Positions 1 to 64,000 of a stretch of 64,000 nt of DNA are shown piece by piece. The notes beneath the pieces were generated by a model. The model was not told where the DNA came from, did not search any database, and was given only the letters and a program-made list of their open reading frames with translations. This stretch comes from Luteolibacter sp. GTDB taxonomy: Bacteria; Verrucomicrobiota; Verrucomicrobiia; Verrucomicrobiales; Akkermansiaceae. The position numbers were made by a program, and so were the translations under genes. The stretch covers positions 1-64,000 of the forward strand of contig JAUYNL010000029.1 of the NCBI GenBank assembly GCA_030696085.1. Direction: 5' to 3'. The first letter of the stretch is position 1. Each line of letters starts with the position of its first letter.

Positions 1-145
1 CTCCACCGTCCCGTCCCAGCACGGGAGAACCTTCGGAGCTTGCAAGTGAGATCGGATTCTCCTATCGAATGTCCATCAGCCAGACCGCTGAAATTCTAAC
101 GATTTAACGGAAAGAAAAATTTCCCCTGCGGGTTTCCAGCGTGAT
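1..145 (+). other. Left-edge stretch, no firm gene
   Basis: A reading frame is open from the window edge (base 3) to a TAA at 105-107 and could be the last 34 codons of an upstream gene ending in SISQTAEILTI, but I recognise no family in it. The frame of the following anti-sigma-like gene is also open back to base 92, just after a TGA at 89-91. No copy of the AGGGTTT-N10-CGG motif found further downstream is visible here. The promoter of the following operon should lie in this stretch or before it. Confidence 0.3.
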
Positions 146-370
146 GTGTGGCTGCGCATCGAGGCAGCCGAGGCGCATCCGCGTCCGAGTAGGCTGGCCC
201 GGCGTTTTTTCGCCTGCTTGGCGCTTCCCTCCGTAGCCTTCGCCACGTGTTCCGTAATGGTGGCCGTCGGTGTTTGGATCGGCCTGGAGTCCGGAAATTC
301 CACTCCTCAGGGTCAGGGTGTGATGGCTTACATCCAAGCCGTCAGTCCGTTTGCCCGCACTCACCGCTGA
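146..370 (+). CDS. Small single-pass membrane protein, CnrY-like anti-sigma candidate
   Basis: The protein is 74 residues from a GTG start, with a basic, Arg-rich N-terminus (about 1-20), one hydrophobic segment (about 21-46) and a short extracytoplasmic tail. This is the layout expected of a minimal membrane anti-sigma factor. Its stop overlaps the start of the next gene in the sequence TGATG (368-372), which points to translational coupling. Gene order, sizes and topology (small membrane protein, then periplasmic sensor, then ECF sigma) match the cnrYXH cassette of Cupriavidus. There is no ATG, and the open frame extends upstream with plausible coding sequence (including NDLTERK) but without a standard start, so the true N-terminus may be longer. 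The function is inferred from context and topology, not from recognised sequence similarity. Confidence 0.5.
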   Translation: MWLRIEAAEAHPRPSRLARRFFACLALPSVAFATCSVMVAVGVWIGLESGNSTPQGQGVMAYIQAVSPFARTHR

Positions 371-849
371 TGAAAAAAGGACTTCTGATCCTGTTGTTGG
401 CGATTCTCGCGGGCGTGTCGGCGTTTTGGATCGCTCGCTCGCACCGGCAGGCCTCCGCTGCCGACTCCGAGGTGCTGTTGGATTCCATGCCCGAACTGGC
501 GTGGCTGCGTGAGGATCTGAAGTTGTCCGACGATCAATTCGCCAAAGCAAGCGAGGTGCATGCCGCCTACCGCCCGGTCTGTGCCGGGATGTGCCGCAGA
601 ATTTCCGAGGCTCATGCCAAGTTGAAAACCCTCGCGAGCGCCGACCGCGGGATGTCGCCCGAGTTGCAGGCGGCGATCCTCCATCACGCGCGAGTCCATG
701 CCGAGTGCCAACAGAAAATGCTGGAGCATCTCTATCAGACCGCTGGCCTGCTCGATGACAAACAGGCGGCGCGCTATCTTGAAACCATGATTCCCCACGC
801 GCTGGACGCTTCGCTCACCGGCAACACGCAAAGCTGCCACAAGGATTAG
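370..849 (+). CDS. Periplasmic heavy-metal sensor, CnrX/CzcE-like
   Basis: This 159-residue protein has an N-terminal membrane anchor (about 4-20) followed by a helical periplasmic domain. The segment LREDLKLSDDQF resembles the LTxxQ-type motif of Spy/CnrX-like helical hairpins. Possible metal ligands include C71, C75, H105, H106, H110, C113, H120, and C155 and H156 in the tail. In the CnrX family this domain binds Ni, Co or Cu and relieves inhibition of the ECF sigma by the small membrane anti-sigma. The ATG at 370 is preferred over in-frame upstream starts because it begins exactly at the signal anchor and overlaps the preceding stop. The sigma gene follows after 21 bases. The metal cannot be fixed from sequence, but the copper/silver export genes nearby suggest Cu or Ag. 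Confidence 0.65.
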   Translation: MKKGLLILLLAILAGVSAFWIARSHRQASAADSEVLLDSMPELAWLREDLKLSDDQFAKASEVHAAYRPVCAGMCRRISEAHAKLKTLASADRGMSPELQAAILHHARVHAECQQKMLEHLYQTAGLLDDKQAARYLETMIPHALDASLTGNTQSCHKD

Positions 850-870
850 CAAGCGTCCTGAAAACCCGCC

Positions 871-1437
871 ATGGACGCTCCCGATTCCGAATTGATGGCA
901 CGCCTCGCCGCAGGTGACGACCTCGCTCTCAACGCCCTCATGACCCGCTGGAGCGCGCGGGTCTCGGCGTTCCTGTTCCGCATGACCGGCCAGCGCGAAG
1001 TTGCCGTGGACATCGCCCAGGAAACCTTCGTGAAACTCTATCAGGCGCGCGGTGGATACAAACCACGGGGAAACTTCAGCACCTATCTCTTCGCCATCGC
1101 CGCCAACCTCGCGAGAAACCACGTCCGCTGGAAAAAGCGGCACCCCACGGTTTCCCTAGATGCCACCGATTCCGATGGCTCTGAGATTTACGGTGAGCCC
1201 GCTGACCCGAACCAATCACCCGGCGAAGCTGTCATCGCCCGTGAAAAGTCCGCAGCCGTGCATCGCGCCGTTCTCGCGCTCCCGCCCGACCTGCGTGAGG
1301 CACTATCGCTTTTCATCTATGAAGACCTTGGCTACACGGAGATCGCGGAGCTCAGCCGCTGTAGCGCCAAGGCCGTGGAAACCCGGATTTATCGCGCACG
1401 TCAGATCCTCAAGGAGCAGTTGAAGGAGCTTCGATGA
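871..1437 (+). CDS. ECF sigma factor, CnrH-like position
   Basis: The 188-residue protein has sigma-70 region 2 (about 20-90, with DIAQETFVKLY and FSTYLFAIAANLARNHVRWKKR) and region 4 (about 130-185, with LPPDLREALSLFIYEDLGYT and a helix-turn-helix near EIAELSRCSAKAVETRIYRA). It has no extra domains and is normal in length for an extracytoplasmic-function sigma. It is third in a cassette with a small membrane protein and a periplasmic metal-sensor-like protein, so it probably transcribes metal-response genes. The shared AGGGTTT-N10-CGG motif in front of three downstream genes is a plausible target. Downstream of the stop, an inverted repeat TGGTTC/GAACCA (1438-1457) could form a weak terminator, although it has no T-run. 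Confidence 0.88.
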   Translation: MDAPDSELMARLAAGDDLALNALMTRWSARVSAFLFRMTGQREVAVDIAQETFVKLYQARGGYKPRGNFSTYLFAIAANLARNHVRWKKRHPTVSLDATDSDGSEIYGEPADPNQSPGEAVIAREKSAAVHRAVLALPPDLREALSLFIYEDLGYTEIAELSRCSAKAVETRIYRARQILKEQLKELR

Positions 1438-1594
1438 TGGTTCGCGCGGCGGAACCAGTCGCTTGCTCGTTTGGAAAGTGCCGCCTCTGTCCGTCTCAAA
1501 CGGGTAGGGTTCCACCCCATATGCGGCGTGCCCGAAAAGGTGGAAGATTGTAAATGGGAAACCGCCAGAGCGCATCCAAATCCATAAATTTCAT

Positions 1595-1615
1595 CAGGGT
1601 TTGGTGCGCTCGCGG
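1595..1615 (+). promoter_or_regulatory. Candidate ECF-sigma promoter, copy 1
   Basis: The sequence CAGGGTTT, ten bases, then CGG followed by TTTTGAA lies 94 bases before the start at 1709. The same two blocks with the same 10-base spacing recur at 2245-2265 and 5089-5109, each before a small secreted protein gene of this island. The two-block layout and spacing fit -35 and -10 elements of an ECF sigma. Assignment to the sigma encoded at 871 is an inference from proximity. Confidence 0.5.
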
Positions 1616-1708
1616 TTTTGAACCCATCAAGCCGCTGGTTTTTATCGAATGGAGCACTCTGCTCGGATCGATGACCGGCGGGAAACAATAACCAGAACCC
1701 CAAGAACC

Positions 1709-2089
1709 ATGAAATCGACATTCAGAAACCTGATCATCACGGCATTCGCCGCCGGACTCGTTGCAACAGTCTCCGCCGCCCCTCCCGGGAAAGGCACCGG
1801 AGTTTTCAAAGCGGCCACCACCCAGGAAGAGATTCAAAAGCTCAAGAAGGGTGACCGCTATGCGGTAGTCTGCATGGATTGCAAGTCCGTCACCATGAAG
1901 GAAGTGGGCGACGAGGAAGAAGTCGCGGCGCTCTGTCACAATGGTGGCTCCATGCATTGTGATAGCTGCAAGAAAGACGTCTCCATCAAGCACCTGGGCC
2001 CTCCCGGAAAGGGAACGGACAAGACCGAGGTGACGATCGTGAATGCGGAGGGCAAGCCATGCATGTTCATCGTTCCGCTGAAGGAATGA
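1709..2089 (+). CDS. Secreted Cys-rich protein with two PPGKG motifs
   Basis: The 126-residue protein has a signal peptide (about 1-23, ending near VSAAPPGKG), two CxxC pairs (CMDCKS and CDSCKK), a CHNGGSMHC stretch and two PPGKG motifs that flank the cysteine-containing core. The start at ATG 1709 is chosen because it begins the signal peptide and is preceded by AAGAACC. The frame is open upstream, but a longer start would spoil the export signal. The cysteines and His/Met residues suggest a periplasmic metal-binding protein, but I recognise no named family. It sits alone between the sigma cassette and a second PPGKG gene, with its own candidate promoter and terminator. Confidence 0.72.
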   Translation: MKSTFRNLIITAFAAGLVATVSAAPPGKGTGVFKAATTQEEIQKLKKGDRYAVVCMDCKSVTMKEVGDEEEVAALCHNGGSMHCDSCKKDVSIKHLGPPGKGTDKTEVTIVNAEGKPCMFIVPLKE

Positions 2090-2120
2090 TAAATGTTGTT
2101 CGGTTTATTCATTCATTCAT

Positions 2121-2156
2121 CCTGCGGCATGCTCCGCAGGGCGGATTTTCTTTTTC
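2121..2156 (+). terminator. Rho-independent terminator
   Basis: A perfect 7-bp stem CCTGCGG/CCGCAGG with a 6-base loop is followed by GCGGATTTTCTTTTTC, a T-rich tract. It lies 32 bases after the stop of the 1709 gene and so should end that transcript. Three ATTC repeats (about 2108-2119) sit just before the hairpin. Confidence 0.65.
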
Positions 2157-2244
2157 AGACGCATGCGCCGGAGGTGAATTGCGCTTCAAGATCGCTCCGG
2201 AGAAGGTCCATGCGGTGGGTTGAAAAACAATCTGATGTTTTTCC

Positions 2245-2265
2245 AAGGGTTTGGTCGGGAGACGG
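2245..2265 (+). promoter_or_regulatory. Candidate ECF-sigma promoter, copy 2
   Basis: AAGGGTTT, ten bases, then CGG followed by TTTACTAA lies 92 bases before the start at 2357. It matches copies 1 and 3 in both blocks and in spacing. It lies beyond the terminator of the preceding gene, as expected for an independent promoter. Confidence 0.5.
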
Positions 2266-2356
2266 TTTACTAATCGTTGTAACCGGCATCCCGGATTGTC
2301 GGCGAGGAACAATTCTTCTCTACGGGAAGACCGGAAACCAAACCAAACGCAAAGCC

Positions 2357-2578
2357 ATGAAAACCATCGGAAAAATCGCCTTGATCGTCACCACTCTCAT
2401 CATCGGAATTTCCAGTTCGCTGTCGGCATCACCCCGCGGCAAGCATGCCGTTGATTTCGCCATCCACAAGCATGGCGCGAGCCATACATCCCACGTGGAT
2501 CGCGACTATGTCCAGATCAAGCGCATCGGGCCTCCCGGCAAAGGAATCGTGCGGACGAACACCTCCCGGGCGAAATAA
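2357..2578 (+). CDS. Small secreted PPGKG protein
   Basis: The 73-residue protein has a signal peptide (about 1-23, cut near SLSASPRG), a short His-containing mature region (HKHGASHTSHVDRDY) and a C-terminal IGPPGKG motif very similar to the second PPGKG motif of the 1709 protein (LGPPGKG). It lacks the cysteines of that protein. The ATG at 2357 is chosen because it begins the signal peptide; the frame is open further upstream but does not look coding. The histidines make a periplasmic metal-binding role plausible. The family is not recognised, and the shared motif and promoter suggest a local paralogue group. Confidence 0.62.
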   Translation: MKTIGKIALIVTTLIIGISSSLSASPRGKHAVDFAIHKHGASHTSHVDRDYVQIKRIGPPGKGIVRTNTSRAK

Positions 2579-2626
2579 GAAAAGCCGGGTGCGCTTGAAT
2601 ACGGCGCTGGATTGTTATCATAAAAC

Positions 2627-2652
2627 CGCTTGGTGGTATCCGCCACCAAGCG
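2627..2652 (+). terminator. Strong hairpin before copA; terminator or operator
   Basis: The perfect 10-bp inverted repeat CGCTTGGTGG/CCACCAAGCG has a 6-base loop (TATCCG) and is followed by TAGTTGTTTTCC. It lies between the 2357 gene and the ATPase. The moderately T-rich tail fits termination of the small gene, while the length and perfection of the repeat would also fit a repressor operator for the ATPase. Confidence 0.5.
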
Positions 2653-2701
2653 TAGTTGTTTTCCACAATCGGCAACGGCCCGCCTTAACCCCCTGGAAAT
2701 C

Positions 2702-5017
<2,316 letters not shown>

Positions 5018-5055
5018 AAACCTAAGCTCTACGAAGGAACCACATCACCCGCAGC

Positions 5056-5072
5056 CCGGGTGAAAAACCCGG
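5056..5072 (+). terminator. Hairpin after copA
   Basis: CCGGGT-GAAAA-ACCCGG forms a 6-bp GC-rich stem 38 bases after the copA stop. It is followed by TGAGTAAAAAAA, not a T-run, so as a terminator on this strand it is weak. Confidence 0.35.
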
Positions 5073-5088
5073 TGAGTAAAAAAATCCC

Positions 5089-5109
5089 AAGGGTTTCACT
5101 GGCTTACGG
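5089..5109 (+). promoter_or_regulatory. Candidate ECF-sigma promoter, copy 3
   Basis: AAGGGTTT, ten bases, then CGG followed by ACATTAA lies 53 bases before the start at 5162. It is the third copy of the motif, again with exactly ten bases between blocks, and again before a small secreted metal-binding-like gene. Confidence 0.5.
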
Positions 5110-5161
5110 ACATTAAGCCTATGAATGCGGAACCATCCGCCCGCTCCAATCCCTTCAAACC

Positions 5162-5464
5162 ATGAAAACGAAAAAAATCATCATTGCCGTCGCATTTTCC
5201 GCCATCGCACTGTTGGCCCCGCCGTCGCTCTCCGCGGATGATAAACATGAGACAGAGAACGAGGGTGAGGTTTCAAAGAAGGAAGATGTGAAACCCTACC
5301 CTCTGGACACCTGCATCGTCTCCGACGAGAAACTCGGTGAAATGGGCAAGCCCGTCGTGTTCGTCCATCAGGGCCGGGAAATCAAGCTGTGCTGCAAGGA
5401 CTGTCGCAAGGATTTCGACAAGGATCCGGCGAAGTATCTGAAAAAGCTTGAGCCGAAAAAATGA
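5162..5464 (+). CDS. Secreted YHS-domain-like metal-binding protein
   Basis: The 100-residue protein has a signal peptide (about 1-25, ending near SLSADD), an acidic linker and a YHS-like module: YPLDTCIVSDEKLGEMG, then FVHQGREIKLCCKDCRKDF and DPAKYLKKLE. The single Cys in the first half and CCKDC in the second are the usual metal-ligand positions of YHS domains found with copper ATPases. It probably binds Cu or a related metal in the periplasm. It has its own candidate ECF promoter and is followed by a Cys-rich secreted protein. Confidence 0.78.
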   Translation: MKTKKIIIAVAFSAIALLAPPSLSADDKHETENEGEVSKKEDVKPYPLDTCIVSDEKLGEMGKPVVFVHQGREIKLCCKDCRKDFDKDPAKYLKKLEPKK

Positions 5465-5510
5465 TCGGAACCTCGCAATATACGCGGATCAAATAATCTT
5501 GGAACAGCGC

Positions 5511-5525
5511 AGTGCCCCGGGCACT
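5511..5525 (+). promoter_or_regulatory. 15-bp palindrome before the 5538 gene
   Basis: AGTGCCCCGGGCACT is a perfect 7-bp inverted repeat around one base, ending 12 bases before the ATG. It could be an operator, or an mRNA hairpin that hides the ribosome-binding region. No regulator is assigned. Confidence 0.35.
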
Positions 5526-5537
5526 CTCAAAAGCACC

Positions 5538-5903
5538 ATGAACGTGAAACTGACAATCACTCTGATCCTCGGGCTGGTCTTCCAGCTCGCGCAGGTGTTG
5601 CCGGGTGCGGTCATCACGAGCTCATGCGGTCCACAGCAGGAATCCTGCGATTGTTGCATGGGGGGCAAATCCTGCCATTGCGCGGTAAACGACACATCGG
5701 ATCAAACACCGGCCCCAACGCCCCTTGAGACGAGCAGGATCCTGAAGATTCCGGCGATGAAATCCTCTGAGACGCGGGTTGCCGTGGAGGTTCTTCGCGA
5801 AGCTAATCCTTCCTCCACTGTCGTGGCGATTCCGCAAGGTCGTTCCGCCTGCGGCTATACCGGCGTCCGTTTGTCGGTCGCCTTCTGCTCGTTCGTCATC
5901 TGA
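5538..5903 (+). CDS. Small secreted Cys-cluster protein
   Basis: The 121-residue protein has a signal peptide (about 1-24) and a dense cysteine cluster CGPQQESCDCCMGGKSCHC, followed by a Thr/Pro-rich linker and a hydrophobic C-terminus. It lies directly before the tolC-cusB-cusA genes. A metal-chelating or metal-delivery role outside the cytoplasm is a reasonable inference. Similar short proteins with a CxCC cluster occur beside CusABC-type systems in environmental bacteria, but I cannot name a family. The start begins the signal peptide, and the frame is also open upstream without coding character. Confidence 0.65.
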   Translation: MNVKLTITLILGLVFQLAQVLPGAVITSSCGPQQESCDCCMGGKSCHCAVNDTSDQTPAPTPLETSRILKIPAMKSSETRVAVEVLREANPSSTVVAIPQGRSACGYTGVRLSVAFCSFVI

Positions 5904-6011
5904 GTGTGCGCCTTCCCAGGCGAATTGTGCCCTCCCATCCCGGCCGCCGTGTTGCGTGCTTTCCGAGAGGGCGATTGGAACTCCGTTTCCAAATCCACAC
6001 TCCCATGAACC

Positions 6012-7256
6012 ATGCATTCGATATTTCCATTTCTTGCCGGCCTTGCTGTGGCCGGTTCCCCGCTGATTGCGGGTGAAGCACAGCTCTTGAATGACGGACT
6101 TCTCGTGAAACTGAGATCCGAGGCAGCCCGTGCACACCCCTCCGCAGTGGCCGGCTATTACAAAGCACAAGCTGCCGCGCACGACGTGCGATCCATCCGA
6201 TTGTGGAATGATCCCATGGTCGGCCTCGGCTTCATGGAAGCTGAGGAAATGATGCAGATGGAAGACGGCGACATCATGGTGGGAATGGAGCAGGCCCTGC
6301 CGAAACCCGGCATGTTCGAGGCCGAGCGACGCAAAATGGAGGCGATGGGCCGCGCCGAAACGGAAAACGCCCGCAGCTCCGCCATCGCCGCCGGTGCCGA
6401 AGCCGCCCGCTCCGCCATCGAACTGGCCCTCACCGACGAATCCATCGCGCTCCAGCAGGAACAAATCACCTGGCTCACCGCCATGACTGAAAACGCCCGC
6501 CAAATGGCCGCCGATCCCATGGGTTCCAGCACCGACGCCCTGCGCATGGAAACCGAACTCGCCCGGGAAAACCAAATGCTCGATGCCGCCCGCCGCAGCC
6601 GTGTGGGCTATGCCCGGAAGCTCAACCTCGTGCTCGGCCGTTCTTTGGACTCGCCATGGCCTGTCCTAAAACTCCCCTCCACACCGCCACCGGTGCCGTT
6701 CGCCCGCGCCGAGATCGCCCGCATCCCGCATGCGAATCCCAGGGTGCGAGCGATGATGGAAATGGCCGGTGCCGCCAACGCGCAATCCCGCATCGCCAAC
6801 CGCGAACGCCTGCCGGAAATCGCCGTCGGCATCGACACCAGAATCTACTCCGACACCCGGGACGTCCGCAGCACGACCTTCGGCGTGACGATGAGCCTGC
6901 CCTGGTTCAACGACTCTTCCTACAAGGCGAAAATCGCCGCCGCGAAAAGTCGCGAACTTGCCGCCGGCCAGGATGTGGAAACCATGCGCCGAGAAGTGGC
7001 GGCGATGGTCCTGACAGCCGCCACCGAGGCCGGCAACGCCGCCGCCCAGGCGCGCGCCTTCGCCGGAGAAATCCACGAAAAGGCCCTCAAAGCCACCCGA
7101 ACCACCGAGGCCGCGTGGATCAGCTCCAAAGCGCCTCTCGGCGACCTGCTGGATTCCGCCCGCTCGCTCTTCGCCATCCGTCTCGAACAACGCCGCATGC
7201 TCGCCATGCAGCTCGCCGCGCTTGAAGAACTCCAAACCCTGGTCCCTAACCGCTGA
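6012..7256 (+). CDS. Outer-membrane efflux protein, TolC/CusC family
   Basis: This 414-residue protein has a signal peptide (about 1-20) and long alpha-helical, Ala/Glu/Arg-rich segments typical of the TolC channel, including two related halves (about 25-220 and 225-410). GDIMVGMEQALPKPGMFEAE and the later TFGVTMSLPWFNDSSY are the recurring beta-strand regions of the family. It carries a Met-rich early part (GLGFMEAEEMMQMEDG), which fits a copper or silver channel. The adaptor gene starts 4 bases after its stop, so the three export genes form one operon. The length is slightly short for CusC but normal for the environmental CusC-like group. Confidence 0.87.
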   Translation: MHSIFPFLAGLAVAGSPLIAGEAQLLNDGLLVKLRSEAARAHPSAVAGYYKAQAAAHDVRSIRLWNDPMVGLGFMEAEEMMQMEDGDIMVGMEQALPKPGMFEAERRKMEAMGRAETENARSSAIAAGAEAARSAIELALTDESIALQQEQITWLTAMTENARQMAADPMGSSTDALRMETELARENQMLDAARRSRVGYARKLNLVLGRSLDSPWPVLKLPSTPPPVPFARAEIARIPHANPRVRAMMEMAGAANAQSRIANRERLPEIAVGIDTRIYSDTRDVRSTTFGVTMSLPWFNDSSYKAKIAAAKSRELAAGQDVETMRREVAAMVLTAATEAGNAAAQARAFAGEIHEKALKATRTTEAAWISSKAPLGDLLDSARSLFAIRLEQRRMLAMQLAALEELQTLVPNR

Positions 7257-7260
7257 AACC

Positions 7261-8943
7261 ATGAAAACATTCCTCACCATCCTCATCACCGCCCTGTTGG
7301 CCGCATCCGGCACCTGGTTCGCGCTGCGGAAACTCAATCCCGATCCGGCAGGCTCCGCCGCCACGGCGGAACGCAAGCCGCTTTTCTATCAGAGCGCCAT
7401 GCACCCGTGGATCAAGAGCGACAAGCCCGGCCGCTGCACCATCTGCGGCATGGAGCTCACGCCCGTTTACGAAGGCGAAAAAGGCTTCGACGAATCCGGC
7501 GGCGGCAATGTCGTCGCCCTCACCCAGAACCAGATCCAGGTCCTGCACGTCCAGACCGCCGAGGCGAAAACCCGCCCGCTCGTCCGCACGCTGCGGGTTT
7601 CCGGCAGCATCGACGACAACGACATGCGCCACCGCGTCCTCTCCGCATACGTGGACGGACGCATCGACAAACTCCACGTGAACTACCTCGGAGCCGAAGT
7701 CACCGAAGGTCAGCCGCTCGCGGAATTTTACAGCCCGTCACTGCTGCAGGCTGAGCGCGAATACCGCCAGCTCGGCGGGGAACTCCGGAAAAACACCGCA
7801 CTCCGGCTTCGCCAGATGGGACTCGCCCAGGCGCAGATCGATGCCCTCGATCAAAAACCCGCCGACTCGCTCACCTCGCAGATCCTCACACCGATCACCG
7901 GCACCGTCGTCGCCAAATCGGTCTATGAAGGTCAATACGTTTCCACCGGCCAGCAGCTCTTCGAGATCGCGGATTTCTCCACCATGTGGTTCATGTTCCG
8001 CGCCTATGAGCAGGACATGCCGTGGATCAAACCCGGACTCACCGTTAGAGTCACCACCCCTTCGATCCCGGACAAGACCTTCACCGGAAAAGTCACCTTC
8101 ATCGATCCGAACTTCGATGAAGCCACCCGCTCCACCAAAGTCCGCGTCGAGCTGGACAACCCGCTCGTCAACGGCCGCCGCGAGCTCCTTCACCGGCTCT
8201 ATGCCGAAGGAGCGGTCGAGCTCGAAGCGCCCGCCGTGCTAACCGTTCCGCGTTCCGCCGTGATCGAAACCGGTGCCGAGGCCGTGGTTTACATCGATCA
8301 GGACGGCGGTGCCTACGCCCACACCGTCATCAAGACCGGCCGCCGCGGAGACACGCATGTCGAGGTTCTATCAGGAATCAAGGAGGGTGACTCCGTCGTC
8401 ACCAACGGCAACCTCCTCATCGATGGCCAGGCGGAAATGAACCGCGCGTTCATGAGTCCGCCCGAAACCGTCATGCCCGTGACCGCACAAACCGGCCTCA
8501 ACGAAGAGCAGAAGAAGGCCATCGCGGAGTTCCTCAAGGTCGCCGACGCCATGGCCGCCGCGCTTGCCGCGGATGACCTCACAAAATTCAACACCGCCAG
8601 CGAACCCGCAATGAAAGTCACCGGAGCCATGGTGAAACTCCTGCGTCCGAATATCGAAAACCCCGACGATCTCGACAAGGCCCGCCACTTCCATGGCTTC
8701 GAAGACCTGAAAGCCGCGCGAGCCGCGTTCCAAAAGTTCGCCGTGGCCGCCACCGCCCTCCTCGAACCCTTGAGAAAGGCGGGACAGACACCGGATTTCC
8801 AAATCTACGAATGCGGCATGGTGGACGAGGCGGTGCCGGATGTGCCGAAAAAGGCCCGTTGGATCCAGACCGGCGGACGCGCCATGGCCAACCCCTTCTT
8901 CGGTGCGGAGATGCCCGAGTGCGGCAAGGAAATCAAACCCTGA
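7261..8943 (+). CDS. cusB: CusB-type efflux adaptor with HMBD and DUF3347-like domain
   Basis: The 560-residue periplasmic membrane-fusion protein has an N-terminal anchor (about 3-20), a Cys/His metal-binding module YQSAMHPWIKSDKPGRC...CGMELTPVY (about 43-70), the barrel-sandwich and helical-hairpin adaptor core (about 85-390) and a C-terminal helical extension (about 400-560) ending in YECGMVD...NPFFGAEMPECG, as in DUF3347. It should capture periplasmic Cu+/Ag+ and hand it to CusA. The N-terminal module resembles those of the nearby copA gene. It starts 4 bases after tolC and ends 6 bases before cusA. The exact C-terminal family is less sure than the adaptor call. Confidence 0.92.
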   Translation: MKTFLTILITALLAASGTWFALRKLNPDPAGSAATAERKPLFYQSAMHPWIKSDKPGRCTICGMELTPVYEGEKGFDESGGGNVVALTQNQIQVLHVQTAEAKTRPLVRTLRVSGSIDDNDMRHRVLSAYVDGRIDKLHVNYLGAEVTEGQPLAEFYSPSLLQAEREYRQLGGELRKNTALRLRQMGLAQAQIDALDQKPADSLTSQILTPITGTVVAKSVYEGQYVSTGQQLFEIADFSTMWFMFRAYEQDMPWIKPGLTVRVTTPSIPDKTFTGKVTFIDPNFDEATRSTKVRVELDNPLVNGRRELLHRLYAEGAVELEAPAVLTVPRSAVIETGAEAVVYIDQDGGAYAHTVIKTGRRGDTHVEVLSGIKEGDSVVTNGNLLIDGQAEMNRAFMSPPETVMPVTAQTGLNEEQKKAIAEFLKVADAMAAALAADDLTKFNTASEPAMKVTGAMVKLLRPNIENPDDLDKARHFHGFEDLKAARAAFQKFAVAATALLEPLRKAGQTPDFQIYECGMVDEAVPDVPKKARWIQTGGRAMANPFFGAEMPECGKEIKP

Positions 8944-8949
8944 TAGATC

Positions 8950-11900
8950 ATGATCGAAAAAACCATCGAATGGAGCCTGAAAAACCGCTTCCTCGTCATT
9001 TGCGGAGCGCTTCTGCTCATCGCGCTGGGCATCCGCGCCATCCGGCTCACGCCGGTGGACGCCATCCCGGATCTCACCGAGAACCAGGTGCTCGTTTATG
9101 CCGACTGGATGGGCCGCAGCCCGCAGGAAGTCGAAGACCAGGTCACGTTCCCGCTCTCCACCGGCTTGCAGGGACTTGCCGGAGTGAAAGAGGTGCGCGC
9201 CACCTCGATGTTCGGCTTCTCGCTCGTCACCATCATCTTCGAGGATAAGACCGACACCTACTTCGCCCGCGCCCGGGTGCTGGAGCGCTTGAATTTCCTC
9301 CAAGGACAAATGCCCGATGGCGTGACTCCACAGCTCGGTCCCGATGCCTCCGGACTCGGATGGGTCTATCAGTATTACCTGCATGTTGATCCGGAGAAGG
9401 CTAAGGACGGCGGCTATGATCTGGCGCAGCTCCGCTCGCTCCAGGACTGGAAAATCCGTTATGATCTCGCCAGCGTTCAGGGCGTCGCCGAAGTCGCCAG
9501 CATCGGCGGCTTTGTGAAACAGTATCAGGTCGAGCTCTCCTCCACCAAGATGCGCGCGGCGAACGTCACGATGATGGAGGTGATGACCGCCGTGCAAAAC
9601 GCCAATCTCAACGTCGGCGGGAAAACCGTCGAGGAAAACGGCGCGGAGTTCGTCCTGCGCGGCATCGGCCTCGTCACCGGTCCGGAGGATCTAGAACTCG
9701 TCACGGTCAAGGCGGTGGAAGGCACGCCGATCTATCTGAAAGACATCGCCACCATTCAGATTGGCGGCGACTACCGGCGCGGCGCGCTGGACTTGAACGG
9801 CCATGAAGCCGTCGGCGGCACCGTTGTCATGCGCACCGGAGAGAATGCAAAGGCGGTCATCGAGCGGGTCAAGGACAAGATCGATGAAATCGCGGGCAGC
9901 CTGCCGCTCGGCGTGAGCATCCGGCCGTTCTACGACCGCAGCGAGTTGATCGACCGCACCATCGACACGCTGAAACACGCGCTCATCGAGGAAGTCATCC
10001 TCGTCACCTTGGCCCACATCATCTTCCTGTGGCACTTCCGCAGCATCCTCATCGTCACGCTGCCGCTGCCGATCTCGATCCTCGTTTCCTTCCTGCTGAT
10101 GAAGGAGTTCGGCATCACCAGCAACATCATGTCGTTGACGGGCATCGCCATTGCCATCGGCGTGCTGGTGGACGCGGCCATCGTGGTGACGGAAAACGTC
10201 ATCCGGCATTGCGAAAAGGCGGAGGAGGAAAAAGGCCGGCCGCTCACCCGACCGGAGACGTGGGAAACCACGCTCGCCGCCTGCAAACAAGTAGGCCGCC
10301 CGATTTTTTTCGCGATGGCCATCATCATCCTCGCCTTCGTGCCGGTCTTCGCCCTTACCGGTCAGGAAGGGAAGCTGTTCCACCCACTGGCCTTCACCAA
10401 GACCTTCGCGATGATCGGATCCACCTTGCTGGCCGTCACCCTGGTTCCGGTTTTGTGCTCGCTGCTCGTGCGCGGCCCGTTCCATTCCGAGGACAAGAAC
10501 ATCGTGATGAAGTTCCTCCTCCGGATCTACGAACCCACCCTCAACTGGGCGCTCAACCATCGCAAAACCGTGATCGCAGGGGCATTCCTGATCCTCTCCT
10601 TCGCATGGTTGGAAGCTTTCGGCCTGCCGCGCGCCACGGTGAAACAAATCCGCGACGCCGGCTACCCGCGTGTCGCCGCGCTGGTCACGGGTTTCGGCCG
10701 TGAGTTCATGCCGCCGCTCAACGAGGGCAGCCTGCTCTACATGCCCGTGATGATGCCGAAGACCGGACTCAAGGAAATCCAGCGCGTGATGTCCTGGCAG
10801 GACAAGATCATCGCCCAAACTCCCGAGGTGGAAACCGTGGCCGGCAAGCTCGGCCGCTTCGAAACCGCCACCGATCCGGCACCGACCGAGATGTTGGAGA
10901 CCACCATCATGCTCAAGCCCGAGTTCATCCCCGATGGGAAATTCCGCGTGAAACGCAACCCCGCGTGGCGCGAGGGCATGACGATGGCCAAACTCAAGGC
11001 CGAGCTCACCGGGAAGATGAAACAGGTGCCGGGTTATGTGCCCGCACTGCTCCAGCCGATTGAAAACCGCATCCTCATGCTCTACACCGGCATCCGCGCG
11101 CAGGTCGGTGTGAAGATCTACGGCGACAACCTTGATGACATCCAGCGCAAGGCTTTCGAGATTGAAAAACTCATCAACAACATCGATGGCGCGGCCGGAG
11201 TTTCTCCATCACGCGTGCAGGGCAAGCCCTATCTCAACATCGAGGTGGACCGCATCGCCATGGCGCGTTACGGCCTGAGCGCGAAGGATGTCTTGGACGC
11301 CGTGGAAATTTCCATCGGCGGCAAGAACGTCAGCACCACCATCGAAGGCAGGCAGCGCTTCCCCATCCAGATCCGCGTCGAGCGCGGAGAGCGCGATGAT
11401 ATCGAAAAACTCAGCCGCATCCTGATCGCCGCGAAACCCGGAATGGCCGCGCCGGATGCGGCGCCGCAAGGCGGCGGAGGCATGGGCGGAGGAGTCGCGC
11501 CCACCGCGGCACCCGCGGGTGGAGGCGATGGCTCCAATACGCCTTACATCCCGCTCGGCATGGTGGCCAAGATCACGCGGCAGGTGGGAGCGAACGAGAT
11601 CGCCTCGGAAAACGGCAAGCTCCGGAGCTACGTGCAGGCCAACGTCCAGGACCGCGACCTCGGCGGCTTTGTCCAGGAGGTGGAACAGAAACTCAAGACC
11701 GTGAACTGGGAGGGCATGACTTACAAGATGACCGGCGAGTATGAAAACCAGCGCCGCTTCGTGAAAACCATGCGGATGGTGTTCCCGATCGTTTTGCTGG
11801 TGATCTTCGTGCTGCTCTACCTCGTCTATCACAGCGCGCTGGAGGCGGCCCACGTCATGCTCGCCGTGCCCTTCGCGCTGAGCGGCGGCGTATTGCTCCA

Positions 11901-12300
11901 AAAACTGCTAGGCTACAATTTCAACGGCGCGGTATGGGTCGGCTACATCGCGCTTTTCGGCACCGCTGTGCAAACCGGCGTGGTGATGGTCGTCTATCTC
12001 GAGGAGGCCGTGAAGGCCCGCATGTTGGAGAAGGGCGACGCGTTTTCCAGCGCCGATCTCATGCAGGCGGTGAAGGACGGCGCGCGCCTCCGCCTCCGCC
12101 CGAAGGTCATGACCGTGGCCACCATCGTCGCCAGCCTGCTGCCCATCATGTGGAGCAACCGGCAGGGGGCGGAAGTCATGAAACCCCTCGCCACCCCGGT
12201 GATCGGCGGCATGATCTCCAGCCTCGTTCATATCCTCATTGTCACGCCCGTGATCTTCCTCTGGCTGCACGAGCGGGAACTCAGGAAATCCAAGTCGTAG
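8950..12300 (+). CDS. cusA: Heavy-metal RND transporter, CusA/CzcA family
   Basis: This 1116-residue inner-membrane proton-driven pump has the HME-RND N-terminus (IEWSLKNRFLVICGALLL), the signature LTPVDAIPDLTENQV, twelve expected membrane segments and the periplasmic sequence GKLGRFETATDPAPTEM typical of Cu/Ag exporters. TM4 carries GIAIAIGVLVDAAIVVTEN, with the acidic proton-relay residue. An unusual Gly/Ala/Pro-rich loop of about 35 residues (about 833-866) interrupts the second periplasmic half before TPYIPLGMVAKI. It is the last gene of the tolC-cusB-cusA operon. The Met pattern favours monovalent copper or silver over Zn/Co/Cd, but this is inference. Confidence 0.94.
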   Translation: MIEKTIEWSLKNRFLVICGALLLIALGIRAIRLTPVDAIPDLTENQVLVYADWMGRSPQEVEDQVTFPLSTGLQGLAGVKEVRATSMFGFSLVTIIFEDKTDTYFARARVLERLNFLQGQMPDGVTPQLGPDASGLGWVYQYYLHVDPEKAKDGGYDLAQLRSLQDWKIRYDLASVQGVAEVASIGGFVKQYQVELSSTKMRAANVTMMEVMTAVQNANLNVGGKTVEENGAEFVLRGIGLVTGPEDLELVTVKAVEGTPIYLKDIATIQIGGDYRRGALDLNGHEAVGGTVVMRTGENAKAVIERVKDKIDEIAGSLPLGVSIRPFYDRSELIDRTIDTLKHALIEEVILVTLAHIIFLWHFRSILIVTLPLPISILVSFLLMKEFGITSNIMSLTGIAIAIGVLVDAAIVVTENVIRHCEKAEEEKGRPLTRPETWETTLAACKQVGRPIFFAMAIIILAFVPVFALTGQEGKLFHPLAFTKTFAMIGSTLLAVTLVPVLCSLLVRGPFHSEDKNIVMKFLLRIYEPTLNWALNHRKTVIAGAFLILSFAWLEAFGLPRATVKQIRDAGYPRVAALVTGFGREFMPPLNEGSLLYMPVMMPKTGLKEIQRVMSWQDKIIAQTPEVETVAGKLGRFETATDPAPTEMLETTIMLKPEFIPDGKFRVKRNPAWREGMTMAKLKAELTGKMKQVPGYVPALLQPIENRILMLYTGIRAQVGVKIYGDNLDDIQRKAFEIEKLINNIDGAAGVSPSRVQGKPYLNIEVDRIAMARYGLSAKDVLDAVEISIGGKNVSTTIEGRQRFPIQIRVERGERDDIEKLSRILIAAKPGMAAPDAAPQGGGGMGGGVAPTAAPAGGGDGSNTPYIPLGMVAKITRQVGANEIASENGKLRSYVQANVQDRDLGGFVQEVEQKLKTVNWEGMTYKMTGEYENQRRFVKTMRMVFPIVLLVIFVLLYLVYHSALEAAHVMLAVPFALSGGVLLQKLLGYNFNGAVWVGYIALFGTAVQTGVVMVVYLEEAVKARMLEKGDAFSSADLMQAVKDGARLRLRPKVMTVATIVASLLPIMWSNRQGAEVMKPLATPVIGGMISSLVHILIVTPVIFLWLHERELRKSKS

Positions 12301-12321
12301 GCACCGTCGTGAACCGCGAGC

Positions 12322-12339
12322 CTCGCTCTCACGAGCGAG
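12322..12339. repeat. REP-like hairpin after cusA
   Basis: CTCGCTC-TCAC-GAGCGAG is a perfect 7-bp stem with a 4-base loop inside a longer GAGCCTCGCTCTCACGAGCG tract. It has no T-run, so it resembles a dispersed palindromic intergenic element more than an intrinsic terminator. I see only this copy in the window. Confidence 0.35.
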
Positions 12340-12394
12340 CCTACTCTCGGAAAACCTTCCCCTCCACGGAATATCCGTTCACGCTTCGTCCATC

Positions 12395-13132
12395 ATGCGT
12401 CGCACGGAGACCGTTCACACCAGCCATCAATCGTTGGAAATCTGGAAATCGGATCTCGCCACCGAGTTCCGCGTCGCCGGGGCGACCCACGCGTCGTATC
12501 ACAAGCGGCGTTTCCTCACCGGCCTCGCATGGGACATGATCGCCGCCTCGTCGCTGCTGGGGAAACATGACCCGCCGCGGTCCGTGTTGATGCTCGGACT
12601 GGCGGGCGGCACCACCTTCCGCATCCTGCGCCATCTGCTGCCGGACTGCCACCTCACCGCCATCGATATCGATACGGAAATCGTCGGCCTCGCCCGCCGG
12701 CACATGGATCTTGATGCGCTGGGCATCGAGATCATTCTGGGCGACGCCTACGCGTGGCTCGCTGAGAACCGCCGGACTTTCGATGTGGTGATTGATGATA
12801 TCTATCTGGCCGGAAAGACCGATGTCTTCCGGCCGCAGGCATGGGATGCGGCTTTGCTGGAAAACCTCCGCCGCGCGGTCGCTCCGGGCGGCGTGCTGGC
12901 GGTCAACCTCGTTACCGGCGCGGGCCACCGCACGATGCAATCGCACACCCGGCGCGTCCTATCCGGAAATTTCCCTGTCGTGCGCACCATCAAGTCCGCA
13001 GAGGCCATGAACGAAGTGCTGGTGGCCGGTGATTTCGTGGCGCCGCAAAGCCGGCTGCGCCCGTATCGGGAGCATTTCGCGGATTGGCGCGATTGCGCCT
13101 ATTGGGACCGCCTGACGGTTAGAGCTCTTTAA
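12395..13132 (+). CDS. Spermidine-synthase-like SAM methyltransferase-fold protein
   Basis: The 245-residue cytosolic protein has a Rossmann nucleotide-binding motif VLMLGLAGGTTFRIL (about 65-79), the acidic strand end AIDIDTEIV, and DVVIDDIYLAG in the polyamine-synthase catalytic region, followed by AVAPGGVLAVNL. This is the spermidine/spermine synthase fold, but the protein is shorter than SpeE (about 280-300) and I do not see the full substrate motifs. It may be a fold relative of unknown substrate. Its TAA overlaps the hisA stop on the other strand within the shared TTAA at 13129-13132. Confidence 0.7.
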   Translation: MRRTETVHTSHQSLEIWKSDLATEFRVAGATHASYHKRRFLTGLAWDMIAASSLLGKHDPPRSVLMLGLAGGTTFRILRHLLPDCHLTAIDIDTEIVGLARRHMDLDALGIEIILGDAYAWLAENRRTFDVVIDDIYLAGKTDVFRPQAWDAALLENLRRAVAPGGVLAVNLVTGAGHRTMQSHTRRVLSGNFPVVRTIKSAEAMNEVLVAGDFVAPQSRLRPYREHFADWRDCAYWDRLTVRAL

Positions 13133-13899
13133 TTCGGCCGCCGGTTCCAAGTCACCAGATCCTTGTAGCCTAGCCCCTTGCCCCCGAACAGATCCAAGGC
13201 GCTGCCCACGGTGACATCCACCCTGCCCCGGCCGGCGCTTTCCACCCGCAGCACGTCATCCATTGTCGCAGCGCCGCCTGCGTAGGTGACGGGGATTTTC
13301 CCCCACGAACCTAGAAGGGAGACGAGATCAACATCAATGCCGCGGCAGAGCCCCTCCACATCCGCCGCATGGATGAGAAACTCGGCGCAGCATGGCGCGA
13401 GCCGGTCGAGCGTGGCATGGGTGACGTCGAGGTCCGTGAGCGTCTGCCAGCGGTTCATCGCCACCGTCCAGCCGTTCGCGGTGCGGCGGCAGGAGAGATC
13501 GATGACGAGCTTCTCCGCGCCGATGGCTTTCACCAGTGCGTCCAGCGTGTCTGCTAGAAAATTTCCCTCCGCATCAAACAAGGCCGTAGTCACGATCACA
13601 TGGCTCGCCCCGGCATCCAGCCAGTCCATCGCGTTCCCCGCGGAAATCCCGCCGCCGATCTGCATGCCGCCGGGCCAGGCGGCGAGCGCTTCGCGGGCCG
13701 CCTCGTCATTTCCCGGGCCCAGCTTGATGACGTGGCCGCCGGTCAGGGCGTCGGCCCGGAATGTTTCCGCGAACCAAGAGGGAGACTTGTCGGAAACGAA
13801 GTTCTCCTTCGGCCCCTCGCCATCGTCGCGCAGGCTGCCGCCTACGATTTGTTTCACCTTTCCCTGGTGGAGGTCGATGCACGGGCGGAAGCGGGTCAT
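13129..13899 (-). CDS. hisA: Phosphoribosylformimino-AICAR isomerase, eukaryote-type HisA
   Basis: This 256-residue TIM-barrel enzyme isomerises ProFAR to PRFAR in histidine synthesis. The start RFRPCIDLHQGKVKQIVGG gives the catalytic Asp (D9), and GGHVIKLGPGNDEAAREAL, MQIGGGISAGNAMDWLDAGA and PVTYAGGA follow. The insert-rich N-terminal region (NFVSDKSPSWFAE) and HVIKLGP are characteristic of yeast His6 and plant HISN3 rather than typical bacterial HisA. The ATG at 13899 is chosen because it starts the first barrel strand; the frame runs further upstream without homology. No other his genes are nearby, so it is a stand-alone locus. Confidence 0.87.
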   Translation of the reverse strand: MTRFRPCIDLHQGKVKQIVGGSLRDDGEGPKENFVSDKSPSWFAETFRADALTGGHVIKLGPGNDEAAREALAAWPGGMQIGGGISAGNAMDWLDAGASHVIVTTALFDAEGNFLADTLDALVKAIGAEKLVIDLSCRRTANGWTVAMNRWQTLTDLDVTHATLDRLAPCCAEFLIHAADVEGLCRGIDVDLVSLLGSWGKIPVTYAGGAATMDDVLRVESAGRGRVDVTVGSALDLFGGKGLGYKDLVTWNRRPN

Positions 13900-14149
13900 G
13901 GCGGGGGAAGATTGCCCATCCAGCGGTGCGCGCCAAGCCGTAATGAGTTCCTTGACAAGCAAAATATGCGGAGTTATCCAAGACCATGATCCAGGTGTTC
14001 CCATGCCCTGGAAACCATTCGTGCCCGCATGTCCAGCGGGCGGAAGGGGGATGTCAGCGCGCCGGTCCGCCGCGCGACGAATTTGCAATCCTGGCCTGCG
14101 GCCGCTTCACCACGATCCACCCTCCGGGAGTGTTTCCCGGCCCACGACC

Positions 14150-16729
14150 ATGAAAATAACAAGCCCCCACGCGCTTTTCGCGCTCGTTTCCGCCAGCATC
14201 GCCGCCACCTGCCCGGTATTCGCCGACCGTCTTCCGGCTGAAGTGATGGATCCCGAGATGGCCGCCCTCTACCAGCAGCGGCTGGAGGAGGGATTGTCAT
14301 TCATCACCACGGAGCCGGCCCGCACTCCGGCTGAACTCAAAATGAGTGCGCAACTCGCCTCGCTCTTTAACGCCGGCCTGCGCCCCGCTGGTGCGGGCGT
14401 GGAGGTGGTCAAAGCCGAAATGGTGCGGCTCGGCCAGATCCGCAGCCAATCCGGGCAGCCGGACGAGATGCACGTCTATGTGCATGTGACCGGGCCTGCG
14501 GCCCTGGACGCGGTGCGACTCAGGATGGTCGGATGGGTCGATGCCGATCCCGCGTGGCCCATGGACGAATGGCCGATGCTCGCCGGCTGGGTGCAGGAAA
14601 GCCGGTTGGTGGAGCTCGCCTCGTTAGATGATGTGCGCTTCATCCAGGCTGTGGACCCGCCGCGCTTCCGCACCGGCACGGTGACCAGTGCCGGCGACGC
14701 TCTACACAACGGCCCGCTGGCGCGCGGCGCGCCTTTGAACGTGAACGGCTCCGGCATCCGTGTGGGCGTGATCTCCGATGGGATCTCCAACCTGCCGCTC
14801 GCCCAGGCCAGCGGCGACCTGCCGGTCGTCAATGTGCTTAACCCCGGCAGCGGCGACGAGGGAACAGCGATGCTGGAAATCATCCACGACCTCGCGCCCG
14901 GCGCGATGCTGGATTTCTGCTCCTCCGGCTCGAGCAAGTCCGCCTTCGGCAATGCCATTGCAGCCCTCGCGCTGGGCGGCTGCAACATCATCTGCGACGA
15001 CGTCGGCTGGTATGACGATCCGTATTTCGAACACAGCCCGCTGGGCACGATGATCAGCAACCTGCGCGCCCAATACGGCTTCCTGCACGTCTCGGCCGCA
15101 GGCAACGACGCCGAAGTGCACCACCAGCAGATTTTCACCGACGTCAATCCGCCGGGCGGCAACAGTGAACATGATGCCATGCTGCTGGTGGGAATTCCTT
15201 CGGGCGGCGTGCTGGACGTCTTCATGAAATGGAAGGAGCCGCAGCCCGTTCCCCCCGCCAGCCTGGTCAGCGACTATGATCTGTTCCTCGTCGATTTCTA
15301 CAATACCGCCACCGAGATCAAGTCCAGCAAGACGCGCAACGTGCCTGAGGAAACCATCCATTACACCAACAGCACGCTCAACACCATCTATGCACTTGTG
15401 GCGGTGCGGCGCTACAGCGGCACCATCAGACATGATCTGGAAATCTTCATCGAGCCGCAGAACGGCTCATGGCATTACACGACCAATCCCGTCAGTGCCG
15501 TGGATGCCATTTTCGGCCACCCGGGCCATGGTTCGGTGATTTCGGTGGTTTCCACGGACGCAGCCAGTCCCACGGTGATCGAGCCGGATTGTTCGCAAGG
15601 GCCGTTCACCATCCTCGGGCCTCTGCAACCGACAAAGCCGGATGTGGCGGGTATCGACGGCGTGGCGGTCACCGGGGTTGGCGGATTTCCAACACCGTTT
15701 TTCGGGACCAGCGCCGCAGCGCCGCATGTGGCCGGAGTGCTGGCGCTGGTGTGGAGCCGCAGCCCGGGCGCGGACGATAACGCCATCAAGGCCTCGATCG
15801 TGAACGCCTGCACGGATCTGGGCCTTCCGGGTCTGCCCGGCTTCGATAGCGTCTTCGGCTACGGTCGCCCGCTGGCGGATCAATGGGCCTTGCTGATCAA
15901 CCAGACACCCACAATCAGCGTTCCGGCCGGCACCTTCGAATGCGCCCAGATGATTTCCGAAAACATCACGGGCGTGACCGTCAACGATCTGGATGCGGGC
16001 GGAAATGCGGTGAAACTCACGCTGAGCGCGGCGCAGGGGATGGTGCAGATCAATCCCACCATCCAAGGAGGCCTGACGCCTCTGCAAATCACCCCGACCA
16101 TCGTGAATGGCTCGCCGGGCTTCATCGCCACGGCGCCAATCCTGGCCATCCAAACGACGCTCGCCGCGGCCAACGGCCTGACGTATGTGCCGAACCCCGT
16201 GCCCGTGCCGCCCGGCACTGCTGTCATCGACTCGTTGGCGCTCTCGCTGGACGACCAAGGCTACTCCGGCGTCGGTGGCGCGCTGACCGCCAGTGGATCG
16301 GTGGCGTTGCAAGTGCATCGATATGCCTTCGACGCGTGGCGCTACGATCATTTCAACTCCACGGAACTCACCAATCCGCTGGTTTCCGGAAACCTGGCCA
16401 ACCCGGACGGCGACCTGCACGCCAACGTCTGGGAATACTTCATGGGCACCGATCCGCAGACCGTGGATACCGAACTCTCGCCGTCCAACACGGTGAGCGC
16501 CGGCAACCTGGTCTTCACCTTCCGGGTGTCCAAGGATATTCTCGGAAACGGCTATGCCGTGAAGGTTTCGCAGGATCTTGTGAACTGGTCGAACGTGCCC
16601 GCCGGCCAGATCACCATGCCATGGCCGCAACACCCGACCGCGGCCGACGCATGGCTGATGGAGGTGAAACGCCCGCTGTCCGCGAACACCAAGGACTTCA
16701 TTCGTGTCGAATTCGACCCACGACCTTGA
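14150..16729 (+). CDS. Secreted subtilisin/sedolisin-like serine protease
   Basis: The 859-residue exported protein has a signal peptide (about 1-25), a pro-region, and a catalytic domain (about 200-590) with GIRVGVISDGIS (D210), GDEGTAMLEIIHDLAPGA (E237) and FGTSAAAPHVAGVLAL (S521). In ordinary S8 subtilisins the second motif is HGT. Here Glu occupies that place, as in the Ser-Glu-Asp arrangement of the S53-like group. A cadherin-like or Ig-like region (about 585-720) follows, and a C-terminal domain with DGDLHANVWEYFMGTDP is of the kind common on secreted verrucomicrobial proteins. The ATG at 14150 begins the signal peptide. It is transcribed divergently from hisA, 250 bases away. Confidence 0.8.
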   Translation: MKITSPHALFALVSASIAATCPVFADRLPAEVMDPEMAALYQQRLEEGLSFITTEPARTPAELKMSAQLASLFNAGLRPAGAGVEVVKAEMVRLGQIRSQSGQPDEMHVYVHVTGPAALDAVRLRMVGWVDADPAWPMDEWPMLAGWVQESRLVELASLDDVRFIQAVDPPRFRTGTVTSAGDALHNGPLARGAPLNVNGSGIRVGVISDGISNLPLAQASGDLPVVNVLNPGSGDEGTAMLEIIHDLAPGAMLDFCSSGSSKSAFGNAIAALALGGCNIICDDVGWYDDPYFEHSPLGTMISNLRAQYGFLHVSAAGNDAEVHHQQIFTDVNPPGGNSEHDAMLLVGIPSGGVLDVFMKWKEPQPVPPASLVSDYDLFLVDFYNTATEIKSSKTRNVPEETIHYTNSTLNTIYALVAVRRYSGTIRHDLEIFIEPQNGSWHYTTNPVSAVDAIFGHPGHGSVISVVSTDAASPTVIEPDCSQGPFTILGPLQPTKPDVAGIDGVAVTGVGGFPTPFFGTSAAAPHVAGVLALVWSRSPGADDNAIKASIVNACTDLGLPGLPGFDSVFGYGRPLADQWALLINQTPTISVPAGTFECAQMISENITGVTVNDLDAGGNAVKLTLSAAQGMVQINPTIQGGLTPLQITPTIVNGSPGFIATAPILAIQTTLAAANGLTYVPNPVPVPPGTAVIDSLALSLDDQGYSGVGGALTASGSVALQVHRYAFDAWRYDHFNSTELTNPLVSGNLANPDGDLHANVWEYFMGTDPQTVDTELSPSNTVSAGNLVFTFRVSKDILGNGYAVKVSQDLVNWSNVPAGQITMPWPQHPTAADAWLMEVKRPLSANTKDFIRVEFDPRP

Positions 16730-16763
16730 GCCGCGTGTTTTCCTCTGTTTTCCGCGTGACCCC

Positions 16764-16794
16764 TTGCGCCGGGAAAGCCAGTCTCCCGGCGCAA
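16764..16794 (+). terminator. Strong hairpin after the protease gene
   Basis: TTGCGCCGGGA/TCCCGGCGCAA is a perfect 11-bp stem with a 9-base loop, 34 bases after the protease stop and 13 bases before the next ATG. There is no T-run (AACAAACC follows), so it could be a Rho-assisted terminator, mRNA stabiliser or leader structure of the next gene. Confidence 0.5.
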
Positions 16795-16807
16795 CAAACC
16801 ACACCAC

Positions 16808-18190
16808 ATGGGAAACTTCACCGCTTTCGAACAAAAGATGACCGCCGCCGGGATGGGAGACGCCGCGATCCTCGCCTTCCGCCGGAATTACGAGGCCCTG
16901 CTCCGCAATGAAACCGGGATGATCCCCGAGGAAAGCATCGCGCCCGCCGATGGACTCGCCTCGCTCGAAAGCCTGCCATCCACCCCCGCCGATCCAGCGC
17001 TGCTCGCGCAGTCCGTCGTGATCAAACTCAACGGCGGTCTCGGCACCGGCATGGGCCTGCAAGGGCCGAAAAGCCTGCTCGCCGTGCGCGATGGCGTGAA
17101 TTTCCTCGATCTGATGGTCCGCCAGATCCTCGACCTCCGGAAATCCAGCGGCGCTCCCGTGCGGCTGCTGCTGATGAACAGCTTCAGCACCAGCGGGGAA
17201 ACGCTCGCCCACCTCGAAACATACCGCGCCGAGGGTCTCGCCGACGCCTCCGAAGTCGAGTTGATGCAAAACCAGATTCCCAAGATCGACGCCGCCACGC
17301 TCGATCCGGTCTCATGGCCCGCCGATCCCGATCTTGAATGGTGCCCGCCCGGCCATGGCGATCTCTATCCGGCGCTCGTCGGCAGCGGCTGGCTGGACCG
17401 CCTGCTCGCCGAGGGCGTGAAATACGCCTTCGTTTCCAATTCCGACAACCTCGGTGCCATCCTCGATCCCGTCATCCTCCAGCACTTCGCGGATTCCGGC
17501 GCGCCCTTCCTCATGGAATGCACGCGCCGCACGGCAGCCGATCGCAAGGGCGGCCACCTCGCCAAACGCAAGGCCGACGACCGCCTGCTGCTGCGCGAAG
17601 TCGCCCAATGCCCGGACGCCGATCTTGATGCCTTTCAGGACATCGACCGCCACCAGTATTTTAACACCAATAGTCTCTGGCTGCGCCTTGATCTGCTGAA
17701 GGAACAACTCGCCGCCGACTCCGGCGTCCTGCCGCTGCCGATGATCAGGAACAACAAAACCGTCGATCCCCGCGACAAGAAATCCACCGCCGTCATCCAA
17801 CTCGAAATCGCCATGGGTGCCGCCATCGAATGTTTTGAAGGCTCCACCGCCATCGATGTCCCGCGCAGCCGTTTCGCCCCCGTGAAAACCACCGGCGACC
17901 TGCTCGCCCTGCGTTCGGATGCTTATGAAGTCCTCGAAAACGGCCAGGTCCGCCTGCATGCCTCGCGCCAGGGCAAGCCGCCCGTCATCTCGCTTTCCGA
18001 CGAATACAAACTCGTGGATTCCATCGAAAACCTCGGCGTCCCCAGCCTCATCGGCTGCTCATCCCTCAAAGTCAGCGGTCCGGTCCGCTTCGCGCACGGC
18101 GTGATCATCCAAGGCGATGTGGAAGTGAAAAAAACCGGCACGGAAACCCATGTGATTGCCCCAGGAATCTACCGGGATCAGGTGCTATGA
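16808..18190 (+). CDS. UTP-glucose-1-phosphate uridylyltransferase, eukaryote-type UDPGP family
   Basis: This 460-residue cytosolic enzyme makes UDP-glucose from UTP and glucose-1-phosphate. The nucleotide-binding loop VIKLNGGLGTGMGLQGPKSL (about 71-90) is the UDPGP family signature and is distinct from bacterial GalU. CPPGHGDLYPAL, FVSNSDNLGAILD and FNTNSLWLRLD are further family motifs. The C-terminal left-handed beta-helix (about 390-460) is present. The length fits the family. A strong hairpin lies just before the start. Confidence 0.9.
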   Translation: MGNFTAFEQKMTAAGMGDAAILAFRRNYEALLRNETGMIPEESIAPADGLASLESLPSTPADPALLAQSVVIKLNGGLGTGMGLQGPKSLLAVRDGVNFLDLMVRQILDLRKSSGAPVRLLLMNSFSTSGETLAHLETYRAEGLADASEVELMQNQIPKIDAATLDPVSWPADPDLEWCPPGHGDLYPALVGSGWLDRLLAEGVKYAFVSNSDNLGAILDPVILQHFADSGAPFLMECTRRTAADRKGGHLAKRKADDRLLLREVAQCPDADLDAFQDIDRHQYFNTNSLWLRLDLLKEQLAADSGVLPLPMIRNNKTVDPRDKKSTAVIQLEIAMGAAIECFEGSTAIDVPRSRFAPVKTTGDLLALRSDAYEVLENGQVRLHASRQGKPPVISLSDEYKLVDSIENLGVPSLIGCSSLKVSGPVRFAHGVIIQGDVEVKKTGTETHVIAPGIYRDQVL

Positions 18191-18248
18191 AAAATTTCAT
18201 CTGACAAAAACTGAAATCACGATTCAATCTAACACCAGTCCCCCTGCC

Positions 18249-20513
18249 TCATGGAGAGGATAAGAGGCCGCGAATCTGTGCCTGAAGCCCGGGACTCTGG
18301 ATCGCGCCGCTGAGCAAGGCCACGTGGGCCGTGAGGAGCAGGAGCAGAGTGAGGATGATGAACCAGTAGATCGCCGCCAGAGCGATACCTGGGCCATCGA
18401 GTTTTTTGTGATAGGCATAGCCGGGGGGGCATGCGAGGCAGCGATAGCCTACCCAGAGGTTCAGCACTGGAGCAAAGACGGCCAGAAACCACAAGCGGCT
18501 CATGCCGAGGTTCACCAGGCGTTTCAACCCGAAATAGATCAGGATCGCCAGCGGCAGGAGTGCCGCGGCCGGGAGGATTTTTCCCATGAGCGTCTGCCCG
18601 AAACGCTCCACCAGAAACGGGCTGGAGGCATTGAGCGCATGGTGCCATGCGAAGGGGAAAACCAGCGTGATGAGCAGCAGGCTCCGGCGACGCGCACCGG
18701 GCCATGAGGTGCTTCCCGCCATCAGTTCCCGGCAGCTTTTTGTCGGACGAGCGGGGATTTTCCGGGAGGAGGGTGGGGGCTTGGCGGCGATCGGCGCACT
18801 GATCCTCTCGAACAAGCCATCGATTTGTCCTGCCGGTTTCCATGCGTCCATGCTCTTCCGCCAAACCATGTCAAGACGTGGGTCCAATGATGAGTCGGCC
18901 GCCATGGTCCTCAATGCCTCAAAACTCACCGGGCCGAGGCGATCACCCTCGTTGGTGTAAAACCAGACACACTGGGAGGACCTCTTGCTGGTTTTCCGCT
19001 TGTTGGCTGCCTCTGCTTGGACGGTTTCCGCTTTTGCATGTGCGGTTTCCGCGTTCGCCCTGGCGATCAGCGCGCGGGTGATTTTTTCCCGTTCCTTTTC
19101 TTTTTTTGCCTCCAATCGGGCGTCTCTCGCGGCTTTTTCCTGCGCCGCCAATCGGGCCTTTTTTTCTGCTTTTAGCCTGGCCACCGACTCCGCCCTGGCC
19201 CTCGCTTCCTCTTCGGCTTTCGCGAGCACCTTGGCGGCAGCAGCGAGTTTTGCCTCCTCGGCGGCTTTGGCTTCGGCGGCCGCCCGGCGCTTCGTTTCCC
19301 CGGCGGCCTTGGCTTCGGCGGCCATTCGGAGCTTGGCTTCCTCAGCCGCTTTGGCCTCGGCGTTTGCCCTGGCCTCCTCTGCAACTTTGAGTCTGGCTTC
19401 CGCGGCAACCTTGGCCTTTGCTTCCAGTTCCGCCTTGGCCTTTGCTTCGTTGTCCGCCTTCGTTTTTGCCCGGGTCTCGGCTGCTAGTCTCGCCTCGGCG
19501 GCGGCCCTGGCTTCGGCGACCGCCCGTAGTTTTGCCTCTTCCAAAGCCCGACTCTCGGCGGCCAAGCGGAGTTTGGCTTCTTCCGTGGCTCTCGCTTCGG
19601 CTGCGGCCCTGGCTTCTTCCGCCGCCCTGGCTTCGGCGGCGGCTTCGCGCTTGGCGTCGTTTTCAGCTCGTGCCCGTGCCTCCTTCTCCGCTTTTGCGTG
19701 CGCTCTGGCTTGTTCGGCGATGATGGCTTCCTCCCTGGCTTTGGCCTCGGCGGCGGCACGGAGTCTGGTTTCCTCATTCGCCTTGGCCTCCGCAGCGGCA
19801 CGGAGTCTGGCTTCATTCACCGCTCTTGCCTCGGCGCTCGCTCTGGCCACTTCGGAAGCCTTGAGTTTCTCCTCAGCCTCGACAGCCGCCTTGAGTTTCG
19901 CATCTTCCGCAGCCTTGGCGCGCGCCATGGCGGCCGCGTTGATTCGCCTGTCTTTCTCGTCCTGAGCTCTGATGTCCGCATCCGCTTTCAAGGCAGCGGC
20001 AATGGCCGCTTGTTCCGCAGCTATGGCATCGACGGCCGGGTGTTCCGCTACTTTTGGCGTCTCTGGACTCACCGGTTCCTGTTTGCTCGATCTTTCATTC
20101 GCGGGAACCGGCACGCATAGTTTTCTCACTTCATACACGGGCTTCCATCCGTCCATTCCCTCGGTCCAAACGAGTTTCACAAAAGGTTCGGTGCTGAGGT
20201 CGGAAATGATTCCCCGCATTTCGGACAGGCTCACCGGTCCCATGCGCTCACCGTCCCTCATATAGAACCATTGGTTGCATCCGGCGGCTTCGATCCGGGC
20301 CTCCTCCTCTGCGATGATTCTGGTCCTGGCCTCCGCCCGTGCCATCGCCTCGGCTTTGAGAAGTTCCTCCTCCGCCCTCGTCCTTGCTTTTGCCGCCGCT
20401 CTTGCTTCGGCCTCCTCCTGGGCCTCGGCGATGACCAGTCTCGCCTCTTCCTCCAGCTTGGCAATCCGGGCGCATTTCACGTCGGTGACCCTTCTGATTT
20501 TGGATGTTTGCAT
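18249..20513 (-). CDS. GYF/coiled-coil/membrane protein with two DUF4339 domains
   Basis: The 754-residue protein begins with a short coiled coil. It then has a GYF_2 (DUF4339) domain (about 81-135, WFYMRDGERMGPVSLSEM with VWTEGMDGWKPV) and an Ala/Glu/Lys/Arg-rich stretch of about 350 residues built from degenerate AEAKAxEEAKLR-type repeats. A second GYF_2 domain (about 517-568) and a C-terminal region with several membrane segments (about 609-740, including CLACPPGYAYHKK) follow. GYF_2 domains are thought to bind proline-rich peptides. A membrane-anchored stalk with two recognition heads is the likely architecture. The ATG at 20513 gives a sensible start; a longer frame exists. The function is unknown. 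Confidence 0.72.
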   Translation of the reverse strand: MQTSKIRRVTDVKCARIAKLEEEARLVIAEAQEEAEARAAAKARTRAEEELLKAEAMARAEARTRIIAEEEARIEAAGCNQWFYMRDGERMGPVSLSEMRGIISDLSTEPFVKLVWTEGMDGWKPVYEVRKLCVPVPANERSSKQEPVSPETPKVAEHPAVDAIAAEQAAIAAALKADADIRAQDEKDRRINAAAMARAKAAEDAKLKAAVEAEEKLKASEVARASAEARAVNEARLRAAAEAKANEETRLRAAAEAKAREEAIIAEQARAHAKAEKEARARAENDAKREAAAEARAAEEARAAAEARATEEAKLRLAAESRALEEAKLRAVAEARAAAEARLAAETRAKTKADNEAKAKAELEAKAKVAAEARLKVAEEARANAEAKAAEEAKLRMAAEAKAAGETKRRAAAEAKAAEEAKLAAAAKVLAKAEEEARARAESVARLKAEKKARLAAQEKAARDARLEAKKEKEREKITRALIARANAETAHAKAETVQAEAANKRKTSKRSSQCVWFYTNEGDRLGPVSFEALRTMAADSSLDPRLDMVWRKSMDAWKPAGQIDGLFERISAPIAAKPPPSSRKIPARPTKSCRELMAGSTSWPGARRRSLLLITLVFPFAWHHALNASSPFLVERFGQTLMGKILPAAALLPLAILIYFGLKRLVNLGMSRLWFLAVFAPVLNLWVGYRCLACPPGYAYHKKLDGPGIALAAIYWFIILTLLLLLTAHVALLSGAIQSPGLQAQIRGLLSSP

Positions 20514-20873
20514 CGACTGGATTGAATTGTTTTGCAGGGTCCACCCGGACTCCCGGATTGGCCTCTGGGAAGCGGGTGTCGCGGAATAGGAAACTCCCGA
20601 TATTTCCACCCGGATCGCTCAGCAGCAGACACGGGTGGCTTGGATCGGTGGAAATCGGGTTCCGCTCTTCCCCGCGCTTCTGAATCGACCGAAGATTGCC
20701 TGAATTTTAAGAAATCTGAAACCTCATTGAGGGATCAATTCCGGCCAATTGGCATCAAAACCGGGCATATCTCAACGGTTTTGAAAATGGGGTGTCAAAT
20801 GACACGCTCCAAATGGTAAGCGAACTGAAAGCGGGAAACGCGGAAGTGATCCGCACCTTCCGGCCATTGGCAC
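20514..20873. other. Intergenic region with a 14-bp inverted repeat
   Basis: No convincing gene is visible in these 360 bases. The region should hold the promoter of the GYF protein gene on the minus strand. GTGTCA-AA-TGACAC at 20792-20805 is a perfect inverted repeat that could be a regulator site. It lies downstream of the oxidase subunit II gene, whose transcript ends here. Confidence 0.4.
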
Positions 20874-21638
20874 TTATTTCTGATTTGCCTGGAGCGCGGC
20901 CGTTGTCTGGCCTTTGAACCATGAATCATAGTCTGCGGCGGGCACCACTTCCATGGTGCCTACCATGTTGCCATGGCCTTCGCCGCAGAGTTGGCCGCAG
21001 ACGACAAAAGTTTCGATGGGTTTGACAGGAGTGAACCACATGGGAATCTCACGACCGGGGATCGCATCCTGTTGGATGCGCATCGGCACGATGTGATAGT
21101 TGTGAATCACGTCCTTGGTGCCGATGTTGAGGACGGCGGGGCGGCTCACCGGCAGTTTGAGGATCGGGCTGGTGAAGTCGTCCAGGGCATTGGGATCCTC
21201 ATGATCGATCCCGAGGTCGTTGGAGCCGGAAATCAGGGTAGGATCCACGCGCCCGAATTTGCCGTCGGCTCCGGAGTAATGATAGGTCCAGCCGAACTGC
21301 CAGCCAACCACGCGCACGCGCACGGGGTTGAGGTTCTGGACTTCCTTCCAGCTATCCACTCGTTCGGCCCAGAGCGGGAAGGCGAATCCAAGCAGGAGCA
21401 CGGCCTCGACGATGATGACTCCCACTTCCAAATGGCTGGAAAGATGGCTTTTCACCCCTTCATAGGAGGCTTTTGGATTCCGCCTGTGCCAGAATCTCAC
21501 CATGCAATAGAGGAAAAACAGCGTCCAGCCGATTAACAGTGCGATCATGAACCAGTGGACCACATCTAGCATGTGATCGACCTGGCTGCCGTGGGCGGAA
21601 AAGTTTTCCGGAATGCCGAGGAACTTGGAAGGACTCAT
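20874..21638 (-). CDS. coxB: Cytochrome c oxidase subunit II
   Basis: This 254-residue subunit accepts electrons from cytochrome c through a dinuclear CuA centre. Two N-terminal membrane helices (about 25-50 and 68-92) precede the cupredoxin domain. VGWQFGWTYHYSG is the aromatic electron-entry region, and CGQLCGEGHGNM supplies the CuA ligands (CxxxCxxxHxxM) intact. There is no fused cytochrome c domain, so the enzyme is aa3-like and needs separate donors, which the operon supplies as membrane-bound monohaem cytochromes. It is the last gene of the respiratory block. Confidence 0.94.
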   Translation of the reverse strand: MSPSKFLGIPENFSAHGSQVDHMLDVVHWFMIALLIGWTLFFLYCMVRFWHRRNPKASYEGVKSHLSSHLEVGVIIVEAVLLLGFAFPLWAERVDSWKEVQNLNPVRVRVVGWQFGWTYHYSGADGKFGRVDPTLISGSNDLGIDHEDPNALDDFTSPILKLPVSRPAVLNIGTKDVIHNYHIVPMRIQQDAIPGREIPMWFTPVKPIETFVVCGQLCGEGHGNMVGTMEVVPAADYDSWFKGQTTAALQANQK

Positions 21639-21679
21639 TGGGATGGATGCTGGAATTTTGAAACGATGAAATCCTGAAA

Positions 21680-21892
21680 TCAGGAATCCGCAGGTTTGTA
21701 ATCATCGGAGAGGGCGGGATCGAAGTGTTCCTTCTCGCGCCGCGCGATGCGGAACATGAAAAAGCCAATGCCACCCAGCATGAAGAGAATGACGACCAAC
21801 AGGAAGAAGATCGACCAGCCTGCGGCATCGCCGCCGCCCTCGATCATCGAGACGCGGCACGTGGAACAGGCGAGCGGGGAAGGGAAGTTCAT
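21680..21892 (-). CDS. Tiny single-pass membrane protein in the oxidase operon
   Basis: The 70-residue protein has CSTC near the N-terminus (about 9-12), one membrane segment (about 26-48) and a charged cytoplasmic-looking tail. It lies between the subunit IV and II genes in the same orientation, with short spacers. The CxxC and location suggest an assembly or accessory subunit, similar in size to CcoQ/CcoS-like proteins but without recognisable motifs. It is too short for a firm family call. Confidence 0.6.
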   Translation of the reverse strand: MNFPSPLACSTCRVSMIEGGGDAAGWSIFFLLVVILFMLGGIGFFMFRIARREKEHFDPALSDDYKPADS

Positions 21893-21937
21893 GGATTGGA
21901 TGGTGGTCGGCTATGATGCGGGTGGTCGTTCGGGCGT

Positions 21938-22138
21938 TCACAGGTGAATGCTGCGGGCCTTGCGGAGGAAATAGACGCCGTAGAAGCCCATCAGTGGAAT
22001 TCCGAGGATGCCGACGATGCCCATGGCCGTGGCCAGGCCCGTTTTTTCAGGTGCGAGCACGAAGCCCCACAGGATTAGAAACGCGAAGAGCATCAAACTC
22101 ACCGTGACAAAAACAATATGGAAACCTTTCAGTGACAT
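21938..22138 (-). CDS. Small two-helix membrane protein in the oxidase operon
   Basis: The 66-residue protein starts MSLKGFHIVFVTVSLMLFAF and has two membrane helices (about 5-24 and 34-54), ending in a basic tail. The ATG at 22138 is chosen because a longer frame adds only a Ser/Thr-rich stretch. Its place between subunits IV and II suggests a small oxidase-associated protein. I do not recognise the family. Confidence 0.6.
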   Translation of the reverse strand: MSLKGFHIVFVTVSLMLFAFLILWGFVLAPEKTGLATAMGIVGILGIPLMGFYGVYFLRKARSIHL

Positions 22139-22160
22139 GGAGGTGGACGATGTTGAAACA

Positions 22161-22541
22161 TCAACGAAGTGTGGGAGAGGCAAGCGGGGCCGGAGTGACG
22201 GACTCCTTTCCGTAGAATCGTGAATCGTGGATCGGATCGCTTTTGGCGAGGGCGGTGAGTCCGAACAGGGCGGTCACGAAAACAATACCCGAGCCAAAGA
22301 GCCAGTAAACCGCCTTTTTTTCGTGGTTGAGGTGCATGAAGACCGCGGCCACCAGCGAAGCCTTGGTGGTCGCGATGGCCAGCCCGAGAACGGCGTCCCA
22401 TGCGTCGAAGCCGTGATTGCCGACATCGAGCCAGGGAACGGTGGCAACCATCACCGTGACGACGGTGCCGATAAACAACACCGCCCCGACGAAGAGGTAG
22501 GTGCGGATGGATTTGCGGATTGCATCAGGAGTTTCAGCCAT
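22161..22541 (-). CDS. Cytochrome c oxidase subunit IV-like protein
   Basis: The 126-residue protein has three membrane helices and the motif TTKASLVAAVFMHLNHEKK, typical of prokaryotic COX4/CyoD-like subunits, where it helps assemble the oxidase. It follows subunit III by 40 bases in the same operon. The C-terminal tail after about residue 100 is hydrophilic and not conserved in appearance. Confidence 0.82.
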   Translation of the reverse strand: MAETPDAIRKSIRTYLFVGAVLFIGTVVTVMVATVPWLDVGNHGFDAWDAVLGLAIATTKASLVAAVFMHLNHEKKAVYWLFGSGIVFVTALFGLTALAKSDPIHDSRFYGKESVTPAPLASPTLR

Positions 22542-22581
22542 GGCGGTGGATGATGGGATTATGATATAAAATACGGGATTC

Positions 22582-24198
22582 TCACATCAAGTAGAAGATC
22601 GGGAACGCGAAGATCCAGACAAGGTCCACGAAGTGCCAGAACAAGCCACCGATTTCGACGCGGTTGGCCAGCCACTCGGGATTGCTTTCATACATCTTGC
22701 GACCGAAGAAAAGATAATAGGCGAGCACCAGCGCGCCGCCGATGACGTGGAGACCGTGCAGGCCGGTGATCGTGAAGTAGATGGCGTAGTAGGTGTTCCA
22801 TGCCGGGGTGAACTTGGAGGAGAATCCGATTTGCTCGCGCGGTAAGGAGAGATGCGGGAAGGTTTCCTCGCCGCGGGCCGCGTAGTTCGGCCCCTTGAAC
22901 TCCTCGGAGATCCGGCCCCAAAACCCCAGCTTGGGCCTGCCCGCATCTTCGGCCTTCTTTGCGAATTCCTTCCAGCCGATGCGGTAGCGTTCCTTGGCGG
23001 TGGGTTCGCGATTGGGTTTTCCGGTTTTCGGATCGACCTTGTAGGTCGCGATCAGTGTCTTCTCCAGTTTGGCGACTTCCGCCTTGTTCCATTCCCATGC
23101 CTCGCGGGCGAAGGCGTGGTTATTGATCAACCAGGAATTCTCGATGGCCGCCATCGGATCCTGCCCTTTTTCCACCGCCTTCATGGCGAGGTGGCGGAAA
23201 TCGATGGCGTCCACATTGTGGAAAACCATCGGGCTGGCGAGCAGCTTGCCATCGATCACGGTGTCGTCGCGCAGGCGGGATTGGGTATCACCCTCGCGCA
23301 CATCGCGGGGCTTGAAATTCATGCGGGCAGGCGGGTCCACCTTGAACGCGACGGTGCCGATCTCGGTAAGAAGCTTCGGTTCCAGCGCCGTGGCGTCGAT
23401 ATTCACTCCTGAGGCGATCTGCCAGCCGCGTTTGCCGGGGTTTTCAGCCTTGGCTGCTGTCCATTTCTCGCGCAGGGCGGCTGTGCGAAGCGCTCCATTG
23501 TGGGAGCGGGCTTCGAGGTGCGCTTCCTGCAAACGCTCTAGCAGGGCGGGGGACAAGGGCTCGCCGGCCTTGGCAAGGATTCCAACGGCCTGACCTTCCC
23601 TGGTGATTGCGGACACATCCTCGGCGAGCGTGATCTTCGCATTGCGGTGGGCGGCCTGGCTGAGCAATTCCTCGACCCATGGCGTGTGGAAACGCACGGT
23701 GCTGAAGGTGAGTCCGCTCGCTTCGATCAGGATCCGGTTTTCCTCGATCTTGCGACCGTGGTGATCGAGCACCTCCTTGCCCTTCTCCTTCTCGTAGCCA
23801 AGGTGTCCCTCTATCACGGTGTAATCGGGCAGGCGCACCGCCTGGTGGTGGAACTTCACGTTGTATTCGAGCCCCTTGAGCACCATGAAGATCGCCGCGC
23901 AGGCGATGGTGACCGTCATGAAGAACTGGAATCTCCGCCACTGGCGCATCTTCAAGGATGCCCACGCGAAGACAACCGTCACGGACGAACCAATGAGGAT
24001 GAAGGTGTTGATCAGGCCCGGCAGCACCGGTAGCGTGCGCTCCGGCCACGGGTAGTCCGCTCCGATGCGCAGGAACACATAGGCTGAGAAGAAGCCTCCG
24101 AAAAGCATGACCTCAGAGGCCAGGAAGAGCCAGATTGCGATCTTCGAGTTGAACAGACCGGTGTCCTTGCGAGGGGTGACGATGTAGGGGATTTCCAT
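22582..24198 (-). CDS. coxC: Cytochrome c oxidase subunit III with large insertion
   Basis: This 538-residue protein is more than twice the usual length of about 200. Residues 1-117 contain the first three helices, including the conserved Glu of FLASEVMLFGGFFSAYVFLR. The last 79 residues hold the remaining two helices (GLHGLHVIGGALVLAYYLF and FWHFVDLVWIFAFPIFYLM). Between them, about residues 118-459 form a hydrophilic, mixed alpha/beta-looking domain with no CxxCH haem motif. By family topology this loop faces the periplasmic side. The reading frame is continuous and both ends are normal, so the insertion looks genuine. Its role could be cytochrome docking or supercomplex contact. Confidence 0.9.
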   Translation of the reverse strand: MEIPYIVTPRKDTGLFNSKIAIWLFLASEVMLFGGFFSAYVFLRIGADYPWPERTLPVLPGLINTFILIGSSVTVVFAWASLKMRQWRRFQFFMTVTIACAAIFMVLKGLEYNVKFHHQAVRLPDYTVIEGHLGYEKEKGKEVLDHHGRKIEENRILIEASGLTFSTVRFHTPWVEELLSQAAHRNAKITLAEDVSAITREGQAVGILAKAGEPLSPALLERLQEAHLEARSHNGALRTAALREKWTAAKAENPGKRGWQIASGVNIDATALEPKLLTEIGTVAFKVDPPARMNFKPRDVREGDTQSRLRDDTVIDGKLLASPMVFHNVDAIDFRHLAMKAVEKGQDPMAAIENSWLINNHAFAREAWEWNKAEVAKLEKTLIATYKVDPKTGKPNREPTAKERYRIGWKEFAKKAEDAGRPKLGFWGRISEEFKGPNYAARGEETFPHLSLPREQIGFSSKFTPAWNTYYAIYFTITGLHGLHVIGGALVLAYYLFFGRKMYESNPEWLANRVEIGGLFWHFVDLVWIFAFPIFYLM

Positions 24199-24216
24199 GA
24201 AAGAAAGTTCGCTAGA

Positions 24217-24236
24217 TTTCAGTTTTCAGTTTTCAG
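24217..24236. repeat. TTTTCAG heptamer repeat in the cox spacer
   Basis: TTTCAG-TTTTCAG-TTTTCAG is a short tandem repeat (minus-strand unit CTGAAAA) in the 59-base spacer between the subunit I and III genes. A similar set occurs at 32744-32773. It may act as an unstructured translational spacer. Confidence 0.5.
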
Positions 24237-24257
24237 CATAACATCAGCAAACCGAGC

Positions 24258-26141
24258 TCAGTGATCGGGCTTGGACTTCTTTGGTGTCTCCCATTGTGGG
24301 ATGTAATCCTGCACCGAGTCCGGGCGGCTGTATTCATAGGGACCGCGATAGACGGCGGGGTCGAAGGTGAAATTGCCATGGCCGGGAGGTGTGGGAGTCG
24401 CCCATTCCAGGGTGGTGGCGTTCCATGGATTGTCACTCTCGACTTTTTTGCCAGTCTTCCAGGAGACGAACAAATTGATGATGAAGGGAATCTGGGCGAG
24501 TGCCAGCGTCCATGCGCCCATGGACATCAGGATGTTCATGTCGATGTGCTGGGCCACCGTGTTGCCGAACACGTTGGTGCTGTCCGCGGCCTTGGAGAGA
24601 TAGGCGTCTCCGCCATTGTACCAGCGGCGGTGGAAGCCGGCCATGCCTTGGAGGAGCATCGGGAAGAAGATCAGGTTCATGCAGACCAGGCTGGGCCAGA
24701 AGTGAAGATGGTTGAGCCATCCGCTCATGTAGCGGCCGGTGATTTTCGGATACCAGTGCAGCACGCCGGCGAAGAGACCGAAGAGGATGCCGGGGGCCAC
24801 CACGTAGTGGAAGTGGCCGATCACATAATAGGTGTCGTGCAGGTGAAGATCCGCCAGGTTGAAGGCAAGCGGCAGTCCGGTCAGACCGCCAATGCCGAAC
24901 ATCGGGATGAAGGCGCAGGCCCACATCATGGGGGGGGTGAAACGGATTGATCCGCCCCACAGGGAGATGAGCATGGCGGTGATGATGACCACCGAGGGCA
25001 CCGAGATCAGGACGGTGGTGGTTTGGAAGAAGGTGGATACGGCAGCTCCCATGCCAGTCATGTACATGTGGTGCGCCCAGACGATGAAGGATAGGAAACC
25101 GAGCACGAGGACCGAATAGACCATCGACTTGTAGCCCCAAAGCGGCTTGCGCGTGTTGACGGGAATGATTTCCGCCACACAGGCGAAGGCGGGAAGCAGC
25201 AGCACATAGACTTCCGGATGGCCGAGGAACCAGAACAGGTGCTGGAACAGCAGCGGTGAGCCGCCGCCCGAGAGATCGGCAAGACCTTCGCTCTTGGTGA
25301 ACAAGCCGGAGGGCATGAAGAACGACGAGTGAAAGACACGGTCTGCAAGTTGCATGATGCCTGCTGCTTCCAGCGGCGGAAAGGCAAGCAACAACAGGAA
25401 TCCGGTGACCAGCATCGACCACACGAAGAAGGGCATGCGCATCCATGTCATGCCGCGGGCGCGGAGATTGATGATGGTGGTGATGAAATTGACGGAGCCG
25501 AGAAGCGAGGAGGTGATGAGCAGGACCAGTCCGATGAGCCATTGGGTCTGCCCTGCGAGCCACGGGTTGACGACCTGTCCATCGGCGAATCCGGCGAGCG
25601 GCGAGTAATTCGTCCATCCAGACTTGGCCGCGCCGGACTCCATGAAGAAGGATGTGCACATCACGAGCCCACCCAGAAGATAAACCCAGTAACTCGCCAT
25701 GTTGAGGCGGGGGAAGGCCATGTCGGGCGCACCGATCTGCAGCGGCGTGACGTAGTTTCCAAAAGCTCCGAAACCGAGCGGCACGATGCCGAGGAACACC
25801 ATGATCGTTCCATGCATGGCGCCGAACATGTTATAGGTCTCGCCGGTCACCTTGCCATCCTGCAGCCAGCGGGCCTTCCATCCATCGGTGAAAATCCAAC
25901 TCATCCACTCCGGCAGGGGTTGGTGCGGGTAGGCGATGCTCCAGCGCATCACCATCATCAGGTAGAAACCGAAGGCCAGGAAGCACATCGCCGTGATGCC
26001 ATACTGGAGTCCGATCATCTTGTGATCCGTGGAGAAGACGTATTTCCGGATGAATCCGGGATCATGATGGTGATCTTCGTGGGGGGCTGCGTGCCCTGGA
26101 TGGGTGGTGGCGTGAGAGCTCATGGTTCCGGCGTGCGGCAT
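24258..26141 (-). CDS. coxA: Cytochrome c oxidase subunit I
   Basis: The 627-residue catalytic subunit reduces O2 to water at a haem a3-CuB site and pumps protons. After a His-rich N-terminus come the low-spin haem His in NMFGAMHGTIM, the CuB His and crosslinked Tyr in H308-P-E-V-Y, the CuB pair in VWAHHMYM, and the haem ligands in HDTYYVIGHFHYV. All are intact, so this is a type A heme-copper oxidase and the true terminal oxidase of the locus. An in-frame ATG 6 codons later is an alternative start. Subunit III follows after a repeat-containing spacer. Confidence 0.95.
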   Translation of the reverse strand: MPHAGTMSSHATTHPGHAAPHEDHHHDPGFIRKYVFSTDHKMIGLQYGITAMCFLAFGFYLMMVMRWSIAYPHQPLPEWMSWIFTDGWKARWLQDGKVTGETYNMFGAMHGTIMVFLGIVPLGFGAFGNYVTPLQIGAPDMAFPRLNMASYWVYLLGGLVMCTSFFMESGAAKSGWTNYSPLAGFADGQVVNPWLAGQTQWLIGLVLLITSSLLGSVNFITTIINLRARGMTWMRMPFFVWSMLVTGFLLLLAFPPLEAAGIMQLADRVFHSSFFMPSGLFTKSEGLADLSGGGSPLLFQHLFWFLGHPEVYVLLLPAFACVAEIIPVNTRKPLWGYKSMVYSVLVLGFLSFIVWAHHMYMTGMGAAVSTFFQTTTVLISVPSVVIITAMLISLWGGSIRFTPPMMWACAFIPMFGIGGLTGLPLAFNLADLHLHDTYYVIGHFHYVVAPGILFGLFAGVLHWYPKITGRYMSGWLNHLHFWPSLVCMNLIFFPMLLQGMAGFHRRWYNGGDAYLSKAADSTNVFGNTVAQHIDMNILMSMGAWTLALAQIPFIINLFVSWKTGKKVESDNPWNATTLEWATPTPPGHGNFTFDPAVYRGPYEYSRPDSVQDYIPQWETPKKSKPDH

Positions 26142-26310
26142 TGGTTAATCCAGAAAATGGAAAGTAAATAGCATAAAATGCGTGGCTTGCTCTTCAAATT
26201 TTGAATCATGCTGAAAGGTTAGGGTGTCTAAACCGAGGATGGATCAAAAAAAGGGGCTTTCTAGCGTGAATTCGGGAGGGGAACAGGTTGTGCCTTGAAT
26301 CTCGGCAGGC

Positions 26311-27090
26311 TCAGGGAGCGGCTCCGGCAACCGGTGCCAGCGTGATGGGATCCACCATGGCCTTGGGATCAAGAGGTTCGCCCGGCAGGGCCTTGAGGTG
26401 ATCCGCGGTGAGTTCTTCCGTGGTCACCTGCTGGCCGACTTTGGCGCGCTTGCTGGAAATTTCCATCGCGGCTTTCGCCATTTCCACGGTGACGACATCA
26501 CCCACGGAGTTGCCGAAATTGTTGCGCACATAGGTCATGATGCCGGCTAGGTCCTCGGGGCTGAGTCCGGCACCTTGGGCGGCCATGCCACCGGCTCCGC
26601 CGTAGGTTTTTCCAGTGCTCATTGGACCATGGAGGCCGTTGAGAATGATCATGGCGAAGCGTTCTGTCTCACCAGTCGCCCATGCGGAGCCCACGAGGGA
26701 TGGGAAATTCGCTCCATCGCCCTTGGCATCGGACATGTGGCAGCCGTTGCACTTCACAGAATAGATCTTGGAACCGCGGGTCATGTAAGCGGCGAGCGCT
26801 TCTTTGGGTTGGGGGCCGGTTTCCACCGCGCCTGGCGGCGGGGTGCGCACATAGCCATCCTGGAAAATGGACGCGTAATTGAACAACTTTCCGGCTCCGC
26901 CAAGGATGCCGCCTGCGATTAGGAAGACCACACCGCTGGCCGCAAGCACCCACAGGGAGATCGGTTCCGAGCCGTTGCTGGCAATTCTCTTTTCGCGGGC
27001 GGTAGCCGCAGTTTCGCGAGCCACGCGGCCATGGACCACGCTCACGTTGATCGAGTCCTCAAGGTCGGGTTTCTGGGTGGGCGGAGACAT
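26311..27090 (-). CDS. Membrane-anchored monohaem cytochrome c
   Basis: The 259-residue protein has a cytoplasmic N-terminus, one membrane helix (about 44-66) and a periplasmic cytochrome c domain with the haem motif CNGCH (114-118) and later GGMAAQGAGLSPEDLAGIMT and YVRNNFGN. It resembles the 29394 protein in architecture and in the YVRN-FGN motif. It lies between the CcoO-like gene and oxidase subunit I, so it is a natural donor to the CuA site. The C-terminal 60 residues are Pro/Ala-rich. Confidence 0.85.
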   Translation of the reverse strand: MSPPTQKPDLEDSINVSVVHGRVARETAATAREKRIASNGSEPISLWVLAASGVVFLIAGGILGGAGKLFNYASIFQDGYVRTPPPGAVETGPQPKEALAAYMTRGSKIYSVKCNGCHMSDAKGDGANFPSLVGSAWATGETERFAMIILNGLHGPMSTGKTYGGAGGMAAQGAGLSPEDLAGIMTYVRNNFGNSVGDVVTVEMAKAAMEISSKRAKVGQQVTTEELTADHLKALPGEPLDPKAMVDPITLAPVAGAAP

Positions 27091-27119
27091 GTCGGAAAGT
27101 GGATGGGATGATTGGAAAT

Positions 27120-27827
27120 TCAGTTCTCGTCGTTCTTTTTCGCGGGAGCGAAATTGAGTGTGGCAGGAACCGGGTGATCCTTCTTGAGAGATAGCAAGTA
27201 AGAGATCAGGGCTTTGGCGTCTGAGTCTGGCACCAGTTCGCGACCGGGACCGGCATCGATTGGAAGCGCGTCATCAGAGGGGTTGCCTTTCACCTCGCGA
27301 TTTACGAAGAGGAATGGATGCGGCGGACAGGTGGAGTTCCAGAGCTCGGTATTTGCACGCGGATTGTATAGGTGGGAGTAGAGCCATTGTTCGGAATTCA
27401 CTCCGGCAGCGAGGAGGTATTCGAGACGGCGACCGAGGTTTGAGAGGTCCGGTCCCATCCGCATGAGGCCGATCTGCGCGAAGGTTTCTCCATTGAAATC
27501 GTAGGCATTGGTTTCGCGGCGGGTGTCGCCACGGTCCGGATCATTTTTCAAACCACCCCAGTCCGGGCGATAGAGGTCGTTGCCAGCATAAGTGGGGCGC
27601 ACCACCTGGGTGTGGCAGAGGTAGCAGCCGTTCTCGGCATAGACCTTGGCTCCATCCGTCACGCGTCCGCTGCGTTTCGGGATAAAAATTCCCGCGCTTG
27701 TGGCTTTCTCCTCAGGAAACGGAAGCGCCGCGAGGTCGCGCATCTTGAGATAGGGAACCACAATGATTGCAAGCCATGCGACGCCGAAGGTGGCGGAAAG
27801 GCCGAGGATGAAGGTGCGGAGGCTCAT
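27120..27827 (-). CDS. CcoO-like membrane monohaem cytochrome c
   Basis: The 235-residue protein has an N-terminal helix (about 5-26) and a haem motif CYLCH (68-72) in the CcoO context ENGCYLCHTQVVRP, followed by MGPDLSNLGRR and HLYNPRAN. These are clear signatures of cbb3 oxidase subunit II. The usual SNMPxYPWL-type segment is replaced by NSTCPPHPFLF. It directly follows the CcoN-like gene, as in cbb3 operons. Its partner lacks oxygen chemistry, so this subunit may only relay electrons. Confidence 0.85.
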   Translation of the reverse strand: MSLRTFILGLSATFGVAWLAIIVVPYLKMRDLAALPFPEEKATSAGIFIPKRSGRVTDGAKVYAENGCYLCHTQVVRPTYAGNDLYRPDWGGLKNDPDRGDTRRETNAYDFNGETFAQIGLMRMGPDLSNLGRRLEYLLAAGVNSEQWLYSHLYNPRANTELWNSTCPPHPFLFVNREVKGNPSDDALPIDAGPGRELVPDSDAKALISYLLSLKKDHPVPATLNFAPAKKNDEN

Positions 27828-27865
27828 GGGAAGGAGATTTGAGATTTGAAATTTAATATTTCGTC

Positions 27866-29365
27866 TCAGTGGGCGGTGGCGTGTCCGGGTCCGGCGTTGT
27901 CGATATCGCCCTCCTCACCGTGTGGGCTGGAGCCGTGGGCGCGAACCAGAAGGGTGGGGTGGGAGCTGCGACGACCGAGGCGCAGCCACATTAAAGCGAG
28001 GTGAATGAAGAAGAAGATGTTTGAAAATAGGATGAGGCACCAGGCGAAGGTGATGGCAACCGCGTAGGGTTCCGCAAATGCGGCCGCGCCGGCCCAGGGT
28101 TGCTGCCAGTCCTCCTGGCCGCCACCCTGAAGTAATCCGCCGAATAGCGCCACCAGCGAGACGGCGATGATGCCATAGACCGAGAACAGGAAATGGATCT
28201 TGATAAGGCGGCGGGAGAGCCACTCGCGGCAGGTGATTCGCGGCACGATGAAGTAGGTGGCCCCGAACATCACCAGACTGAAAAATCCGTAAAGAGCCAG
28301 AATTTCAAAACCATATCCCGAAAGGGAAAACTGCGTGAGGGGCAGCGACGAACCGGGCAGATTGAGCAGCACTGCGGCAATGGCGAGCACGATCAAGCCG
28401 GTGATGCCGGCGACGGTGAAACGCAGCGCCGGGCTTGCTGCCAGCGTCTCGGGACATGAGGTCATCGTGCGGATCGTATTGACGGCGGCGGCGCATGCCG
28501 GAACGAATAACAGGGAGGTGGCGGCGGCACCCAGATAGGGCATGAAATACGGAATTGGCGCACCGACGAGTTTCTGCATTCCGGCCCAGGGTGCGATGAT
28601 GGCGAGCGACCAGAAGCCGAGTTTCGCCAGCGAGTAGCTGTAAACCGGGCGGCCCGTCACTTTGGGCGCGAGATAGTAGGCCGTGCCCAGTGCGACGGGA
28701 GTGAAGAACAGGAATATCATGCCGGAGCGGAACCAGGCATTGATGCCCGCCGCCATCACCGGGTGTCCGGGGAGGCAGTGGAGCAGCGTGTTGGCGGTGA
28801 TGAAGATCCAGGGAAACCAGATCATCGCTGCGAGAAGATACCATTGGGAGATATACACATGGCCTTCCTTGCGGACGCGAAACTGGATGAAGGAGCCGAT
28901 GAGGATGGCGAAATAACTAACCAGCAGGACCGGCCAGGCGAACGAGGGGAACTCCATCCATGGCATCCCGGTGCCGTGACCCAGAAGAATGCCCGCCACT
29001 CCGAGGGTGACGCCGAGGTTCCAGACATGGCCGGCGGTTAGAATGGTGCCGGCCATGGTGCACTCCTTGCGGGAAAGCCGGGCCATCAGCCAGATGATCA
29101 CCGCGAAGGCCGCCTGCATGCCCCAGCCATAGACCAGCGCGTTGATGTGGGCGGGATAGACCCTGCCATAGGTCAGGAGAGGGCATGATGAAAGGAATCC
29201 GGGACTGTGAACCTTCGCGGCGGAGATCACACCTAGCAGGATCGAAACCGCAAGCCAGGCGGCCCCGCTGGTCAGGAAGAACATCACCGGATGGCGCAGC
29301 GAACGGTCGATTCCCGCCCGCAGAAGCGCATCCTGATCGTGGGTGGTGGAAGTGATGGAAGACAT
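27866..29365 (-). CDS. CcoN-like protein lacking catalytic histidines
   Basis: The 499-residue polytopic protein aligns with cbb3 oxidase subunit I (CcoN) over most of its length: LTYGRVYPAHINALVYGWG, YYLAPKVTGRPVYSYSL and ATYFIVPRITCRE are direct counterparts. One low-spin haem His (H73) is kept. No histidine occurs between residues 202 and 390, the stretch that should carry the CuB ligands, the haem b3 ligand and the second low-spin ligand. WYGHNAV is WFRSGMI (211-217), WAGPHHLH is WAGMQKLV (260-267), and the GHVH motif of helix X is absent. The frame is intact and well preserved, which argues for a selected non-catalytic role. A CcoO-like gene follows. Confidence 0.85.
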   Translation of the reverse strand: MSSITSTTHDQDALLRAGIDRSLRHPVMFFLTSGAAWLAVSILLGVISAAKVHSPGFLSSCPLLTYGRVYPAHINALVYGWGMQAAFAVIIWLMARLSRKECTMAGTILTAGHVWNLGVTLGVAGILLGHGTGMPWMEFPSFAWPVLLVSYFAILIGSFIQFRVRKEGHVYISQWYLLAAMIWFPWIFITANTLLHCLPGHPVMAAGINAWFRSGMIFLFFTPVALGTAYYLAPKVTGRPVYSYSLAKLGFWSLAIIAPWAGMQKLVGAPIPYFMPYLGAAATSLLFVPACAAAVNTIRTMTSCPETLAASPALRFTVAGITGLIVLAIAAVLLNLPGSSLPLTQFSLSGYGFEILALYGFFSLVMFGATYFIVPRITCREWLSRRLIKIHFLFSVYGIIAVSLVALFGGLLQGGGQEDWQQPWAGAAAFAEPYAVAITFAWCLILFSNIFFFIHLALMWLRLGRRSSHPTLLVRAHGSSPHGEEGDIDNAGPGHATAH

Positions 29366-29393
29366 CGATGTTGAAATTGGGAGATGGAAAAAA

Positions 29394-30149
29394 TCAGGGC
29401 TTGGTCAATTCTTCCACGGTGAGTTGCGGTTTTCCGACTTCACTGCGAAGCGCGGCCACCTGTTCGGGCTTCACGGCGGGTGCCTTGTTGCCGAAACTGT
29501 TGCGGACGTAGGTGAGAACTCCCGCGATCTGCTCGTCGGTTTGATAGGCCATCGGCGCCATGCCGACAGGGAATTTGTATTCCGTGCCTTTCACGGTGAT
29601 CGGTCCCTGGAGACCGCGGAGTTGGATGCGGATCAGGTTGGAAACCGGGCCGACGACCCACTCCGATCCTGCGAGCGGAGGTGCAATCGGGCCGCCCTCT
29701 CCGTTCTGGCCGTGGCAGGCAGCGCAGACCATGAACTGGACCTTGCCGATCTCCATCAATGCGGGGTTGATCGGGCCATCCACGGCGGGTGCGACATCAA
29801 CTGCCGAGGTGTCCACTGGAGGCGTGGAGGCGAGTTTTTCGGCGGTGGGAGAGCCCGGCACGACTTGATCGGGTTTTTCGACGGCGGCGGGTTTGGAAAT
29901 CGCTAGTTTGGCGGCGACGGCGGGGATCGCAGCGTCAATGGCTGCCTGCGGGAGGGCGGTAGCTTGGGCGGCATCCACTTTGGCCTTGATGTCATATCTC
30001 GGCACGGCGGCGGCGTCCTCAAGCGTCGTGACGGGCTTGCGGGTGACCACAATGATGACCGCCAGCAGCAGGGCGAAGATCAGGAAGCTGCCGATACCCC
30101 ACCAGAACGTGGTGAAGCGGATGATCTGATTGTCGCGATTAGGGTCCAT
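29394..30149 (-). CDS. Membrane-anchored monohaem cytochrome c
   Basis: The 251-residue protein has one membrane helix (about 14-36), an Ala/Pro/Val-rich linker of about 90 residues, and a cytochrome c domain with CAACH (142-146) and YKFPVGMAPMAYQTDEQIAG, where a Met could be the sixth ligand. The linker would let the haem domain reach between complexes. It lies between actF and the CcoN-like gene, which suits electron transfer away from Act. Similarity to the 26311 protein (YVRNSFGN against YVRNNFGN) points to duplication. Confidence 0.87.
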   Translation of the reverse strand: MDPNRDNQIIRFTTFWWGIGSFLIFALLLAVIIVVTRKPVTTLEDAAAVPRYDIKAKVDAAQATALPQAAIDAAIPAVAAKLAISKPAAVEKPDQVVPGSPTAEKLASTPPVDTSAVDVAPAVDGPINPALMEIGKVQFMVCAACHGQNGEGGPIAPPLAGSEWVVGPVSNLIRIQLRGLQGPITVKGTEYKFPVGMAPMAYQTDEQIAGVLTYVRNSFGNKAPAVKPEQVAALRSEVGKPQLTVEELTKP

Positions 30150-30168
30150 GTGAGATTGGAAAGAAAGT

Positions 30169-31479
30169 TCAGTTGGAGAGGTTGGCGGACTCGAGGATGC
30201 GCGGGTCGCGGTTCGGATAGAGCGAGTGCTGGCCGATGGCGCGCAGCAGGAAGAACAGGAAGGCCGAGCCGATGGTCACGAAAGCGAGGATGTCCCCCCA
30301 GAACGCGCCGGGAATGGAGACCTGAATGTCTCCGAAGACCTCGTGATTGATGTTGCCAAGCGAGATGCCGCGCTCGGGGACGCTAATGAGATAGTGGTCG
30401 AGCACATGCATGACGAGCGTGTAGCCGGCCATGATCGAGAGCGTTTTCGGGTTTCTCTTGAGCCATGCCTGGAGCAGGATGACGAAGGGAACGACAAAGT
30501 GGCCGAAGACCAGCACTATCATCGCGGTGTTCCAGTTGCCGGTGTTGCGGATGAGGAAATACGAGGTTTCCTCGGTGATGCCGGCATACCAGATGAGGAA
30601 ATACTGCGAGAAGGCGATATAGGCCCAGAACACGGTGAAGGCGAAGAGCAGTTTGCCCATGATGTGGAAGTGCTCGGGACCGGTGACGTGCTTCAGGTGG
30701 CCCTGGCTCTTGAGCCACGCGCAGACAAGGATGATCACCGCCATCGAGTTGAGCGCCGAACCGGCGAACAGATAGACGCCCCACATCGTGGAGAACCACT
30801 TGTAATCGAGCCCCATCATGAAATCAAAACCGGTGAAGGTGATTGTCAGCGCGAAGATGATCAGCGTGTAGGTCGAGTGGAAACGCGCCTTGAACAGGCG
30901 TGCGGTGCCGGGATTCGGGTCGCTGTCCTGGGCGATGGAAAGTTTTCGCAGGCCGATGATCACCAGACTCAGGCCGACACCCCAGAAGATCACGCGGCCA
31001 TACCAGAACGGCAGGTTCATGAACCAATACTTGTTGTAGAGCAGGTGATCGTGGTGGTGGAGGTATTCCTTCACGTCGCCGGTGGCGGCGCGGTGGGTGT
31101 TCATCCACTCGTAGAGGTATTGCTGGACTTCCGGGCAGAGCAGCGGGATGCCGAAAAGGAACATCCAGGGGTAGGTGGAGCCGAGGTTCTCGAAGGTGCG
31201 GCGCACCGAGGTTCCCCAGCCGGAGTTGGAGACATTGTGGAGCAGCGTCCAGAAGCAGCCGCCGATGGAGAGCGTCAGGAAAAAGTAGAACGCGAACAAC
31301 CAGGAGTAGGCGAAGGAACCGCTGATCTTCTCCGGCGCGAAGAATAGCAGATAGAGGCTGATGAGCGTGCCGACGGCGGCCACGCCCATGGCGATGGCTT
31401 TCACCTTGGCAACCTTCGAGTTGTCGAGGTGATCGCCGTCGATGGCGATGTCTGCGGAAGTGACGTGGTGGTGTGCCAT
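30169..31479 (-). CDS. actF: Alternative complex III subunit ActF
   Basis: The 436-residue membrane protein has about ten predicted helices and matches the quinol:cytochrome c oxidoreductase ActF subunit, with YSWLFAFYFFLTLSIGGCFW, FDFMMGLDYKWFSTMWGVYL and FAYIAFSQYFLIWYAGI-like segments. It is distantly related to the NrfD-like ActC subunit and is part of the membrane arm. It ends the actA-F gene set, with 13 bases to actE. The His-rich N-terminal stretch (AHHHVTSAD) is cytoplasmic by prediction. Confidence 0.92.
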   Translation of the reverse strand: MAHHHVTSADIAIDGDHLDNSKVAKVKAIAMGVAAVGTLISLYLLFFAPEKISGSFAYSWLFAFYFFLTLSIGGCFWTLLHNVSNSGWGTSVRRTFENLGSTYPWMFLFGIPLLCPEVQQYLYEWMNTHRAATGDVKEYLHHHDHLLYNKYWFMNLPFWYGRVIFWGVGLSLVIIGLRKLSIAQDSDPNPGTARLFKARFHSTYTLIIFALTITFTGFDFMMGLDYKWFSTMWGVYLFAGSALNSMAVIILVCAWLKSQGHLKHVTGPEHFHIMGKLLFAFTVFWAYIAFSQYFLIWYAGITEETSYFLIRNTGNWNTAMIVLVFGHFVVPFVILLQAWLKRNPKTLSIMAGYTLVMHVLDHYLISVPERGISLGNINHEVFGDIQVSIPGAFWGDILAFVTIGSAFLFFLLRAIGQHSLYPNRDPRILESANLSN

Positions 31480-31492
31480 TGCGATGGGAAAA

Positions 31493-32140
31493 TTATTTGG
31501 AGGATGCCTTGGCGGCCTGCAGCGTGTGGATGTAGGCGACGATGGCCCAGCGGTCGCGCACCGGAATGTTGTAAGCGTAGCCGCTCATCTGGCCCATGCC
31601 GTTGGTGATGGTATTGAAAAGGCGGCCGTCCGGATAGGTTTCCTGCGTGAGGGCGTTGAGTTTTGCGTTCGGGTTGGCGGCGACGGGCACGCCGTAGCTG
31701 GCGGTGATGCCGTTGCCATCGCCGGATGCGCCGTGGCAGACCGCGCAATAGATGCCGAAGCGTTCCTTGCCACGCAGGATCATCTCTGCGGCGTTTTCGG
31801 AGGTGAGGCCGAGTTCTTCGGGCATGCCGTTGCCGTAATAGTCGCCGACATGGCCGGTGTAATAATAACCGGTCTGACCGCCGAATTCATACTCAGGTAT
31901 TCCGCCGATGACTTTTGCACCTTCTGGATTGAAACCGCGCGGCTGGGTCTGGGAGACGGGCAAGCGGTCGCCCTGGCCGTTGGCGAAGAACGGATCCGGT
32001 TTCTGGGCTTTAAGTTTGTCCTGCTCGTCCATGTCCGGGAAGATCCGGACCGGCGGCTTGGTGAACTTCTGCCCGCGCAGGCCGAAGATGCCGACGACAA
32101 GCAGCGCGATCAGAGCGTAGGCGAGGAAAAAGTAGCGCAT
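31493..32140 (-). CDS. actE: Alternative complex III monohaem cytochrome ActE
   Basis: This 215-residue protein has an N-terminal helix (about 3-21) and a periplasmic cytochrome c domain with CAVCH (132-136) in the context YCAVCHGASGDGNG. MGQMSGYAYNI offers a Met ligand. The ATG at 32140 is chosen because it starts the membrane anchor; the frame extends upstream into an AT-rich spacer. Act complexes use ActE to collect electrons from the ActA/ActB haem and Fe-S chain and to pass them to cytochrome c or the oxidase. Confidence 0.92.
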   Translation of the reverse strand: MRYFFLAYALIALLVVGIFGLRGQKFTKPPVRIFPDMDEQDKLKAQKPDPFFANGQGDRLPVSQTQPRGFNPEGAKVIGGIPEYEFGGQTGYYYTGHVGDYYGNGMPEELGLTSENAAEMILRGKERFGIYCAVCHGASGDGNGITASYGVPVAANPNAKLNALTQETYPDGRLFNTITNGMGQMSGYAYNIPVRDRWAIVAYIHTLQAAKASSK

Positions 32141-32180
32141 CGGGGAGTGGAAATTGGATATTGGAAACTTGAAATTCGGA

Positions 32181-32735
32181 TCAGTCCTCTTCTTCGACGA
32201 GTTCGATGTTGGCACCGCCTATTTCCGCGAGCAGCTCACGGGTGGCGTTGGGGCTGAATTTCGAATCGCGAGCTTCGATGGCGATGAAGAATCCGTCATC
32301 GGTGGCGCGGTGGAATTGCTTGCTGGCGAAGAGCGGGTGGTTGAGGCGCGGAAGCTGGATCAGCGCGAGCAGGCCGAAAAGCACGGTGAAGCCGGAAAAC
32401 AGGATCGTCAGCTCGAACATCACCGGGAAAAAGGCGGGGATGGTGAAGATGTTGGCGGGCTTCGCCTGCACCACGGTCGGATAGATGACGACCTGGGTGG
32501 AGTAGGCGAGGGTGAATGCGGTGGCGGTGCCAGTCATGCCGCCGAAGAAGACGAACCAGGGAAGGATCGAACGCTTGAGCCCCATCGCGCCGTCAAGTCC
32601 GTGGATCGGATAGGGGGAGTAGCAGTCCCATTTCCGGAAGCCGGCGTCGCGGATCTTTTCCGCCGCCTTGTAGAGTGCGGAGGCGCTCTTGAACTCGGCG
32701 AGGTAGCCGTAAACTCGTTTGCGGGTGGTGCTCAC
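32181..32735 (-). CDS. actD: Alternative complex III subunit ActD (DUF3341)
   Basis: The 184-residue protein starts with a small soluble domain (YGYLAEFKSASALYKAAEKI), then YSPYPIHGLDGAMGLKRS, typical of DUF3341, and two membrane helices (about 58-80 and 95-125). It fits the usual ActD length. The gene lies between actC and actE with spacers of 34 and 40 bases containing AT-rich simple sequence. Confidence 0.92.
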   Translation of the reverse strand: MSTTRKRVYGYLAEFKSASALYKAAEKIRDAGFRKWDCYSPYPIHGLDGAMGLKRSILPWFVFFGGMTGTATAFTLAYSTQVVIYPTVVQAKPANIFTIPAFFPVMFELTILFSGFTVLFGLLALIQLPRLNHPLFASKQFHRATDDGFFIAIEARDSKFSPNATRELLAEIGGANIELVEEED

Positions 32736-32743
32736 TGGAAAGA

Positions 32744-32769
32744 AGTTTTCAGTTTCAAGTTTTCAGTTT

Positions 32770-32773
<4 letters not shown>
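32744..32773. repeat. TTTTCAG repeats in the actC-actD spacer
   Basis: Four imperfect copies of TTTTCAG fill the spacer and overlap the actC stop codon (32770-32772). The same heptamer is found at 24217-24236. Related GAAATTTGAAA-like text occurs in other spacers of the operon (27834-27860 and 32146-32176). Confidence 0.5.
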
Positions 32774-34248
<1,475 letters not shown>

Positions 34249-34416
34249 GGTGGGGTAAATGGAAAGTCGTTAGGAAAGGCGGACGGAGACGCAAGACGCA
34301 AGACGGCAAGACTCAAGATGGAAGATACCCCCATTCATTGGCTTGTCGGTCACGGCGTATGTTGTCGGTTTCATGCTCTTCACTTGCGTCTTGTGTCTTG
34401 AAGTCTTGGGTCTTCC

Positions 34417-37400
34417 TCAGACCATGTGGATGGTGGCCTTGCCGATGAACCTGGCGTCCGGCATGTCGGGATTCGGGTTCTTCACGCGGGCCAGATAACT
34501 GGTGCGCGGGCGGGTGCCGATGTAGTTGAGCAGGTCGTAGTTGCGCTCGATGTGCTTGCTGCGGACCAGCGCCGACTTGTCGCCATCGAGCAGGTTTCCG
34601 AAGGTGATGGCATCGGCGGGGCAGGCTTCCTGGCAGGCTGTTTTCACCGAATCCACCGGGATGCGGAGGGTCTTGGTGGTGACCTCCATCTCGGTGGATG
34701 CCTTGCCGGCGACGAGCGCCTCCTGTTTCTGGCCGCGCTTCTGGCGGATGACGGAATCCTTGAGACGCTGCACGCAGTAGGTGCACTTCTCCATCACGCC
34801 GCGCATGCGGACGGTGACGTTCGGGTTCTTCTGGAGGTGATCGGCATCGCCCACGGTTTTCTCACCAAGCGGACCTTTGTAGAGGTTGTGTTTGATGAGC
34901 GGGTTGCGCTTGTTGTAATCGAAGAAATTGAAGCGGCGCGCCTTGTAGGGGCAGTTGTTGGCGCAGTAGCGGGTGCCGATGCAGCGGTTGTAGGCCATCG
35001 CGTTGAGGCCGTCCTCGGTGTGGACGGTGGCGTTGACCGGGCAGACGGTTTCGCAGGGAGCTGACTCGCAATGCACGCAGGCGACCGGTTGCGGAACGAG
35101 CGCCGGGTTGTCGGGATCGAAGGTGTTGTCCTTTTGCGCGGCGAAATACCGGTCCATGCGGATCCAGTGCATTTCACGGCCTTTGGCGACCTGCTCCTTG
35201 CCGACGATGGGGATGTTGTTTTCCGCCTGGCAGGCGACGAGACACGAGTTGCAGCCCATGCAGGCGGAGAGGTCGATGGCCATGGCCCACTGGTGGAGCG
35301 GGTCATTGAGGTGCGGTTGGGCCTTGCCGTCCTTGCCGGGGTTCCATTTCGCGGAGCCTAACGGTTTGTAGAGATAGACATTCGGCGGGGCGTGGGAGTC
35401 GTTGCCCTGTTTCTTGACGTTGGCGAGTTGTGCCTTGAAGTCGCCCTTTTCGTCGTCCGATTCGATGGTGGAAACCTCGCGGGCGAGCGCGCGGCCATAC
35501 ATCGCGCTGTGTTCCTGGACGAGCGCCACCGAGTAGCGTTTGTCCGTGAGTTCGACGGTGGCGCCGGTGGTGAAATAGGTGGTGGCGGAGCCGCGCAGCG
35601 GATAGGCGTTGAAACCGCGGTTGATGCCGACGAGTCCGACATGGGATTGATTGGCGGGCTTGCGGCCGAGTTCGTCGTCCTTGTCGAAGGCCTGGCCGTA
35701 GCCGAGCGGGATGATGAGGGTGTTTTCGGCCTGGCCGAAGGAAACGAGCACGGGGATTTCGAGCGTGCGGCCGTTGACCGTCACCTGGATCATCGGCTGC
35801 TTGCGGTTTTCGCCTTCGCCGTCCGGGCCGACGTCGGCGTATTTGCTTTCAACGCCAAGGATGGTGGAAACCGGTTCGGGTTCGATGATCAGGTCATAGA
35901 TGCCGAGTTCCTTGGCGGTTTTGGGGGCGATGAGCGCGGCATTGTCCCAGGTGAGCTTGGAGATCGGATCCGGAGCTTCCTGAAGCCATGCGTTGTCGAT
36001 CCAACGACCGTCGTAAACCGAGGCGTCGGTGGCGAAAATCACTTCGAGCGCATCCTTGACTGGGGCCGCGGCGAAAGATCCGGCGGCAAGCGGGCTCGCG
36101 ACGGGTGTCGCAAGCGGATAGGAGGAATCGGCCAGGAAGCCATCGCGCAGGAGTTTTTTCCATGCGGACAGATCTTCTCCGCCAAGGGCGGCGAAGGTTT
36201 TGCGGACCTGGTCGTAAGCGGGCGAGGGGGCCTCCTTGTCACCTTCTCCATCAAGGAGTTTTCCGTCGTCCGAAAGCAGTGCGGATAGAATTTCCAGTTC
36301 GGAAACGCAGTTCGGATAGAGCGGCAGGATCATCGGCTGCACCACGGTGTAGGTGCCGCGGGCGCTGCGGGCGTCCGACCACGATTCGAGATAGTGGGCG
36401 GCCGGGATGTGCCAGGTGCTGGCGAAGGCGGTGGCGTTGGTGCGGTCGCTGAGATGGATGCTTGTCTTCACCTTGGCGAGCAGGCCGGCGAAATCGAGGT
36501 CCGCCGGAGCATCGTATATCGGATTGGATGGCGTGAGCAGGAACAAGGTGTCGATGCCGCCACTTTCGATGTCCTTCTTGAGAGCGGCGAGAGAACCGAG
36601 TCCGGTGACTTCGGTCTGTAAGGCGAGCAGGGCCTTGCCTTCGCCAATGTTTTCGAGGGCCAGATTGATCGCCAGGGCGATCTGGTGCACGGCGGGCGAT
36701 TGGCGGGACCCTGCGAGCACCATCGACTTACCGGCATTGCTCTTGAGATCCGCTGCCATGGCCTTGATCCACGCCACTTGCTTGGAATCGGTGATTTCCG
36801 GACTCTCCACGATGCCCGGGACCGCGAGTTCGCGGGCGATCCGGGCGGCGACGAGCGCCACCTGGCTGGCCGCGACTCGCAGGCGATGGTCCGCCATGCC
36901 GCCGGTGAGCGAGAATGCCGCCTCCACGGCATAGAGGCGGTTCATCTTCGCCGCGTCCGGTTTGTGATCGTATGCCTTTCCTTCCGGTTTGCGGCGATCA
37001 AAGAAGGGAGTCACCGGTCCTTGCGGGTCGGTTCCGGCGAAATCGCAGTCGAGCGCGAGTATCCGGTCCGCTTTGGCGAAATCGGCGACGAGTTTCACGC
37101 CATCGCCGAGCACGACCGGTGCCTCGCCCGTCAGCGCCTCATATTGATAGAACTTCGCGGCGGGAAACTTCGCGGAAATGTCCTTGGCGAGGCGCTTGCG
37201 GGTCGGGCTGTCGTCGGCACCGAAGAGAAAACCGATTTTTGCCGACTTGTCGGTGGCGATGGCGGCGATGGCGGCATCGAGTTCCGCGCGTTTGGCGGGC
37301 TTGCCGGACTTGAGGATCTGGCGCGAACGGGAGGGGGAGTAGAGGTCGAGGACCGAAGCCTGGGCAAAGGCATCGGTGCCTTCCGCATCCGGGTGGAGTT

Positions 37401-37794
37401 TGTTAGGGGCCAGCTTGGTGGGGCGGCCCTCGAAGGTGGTGACCACCAGCGGTGTCGCTCCGGTGGCGCGCGGCATGGAGGAGGCGTAATAGGTCGCCTT
37501 GCCGGGGATGATCCACTCGGGGGCCTTGGTGTAGGGGACGATGTAGCTTTCAGGGCGGCGGCAGGCGGCCGTGCCGAATCCGGCGAGCGCGGTGGATGCT
37601 CCCATCAGTTTGAGAAACGAGCGGCGCGAGGTTTCCGCATCGGATTCATCGGCCATTTCGGCGGCTCCCTGTGGAAACTCGCGGTCCAGCCATTCGCGGA
37701 AGGCCGGGGTGTCTTCCAGTTGGCCCGCACTGCGCCAGGAAACGGTGGTTTCGTCGGCGGGGACTTCGGGGTGATGCCAAATGCGCTTGCTCAT
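34417..37794 (-). CDS. actB: Alternative complex III Fe-S subunit ActB
   Basis: The 1125-residue protein fuses a molybdopterin-oxidoreductase-like domain (about 80-750, without the cofactor-binding residues that I would expect) to an Fe-S domain. A twin-arginine-like motif [10 protein letters not shown] (about 56-65) followed by GFGTAAC78 suggests Tat export and lipid anchoring. The Fe-S part holds [48 protein letters not shown] and CTYCVQRL...CQEACPADA, giving ligands for about four clusters. The start at 37794 is chosen by the Act N-terminal motif [10 protein letters not shown]. It passes electrons from quinol toward the ActA/ActE haems. Confidence 0.94.
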
Positions 37795-37841
37795 GTCTGA
37801 CTGCGGAAATTTTTTTGGAAATTGAAAAACGGGCGGGTGAA

Positions 37842-38540
37842 TCAGTGGTGGCAGGTGGCGCAACTTTTCTTCGGATTCACCTGGAACTGCTCCTTGAGCT
37901 TGAGGCCGAGATCCTTGGTGGTCTTCACGCCCTGGTCCTTGGTGTATTTCAGGACGTCGGCGTCTCCGTAGTTGAAATTATAAACCTCCTCAAGCGGACG
38001 CAGGGCATTTTCCGGCGCACGGTGGCAATCCAGGCACCAACCCATCGAATGCGGCTGGTCCTGCCAGACGACCTCCATCTTGTGAACATCTCCGTGGCAG
38101 CTCTGGCAGGAAACGCCGCGGTTGACGTGGGCCGAGTGGTTGAAATAGACAAAATCGGGCGATTTGTGGACGCGCACCCACTCGATCGGCTTGCCATCGT
38201 AGCCGGGGAATGCCGGGTTCATCGATTTGTGGAGCGGCGCGAGTTTCGGACTCTCCCGCTGGACATGCTGGTGGCAGTTCCAACAGGTGTTGCCGCCAGG
38301 CACGTTCGAGTGACCGGAAACCTCGACAAATGAGTGGCAGTAGCGGCAGTCGAGACCTACCTGATCGACGTGGATCTTGTGGGAGAAGGGAATCGGCTGC
38401 GAAGGCTGGTAGCCCACCGTCAGGGTTTTGGGGGTCGCGTAGTAGGTGAAGGCGAGTGCGACGCCTGCCGCTGCGGATCCGGCGCAGACGGCGATTTTCA
38501 GAGGCAGGAGATTGGACCAGCGGGGAAAAATGTTTGCCAT
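37842..38540 (-). CDS. actA: Alternative complex III pentahaem cytochrome ActA
   Basis: The 232-residue protein has an N-terminal helix (about 13-33) and five CxxCH motifs: CRYCH, CWNCH, CQSCH, CLDCH and a terminal CATCH. Additional His residues (FSHKIHVDQ, FNHSAHVNRG) can serve as distal ligands. This is the normal ActA haem count and length. It is the first gene of the act operon. The roughly 270 bases before it (38541-38810) should contain the operon promoter, but I see no distinctive motif there. Confidence 0.94.
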   Translation of the reverse strand: MANIFPRWSNLLPLKIAVCAGSAAAGVALAFTYYATPKTLTVGYQPSQPIPFSHKIHVDQVGLDCRYCHSFVEVSGHSNVPGGNTCWNCHQHVQRESPKLAPLHKSMNPAFPGYDGKPIEWVRVHKSPDFVYFNHSAHVNRGVSCQSCHGDVHKMEVVWQDQPHSMGWCLDCHRAPENALRPLEEVYNFNYGDADVLKYTKDQGVKTTKDLGLKLKEQFQVNPKKSCATCHH

Positions 38541-38810
38541 GGCAAGGGGCGATGCAGTGCGGAGGAGAGAGATTGCCCGTGAAATGAATCACAGGCCGAA
38601 TCCGGGCGACGCCGGGCGCGTCTCGGTGCGCGGGAGGATGCAAACCAAAGCCGTCCTTGCAACGGAAAAAAGAAAATTTGCGGGGACTTCTGATGGGAAA
38701 ACGGACAAACGTGACTCCTTTTGCGTCACGCGCCCGGCCTCGGACGGATCGGTGTCAACCCATTCGATTCGTTTTTGATGGGATTTGCCGGATCGCCGCG
38801 GCTATTTCCA

Positions 38811-39161
38811 TCAGCGATCTCCATCCTCGTCTGGATCGCAACCGTTGGCGCAGCAGCCATCCTTGCAGAACCAGTAGATGCCGGCGGCGATCAGGCCGAC
38901 GACCACCGCGCCGCCAATCCATGCCGTGGCGGGCTGGTTCACCTGGTCTCGCAGGGCACGCAGGTGTTCTGCGGAATAAACCCTGCCGGCGGCCAGGCGG
39001 TTTCTAGCGGAGTCCGCCAATTCGCGGGCCCCGGCAGGCAGGGTGTGGCGGGCGGCATGGGAGAACAAGTGGCCGATGTCCTGCCGGAGTAAGGAAACAT
39101 CCTCGCTGACACGGGAAAGGAGGTCGTTGGCGCGCGGGTCTTGGAATGGTGCTGTATTCAT
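38811..39161 (-). CDS. Small DUF883/YtxH-like membrane protein with Cys-rich tail
   Basis: The 116-residue protein has an N-terminal helical part (SRVSEDVSLLRQDIGHLFSH), one membrane segment (about 80-98, WIGGAVVVGLIAAGIYWF) and a short tail CKDGCCANGCDPDEDGDR. The overall plan resembles ElaB/YqjD-like (DUF883) membrane proteins. The four-cysteine acidic tail is unusual and could bind metal or form disulfides. The ATG at 39161 is chosen, as the frame runs further upstream without sense. It sits between the act operon and a multihaem cytochrome gene. Confidence 0.62.
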   Translation of the reverse strand: MNTAPFQDPRANDLLSRVSEDVSLLRQDIGHLFSHAARHTLPAGARELADSARNRLAAGRVYSAEHLRALRDQVNQPATAWIGGAVVVGLIAAGIYWFCKDGCCANGCDPDEDGDR

Positions 39162-39246
39162 GAGTGCTGGTGGGGGTTGGTCCACAAGGCAGCCTAGGCG
39201 TGTTGTTTTCATTCAGCAAGCAGCCATCCATTGAAATGACCAAGGC

Positions 39247-41565
39247 TCAGCGCGAGATCGACTGGATCAACTGGATGGCCTCGGGGAAATCGCGGCGGAG
39301 TTGGAGGGCCCGGGTGGCGGCTTGCAGCGCCTCGTTGCGCTGGCCGAGGCGGGCGTGGATGGTGGCGCGGGCATAAGGAATGGCGGAGTCCGAGGGCTCG
39401 GCCGTTTCGCCTTGTTTCAGCGCGGCGATGGCGGACTGCGGCTGATTCACGCCATTGTAGGCGAGGCCCAGATTATACCATGCGCGGCCGTTGCCGGAAT
39501 CGAGCTTCACGGTGGTTTCCAGTGCGGCCACGGCCTTTGACATATCTCCGGCCTCGGCCAGGGCGAGCGCGAGTTTGTAATGATACTCTGGATCCTCAGG
39601 TGCGAGGGCGATGGCCTTTTCAAGCGCCTTGATCGCTCCGGCATTGTCTCCGGTGGCGCTAAGCAGGATGGCGAGATCGTGATGGAAGGGTGGCGAGTTG
39701 GGATCCCATTCGATCGCCTTGCGGATCTGCCGGATCGCGGCGGCGCTGTCTCCCCGAAGGTGGGCGAACTGGCTGAGCTGCATCCGGCCGGTGGGTTGGT
39801 CGGAGTTGAGATCGAGCATGTGGGTCAGCTCGCGGCCCGCCTTGCTGGTGAGATCGAGTTTGTCCACCAGCGCCCATGCGGCGGCCACGCGCACCGAGCG
39901 CGATGCATCGTCGAGCATCGGTTGGATGGCGGCGCACACGCGTTCATTTCCAGCGCGTGTCTGGTGCGTCAGGCTGCGCAGCGCCGCTTCGCGGACCAGC
40001 GGACTCTTGTGCGAGGTTTGTTCCATCAGCGCCTTGGCGGCCTCCGGATCCATCACCCAGCGGGCTAACAAATGACAGGCCGTGGCTTTCCATGCCGGAA
40101 TCTCCTCGGTGGCAAGCATCCGGATCAAACCCTCGCGTGCCGAAGGTTCTCCACGGCGGGCGCGGGCGACAAGCATGGCGCGGTCCCGCGCCGGACGCTT
40201 GAGCCGTTTACCGTAAAAATCCTCCGCGGTCTTGACCGCCCAGTCGGTGTCCTTGTCGGTGTGGCAGCGGTTGCAGGCGTTGGGGATGCCGTATTCCCGT
40301 GTGAGCAGGGGGTCCGGGCTGGAGAAGCTGTGATCATGGCGCGGATCGCGCCGCATGTAGGTGGTGATCGGCATGTGGCACGAGGTGCAGTCGCGGCCGG
40401 TGGTGTTCGGTGCGCAGGGGCTGTGGGTTTCCGGATTGATCACCGGCGCGGGTGGTTGCGTGCCGCCGCTGTGGCAGCGCATGCAGAGCATGTTGCCCGG
40501 GATCAGGCGGGTGGCGGAGTGCGGTTCGTGACAATCGGCGCAGCGGATGCCCACATGGTGCATGCGGCTTGATAGAAACGAGGTGAATTCATAGTTCTCA
40601 TCGCGCACCTGGCCATCCGGATGATAGGTGTCCGTATCATCGGTGACGGTGAGGCTGAAGTGGTCGTAAAACGATTCGCCGGGAATGAGATCGCCGGTGA
40701 GTTCCCCTCGGCGGGAGTGACAGGCGCCGCAGGTTTCGAGCATCTGGTCGCGTGTCTGGCGCTTGATGGTCGGATCATGGATTCCTGGTTTCTTGTTATT
40801 CTCCTGATCCTTCCTGGTAGATTCCGGGGGAGGGGATTTCTGCCAGTCCACATGGTCCTTCATCGGTCCGTGGCAGGCTTCGCAGCCCACGCTCATCTCG
40901 GCCATGGTGGTGTGATAACTGTTGGTGGAGGGTTCGTAGTTCTTGCGCAGGCGCGTGTTGTGGCAGGCGGCGCACATCGCGTTCCAGTTCATGCCCTGGC
41001 CGGTCCAGGCCCCCCAGTCGCCGGGATTGCGCTCTTCCTCGCCATAGACATCGAACAGCTCGTTTTTGTGCGGATCGTAGCTCACATCGCATGTCTGGAG
41101 GCGTCCTCCCGGTGCTGGGATCAGGAACTGGCGCAAAGGATCGTTGCCGATGATGCGCGTCACCGGATATGCGCGGCGCAAGTCGCCGAGACCGCGGGTG
41201 AGGATTTTGGCGAGCCCGGCGGCATCCAGAAATGCCTCAGAGGTGTCGGGGCCGTGTTGCAGGCTTTGTTTCGGTGAAAACGCAGCTTTGTCCATGTCTT
41301 CGCGGTATTCACGCTCGGCGAGACCGTGGTTGGATTTTTCCCATCCGGTGTAAGCGGTCGCATGGCATTCCTTGCAGGAGGCGGATCCGGCGTATCGGGA
41401 GTGGACTTCATCCTCCGGTGCTGGAACCGGCGCTGGCGCATAGGTTTTTGCGGAATCCACCGTCCGCGCCGGATCGGCCGGGTCCCGATCCCGGCAGGCC
41501 GATAGCAACACGATACCCGCCATGGCGGCGACCGGCGCGGTGGTAATGATGATTCGGCTTAGCAT
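39247..41565 (-). CDS. Octahaem cytochrome c lipoprotein with HEAT-like and TPR repeats
   Basis: The 772-residue protein starts with a lipoprotein signal (LLSAC24). Eight CxxCH motifs follow in the first 500 residues: CKECH, CAACH, CEACH, CGACH, CADCH, CMRCH, CTSCH and CNRCH. The layout resembles cytochrome c554-type multihaem proteins. A HEAT-like segment (about 470-580) and tetratricopeptide repeats (about 590-770, for example AIKALEKAIALAPEDPEYHY) complete it. TPR-multihaem proteins of this sort are common in Verrucomicrobiota and Planctomycetota, with roles not settled. It is on the same strand as, and before, the act operon, so a link to respiratory electron transfer is possible. Confidence 0.85.
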   Translation of the reverse strand: MLSRIIITTAPVAAMAGIVLLSACRDRDPADPARTVDSAKTYAPAPVPAPEDEVHSRYAGSASCKECHATAYTGWEKSNHGLAEREYREDMDKAAFSPKQSLQHGPDTSEAFLDAAGLAKILTRGLGDLRRAYPVTRIIGNDPLRQFLIPAPGGRLQTCDVSYDPHKNELFDVYGEEERNPGDWGAWTGQGMNWNAMCAACHNTRLRKNYEPSTNSYHTTMAEMSVGCEACHGPMKDHVDWQKSPPPESTRKDQENNKKPGIHDPTIKRQTRDQMLETCGACHSRRGELTGDLIPGESFYDHFSLTVTDDTDTYHPDGQVRDENYEFTSFLSSRMHHVGIRCADCHEPHSATRLIPGNMLCMRCHSGGTQPPAPVINPETHSPCAPNTTGRDCTSCHMPITTYMRRDPRHDHSFSSPDPLLTREYGIPNACNRCHTDKDTDWAVKTAEDFYGKRLKRPARDRAMLVARARRGEPSAREGLIRMLATEEIPAWKATACHLLARWVMDPEAAKALMEQTSHKSPLVREAALRSLTHQTRAGNERVCAAIQPMLDDASRSVRVAAAWALVDKLDLTSKAGRELTHMLDLNSDQPTGRMQLSQFAHLRGDSAAAIRQIRKAIEWDPNSPPFHHDLAILLSATGDNAGAIKALEKAIALAPEDPEYHYKLALALAEAGDMSKAVAALETTVKLDSGNGRAWYNLGLAYNGVNQPQSAIAALKQGETAEPSDSAIPYARATIHARLGQRNEALQAATRALQLRRDFPEAIQLIQSISR

Positions 41566-41849
41566 GCGCACTCGGTGTCCGCAAGCAGTGAACCGGAGGC
41601 GGTCATTGTGGTCAACATGCTTTCCCCACCGGTCGGCATCGTAAGATTCTCCGGGAAAACCCTTGCCAACGGCCGGAATCCGACTATGGGTTCCGGCGCG
41701 CCGGGTTACCGGCACCGCGGAATTGATCGTTAGATTCCGCCCTTGTCCGGTCTTCATCGATGAGAGAGATTGTTTGAGGCTCTTCCGAAATATCCCTCAT
41801 CGACACCGCCCGCCGCCGATTTCCGGAGGGTGCGGGCATTCTGAAAGAC

Positions 41850-43118
41850 ATGACCTCGACTCCATTCGAGGCGTTGCCGCTGGCAGCGCCCCTCCACCGC
41901 GTATTGCGCGAACTTGAATACACCACTCCCTCTCCCATCCAGGCCCAGGCCATCCCGCTGCTGCTGCAAGGGCGCGATTTGATGGGCTGCGCCCAGACCG
42001 GCACCGGCAAGACCGCTGGCTTCGCGCTTCCGATCCTCCAGGCCCTGCACGAACAGCCGCGCCAGATCCGCAGCCGCTGCTGCCGCACGCTGGTGCTCGC
42101 TCCCACCCGCGAACTCGCGGCCCAGGTGGGGAAAAGTTTCACCACTTATGGCAGATACGTCCGCTTCAGCCAGACGCTCGTCTATGGCGGCGTGGGCCAG
42201 GTGCCGCAGGTGAACGCCATGCGCCGCGGCGTGGATGTGCTGGTGGCCACTCCCGGCCGCCTGCTCGATCTGATCGACCAGCGCCACATCGATCTCTCGC
42301 AGGTCGAGTTCTTCGTGCTCGATGAGGTGGACCGCATGCTCGACATGGGCTTCCTGCGCGATGTGAAACGCATCGTCGCGCTGCTGCCCGCGAAGCGCCA
42401 GTCCCTATTCTTCTCCGCCACGCTGGCTCCTAACATCGTCGAACTCGCACGCACGATCCTGCGGGAACCGGCTCACGTCAGCATCACCCCGGAAACCACC
42501 ACCGCCGAGAAGATCGACCAGCAGGTGTGTTTCCTGGCGCGCGATAGCAAGCGTCCCTTGTTGGAGCAGCTGCTCCGCGCCCAGGCCAACGCCACGGAAC
42601 AGAAGCTCACCATCGTCTTCAGCCGCACCAAGCACGGTGCGAACAAGCTCGCCAAGAGCCTCTGCGCCTCCGGTTTTCCTGCGGATGCCATTCACGGCAA
42701 CAAGTCGCAGGCGCAGCGTGAAAAGGCGCTCGACCGCTTCAAGAAAGGACTCACGCCCGTGCTGGTGGCCACCGACGTGGCGGCTCGTGGCGTGGATGTG
42801 AGGGACATCGGACTGGTCGTGAATTTCGATCTGCCCAATGAACCGGAGGCCTACGTGCATCGCATCGGCCGCACCGCTCGTGCCGGAGCGGAGGGCCGCG
42901 CCGTTTCGTTCTGTTCCGAGGACGAGCTGGAATACCTTCGCGAGATCGAAAAGATCATCAAGATGCCGATCCCGCGCTGGGACGCGCATGACTGGCACAT
43001 CGAGGCGCTCGCGGACCATCATTCACGCGGGAAATTCTCCGCTGCCGCGAAATCCAAGTCTCCCGGTAGTCCGCGCCGCAGTGGTGGCCAGCGCCGCAGC
43101 CATGGCCGCGGCCGCTGA
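41850..43118 (+). CDS. DEAD-box RNA helicase, RhlE-like
   Basis: The 422-residue ATP-dependent RNA helicase has both RecA lobes. Its motifs include AQTGTGKT (I), PTRELAAQ (Ia), TPGRLLD (Ib), SAT (III), VATDVAARGVD (V) and HRIGRTARAGAEG (VI). The Walker B motif reads DEVD in place of DEAD, with the catalytic acidic residues kept. The C-terminal tail is Ser/Arg/Gly-rich and basic, as in RhlE proteins that bind RNA non-specifically. The 284 bases before it are shared with the divergent cytochrome gene and hold no other gene that I can see. Confidence 0.92.
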   Translation: MTSTPFEALPLAAPLHRVLRELEYTTPSPIQAQAIPLLLQGRDLMGCAQTGTGKTAGFALPILQALHEQPRQIRSRCCRTLVLAPTRELAAQVGKSFTTYGRYVRFSQTLVYGGVGQVPQVNAMRRGVDVLVATPGRLLDLIDQRHIDLSQVEFFVLDEVDRMLDMGFLRDVKRIVALLPAKRQSLFFSATLAPNIVELARTILREPAHVSITPETTTAEKIDQQVCFLARDSKRPLLEQLLRAQANATEQKLTIVFSRTKHGANKLAKSLCASGFPADAIHGNKSQAQREKALDRFKKGLTPVLVATDVAARGVDVRDIGLVVNFDLPNEPEAYVHRIGRTARAGAEGRAVSFCSEDELEYLREIEKIIKMPIPRWDAHDWHIEALADHHSRGKFSAAAKSKSPGSPRRSGGQRRSHGRGR

Positions 43119-43457
43119 GCGGCGTCATCGTTCGCCGCGCGGGTTTCATTTCTAAAATGACATGGAAAACATTCGGGTTGGCAGGCTCAAACAACCCGCC
43201 GCCATGCTCCTGCTGATCGCGGTGGACAAGCGTCTAACAGCCTTCGGCGCTCCAAGCGGCGCCTGCCTTCATATCGACAAGTCGATGCGGGACCATGGCC
43301 TCTTCCAGACGTGGAGAGTGGTGTTGCTTGCCGATGGTTCTGGCGATGCTGCGGAATTGTGCGTCGTGGAGGCAGGTGCAACCAGCGGTGCCGTTGTGGA
43401 CTGAAAAGATCGTGCCCCTCCCTGGCATGTGCGAAAATTTCAGCTTGCCTTTATATC
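43119..43457. other. Intergenic region before arsR
   Basis: Short open frames exist on both strands, but none has a recognisable family or a good start. The region is less GC-rich near 43400-43457 and should hold the arsR promoter. Confidence 0.35.
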
Positions 43458-43474
43458 GCATATTTGAAATATGC
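43458..43474 (+). promoter_or_regulatory. ArsR-type operator palindrome on the arsR start
   Basis: GCATATTTGAAATATGC is a perfect 8-bp inverted repeat around one base. It covers the first bases of the ATG at 43471 and is AT-rich in a GC-rich genome. Such dyads are typical autoregulatory ArsR/SmtB sites. If a second in-frame ATG (43480) is the real start, the site lies fully upstream. Confidence 0.62.
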
Positions 43475-43791
43475 AATATATGCCTGTTGCGAAACTGGAA
43501 GCGTTTGAGAAGACCTCGGTGGATCTGGCGGCCTTTGCGAAGGTGCTGGGGCACCCGGCGCGGATCTGCATTTTGCGGCAATTGGCGGCGAATGGGGAAA
43601 TGCCGTGCATGGAAATAGTAGCGGCCCTGCCCTTATCCCAGCCCGCGTGTTCGCGCCACATCAACGACCTGCGCAAGGCGGGCTTGCTGAAATCGCGCAC
43701 GCTGGGCAGCAACGTGTTTTTCCGTATCGACGAGTCCGTTCTGAACCAGTTCTGCCAAACCATGAACCTGCTACTTCATACAGACTCCTGA
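43471..43791 (+). CDS. ArsR/SmtB-family repressor
   Basis: The 106-residue winged-helix protein has VLGHPARICILRQLAANGEM, the recognition helix LSQPACSRHINDLRKAGLL and the wing RTLGSNVFFRID. Cysteines lie at 33, 46, 60 and 95. C46 is in the ArsR alpha-3 position, but the classical CVC pair is missing. The next gene encodes a CoA-disulfide reductase-rhodanese, so thiol or persulfide sensing as in SqrR/BigR is a reasonable guess, and arsenic sensing is less likely. It probably represses itself and the downstream genes through the overlapping palindrome. Confidence 0.85.
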   Translation: MQYMPVAKLEAFEKTSVDLAAFAKVLGHPARICILRQLAANGEMPCMEIVAALPLSQPACSRHINDLRKAGLLKSRTLGSNVFFRIDESVLNQFCQTMNLLLHTDS

Positions 43792-43861
43792 ACTCCCCTC
43801 TAAAAATCCACAGCCCCTTGCCGCTTCATTTCCAAACCATTTTCCAGTACCATCCCATCCC

Positions 43862-45571
43862 ATGAGAACCACACCAGAGACCCTATTGATCATCGGCGGA
43901 GTCGCCGGCGGAGCATCCGCAGCCGCCCGTGCCCGCCGCCATTCCGAGACCGCGCACATCATCCTGCTCGAACGCGGGCCGGACGTTTCCTTCGCCAACT
44001 GCGGCCTGCCCTATCACATCGGCGGCGAGATTCCCGACCGTGCGGAACTCGCGCTCCAGACCCCGGAAAGCCTCCGCACCCTGCTCAATCTGGACGTGCG
44101 CACCCTCACGGAAGCCACCGCCATCGACCGCGCGAACAAACAGGTCCGCGTCCGCTCTCTAACTGACAACAGCGGGTCCGTGATTTCTTATGACAAGCTC
44201 ATCCTCGCGCCCGGTGCCAGCCCGTTGCGGCCGCCGCTGCCGGGTATCGAAAGCCCGCAAGTCCTCACCTTGCGCAACCTCCAGGACATGGACCGCATCA
44301 AGGCCGCCGCCGCTGCGGTCGATCATGTGGCCATCATCGGCGCGGGATTCATCGGCCTGGAAATGGCCGAGCAGCTCCACCACATCGGCAAGCAGGTCAG
44401 CGTGATCGAACTCCAGCCGCAGGTGCTGCCGCAGCTCGATGCGGAAATGGTCCGTCCGCTGGAAAACTCGCTGCGCGAAAAGGGCGTCGAGCTTATCCTC
44501 GGCGATGGCATCGATGGCTTCGAAGCCTCATCTAACGGAATTTCCGCGAAACTGAAATCCGGCCGCAACCTCGCCACCGGACTGGTCATCCTGTCCATCG
44601 GCGTGCGCCCGGAAAGCGGCCTCGCCAAGGATGCCGGCCTCGCACTCGGCCCGCGCGGCCACATCGTGGTGAACGGCCATCAAGTCACGTCCGATCCCGA
44701 CATTTACGCGGTCGGCGATGTTTGCGAAACGGAAGACCCTATACTCGGCAAGCGCACCGCAATTCCGCTGGGCGGCCCGGCCAACCGCCAGGGACGCACC
44801 GCCGCGGATCACATCTTCCTGGGCGACAAGGCCCTCCACTACCCCGGCAGCATCGGCACCGCAATCGTGCGCGTCTTCGATCACGCGGCGGGCATCGCAG
44901 GCTATTCGGAAACGCGGCTCAAGATGGAGGGCGTTCCCTATCAGACGGTCACCGTCAACGGCTCGTCGCATGCGGGTTATTTTCCCGGCGCGGAAACCAT
45001 CACGCTCAAGCTGCTGTGGTCGCCGGAGGACGGCCGGGTGCTGGGCGCGCAGGCCAGCGGCAAGGATGGTGTGGACAAGCGTCTCGACGTGATCGCCACC
45101 GCGTTGCGCGCCCGCATGACCATCGAGGATCTCGTGCACCTCGAGCTTTCCTATGCTCCGCCATTTGGCAGTGCCAAGGACGTCGTCAACATCGCCGGTT
45201 TCGCGGCCTGCAACATCCGCGACGGCCTGCTCGTTCCCGTGCCCGACCTCAAAAGCGCGGGTGCGCAGATCATCGATGTCCGCCCGGCCGCGGCCGCAGC
45301 CAAACTGCCGGTGCCCGGTGCGAAAAACATCCCGCTCGGCGAGTTGCGCGGACGTCTCGATGAAATCGACCGCAGCCAACCGGTCTTCACCGTCTGCCAG
45401 ATGGGCAAAACCAGTTATTTCGCCGCGCGCATCCTCGCCAACCATGGATTCGACGCCCGCAGCATCCTTGGCGGCGTGCATCATCAGGTGTGGTCCCGCA
45501 GTATTCTGATCGCTGATTTGCACTTCCCGCCGGTCTCCTCCCGTCCTAGCGTACTCGGCGATGTCCGATGA
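43862..45571 (+). CDS. CoA-disulfide reductase with C-terminal rhodanese domain
   Basis: This 569-residue FAD enzyme of the pyridine nucleotide-disulfide reductase family has the FAD loop LIIGGVAGGASAAARAR (about 9-25), the active-site Cys47 in SFANCGLPYHIGG, the NAD loop IIGAGFIGLEMAE and the FAD-contact YAVGDVCE. A rhodanese domain follows (about 470-569) with active-loop Cys512 in VCQMGKTS. Such fusions reduce CoA persulfides or polysulfide and can release sulfide. It lies 70 bases after arsR and overlaps the next gene by 11 bases. Confidence 0.92.
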   Translation: MRTTPETLLIIGGVAGGASAAARARRHSETAHIILLERGPDVSFANCGLPYHIGGEIPDRAELALQTPESLRTLLNLDVRTLTEATAIDRANKQVRVRSLTDNSGSVISYDKLILAPGASPLRPPLPGIESPQVLTLRNLQDMDRIKAAAAAVDHVAIIGAGFIGLEMAEQLHHIGKQVSVIELQPQVLPQLDAEMVRPLENSLREKGVELILGDGIDGFEASSNGISAKLKSGRNLATGLVILSIGVRPESGLAKDAGLALGPRGHIVVNGHQVTSDPDIYAVGDVCETEDPILGKRTAIPLGGPANRQGRTAADHIFLGDKALHYPGSIGTAIVRVFDHAAGIAGYSETRLKMEGVPYQTVTVNGSSHAGYFPGAETITLKLLWSPEDGRVLGAQASGKDGVDKRLDVIATALRARMTIEDLVHLELSYAPPFGSAKDVVNIAGFAACNIRDGLLVPVPDLKSAGAQIIDVRPAAAAAKLPVPGAKNIPLGELRGRLDEIDRSQPVFTVCQMGKTSYFAARILANHGFDARSILGGVHHQVWSRSILIADLHFPPVSSRPSVLGDVR

Positions 45572-48143
45572 ATCGCCTGCTTTCGAGCCCACCCGCCGCC
45601 AATGGACCGGCTACTGGAGCATGATCGTCCAGCAGACGCAGAACGCGTTCAACGACAAGATGGCCCAGTTCATCCTGATCCCGCTGGGCGGCGCGGTCGG
45701 GCTTGCGGTGGAGTCCATCGCCGGGCTGATGATCGCGCTGCCTTTCGTTCTTTTCGCGCCGCTGGCCGGCTGGCTGAGCGACCGCTTTTCGAAACGCGAC
45801 GTGATGTTTGGCTCTGCCGTGCTGCAATTGCTGGTGCTGCTCTGGATCTGCGGCTCGGTGTGGCTCAAAAACCTGCCGATCGCCCTCATCGGATTTTTCA
45901 TGCTGGCCGTGCAATCGGCGTTTTTCAGTCCGGCGAAAATCGGCATCAACAAGGAACTGGTAGGCTCCCGGCATCTCGGTTTTGCCACCTCCATCCAGCA
46001 AATGACCGCCATGCTCGCCATGCTCGTCGGCCAGATCATCGCAGGCTGGCTCTTTGATCGCCGCTATCATGCGCTCGGGGCGGGTCCCGGAACGGCATGG
46101 CAGGCGGCGCTCGGCCCCCTGGTCGTTCTAACGGCATTTTCGGTGCCGGCGCTGGTCATGGCATGGATCGTCCCGCGCGTCCCGGCGCAGGGCGGCGGAA
46201 AATTCACCGCCGGCCTCGCCGTGAGCCACTTCGTGAATCTCTGTGAGTTATGGCATCATCCACCGCTGCGGCGGGTCTCGTTCGGCGTGGCGTTTTTCTG
46301 GGGATTCGCGGCCTTCATCAACTTGTGGTCGGTGAAGCTCGCCAAGGTGATCACCGGCGGCGGCGAGGGTTTTGGCACGCTTTCCTCGATGTTCATGGCC
46401 GCCGCCTCGCTCGGAATGGCGGCAGGTTTCGGCTTCTCCTCCTATCTGCTGCGCCGCCGCATCGAACTCGGCTGGGTCCCCCTGGCAGGTGTGGCGATGA
46501 CGCTTGCCTCTCTGGCGCTCGCCCTCGTTCCGCCGGGCAGCGCCGCGGAGTTCCTGCTCCTATTGAAAAGCAATCCGCTCGCCTACGCCTGCGCTTCACC
46601 GCGCGAAACGGTTTTCCTAACCATTCTCGGCCTGCTTGCCTTCTCCGGCGCGGTTTTCCTCGCCCCGCTCAACGCCTGGTTGCAGGATCACTACCCCGCC
46701 GCCAAACGCGGCGAGATGCAGGCCGCCGTGAACCTCCAGGATTGCCTCGCCGGCATCATCTCCGTGGCCGTCATCGCCATTTTCGAGACCAGTGCCGGAG
46801 CGTTCGGCATCGCCCTGCCCACCGGCTTCCGCTTCCAGATGATCTTCATCGCGCTGGCTTGTTTTGTAGCCAGCATCCTGATCATCCGTGTGCTCCCTGC
46901 GGACTTCATCCGCGTGATCGGCGTGGCATTGATGCGCATGATCTATCGGATCCGGACCGCCCGCCCGGAGCGCCTGCCCGCCAAGGGCGGGGCACTGCTG
47001 CTGCCCAACCACGTCACCTACATGGATGCATTCTTCATGTCCGCCGCCAGCCCGAGGCCGATCCGCTTCGTGATGGATGAGGCCTTCATGGCGCAACGCG
47101 CGATCCGCATCTTCACCAGCATTTTCTCCACCGTGACCATTCGCCGCGAGCACCCCCTGGAAGCCATCCGGGAAATCATCCAGGCTTTGCAAAACGGCGA
47201 TGTCGTCTGCCTGTTTCCCGAAGGCCAGATCACCCGCACCGGCACCTTGTGTGCGCTCCAGCGCGGCTTCGAAGTCATTGCCAAAAAGGCCGGCCAACCG
47301 CTCATTCCCGTGTGGTGCGATGGCACCTGGGGCTCGATTTTTTCGTATGAGCGCAATTGTTTCTTCCGCAAGATCCCGCACCGCATGGAACACGGCATCA
47401 CCATGGCCTTCGGCAAGGCCATCGCCCCGAAGTGCGCGAACCAGCCAAGCGTCCGGGACGGCATGATGGCGGCCTCATCCGATGCCATCTCCCGGCGTTT
47501 TGCCAGCCGCCGCTGGTCCAGGCGGCTGCCGGGCGCGAAAAACCCTGCGGCCTCCGCGTTCCGTGCCGCGGACGCATCCTGCAGGCGCATGATGTGGATC
47601 AACGGTTATCAACTCGGCATGATCAACGCGTTGCCGCGGCGGCGCACTTTTCATATCATGAAGGACGATCCGCTACTCACCGAACTGCCGTCCCTGACTG
47701 CGGCGTTTCCCGTGTTGTTTCACGCGGAATTGCGCATCCGGGAGACTTTCGAAGGTGACGATGACGCCGTCTGGGTGGGTGGCGATGTCCTGCGCCATGC
47801 CCTGGAATTCTCCCAGATCACCGCCAGCCATGTGGTGTTTTATGATTTCGGCTCGCGGGCCCTCTCGCCCATCGAGCGCGCCGGCCTCTGTCATTATCCG
47901 GGACTGGTCGCGGGCGATCGCGTCATCTCCATGTCGATGCCCAACCCGCCCCCCTCGGCCCAGGGCATCGAGTCGCAGCTCGGCCACAAACCCGGATCAT
48001 GGGGAAAACTCCTGCCCGGCTGGCACCTCGAACGTTGCGAGGAAAGCGGCACCCTCAGGGTCCACGGCCCGGCCGCGCCCGCTGGCGGGCTGCCGCTGCC
48101 AATCGCTTGCTCGCTGGATGCCGAGGGCTTCCTTGTCAGTTAG
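45561..48143 (+). CDS. MFS flippase-acyltransferase fusion with eroded AMP-binding domain (Aas-like)
   Basis: This 860-residue membrane protein has an LplT-like MFS transporter (about 1-440, starting after WSMIVQQTQNAFNDKMAQF) and a PlsC acyltransferase domain (about 455-640, with NHVTYMDAFF giving HxxxxD, and FPEGQITRTG). A C-terminal part of about 200 residues keeps only fragments of an acyl-ACP synthetase domain (WGKLLPGWHLE, SGTLRVHGP, DAEGFLVS). In Aas the full AMP-binding domain is about 500 residues. Transport and reacylation of lysophospholipids is the likely role, without self-activation of fatty acid. The start overlaps the preceding gene by 11 bases, so the pair is translationally coupled. 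Confidence 0.87.
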   Translation: MSDESPAFEPTRRQWTGYWSMIVQQTQNAFNDKMAQFILIPLGGAVGLAVESIAGLMIALPFVLFAPLAGWLSDRFSKRDVMFGSAVLQLLVLLWICGSVWLKNLPIALIGFFMLAVQSAFFSPAKIGINKELVGSRHLGFATSIQQMTAMLAMLVGQIIAGWLFDRRYHALGAGPGTAWQAALGPLVVLTAFSVPALVMAWIVPRVPAQGGGKFTAGLAVSHFVNLCELWHHPPLRRVSFGVAFFWGFAAFINLWSVKLAKVITGGGEGFGTLSSMFMAAASLGMAAGFGFSSYLLRRRIELGWVPLAGVAMTLASLALALVPPGSAAEFLLLLKSNPLAYACASPRETVFLTILGLLAFSGAVFLAPLNAWLQDHYPAAKRGEMQAAVNLQDCLAGIISVAVIAIFETSAGAFGIALPTGFRFQMIFIALACFVASILIIRVLPADFIRVIGVALMRMIYRIRTARPERLPAKGGALLLPNHVTYMDAFFMSAASPRPIRFVMDEAFMAQRAIRIFTSIFSTVTIRREHPLEAIREIIQALQNGDVVCLFPEGQITRTGTLCALQRGFEVIAKKAGQPLIPVWCDGTWGSIFSYERNCFFRKIPHRMEHGITMAFGKAIAPKCANQPSVRDGMMAASSDAISRRFASRRWSRRLPGAKNPAASAFRAADASCRRMMWINGYQLGMINALPRRRTFHIMKDDPLLTELPSLTAAFPVLFHAELRIRETFEGDDDAVWVGGDVLRHALEFSQITASHVVFYDFGSRALSPIERAGLCHYPGLVAGDRVISMSMPNPPPSAQGIESQLGHKPGSWGKLLPGWHLERCEESGTLRVHGPAAPAGGLPLPIACSLDAEGFLVS

Positions 48144-48145
48144 AC

Positions 48146-48508
48146 TCACGCCTTCCACAACATCCGCAGGCCGAAGACCACCAGCAGAATGCCGAAAATG
48201 CGGGTGAGAGTCTGGTTGCCGAGACTGCGCATCAGATCGCTGCCGAACCATGCGGCCACCGCCGAGGCCGCGCCCACCACCAGCACGATCTTCCAGTCGA
48301 TGAGGTTGTTCGCGCGGCTGTTGTTGAGGGTGGCGGCAATGGCGGTTAGAATGATGACCGCCATTGAGGTGGCGACCGCCTGCTTGTGTTCCAGGCCGAG
48401 CAGCGCGACGAATGCCGGCACCATCACGATGCCTCCGCCGACGCCGCACAGTGCGCCCAGCAAGCCGGCGGCTAGTCCGATGAGTATGGCGAAGAGCGTG
48501 AGTTTCAT
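48146..48508 (-). CDS. Half-size TauE/SafE-family membrane protein
   Basis: The 120-residue protein has four membrane helices and the family motif GLLGALCGVGGGIVMVPAF in the first, then EHKQAVATSMAVIIL. TauE/SafE (DUF81) exporters of sulfonate- or sulfite-type anions usually contain two such halves, so this is a single-unit form that may dimerise. The ATG at 48508 is chosen by the helix start. Its stop is 2 bases from that of the convergent acyltransferase fusion gene. Confidence 0.8.
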   Translation of the reverse strand: MKLTLFAILIGLAAGLLGALCGVGGGIVMVPAFVALLGLEHKQAVATSMAVIILTAIAATLNNSRANNLIDWKIVLVVGAASAVAAWFGSDLMRSLGNQTLTRIFGILLVVFGLRMLWKA

Positions 48509-48658
48509 GATGAAAATGACATGGAGCATCCCCTGCCCGCGCCTCCCTTATCCAAGCCACCCCCGAACAACCATGAAAAAATCCCGCGCTCGGTGGCTGT
48601 TGGCAACCATGTGAGATGAGTGCTTTTCATCTGGAAACCCGCAGGTACAGTTCCGGCC

Positions 48659-49534
48659 ATGCATTCAATGACAGGATTCGGCCGCGGTTCCGCGACCTCG
48701 GAGACATGGCACGCGGCGGTGGAGATCAACTCGGTCAACCGCAAGCAGGCGGAGGTGGTCGTCCAGGCATCGCGCGAACTCTCCGAACTCGACGGGCGGA
48801 TCCGCAAGACCGTGCTCGGCGTCGTTTCGCGCGGGCGCATCCAGGTTTCCATCAATCTGGAGCGCAGCCAGGGCGCTCTCACGGCCATCCGGGTGGACAA
48901 GATGCTCGCGCGGGCCTTTCACTCCGCCTTCATCGAGCTCGGTCATGCCGTGGGCCAGGACGTGGCACCAACCGCCGCCGACTACCTGCGCCAGCCGGGG
49001 ATTCTCAACACCGGCACTGGCGAGATCGATGCCGGGGATGCCTGGAAAACCATCGAACCCGCGCTCAACGAGGCGCTCGCCGCCCTCGCCGCAATGCGTG
49101 AAACCGAGGGCTCGCACCTCAAGCAGGACCTGCTGGCACGGCTCGACCTGTTAGGAAAATTCGTCGCGAACATCACCGCCGAAGCACCCGCCCGCCCGAT
49201 CCGCCAGCGCGAGTTGTTAGCCAAACGCCTGCGCGAGGCCGGGCTGGACCTCGATCCGGCGGACGAGCGCGTCGCCCGCGAACTCGCGCTTTTCGCCGAC
49301 CGCTGCGACGTGAGCGAGGAACTCACGCGTCTGGATTCGCACTTCACGAAATTCCGCGAATACCTCGATGCGGCCGAAGCACCAGGCCGTGCGCTGGATT
49401 TTCTCTGCCAGGAACTTTTCCGCGAGTTCAACACCATCGGCTCCAAGGCCAACGACGCGGGCATCGCCCAGGCCATCGTCGAGGCCAAGACCGAACTGGA
49501 GAAAATCCGCGAGCAGGTGCAGAACGTCGAGTAA
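48659..49534 (+). CDS. yicC: YicC-family endoribonuclease
   Basis: The 291-residue protein begins MHSMTGFGRGSA, the invariant YicC start, and ends with the conserved C-terminal domain DFLCQELFREFNTIGSKANDAG..VEAKTELEKIREQVQNVE. Other family segments include EINSVNRKQAEVVVQ and RQRELLAKRLREAGL. YicC proteins are endoribonucleases that affect RNA turnover. The start at 48659 is chosen by the family N-terminus. The restriction-modification genes follow after 150 bases. Confidence 0.92.
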   Translation: MHSMTGFGRGSATSETWHAAVEINSVNRKQAEVVVQASRELSELDGRIRKTVLGVVSRGRIQVSINLERSQGALTAIRVDKMLARAFHSAFIELGHAVGQDVAPTAADYLRQPGILNTGTGEIDAGDAWKTIEPALNEALAALAAMRETEGSHLKQDLLARLDLLGKFVANITAEAPARPIRQRELLAKRLREAGLDLDPADERVARELALFADRCDVSEELTRLDSHFTKFREYLDAAEAPGRALDFLCQELFREFNTIGSKANDAGIAQAIVEAKTELEKIREQVQNVE

Positions 49535-49687
49535 GCATCCGGCTGGACGCCAGCGCTTGGATCAGCCAAGGTTTCGGGCATCAGCCGCACGACATTTGAA
49601 TCCTCCTGATCCGATGTGGTGCGACTGGCCGCATTTTCTGAAAAATTCAGCTTGAAGGCCTGATTCGAAAACTGTTCATAAGAGCTC

Positions 49688-51007
49688 ATGAGACCAATAG
49701 CCGTAGATTTGTTTGCCGGTGCCGGAGGAATGTCTCTGGGCTTTGAGCAGGCCGGATTTGATGTCGCGGCGGCAGTGGAAATCGATCCCATTCATGCCTG
49801 TGTTCACAAATTCAATTTTCCGAATTGCACGGTCATTCCGCAGTCGGTCCGGGAGCTCACGGGTGAAAAAATCCGCGCACGTGCCGGGATCAAAGGCAAA
49901 GTCAGTTTGGTTTGTGGAGGCGCTCCCTGTCAGGGTTTTTCAATGATCGGAAAGAGGGTGCTGGATGATCCCCGGAACTCTTTGGTCCGTGATTTTGTGA
50001 GATTGGTGGCCGAATTGGACGCGAGCTATTTCGTGTTTGAGAATGTCAAAGGACTGACGGTCGGGCCACACCGCGCATTTCTTGAGGAGCTCATCGAAAC
50101 TTTCGAAGCGCACGGATATGAAGTCCGGCTTCCATGGTGTGTTCTGAACGCTGCCTCTTACGGAGTGCCCCAGGATAGAAGAAGGCTGTTTCTTCTGGGT
50201 GCGAAAAAGGGAATGCACATTCCAATATATCCGTCGCCAACCACTGCGCGAGCCGAAACGCCAAGGGAGTTTTCCGTCGTTCCAGGGCCGACATGCCGGG
50301 ATGCGCTGGAAGATATTCCCGATGCTGATGGTTTTCAAAGTCTGCTCTTGCGTGATGAGGTGACTACCAAGTCATGGGGTCATCCATCCGCATATGCTCG
50401 CGAAATGCGCTGCATCGCTGACGAGGCCTGGCACTTCGGCATACCCCGCCAATGGAATCCAGCGATTCTAACTTCCAGCGCACGGACGGATCACTCGGAT
50501 ATTTCACGTCGGCGGTTTGCAGAGACTCCACCGGGATCGGTGGAGGGTATTTCCCGCTTTTTCAAACTTTCCCCGAACGGAGTATCCAACACTCTCCGGG
50601 CTGGAACCGATGCGGCGCGTGGAGCGTTCACGAGTCCGCGGCCCATTCACTACAAACATCCCCGCTGCGTGACTGTCCGTGAAATGGCGCGTCTGTACGC
50701 CTTCCCAGATTGGTTTAGGTTCCATCAGACGAAATGGCACGGTGCGAGACAAATCGGCAACGCCGTTCCTCCGCCACTTGCCCGGGCGGTGGCGGCCTCG
50801 GTGATTGATGCGCTTGGACACGTTCCGAAGCGCGCATCGAAACGCATCGAGCTTGGTGATCCCGAATTGCTCGGGTTCGAAATGTCCGCAGCATCGGCAT
50901 ATTGGGGTGTGGAATGCCCGATACAGAAACGGGACCGCAAGAGTGGAACTCGTAAGCGGCCACAGTGGCAAACCGAAATCGACCGTCTCTCCCAGCTTGC
51001 CCAATGA
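49688..51007 (+). CDS. DNA (cytosine-5) methyltransferase
   Basis: The 439-residue enzyme has all main C5-methyltransferase motifs in order: VDLFAGAGGMSLGFEQAGF (I), GGAPCQGFS with the catalytic Cys (IV), FVFENVKG (VI), QDRRRLFLLGAK (VIII), VREMARLYAFPDWF (IX) and RQIGNAVPPPLARA (X). The target-recognition region (about 230-300) should define the site, but it cannot be read from sequence. The gene is visibly less GC-rich than its neighbours and overlaps the next gene in the four bases ATGA (51004-51007). It forms a restriction-modification pair with that gene and looks horizontally acquired. Confidence 0.92.
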   Translation: MRPIAVDLFAGAGGMSLGFEQAGFDVAAAVEIDPIHACVHKFNFPNCTVIPQSVRELTGEKIRARAGIKGKVSLVCGGAPCQGFSMIGKRVLDDPRNSLVRDFVRLVAELDASYFVFENVKGLTVGPHRAFLEELIETFEAHGYEVRLPWCVLNAASYGVPQDRRRLFLLGAKKGMHIPIYPSPTTARAETPREFSVVPGPTCRDALEDIPDADGFQSLLLRDEVTTKSWGHPSAYAREMRCIADEAWHFGIPRQWNPAILTSSARTDHSDISRRRFAETPPGSVEGISRFFKLSPNGVSNTLRAGTDAARGAFTSPRPIHYKHPRCVTVREMARLYAFPDWFRFHQTKWHGARQIGNAVPPPLARAVAASVIDALGHVPKRASKRIELGDPELLGFEMSAASAYWGVECPIQKRDRKSGTRKRPQWQTEIDRLSQLAQ

Positions 51008-51567
51008 AAGAGAAACGCCCCAATCGCTACCAGGCGCTGATCAAAAGCATATTTCTGCGGCACTACGTCACGGGCAATATATCTGTCGCATTTCCTCGTG
51101 AGGAATTGATTGCCACCGCCAACGCTCTTTCCGACGAGCAGGCACTTCTTGCCAAGGTCCGTTACAATCGGCTCATCGATGTGTTCCTCGGAATCTCCGC
51201 TTGTTCTCTCCAAAACCACCTGCGAACCACGGTTAAGGATCTCGGACAAATCGAAATCGACGAAGTCTATGTGGGTGTGGATCGTCATGGATGCCAATAT
51301 ATCGTGCCGGTTCAGGCAAAAGGAGGATCAGACCGTCTCTCTACCGTCCAGACAAAGCAGGATATATCCTGCTGTGCCGGAAAATTTCCGAATCTTGTCT
51401 GCCGTTCGGTATCCGCACAATTCATGGACGATTCCAGAATCGCGATGTTCGAACTTTGTTTGGACGCTGATGGACTTGTGAAAGTAGCGGAGGAGCGTCA
51501 CTATCGCTTGGTTGCGGCGGATGAAATTTCCGCTTCCGATCTGGCAGGTTACCGTCGCAACGCCTGA
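51004..51567 (+). CDS. Putative PD-(D/E)XK restriction endonuclease, QxK variant
   Basis: This 187-residue protein is translationally coupled to the methyltransferase. The region EIDEVYVGVDRHG followed by IVPVQAKGG (Q104-A105-K106) has the spacing of a PD-(D/E)XK nuclease core, with Gln in place of the usual Asp/Glu before Lys. DRLSTVQTKQD continues the conserved-looking block. The coupling, size and lower GC content support a restriction enzyme matched to the methyltransferase. I do not recognise a named enzyme and cannot state the cut site. A vestigial or regulatory protein is the alternative. Confidence 0.72.
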   Translation: MKEKRPNRYQALIKSIFLRHYVTGNISVAFPREELIATANALSDEQALLAKVRYNRLIDVFLGISACSLQNHLRTTVKDLGQIEIDEVYVGVDRHGCQYIVPVQAKGGSDRLSTVQTKQDISCCAGKFPNLVCRSVSAQFMDDSRIAMFELCLDADGLVKVAEERHYRLVAADEISASDLAGYRRNA

Positions 51568-51615
51568 GATCGGTCATGCCCTGCGAATGCAACTACGGCA
51601 GGACTCCGACGCACA

Positions 51616-52878
51616 ATGATACGTTTTTCCATCCACCTACTTGCCGCCGTGAAATGGCTGGCGGTGCTCATTCCGATGGCGGTGGTGATCGGTTCGGCAT
51701 CGGCTTTTTTCCTGTGGAGCCTGGATGCGCTCACCCGTGTTCGTTTTGCAAATCCATGGCTGCTGTGGCTGCTGCCGCTGGCGGGTCTGGCGATCGGCTG
51801 GATCTATCATCATTATGGGAAATCCGCGTCCGGCGGAAACAACCTGCTCATTGATGAAATCCACCAGCCCGGTGCCGGAGTGCCGCGGCGGATGGCTCCG
51901 TTGATTCTGTTAGGAACATTGGTCACGCATCTTTTCGGCGGCTCGGCCGGGCGCGAGGGCACGGCGCTGCAGATGGGCGGAGGCACCGCGGCCACCTTCG
52001 CGCGGATCCTGAAACTCGATGCCGCCAGCGTGCGCCTGCTGCTGATGGCCGGGGTGGCGGCGGGCTTCGGCTCGGTCTTCGGCACGCCCATCGCCGGGGC
52101 GGTGTTCGCGCTGGAGGTGCTCGTCATCGGGCGGATGCAGTATGACGCCTTGATCCCTTGTTTCATCGCCTCGCTGGTGGCGGACTGGACCTGCGGCGCG
52201 TGGGGGGCCGGACACACGCACTATCATGTGGCGGTCGCCGGAGTCGGTGCGCGGCCGGATCTCGTCCTGTTTGGAAAAGTCGTGCTGGCGGCCATCGCCT
52301 TCGGGTTGGCGGGCGGCTTGTTTTCGCTCTGTTCGCACAAGCTGGCGGCGATGTTTCAGCGCTTCATTCCGCGCGCCGAGCTGCGGCCGGTGGCGGGCGG
52401 CTTGCTGGTGATCGGGCTGTTTTTCCTGAGCGGCACGCCGGACTACCTCGGTCTCGGAGTGATCGGCAACCGGCCGGATGCGATCACCCTGTCCGCCATG
52501 TTCACCTCCACCGAGATCCCGGCCGGCGCATGGATCTGGAAACTCGTTTTCACCGTGGTCACCCTGAGCGCAGGCTTCAAGGGCGGCGAAGTCACGCCCT
52601 TGTTCTTCATCGGCGCGGCGCTTGGAAACTCGCTCGCCATCGTGATGGGCGCGCCCGTCGATTTGTTCGCGGCGCTGGGATTCGTGGCCATTTTCGCCGG
52701 TGCCACCAACACGCCGCTGGCCTCCACCCTGCTCGGCATGGAGCTCTTCGGCGCGGGCAACGGCCTCTACCTCGCCACCGCCTGCATCGTCGCCTACCGA
52801 TTCAGCGGTCACAGCGGCATCTACGCCGCCCAGCGCCTCGCCGTGCCGAAATTCCGCGCCCTGCATCACGACAAGTGA
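51616..52878 (+). CDS. CLC-F-type fluoride/proton antiporter
   Basis: The 420-residue membrane protein belongs to the CLC chloride-channel family. The anion-binding motif is GNNLL (74-78), not GSGIP, and the gating-glutamate motif is GREGTALQMG (112-121) with Thr after Gly, both features of the fluoride-exporting CLC-F clade (Asn-pore type). The later TPDYLGLGV and FKGGEVTPLFFIGAALGN are family-typical. The likely job is to expel fluoride and protect enolase and pyrophosphatase. I see no fluoride riboswitch in the 48 bases before it. Confidence 0.8.
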   Translation: MIRFSIHLLAAVKWLAVLIPMAVVIGSASAFFLWSLDALTRVRFANPWLLWLLPLAGLAIGWIYHHYGKSASGGNNLLIDEIHQPGAGVPRRMAPLILLGTLVTHLFGGSAGREGTALQMGGGTAATFARILKLDAASVRLLLMAGVAAGFGSVFGTPIAGAVFALEVLVIGRMQYDALIPCFIASLVADWTCGAWGAGHTHYHVAVAGVGARPDLVLFGKVVLAAIAFGLAGGLFSLCSHKLAAMFQRFIPRAELRPVAGGLLVIGLFFLSGTPDYLGLGVIGNRPDAITLSAMFTSTEIPAGAWIWKLVFTVVTLSAGFKGGEVTPLFFIGAALGNSLAIVMGAPVDLFAALGFVAIFAGATNTPLASTLLGMELFGAGNGLYLATACIVAYRFSGHSGIYAAQRLAVPKFRALHHDK

Positions 52879-52918
52879 CTTGCCAGCCTCCGGCCCCGCG
52901 TTTACTCACTGGTCCCAC

Positions 52919-52990
52919 GCCCCCGTAGTTCAACGGATAGAACAAGCGTTTCCTAAACGTTAGATTCAGGTTCGATTCCTGACGGGGGTA
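52919..52990 (+). tRNA. tRNA-Arg(CCU)
   Basis: The sequence folds as a full cloverleaf: a 7-bp acceptor stem GCCCCCG/CGGGGGT (first pair G-U), a D stem GTTC/GAAC, an anticodon stem AGCGT/ACGTT with loop TTCCTAA, giving anticodon CCT (CCU in RNA), and a T stem TCAGG/CCTGA with loop TTCGATT. The discriminator is A and no CCA is encoded. It reads the AGG arginine codon. Confidence 0.95.
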
Positions 52991-53013
52991 TTGTCAAAAG
53001 TTCCATCCAAGCC

Positions 53014-53307
53014 ATGCCAAACTACGATTACGAATGCCAGAAATGCGGAACCCGCTTTGAAGTGTTCCAGAGCATGAACGATGCGAAACTCACCGATTGT
53101 CCGGCCGAATCCTGCGATGGGGCGGTGAAACGCCTGCTCGGCACCGGGGGCGGCATCATTTTCAAGGGATCGGGCTTTTATCAGACCGATTACCGCTCGT
53201 CCTCCTACCAGGCCGGTGCCAAGGCGGACAGCGGAGTGGCCAAAAGCGAGACTCCGGCACCCGCCCCGGCGAAGAGTCCGGCACCCGCGGCCGCAAGTTC
53301 CGACTGA
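53014..53307 (+). CDS. FmdB-type zinc ribbon protein
   Basis: This 97-residue protein starts PNYDYECQKCGTRFEVFQSM, the FmdB/CxxC_CxxC_SSSS family signature, with zinc ligands C8, C11, C29 and C34. GTGGGIIFKGSGFYQTDY is the conserved second part, followed by an Ala/Pro-rich disordered tail. The family is widespread, with an unclear role. It follows the tRNA gene by 23 bases. Confidence 0.9.
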   Translation: MPNYDYECQKCGTRFEVFQSMNDAKLTDCPAESCDGAVKRLLGTGGGIIFKGSGFYQTDYRSSSYQAGAKADSGVAKSETPAPAPAKSPAPAAASSD

Positions 53308-53369
53308 GGCCCGCAGGCGGCCATCCCGGGCTTTGCAAAGCTTGCGCGCCGTGTTAAGCGTTCGCCCAC

Positions 53370-54068
53370 ATGGCCGATTCCTCAAAGTCCAAGTCCGGTG
53401 GCGGCTGCCTCGGCAAGCTGCTCTTTCTGATTCTGCTGGCATTTGGCGGCACGCTCGGCGCGACCTTGTTCTTCATCGTCCAACCGCAGGATTTGTCCGA
53501 TATCGGCGGCTACGGCCCGACTGCCCGAACGGCTTCCCCACGCGATCTCAACGCGGTGCTGCAAAGCGCCCTCAAGCGTGGTTATCCGGTGACCCTCACC
53601 GAGGCCGAAATCAATCAGTGGCTCGGCAGCACGCTTGCCGCCAAACAAGGTGGCATGCTGGCCTCGCAGGTCTCGCTGGAGAGAGTCTGGGTGCGCCTTG
53701 AGGACGGCCTTGCAGAAGTGGTCATGGAACGTTCGCTCATGGGGCGGCCCTTCACAGTCTCAATGTTTTTAAAAGTCGAGCAGTCTGTGGGGCCACGCGG
53801 AATGATAACCGAGATTCTTCGCCACGGCGGACCCTACCATGCCAATGTGCCGAAGCCTCTCAGGGGTGGACGTTTCGGAAAATTGGTGGTGCCTCAGGGA
53901 TTTCTGATCCTGGTGATGCCCGCCTATGCCAAATTGGCGGATCTATACCGCGAGGAAATCCGGCTCGCCTTCGAGGAAATGGCCCGCATCCGCATCGAAG
54001 CCAACCGCCTGATCCTCAACTCACGGGAACCCGCAGACGATCCGTCCAAACTGCTCCAAACTTTCTGA
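53370..54068 (+). CDS. Uncharacterised membrane-anchored protein
   Basis: The 232-residue protein has a Ser/Lys/Gly-rich start, one membrane helix (about 16-37) and a mixed soluble domain of about 190 residues without CxxC, HExxH or nucleotide motifs. It includes LTEAEINQWLGSTL and LVVPQGFLILVMPAYAKLA. Similar short anchored proteins occur in Verrucomicrobiota, but I cannot name a family. The next gene starts 7 bases after its stop, so the two are probably co-transcribed. Confidence 0.7.
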   Translation: MADSSKSKSGGGCLGKLLFLILLAFGGTLGATLFFIVQPQDLSDIGGYGPTARTASPRDLNAVLQSALKRGYPVTLTEAEINQWLGSTLAAKQGGMLASQVSLERVWVRLEDGLAEVVMERSLMGRPFTVSMFLKVEQSVGPRGMITEILRHGGPYHANVPKPLRGGRFGKLVVPQGFLILVMPAYAKLADLYREEIRLAFEEMARIRIEANRLILNSREPADDPSKLLQTF

Positions 54069-54075
54069 ATCCGGC

Positions 54076-55467
54076 ATGAGCAGGTGTTTTGCGGCATGGC
54101 TTCTGGGTCTGATCACGGTCGCTACTGCGGAGGAAATCCCGCGTGCGGTTCAGATCACAGAGCCGCCCGCCGCCGCCGTGCCGGATGCAATCATCAGCCG
54201 CACCCAGCAATTCCGCGTTTCCGGCGGGGACAGCCTGTCACGTGGGGCCGCCGCCCTGCTCGCGGAGGAAACCAAGGATGAGCTGCTGCGCCTGACCGGC
54301 GAGCAGGACGCGTGGAAGATGCCCGTCAGCATCCGCCTGCATGGCAAACCCGGCGATCCGCTGCCCGTGCGCACCGTGGCCATGCGGCTCAATGTGATCG
54401 AAGGCGTGCCGGAGCTCCGGCTCGACGTCCACCTGTCCCGCGGTATCGAACACGAACAGGAGCGCTTCAAGCGGACCATCACCGCAGCTCTGCTCTACGG
54501 GCGCTCCCTGCGGCCGGATGCCGAAGGAGCACCCGAGCACGACCTCTCCGTGCCGCCATGGCTGTCCGACGGGTTGCGCGAGGCGTCCGCCTGGCGGCTC
54601 AATCAAAGCGACCATCGCCTGTATGAGGCGCTTTTCAAACGCGGCGGCCTGTTCAAGCTCGACGGGCTTTTCACAGTGGACGAAAATGAATTCGAGAGTC
54701 TGGACGGTGCATCCCGGGCGGCCTTCCGGGTTTCCTCCGGCACCCTGGTGATGGCCTTGCTGGAGCAACCGCAGGGACGCGAGGGATTCCGCTCCTTCCT
54801 CACCGAAGTGGCTTCCTATCAGGGGGAGATGCCTGGCTTGCTGCGCAAACATTTCCCCGAGCTCAATCTATCCGAAACCAGCCTCTCCAAATGGTGCGAG
54901 CTCCAACTCGCCGCGAAGGGCGGGCGCAAACTGCTCACCGACATCCTCACCATCCAGCAGTCAGAGACCGCTCTGGCCGAGGCATTGCGCCTCGATTTCC
55001 GCACTGCGGAGGGCATTGTCCTGCAAAAGGAACTCGCCTCCTGGCCGGAACTCGCCGCACTGGCCGAGCCCGAACGCATCGCCGCCGTGCGTCAGCCCCA
55101 GGATGCACTCGTCCGCCTCAGCTACCGCTGCTTCCCCTCCTACCGTCCGTTGCTGGCGGATTACCAACAAATGCTTGAATCGATCGCAAAAAACAAAACT
55201 CGCGATGTGGCGCAGCGGCTCGCCGCGCTGGACGAGACCCGAGTGACGATGGTCGCCCGCGCCGCCCGTGCCAAGGATTACCTCGATTGGTTCGAAATCA
55301 CCCGCGCCCGCGAAACCAGCGGTGCCTTCGATGACTACCAGCGCCTCAAGGAACGCCTCAAAGCCAATCCCCACCAACGCAAGGACGAACTTTCCGCCTA
55401 CCTCGACCGCATGGACCGCATCTTCCACCGCGAACAGCCGAAAACCCCGGCCCTCCCGCCGCCGTGA
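54076..55467 (+). CDS. Secreted protein resembling a degenerate MA-clan peptidase
   Basis: The 463-residue protein has a signal peptide (about 1-18). The segment VPPWLSDGLREASAWRL resembles the xPxWLxEGLA region of gluzincin (MA-clan) peptidases. The place where HExxH would be expected reads RTITAALLYGR, so the zinc site is missing. The C-terminal half is helical and has no recognised domain. It is 7 bases after the preceding membrane-protein gene. A non-catalytic envelope or assembly role is plausible. Confidence 0.65.
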   Translation: MSRCFAAWLLGLITVATAEEIPRAVQITEPPAAAVPDAIISRTQQFRVSGGDSLSRGAAALLAEETKDELLRLTGEQDAWKMPVSIRLHGKPGDPLPVRTVAMRLNVIEGVPELRLDVHLSRGIEHEQERFKRTITAALLYGRSLRPDAEGAPEHDLSVPPWLSDGLREASAWRLNQSDHRLYEALFKRGGLFKLDGLFTVDENEFESLDGASRAAFRVSSGTLVMALLEQPQGREGFRSFLTEVASYQGEMPGLLRKHFPELNLSETSLSKWCELQLAAKGGRKLLTDILTIQQSETALAEALRLDFRTAEGIVLQKELASWPELAALAEPERIAAVRQPQDALVRLSYRCFPSYRPLLADYQQMLESIAKNKTRDVAQRLAALDETRVTMVARAARAKDYLDWFEITRARETSGAFDDYQRLKERLKANPHQRKDELSAYLDRMDRIFHREQPKTPALPPP

Positions 55468-55573
55468 CTGTTCACCGCGCCGGAAATCCACACTTGTTGG
55501 CTCGAAGTGTGAGTTCTTTACACATCCGGACAGCCGTGTAGGCTTGCTTCGCTGCCACCCACACCCACCCTGA

Positions 55574-56173
55574 ATGTTCCGTCAGTCACGTCCCCCCGAC
55601 CCTGACCAGGATCTCGTCACGCGCGCCCGCGAGGGCGACACCCGCGCGTTCGATGCCCTGATCCTCAAATACGGCGATAAGCTTTACGGCCTCGTCTATC
55701 ACATGACTTCCCACAAGGAAGACACCCACGATCTGCTCCAGGAGATCTTCGCCCGCGCCTATCAATCGCTCAAAAGCTTCCGTGGCAGCTCCACGTTCTA
55801 CACCTGGATCTATCAGATCGCGGTCAACCTGACGCTCAATTTCCTCAAGAAACGAAAACGGCGCTCTGGCCTCAGTCTCAACGAACTGGATTCCTCCGTG
55901 CAGCATGACCCGGCGCTCATTGATACCACCCATGAGGCGAATCCGGAGCAGCAAACCAATCTCAACGAGCTTCAGATTAAATTGAACGAAGCCATGCAAA
56001 CACTGTCTGAACCCCATAGAATGGTGGTGACGATGTTTGACATCCAAGGCATGTCCCATGGGGAGATCGCCCAGGTGCTTAAAACTTCCGAAGGCACCAT
56101 TCGTTCGCGACTCCACTACGCGCATCTCCAACTCCAGTCCGCTCTTCAGGATACTTGGAATGAAAGATTTTAA
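55574..56173 (+). CDS. ECF sigma factor, RpoE-like
   Basis: The 199-residue protein has region 2 (about 12-85, with LLQEIFARAYQSLKSFRG and FYTWIYQIAVNLTLNFLKKR) and region 4 (about 130-190, with LSEPHRMVVTMFDIQGMSHG and a helix-turn-helix at EIAQVLKTSEGTIRSRLHYA). It is a standard group IV sigma. The next coding stretch looks like its membrane anti-sigma but is interrupted by a stop, and a protease-like PDZ protein follows. The trio resembles an envelope-stress module in which the inhibitor may be lost or altered. Confidence 0.92.
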   Translation: MFRQSRPPDPDQDLVTRAREGDTRAFDALILKYGDKLYGLVYHMTSHKEDTHDLLQEIFARAYQSLKSFRGSSTFYTWIYQIAVNLTLNFLKKRKRRSGLSLNELDSSVQHDPALIDTTHEANPEQQTNLNELQIKLNEAMQTLSEPHRMVVTMFDIQGMSHGEIAQVLKTSEGTIRSRLHYAHLQLQSALQDTWNERF

Positions 56174-56227
56174 AAAAATCTCTTGCCGCGTGGGGTAAAA
56201 TTTTGTAAATCCTAATTATCAACCGCA

Positions 56228-56626
56228 GTGAAACCATCGGTCGAACAACTTGAAAATCTGCTAGCCCTCAAGCGCCACGAGCGTCCCGAGGAGGGTTACT
56301 GGCAGGATTTTCTCTGTGAATTTCATCAACGCCAGCGTCAGTAGGCCGAGGTGCAATCTGGATTGATGCGCTTCCTCACTCCCATTTTCGCCTGGTTCTC
56401 CGATCTGAGTCCCTCGAAATGGGCTTATGGAGCAGGCTTGGCCTACGCCTCGGTCGCCGCCTTCGCGCTTCTCATGCCAAAGGATGTGGAACTTGAAAAC
56501 ACCGCACCCTCACCGGTGAACTTCCAGGTGGTTCCCAGTCCGATTCAAACTCAAGGAGTCGAGCAACTCGACCAATTGGACTTGAGTCCATCGACTCAAG
56601 GCAGCGCGGGCGAGCAGGTGTTTTAA
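56228..56626 (+). pseudogene. Interrupted anti-sigma-like membrane protein gene
   Basis: A GTG at 56228 opens a frame of 38 codons (KPSVEQLENLLALKRHERPE, then EGYWQDFLCEFHQRQRQ) that ends at TAG 56342-56344. The same frame continues without a shift through a GTG at 56351 to a TAA at 56624-56626. The second part contains a membrane segment (WAYGAGLAYASVAAFALLM) and an extracytoplasmic tail. Together the two parts give a normal small anti-sigma layout: a soluble N-terminal helix region, one helix and a tail. The single in-frame TAG could be a nonsense mutation, a sequencing error, or a split into two translated pieces with restart 6 bases after the stop. The gene lies between the ECF sigma and the PDZ gene. 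Confidence 0.6.
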
Positions 56627-56644
56627 TTCCGGGATTCCCTCTCA

Positions 56645-57556
56645 ATGGAGAATCAGGAAAGCCCGCGTCGGTGCAAGCCGGCACGAAGGATCTCATGGAT
56701 GCTGGCGGCATCCGCATTATGGGTTCACGCTCAACCCGCAGCTCCGGGTTCCCTCTGCCAGGCAAATTACCCGCCCTTGTTGCGGGATGGCAAGGCCAGC
56801 GAATCGGTGGCGATTCCCATGGGCAATCCTTCCCTGCTGGTGACGGTGGTGATTCCCGGGGCGAATCCGCAGCAACCCTCGCTTCGCATGGGCGGGCAAA
56901 ACGTCGCCACCCATGTGGTCGGCTACGATCCGGTGTCACGACTCGGTTTTCTCCAGGCACAGGGAGCAGGCATCCCCAAATCCGTCGAATGGCTGGATGA
57001 TGCCGGGGGCCGCATCGGTACCGAGCTGCGGGCCATGACTCCCAGCGGCCCCGTCAAATGCCTTACGACCGGCTGGGTGAAACAGGTCGGCGGTAAAATT
57101 TTACCCTTTGCCCTGCTGCGCATCCAATTCGACCATCTGGTTCCGCCCCCGGGCACGCCGCTGCTGGATTCCCGCAGCCGGGTGGTGGCCCTTGTTTTTC
57201 AAAGCACCGGCACCGGCAGCAGCGCCTGTGCCATTCCTGCGGAAGCCGTGCACCGAGTCCGGCGGGATGTCTCCAATGGCGGCAACCTCATCCGCGGATG
57301 GCTGGGACTCACCCTGCATGCCGAGTCCCAACTGCCCCGCATCGTGCGCGTCCTGCCGGATTCCCCCGCCGCCAACGCCGGCATTCTACCCGCCGACGTC
57401 CTGGTCGGTGTCGGTTCACGGTCGATTTCCGAGTATGCGGATGCCGCCAACGCGTTCTTCTATCTGGTTCCAGGCCAGGCGACAGCGGTGAAAATATTGC
57501 GCGGCACCCAAGCGCACGAATTCAACATCACCCCCACCAGCCCGCACGCGGAGTAA
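56645..57556 (+). CDS. Secreted PDZ protein with degenerate DegP-like protease domain
   Basis: The 303-residue protein has an N-terminal signal or anchor (about 14-30), a trypsin-fold-like region (about 40-205) and a C-terminal PDZ domain (about 215-298, LIRGWLGLTLHAE, with VLPDSPAANAGILPADVLVGV). The expected catalytic Ser motif GNSGGPL is PGTPLLDS (169-176), so Ser is missing at the active position. The Asp region also looks altered. It is thus probably a pseudoprotease that senses or binds misfolded envelope proteins. Its place after an ECF sigma and anti-sigma-like gene recalls DegS/RseP-type control. Confidence 0.72.
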   Translation: MENQESPRRCKPARRISWMLAASALWVHAQPAAPGSLCQANYPPLLRDGKASESVAIPMGNPSLLVTVVIPGANPQQPSLRMGGQNVATHVVGYDPVSRLGFLQAQGAGIPKSVEWLDDAGGRIGTELRAMTPSGPVKCLTTGWVKQVGGKILPFALLRIQFDHLVPPPGTPLLDSRSRVVALVFQSTGTGSSACAIPAEAVHRVRRDVSNGGNLIRGWLGLTLHAESQLPRIVRVLPDSPAANAGILPADVLVGVGSRSISEYADAANAFFYLVPGQATAVKILRGTQAHEFNITPTSPHAE

Positions 57557-57572
57557 GATTTTCCCGCCCAGC

Positions 57573-58628
57573 TCAATACCCGTCGAGGTGGAGGTAGAGA
57601 GGAACGCCGCATTGGAGTCGTGGCAGAAGCCGTTCGGATACATCGATCTCCACCCGGGAGCGTGAATCGCTGGCCGAACTGAATTGGGAGAAGACATCAA
57701 AAATGCCGATTTTCGGGCTGTATCGGATCACGGACGCACCGGACACGCCGGCCAACTCCATGGCATGGTCATAGGCATCCTCGATAAAGCCGTTTTGATC
57801 GACCATGCCTGCGGCTAATGCTTGCTTGCCTGAAAAAATACGGCCGTCGGTGAGCGTCGATGCTCGCAGATCCTCCACGGATTTGTTCCGGCTGGCGGAG
57901 ACCACTTCGAGGAAGCGGGTGTAGGTTTCCTGAACGAGTTCGTTGACCAGAGTGATTTCCTCAGGACTGGTTTCGCGCACGCCGGAGAGCAGATCCTTGA
58001 GCGCTCCACTTTTATAAACCTCCATCGAGACACCCACCTTCTCGATCAGGTCGCGGTATTTCACCGACTGCATGATCACACCGATGGAACCGGTGAAGGT
58101 GGTCGGATGGGAAATGATGTGCCGGCTGCCACAGGCGGCATAGTAGCCGCCGGATGCCGCGATGGTATCCAGATAGGAAATCACCGGCTTGTGCTCATCC
58201 GCCAGCCGGATGATGCGGTGAAGGCGGTCCGATGCGGTCACCTCACCGCCCGGCGAGTTGATGCGAATCACGATGGCTTTCACTGAGTCATCCTTCACGG
58301 CGGCATCCACAAGATCGTGGAAATCATCCACCATCGAGCTCTGCCCATGGGAGCGGGATGCGGTGATGATACCCTCCAGATCGATGTGCGCGATCCGCTC
58401 TGGGCTGCCACTGCGGATCACCGTCTTATTGAATTGTTTGGATTTTCCGACAAACGCGGGACCTTCCTTAAGGCCGGTGGCCACCGCCGAGAAAAACCCG
58501 AAAATCACCAGCGCGATCAACCCGATGCCGCCGAGCCCCAATGCACCAAGGATCCAAGGCCACGCGCTGCGGCGCTGCGGTGCTTGTCGGGCGGCGGCGG
58601 GTAGTGGCGGTGGGTAGTGCGTGTCCAT
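57573..58628 (-). CDS. sppA: Signal peptide peptidase SppA
   Basis: The 351-residue membrane protease degrades cleaved signal peptides. It has an N-terminal helix (about 25-50) and the SppA36 core: IRINSPGGEVTASD, AASGGYYAACGS with the nucleophile S159, TFTGSIGVIM, and YKSGALKD with the base K211. The 52-residue Ser-Lys spacing matches the single-domain type. The gene converges with the PDZ-protein gene, with 16 bases between stops. The 276 bases before its start (58629-58904) hold no recognisable gene. Confidence 0.92.
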   Translation of the reverse strand: MDTHYPPPLPAAARQAPQRRSAWPWILGALGLGGIGLIALVIFGFFSAVATGLKEGPAFVGKSKQFNKTVIRSGSPERIAHIDLEGIITASRSHGQSSMVDDFHDLVDAAVKDDSVKAIVIRINSPGGEVTASDRLHRIIRLADEHKPVISYLDTIAASGGYYAACGSRHIISHPTTFTGSIGVIMQSVKYRDLIEKVGVSMEVYKSGALKDLLSGVRETSPEEITLVNELVQETYTRFLEVVSASRNKSVEDLRASTLTDGRIFSGKQALAAGMVDQNGFIEDAYDHAMELAGVSGASVIRYSPKIGIFDVFSQFSSASDSRSRVEIDVSERLLPRLQCGVPLYLHLDGY

Positions 58629-58904
58629 GCCCGTGACGCTAGCGCGGCTATTGCGGATTGCACGCGCAATGACGGCCGGAATTCAGCAGAGGCGTTGCCA
58701 CTGGAGGACTGTCCGGAGTTCACGGTTTACCGCGCCTCTGGTGGAAACAAACCGAAGCCGCAACACTCAACATGGTCCGCTTGCCGGAAATCACATTGGA
58801 GTCACAGGAACAAGGCCATCCGTTGATTGGCACCGCAGGCCTTGCGAGCGTATGGCGTCTTTTATTTGCGTGACACAAACCCCGGTTTTCTTCGTATTGC
58901 ATGA

Positions 58905-60824
58905 ATGCGTCTTTTTGGTTTGTCATCCGTCCTGTCGCTTGTCCTCGTTTCCTCCATCTCCGCAGCTACGGCCCCCGTGACTTTCGGCGCGGTTCCGAGT
59001 CAGGCCCAGCTCCAGTGGAGCGAGTTGGAGATGTATGCGTTCTGCCATTTCACAACCAACACCTTCACGGACAAGGAGTGGGGTTTCGGCGACGAAAGTC
59101 CCTCAGTCTTCAATCCCTCGGCCTTTGACGCGGATCAAATCGTCGGGACGCTCGCGAAATGCGGCTTCAAAGGCGTGATTCTGACCTGCAAGCACCACGA
59201 TGGTTTCTGCCTTTGGCCCACCAAGACGACGGATCACAATGTTTCCAAATCCCCATGGAAAAACGGAAAAGGGGATGTGGTTCGCGAGTTTTCCCAAGCC
59301 GCGGCGCGCCACGGCATTCAGTTCGGCGTCTATTTATCGCCCTGGGATCGCAACAACGAACACTACGGCACTCCGCGTTACATCGAGATCTATCGAGAGC
59401 AGCTCACCGAGCTTCTAACCAATTATGGTCCGGTTTTCGAAGTCTGGCACGACGGAGCCAACGGCGGAGATGGATTCTACGGCGGCAAATGCGAACGACG
59501 CTCGATCGACCGCACGTCCTACTACGACTGGGCCAACACTTGGAAACTCGTCCGAAAACACCAACCGAACGCCGTGATCTTCTCCGATGTGGGACCGGAT
59601 GCGCGTTGGGTCGGCAACGAACACGGAATCTCACCCTATCCGAACTGGGCGACCTTCTCACCTCTCGGGCCGGAGGGAGGGCCCGCCGCGCCCGGCTACT
59701 GCAAGACCCAGGAAGGATCGCCCGCCGGCAGGCATTGGATCCCTGCCGAAGTGGACGTTTCGATCCGTCCGGGTTGGTTCTGGCATGCTCACGAAAACTC
59801 CCTCGTTCGTTCGCCGAAAGACCTCCTTAACCTCTACTTCAACTCCGTGGGCCGCGGCTCCTCGTTCCTGCTCAATGTCCCGCCCGACCGCCGGGGACTC
59901 ATCCACGAAAATGACGTGATCTCCATGACCGGCTTTAAGAAAGCGCTCGACCAGATGTTCTCCAAAAACCTCGCCGCTGGCGCGAAAGTCACCGCCGATT
60001 CAAATCGCGGCGCTGGTTTTGAAGCCTTCCGCATGCTCGACTTGGATCCGAAAACCTACTGGGCCGCGCCCGATGGCAAACTGGACGCCACTCTTGTAGT
60101 CACACTGCCCGCAGCCCGGAAATTCTCGGTCATCCGCCTGCGCGAGCCCGTGCAACTAGGCCAACGCATCCGCAAGTTCGCTGTGGATGTGAGAGAGAAT
60201 GGAAACTGGTGCGAATGGATCAATGACGGCTCCACCGTGGGCTCTCACACCCTGCTGCGCGGCAAACCCGTCACTGCGGATGCCGTGCGCGTCCGCATCA
60301 CCGAATCCGGAGCCTGCCCTTGTCTATCGGAAATCTCGCTGTGGCTCGAACCCACCGGTGTTCCGGATTCGCTGTCCACAGCCGATCCCAAAACCCTCGC
60401 CAAGGACGATTGGAAAATCACCGCCAGCATTGAAACCAGCGATCATCCAGCAGTCCACGTGATCGATGGAAACCCGGCCACGATCTGGTGTACGCCCGTC
60501 AGCGCCAAAAACGGGCAAGGTCCGCCACAATCGATTTCCGTCGATCTCGGGGCCGTGCAGGACATTGCCGCCGTCATCGTGCTGCCTCGCCAGGATGGAA
60601 TCGCTGATGGCATGGTGGACCGTTATCGTCTCGAATGGTCCGTCAATGGCAGGCAATGGTCGCCGCCCCTCGAGGGCGAGTTCTCCAACCTCCGCGCCAA
60701 TCCCGTCGAGCAGCGCATCAGCCTGCCAGATGGAACGAAGGCAAAACACCTCCGCTTCACCGGGCTCCATGTGCTGGAGAAGAACCACGTCACCGTCGCC
60801 GAATTCGGGGTGGTGCTTCGTTAG
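58905..60824 (+). CDS. Secreted alpha-L-fucosidase, GH29, with two discoidin-like domains
   Basis: The 639-residue exported enzyme has a signal peptide (about 1-20) and a GH29 catalytic barrel (about 30-330) with KHHDGFCLWPTKTTDHN, GVYLSPWDRNN and the nucleophile D183 in EVWHDGANG. RGSSFLLNVPPDRRGLI marks the end of the catalytic part. Two beta-sandwich segments follow (about 355-480 and 495-639), of which the second is a clear F5/8 type C module (HVIDGNPATIWCT). It should remove fucose from polysaccharides or glycoproteins. No other carbohydrate genes are adjacent. Confidence 0.92.
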   Translation: MRLFGLSSVLSLVLVSSISAATAPVTFGAVPSQAQLQWSELEMYAFCHFTTNTFTDKEWGFGDESPSVFNPSAFDADQIVGTLAKCGFKGVILTCKHHDGFCLWPTKTTDHNVSKSPWKNGKGDVVREFSQAAARHGIQFGVYLSPWDRNNEHYGTPRYIEIYREQLTELLTNYGPVFEVWHDGANGGDGFYGGKCERRSIDRTSYYDWANTWKLVRKHQPNAVIFSDVGPDARWVGNEHGISPYPNWATFSPLGPEGGPAAPGYCKTQEGSPAGRHWIPAEVDVSIRPGWFWHAHENSLVRSPKDLLNLYFNSVGRGSSFLLNVPPDRRGLIHENDVISMTGFKKALDQMFSKNLAAGAKVTADSNRGAGFEAFRMLDLDPKTYWAAPDGKLDATLVVTLPAARKFSVIRLREPVQLGQRIRKFAVDVRENGNWCEWINDGSTVGSHTLLRGKPVTADAVRVRITESGACPCLSEISLWLEPTGVPDSLSTADPKTLAKDDWKITASIETSDHPAVHVIDGNPATIWCTPVSAKNGQGPPQSISVDLGAVQDIAAVIVLPRQDGIADGMVDRYRLEWSVNGRQWSPPLEGEFSNLRANPVEQRISLPDGTKAKHLRFTGLHVLEKNHVTVAEFGVVLR

Positions 60825-60964
60825 ATCTATCAGAGGCAGGACTATCCGGAAATCAGCTCAACGAGCGAGCCACAGGGTTTGATCATGCGGGTGGATGGAA
60901 ACGAAACAACCGCGGCCCTTGCGGAACGCGGTTGTCTGGGAAAAAGGTTGGGAGAAACCGCAGG

Positions 60965-61219
60965 TCAGACCTTTGCCGCTGCGGTGCGGGCCTTGCGGAT
61001 CATGCTATTGACGGTTTCCGAGGGCTTGGCGCCGACGGCGAGCCATTTGTCGGCGATCGCCAGATCGATGGTGAAGTTGGTGCCTTCCTGAAGCGGATCG
61101 TAGGTGCCGAGTTGTTCGATGTATCGTCCGTCGCGGCGCTTGCGGCTGTCCACGGCAACGATTTTGTAGTAAGGGCGGTCTTTGGTGCCCTTGCGGTTGA
61201 GTCGGATGGATACGGACAT
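60965..61219 (-). CDS. rpsP: 30S ribosomal protein S16
   Basis: The 84-residue protein begins [20 protein letters not shown] and contains [20 protein letters not shown] and [19 protein letters not shown], all S16 signatures. The length is normal. The frame continues upstream beyond the ATG without meaning and is not part of the gene. In many bacteria rpsP leads an operon with rimM and trmD, but here a peptidase gene lies upstream and the fucosidase gene ends 140 bases downstream. Confidence 0.95.
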
Positions 61220-61323
61220 GGTGAAACTTGATGGATCGTGCCCGGATACGGGCGGGCGCGGAAATTGGAAGATAGTGGCGGACTTGCCAAGCAGAATCTT
61301 GATGAAATTTGGGTCGGGTGGAA

Positions 61324-62058
61324 TCAGTCGCGGCGTCCGAGGGCCATCATCAGGAAATACAGGAGCTGGGCGACGGAGCCGACGGCGGCGGCCACGTAGG
61401 TCATGGCGGCCCAGAAGAGCGCGTTTTCCGCCTTGCTGTGCTCCATGCTGGCGGCCAGTCCGCTGCTTTCCAGCCAGACCAGCGCACGGCGGCTGGCGTC
61501 GAACTCGACCGGCAGCGTGACGATCGAAAACAAGGTGGTCACCGCGAACAAGGCGACCCAGATCCAGAGCATCGTACTGCTTTGCATCAGGCCCACGCCG
61601 AGCAGGCCGACGATCATGATGTAATTGAGCAGCTTGCTGGAAAGCTGGACGGCGGGCACCATTTTGGAGCGTAGGCCGAGCCAGACGTAGGCCTGCTGGT
61701 GCTGGAGGGCGTGGCCGCACTCGTGGGCGGCCACGGCGGCGGCGGCCACCGAGTTCACATGATAGACCGGCTCGCTGAGGTTGACGGTCTTCTGGACCGG
61801 ATCGTAGTGGTCGGTGAGCTGGCCGGGCACGCTGATGACTTTCACGTCGGTGATGCCGTTTTGGCGCAGCATGGCCTCGGCGACCTGGGCCCCCGTGACC
61901 GATAGGGGGATCTGCGAATATTCGCTGAAACGGCGCTTGAGCATGCCGCTGATGAGCATGCTGGCGAGGAAGGTGGCTCCAAGAATGACGAGATACAGCG
62001 GAGAAAATCCACCGGGTGCGTATCCGACCTGGGCGAGATGAAGTGTTTGTGCAAACAT
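61324..62058 (-). CDS. YugP-type membrane zinc metallopeptidase
   Basis: The 244-residue protein has an N-terminal helix (about 20-38), a soluble metal-binding part with [16 protein letters not shown] (HExxH-type, about 111-126) and three further helices toward the C-terminus. [18 protein letters not shown] is the conserved third-ligand region. This is the YugP/neutral zinc metallopeptidase 2 family, membrane-bound, of unclear substrate. Confidence 0.9.
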
Positions 62059-62137
62059 GTCGGCAAACTACCCGGATTTTCCGATCCCGCAAGTTGGCAG
62101 CGTGTGGAAAATCGCGCCTGATTTCCAATCCGGTGCC

Positions 62138-63247
62138 TCAGTGGGTCATCGGGCTTTCGCCGGAGGCTTCACCGAGGGCGGAGAGATGCTCTGGCAGGAA
62201 ACGCTTGAAGCGGGTCTTGTCGATCGCCTTCATGTAGGCTTCCTCTGGAGAAATCATGCCCTCGCGCAGTTTCGACCAGATGGATTCATCCATGAACTGC
62301 ATCCCATCGTTCTTGCCGCCGGTGATGACGTCATAGAGCTTCTGGGTGGCTCCTTCTCGGATGATCGCGGCCACGGCGGGGGTGGCGAACATGATCTCAT
62401 GCACGGCGGTGCGGCCGGGCTTGTCCACACGCTTGCAGAGGAGCTGGGCGACCACGCCGCGCAGCGAGGCGGCGAGCATGGTGCGCACCTGGGATTGTTG
62501 GTCGGAGGGAAAGACGTCGATGATCCGGTCCACCGTCTTGCGCGCGTTGTTGGTGTGCAGGGTGCCGAAGACGAGCAGGCCGGTCTCTGCGGCGGTCAGG
62601 GCGAGCGAAATGGTTTCGAGGTCGCGCATTTCGCCGACGAGCACGATGTCCGAATCCTCGCGCAGCGCGGCGCGCAGGCCGTCGGCGAAGGAGGGTGTCT
62701 GGATCGGCACCTCGCGCTGGGTGATGATGGATTTTTTGTTCGAGTGAACAAACTCGATGGGTTCCTCGACTGTGATGATGTGGCGGCTGAAGTTGATGTT
62801 GATATAGTCCAGCAGGGCCGCGAGGGTGGTGGACTTGCCGGAGCCGGTGGGGCCGGTGACCAGGACCAGGCCGGAGCGCATGTGGCCGAATTCCTTGACG
62901 ACGTTCGGCACTCCGAGTGACTCGAGCGAGGCGATCTCGGTGGGAATGAGCCGGAAGACGGCGGCGAGTCCGTTTTGCTGCTTGAGATAGTTGCAGCGGA
63001 AGCGGGAGTCCTCGTCCATTTCGTAGGCGAAGTCGAGATCGCCGGTGGCAAGATATCGCTCGAAGGCCTGGGGCTCGCAGATTTCGGCAAGCAGCGCCTT
63101 GAACGCATCGCCGGCGAGCACCGCCTGGTCCGGGATGGGGACGACGGCACCATGAACGCGGATTTTCGGCGGCTGGCCTTCGGATAGATGAAGGTCCGAG
63201 CCTTTGTTGGCGATCAGGTGGCGGAACAATTCGTTGATACGGGCCAT
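62138..63247 (-). CDS. PilT-like type IV pilus retraction ATPase
   Basis: The 369-residue cytosolic hexameric ATPase begins ARINELFRHLIANKGSDLHL, typical of PilT/PilU. It has Walker A GPTGSGKST (about 129-137), the Asp box EEPIEFVH, Walker B DSDIVLVGEMRD and the His box GLLVFGTLHTNNA. It powers disassembly of type IV pili. A second PilT paralogue lies 15 bases upstream. Which of the two corresponds to PilT and which to PilU cannot be decided here. Confidence 0.92.
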   Translation of the reverse strand: MARINELFRHLIANKGSDLHLSEGQPPKIRVHGAVVPIPDQAVLAGDAFKALLAEICEPQAFERYLATGDLDFAYEMDEDSRFRCNYLKQQNGLAAVFRLIPTEIASLESLGVPNVVKEFGHMRSGLVLVTGPTGSGKSTTLAALLDYININFSRHIITVEEPIEFVHSNKKSIITQREVPIQTPSFADGLRAALREDSDIVLVGEMRDLETISLALTAAETGLLVFGTLHTNNARKTVDRIIDVFPSDQQSQVRTMLAASLRGVVAQLLCKRVDKPGRTAVHEIMFATPAVAAIIREGATQKLYDVITGGKNDGMQFMDESIWSKLREGMISPEEAYMKAIDKTRFKRFLPEHLSALGEASGESPMTH

Positions 63248-63262
63248 GGAGTGAAGTTCTAT

Positions 63263-64000
63263 TCAGGATTCGAAGAAGGCTTTCATCTGCGCTTTGTCAT
63301 CGGAGCGGAAAAGCGCCTCATCCCGCGAGATGGCTCCTTCGATGTAGAGGCGGCGGAGGGATTCATCCATGGTGATCATGCCGACGTTCTTGCCGGTTTG
63401 CATGACGCCGGGCAACATGAAGGTTTTGCCCTCGCGGATGCAGTTGGCCACGGCGGGCGTGTTGACGAGAAGTTCGAGAGCGAGCACGCGACCGGTGCCG
63501 TCTGCCTTGGGCACGAGCTGCTGGGATAGGATGCCGCGCAGGGATTCGGAGACCATGATGCGGATCTGATCGCGCTGGTCGGTGGGGAATACGTCGAGCA
63601 CGCGGTCGAGCGTGCGCGGTGCGTTGCCGGTGTGGAGGGTGCCGAGCACAAGGTGGCCGGTCTCGGCAGCGGTTAGAGCGAGCTGGATGGTCTCGAGGTC
63701 GCGCATTTCACCGACCATGATGACATCAGGATCCTCGCGCAGGGCACCGCGCAGGGCTTTGGCGAAAGACTCGGTGTGGGTGTGGACCTCGCGTTGGTTG
63801 ACGTGGCAGCCCTTGGACTCGAAGACGTATTCGATGGGGTCTTCGAGGGTGAGGATGTGGTCCTCTCGGTCGCGGTTGATGAAATCCACGAGTGCGGCGA
63901 GGGTGGTGGATTTTCCGGATCCCACGGAGCCGGTCACGAGCACCAGGCCGTTCTGATAGCGGGTGAGCGGCAGGATGTGTTCCAGTGGCAGGCCGATGTC
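63263..64000 (-). CDS. PilT-family ATPase, cut by the window edge
   Basis: The visible C-terminal part is 245 residues and open to the right edge. It has Walker A TGSVGSGKST, LEDPIEYVFESKGC, Walker B DPDVIMVGEMRDLET and HLVLGTLHTGNAP. Compared with the neighbouring paralogue it differs in the P-loop (SVG for PTG) and ends in DKAQMKAFFES. The N-terminal domain lies outside the window. The two genes form a tandem pair for twitching motility. Confidence 0.92.
   Translation of the reverse strand, partial: DIGLPLEHILPLTRYQNGLVLVTGSVGSGKSTTLAALVDFINRDREDHILTLEDPIEYVFESKGCHVNQREVHTHTESFAKALRGALREDPDVIMVGEMRDLETIQLALTAAETGHLVLGTLHTGNAPRTLDRVLDVFPTDQRDQIRIMVSESLRGILSQQLVPKADGTGRVLALELLVNTPAVANCIREGKTFMLPGVMQTGKNVGMITMDESLRRLYIEGAISRDEALFRSDDKAQMKAFFES

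Follow-up and report, generated by a model that had tools for sequence, protein, structure and literature searches.

The operon described here encodes a homologue of CcoN, subunit I of the cbb3 oxidases, that lacks the ligands of the oxygen-reduction site, is under purifying selection and lies beside the genes of alternative complex III (ACIII). It is located in the window, by which we mean the whole 64,000-nucleotide stretch of contig JAUYNL010000029.1 from Luteolibacter sp. that was analyzed. We consider it likely that the locus encodes an extended ACIII, in which a haem-free CcoN scaffold would hold a relay of c haems that passes electrons to another oxidase. The chances are about even that an oxidase became a haem-free adaptor of this kind in at least 12, perhaps 27, lineages of a single class, and that the published "cbb3 oxidases" of verrucomicrobial methanotrophs are such dead cores.

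The operon is read from the minus strand in the order actA-actB-actC-actD-actE-actF-cytX-ccoNx-ccoOx-cytY-coxA-coxC-coxD-coxB, as seen in Table 1, with intergenic gaps of 13-38 bp from actE to cytY. The full actA-F set of ACIII is present, actF being assigned by position and conservation alone, and the aa3 oxidase genes adjoin the act genes. The first-pass annotation had placed the ccoN-ccoO pair exactly between actF and the aa3 genes, flanked by two similar membrane cytochromes. The two cytochromes, cytX and cytY (P0002 and P0004), are indeed 32% identical, and the CcoO-like monohaem subunit follows ccoNx with its CYLCH motif as described. However, cytX intervenes between actF and ccoNx in the window, and it is absent from most of the class. 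The product of cytY carries one CxxCH motif, unlike a dihaem CcoP. Upstream of actA, at 39250-41757 on the minus strand, a multihaem-cytochrome-like protein with TPR and HEAT repeats is encoded. Beside the cox genes, at 18249-20609 on the same strand, there is a gene for a protein rich in Ala and Glu, with two GYF_2 domains and a probable coiled coil. CoxC has 538 aa, with the large insert between two COX3 parts, while the copies of the f8 methanotroph type have just 263-290 aa.

Table 1. Genes of the ACIII operon in the window, listed in order of transcription
Gene	Position	Strand	Product	Remarks
actA	37842..38540	minus	Multihaem cytochrome c	Five CxxCH motifs
actB	34417..37863	minus	Molybdopterin-oxidoreductase-like and iron-sulphur domains	Long ORF, start codon uncertain
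actC	32770..34248	minus	NrfD-like	Pfam PF03916
actD	32181..32735	minus		Pfam PF11821, 1.1e-60
actE	31493..32215	minus	Monohaem cytochrome c	
actF	30169..31479	minus		Directly upstream of the add-on; assigned by position, order and conservation; no Pfam match
cytX	29394..30149	minus	Membrane monohaem cytochrome c	Lies between actF and ccoNx in some lineages only, 28/97 ligand-less loci
ccoNx (P0001)	27866..29365	minus	CcoN homologue, 499 aa	Ligands of CuB and haem b3, the cross-linked Tyr and the second low-spin haem ligand are absent
ccoOx (P0003)	27120..27827	minus	CcoO-like monohaem c subunit	CYLCH retained; Cys167 at the expected axial Met
cytY	26311..27090	minus	Membrane monohaem cytochrome c	Class-wide companion of ccoN-ccoO
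coxA	24258..26141	minus	aa3-type oxidase subunit I	
coxC	22582..24198	minus	Oxidase subunit III	Large insert
coxD	22161..22541	minus	Oxidase subunit IV	
coxB	20874..21638	minus	Oxidase subunit II	CuA-type motif, no fused cytochrome c

The intact frame proposed for ccoNx was confirmed, as its 499 codons run from 29365 to 27866 without interruption. The protein matched Pfam COX1 at 1.3e-40 and NCBIfam ccoN at 1.8e-32. The latter score, 113 bits, lies under the curated cut-off of 583 bits, and so do those of ligand-bearing copies of the same locus (225-256 bits). Significant sequence matches among solved chains were to CcoN (cbb3 subunit I) without exception. An AlphaFold2 model was built from 34 family members (mean pLDDT 81, pTM 0.85), and its best Foldseek matches were the cbb3 structures 9g83, 8smr, 9g6b, 6xkw and 3mk7. 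VIA-align superposed the model on 3mk7_G with a Z of 43.3 and an rmsd of 2.4 over 437 residues. Foldseek and VIA-align matches to NOR, ba3 and aa3 ranked under those to cbb3. By fold and by sequence kinship, ccoNx is a CcoN.

To locate the ligands, ccoNx was aligned to P. stutzeri CcoN (3mk7), whose numbering is used for the reference residues below. The roles of the mapped residues in CuB, haem b3 and low-spin haem binding and in the cross-linked Tyr are those established for 3mk7. The alignment, which the first-pass annotation had proposed as a check, confirmed the losses. The CuB ligands H207, H257 and H258 are replaced by S214, Q264 and K265, the cross-linked Y251 by A258 and the haem b3 ligand H345 by F353. 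In the low-spin haem b pair, H60 is retained as H73 and H347 has become I355. Six of the seven mapped residues are thus gone, with H73 the sole survivor. The earlier observation that no histidine occurs from residue 202 to 390 is exact, since the histidines are at 9, 25, 53, 73, 113, 130, 169, 196, 201 and 391, with further ones beyond. The second CcoN of the same genome (G000:C96, L051) is a canonical fused CcoNO with all seven residues present.

Relatives in the same locus fall into two groups. In 33 copies H60, H207, Y251, H257, H258, H345 and H347 are all retained. Ligand loss is close to all-or-none: in 92 thinned ligand-less copies, none of the six histidines was kept in 39, one in 39, two in 13 and three in one. 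The survival of H73 holds for the window but not for the group, as this residue is itself gone in 67 of the 92 ligand-less relatives. The K-path residues T215, S240 and Y317 were lost together with the ligands. The emptied pocket has been refilled with different residues lineage by lineage, and the lineages share no new set of residues where the ligands used to be.

The remainder of the protein is constrained. Of the positions that ligand-bearing copies conserve, 41 are also kept at 80% or above where the ligands are missing, the ligand-less ORFs are at least 461 aa long in all 200 read, and dN/dS is 0.03-0.1 for close pairs within the genus of the window. ccoNx is under purifying selection. 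The terminal-branch ratio of CcoN to ActBC was 2.05 for ligand-less and 0.73 for ligand-bearing copies (p 1e-11). Ligand-less CcoN therefore evolves faster, yet the dN/dS values and the 41 kept positions place it under constraint. The suggestion of a preserved non-catalytic heme-copper scaffold tied to ACIII is supported by these data. One copy (G620:C58:225282-226710) has its CcoN match split over two overlapping frames, which is a frameshift or a sequencing error.

Sampling covered the Verrucomicrobiota; 258 loci were read, and linkage was counted on a thinned set. The locus gene ccoN is present in 304 of 384 Verrucomicrobiia genomes. Of the 59 genomes of near relatives, from the same genus and order, 57 gave a match, though in three it was to the canonical CcoN only. 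The class-wide locus is actABCDEF-ccoN-ccoO-cyt c, and in the phylum sample ActD and CcoN matches are co-located in almost every genome of the class. In the thinned set, actF was directly upstream of ccoN in 96/97 ligand-less and 29/31 ligand-bearing loci, and ccoO was downstream in 92/100 and 32/33. The extra cytochrome cytX lay between actF and ccoN in 28/97 ligand-less loci and 1/31 ligand-bearing loci. A coxA gene within 7 kb downstream was found in 43/90 ligand-less and 4/30 ligand-bearing loci, and independent pairs showed no association between ligand loss and an adjacent coxA. We therefore rejected aa3 as a constant partner. The linkage counts of actF and coxA indicate that the constant partner is ACIII, so the neighbor scoring suggested by the first-pass annotation bore out the link to ACIII and not the link to aa3 as a general feature. 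The same annotation had named ligand-bearing homologues in the locus as evidence that would count against a scaffold. Such homologues were found, in the 29 loci with actF directly upstream. They do not refute the scaffold; they point instead to its repeated descent from a real oxidase.

The number of losses was estimated from several trees. On a tree of ActB and ActC (132 rows, 1437 columns), explaining the ligand state takes a minimum of 19 changes, or 27 losses if regain is barred, and the result was unchanged after branches with SH-aLRT below 95 were collapsed. A tree of CcoO and the cytochrome gave 13 changes. A large, quick CcoN tree gave only 2 changes, with nearly all ligand-less copies in one clade, a grouping that we read as long-branch attraction or convergence. 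Two reduced sets were treated more carefully. In the first, ligand-less copies were nested with ligand-bearing copies of their own families in f7, f9 and f15; in the second, the same nesting was seen in f82 and f15, and f86 was compatible with it (p-AU 0.37). Holding f15 together gave a p-AU of 0.063 in one reduced set, and the other set recovered f15 as one clade without this constraint. CcoN's own reduced trees thus support at least four losses, and the neighboring genes support more. Within family f9, ligands are kept in some genomes and lost in others. Genus g42 contains one copy with ligands (L190) and two without (L152 and L210). Identity within this genus is 80-94% for the six act genes, 68-71% for CcoO and 48-51% for CcoN. 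Since same-locus relatives keep all seven residues, one of them within the genus of two ligand-less copies, a true oxidase is the probable ancestral state.

In another possible history, the ligands were lost just once or in a few instances, after which the ligand-less form was carried into act loci by gene replacement. The grouping in the large CcoN tree would fit this history, and both forms co-occur in two genomes (L181/L182, and L211 with the act-locus copy of its genome). However, the large tree joins long branches, the Act and the CcoO-cytochrome trees interleave ligand-less and ligand-bearing states, and the reduced CcoN trees put ligand-less copies with their own families. We regard replacement, including an exchange of just ccoN between lineages, as fairly unlikely. 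A strictly single origin was rejected, as it is favored by the large quick tree and not by the act, CcoO-cytochrome or reduced CcoN trees.

The haem-binding partners of CcoN have been kept. The CxxCH motif of CcoO was retained in all 141 loci, 101 ligand-less and 40 ligand-bearing, and the haem motif of the cytochrome in 98 of 98 ligand-less loci. The axial Met of CcoO was present in 40/40 ligand-bearing loci compared to 72/101 ligand-less loci (Fisher p 2e-5, kinship ignored). It was replaced by Cys in 20 of the other 29, these 20 being from the family of the window. A small number of further ligand-less lineages have S, H, A, R or K instead, but no ligand-bearing locus read has a replacement. 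On the ACIII tree this position changed at least 11 times. Such replacements could mean altered or weakened electron transfer.

These findings, namely ligand loss and its repetition, linkage to ACIII genes, purifying selection and retention of c-haem motifs, are those on which our preferred explanation is built. The extended ACIII would consist of ActA-F plus a three-gene add-on, ccoN-ccoO-monohaem cytochrome c, whose origin was probably an ACIII-linked oxygen reductase of the cbb3-like (C-type) kind. In the lineage of the window and many others, CcoN would have lost the ligands of both haems and of CuB together with the K-type proton path and stayed as a membrane scaffold. Presumably without any bound haem, it would hold the haems of CcoO and cytochrome c on ACIII and, in the window, would be physically assembled with ACIII and aa3. 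Since CcoO and the cytochrome retain their c haems, the module most likely passes electrons laterally. They would move in the periplasm from ACIII (ActA/ActE) through the CcoO and cytochrome haems to another acceptor. Here this would be the CuA of CoxB in the aa3 oxidase encoded next door; elsewhere it would be an oxidase whose genes lie at a different site. As CoxB carries a CuA-type motif without a fused cytochrome c, its donor could be a membrane cytochrome. We thus infer, as the first-pass annotation did, that the module wires quinol oxidation to a terminal oxidase. About half of the ligand-less loci have no adjacent aa3, which counts against this explanation. In Flavobacterium, ActE is dispensable for transfer to aa3 (PMC8552683), suggesting that electron exits from ACIII vary.

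CcoNx might instead be a stable, redox-silent assembly or docking factor for ACIII, and for the oxidase where one is adjacent, with the haems of CcoO and cytY off the main path. This is unlikely but carries some weight: CcoNx has no complete haem ligand set and keeps its scaffold residues, ACIII linkage is near-universal, and the axial Met of CcoO is replaced in 29/101 ligand-less loci. It does not predict, however, that the CxxCH of CcoO (101/101) and the cytochrome motif (98/98) would persist after many CcoN losses. The differently refilled pocket in a fast-evolving protein that keeps its fold could also mean that the vacated cavity has taken on a new task, for instance as a quinone site or an ion path, with CcoO giving or receiving electrons. 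The lack of a common residue set at the lost ligand sites argues against a single shared function of this type, and we find the idea quite unlikely.

For methanotrophs and Opitutaceae, published annotation and gene order present CcoNx as an active cbb3 oxidase (PMC8498564, PMC6688271, PMC11102522), and the ligand-bearing relatives in the same locus might be taken to agree. Activity through unusual or shifted ligands is extremely improbable, though, given the six residues missing in the window and the 78 of 92 thinned ligand-less copies that retain at most one of the six histidines. In an alignment-free count over residues 181-420, 179 of 200 ligand-less copies also had no HH and no HxH motif; the alignment and this count together led us to reject a working cbb3 with shifted ligands. 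Decay of ccoNx after reliance on aa3 is hardly credible. Faster evolution than in ligand-bearing copies and the single frame-split copy are what it would predict, but every ligand-less ORF is full length, dN/dS is low and the locus persists across the class. A pseudogene was ruled out by the ORFs and dN/dS, and decay, which the first-pass annotation had also named as evidence against a scaffold, was not borne out.

The other oxidases of these genomes were compared with the state of CcoN. An A-type oxidase match was found in 34/34 ligand-less genomes and was absent in 7/36 ligand-bearing genomes (p 0.011, kinship ignored), which fits the ligand-bearing copies being real oxidases. The seven are G059, G185, G407, G525, G340 and G341 (loci L139, L153, L183, L185, L192 and L201) and G203. 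In these genomes the ACIII-linked CcoN may be a main oxidase.

The genomes of family f8 carry pmoA. In those of the phylum sample (G100, G112, G129, G209 and G317), a threshold of 1e-20 left no CcoN match other than the gene adjoining ACIII, and the catalytic ligands are absent in all three f8 copies read (L144, L146 and L177). Judged by score and length, the remaining COX1-family genes of f8 seem to be A-type, B-type or NorB-like. The ACIII-adjacent genes of verrucomicrobial methanotrophs and Opitutaceae have been described as a cbb3 oxidase (PMC6688271, PMC8498564, PMC11102522), and one of these papers ties it to high oxygen affinity. We infer that the published methanotroph "cbb3 oxidase" and the ACIII-adjacent gene of f8 are the same. 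Judging from the residues present, these "high-affinity oxidase" genes are most probably incapable of O2 reduction and would encode a structural, electron-passing adaptor instead.

The CcoN fold and the neighborhood of ACIII and cbb3 genes were already known. Like the CcoNO core of cbb3 (3mk7, 8smr, 6xkw), the window encodes a subunit I fold (Z 41-43) and an adjacent CcoO-like monohaem partner with CxxCH. Unlike cbb3, ccoNx lacks ligands for CuB and haem b3, has an incomplete low-spin haem pair and is without Tyr251 and the K-path residues; a single-haem cytochrome replaces the dihaem CcoP, and the genes are part of an ACIII operon. The act genes are shared with the ACIII-aa3 of Flavobacterium johnsoniae and the ACIII-caa3 of Rhodothermus marinus, in which ACIII is tightly associated with an A-type oxidase (PMC8552683, PMC5928083). 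The sections of these papers on which we draw mention no CcoN/CcoO module, whereas CcoN-CcoO-cytochrome lies between actF and the oxidase here. The methanotroph and Opitutaceae loci (PMC8498564, PMC6688271) are the same type of gene cluster, but those papers treat the oxidase as functional, in contrast to the ligand-less copies of the pmoA-bearing family. A heme-copper oxidase relative in Nitrospina gracilis, in which one CuB ligand is replaced and the haem sites are kept (PMC3578206), is likewise a family member with altered metal ligands. In ccoNx, by contrast, the catalytic sites are all lost and only the partner haem subunit remains. A literature search for inactive heme-copper subunits returned nothing relevant, and no report of a ligand-less, conserved and repeatedly derived CcoN was found in the literature searched, most subscription journals being beyond reach.

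If our preferred reading of a haem-free scaffold is true, a pseudoenzyme lies at the center of a respiratory chain, kept by selection repeatedly in the same operon slot. It would also reveal a repeatable route from an enzyme to an electron-wiring subunit of a quinol-oxidizing complex. Annotating the gene as a high-affinity cbb3 and deducing a low-oxygen lifestyle from it is unsafe in Verrucomicrobiia, including the methanotrophs. The role of the module can be tested directly, since there are same-genus genomes with and without ligands as well as cultured carriers, such as Luteolibacter pohnpeiensis and species of Haloferula.

Departures from the usual locus were also seen. Genus g18, which belongs to the family of the window, has no CcoN; one of its genomes (G079, L178) has a diverged ActC/ActD/ActE/ActF-like cluster left without CcoN. 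In the two genomes with both forms, G559 (L181/L182) and G585 (L211), the act-locus CcoN is joined by another copy, which bears the ligands and had no act genes in the sequence read around it. Stand-alone ligand-bearing CcoN/CcoO pairs with no act genes nearby were found at L162, L163 and L165-L167. In the CcoN tree they branch at the base of the locus family, and they are a possible source of the ACIII-linked module.
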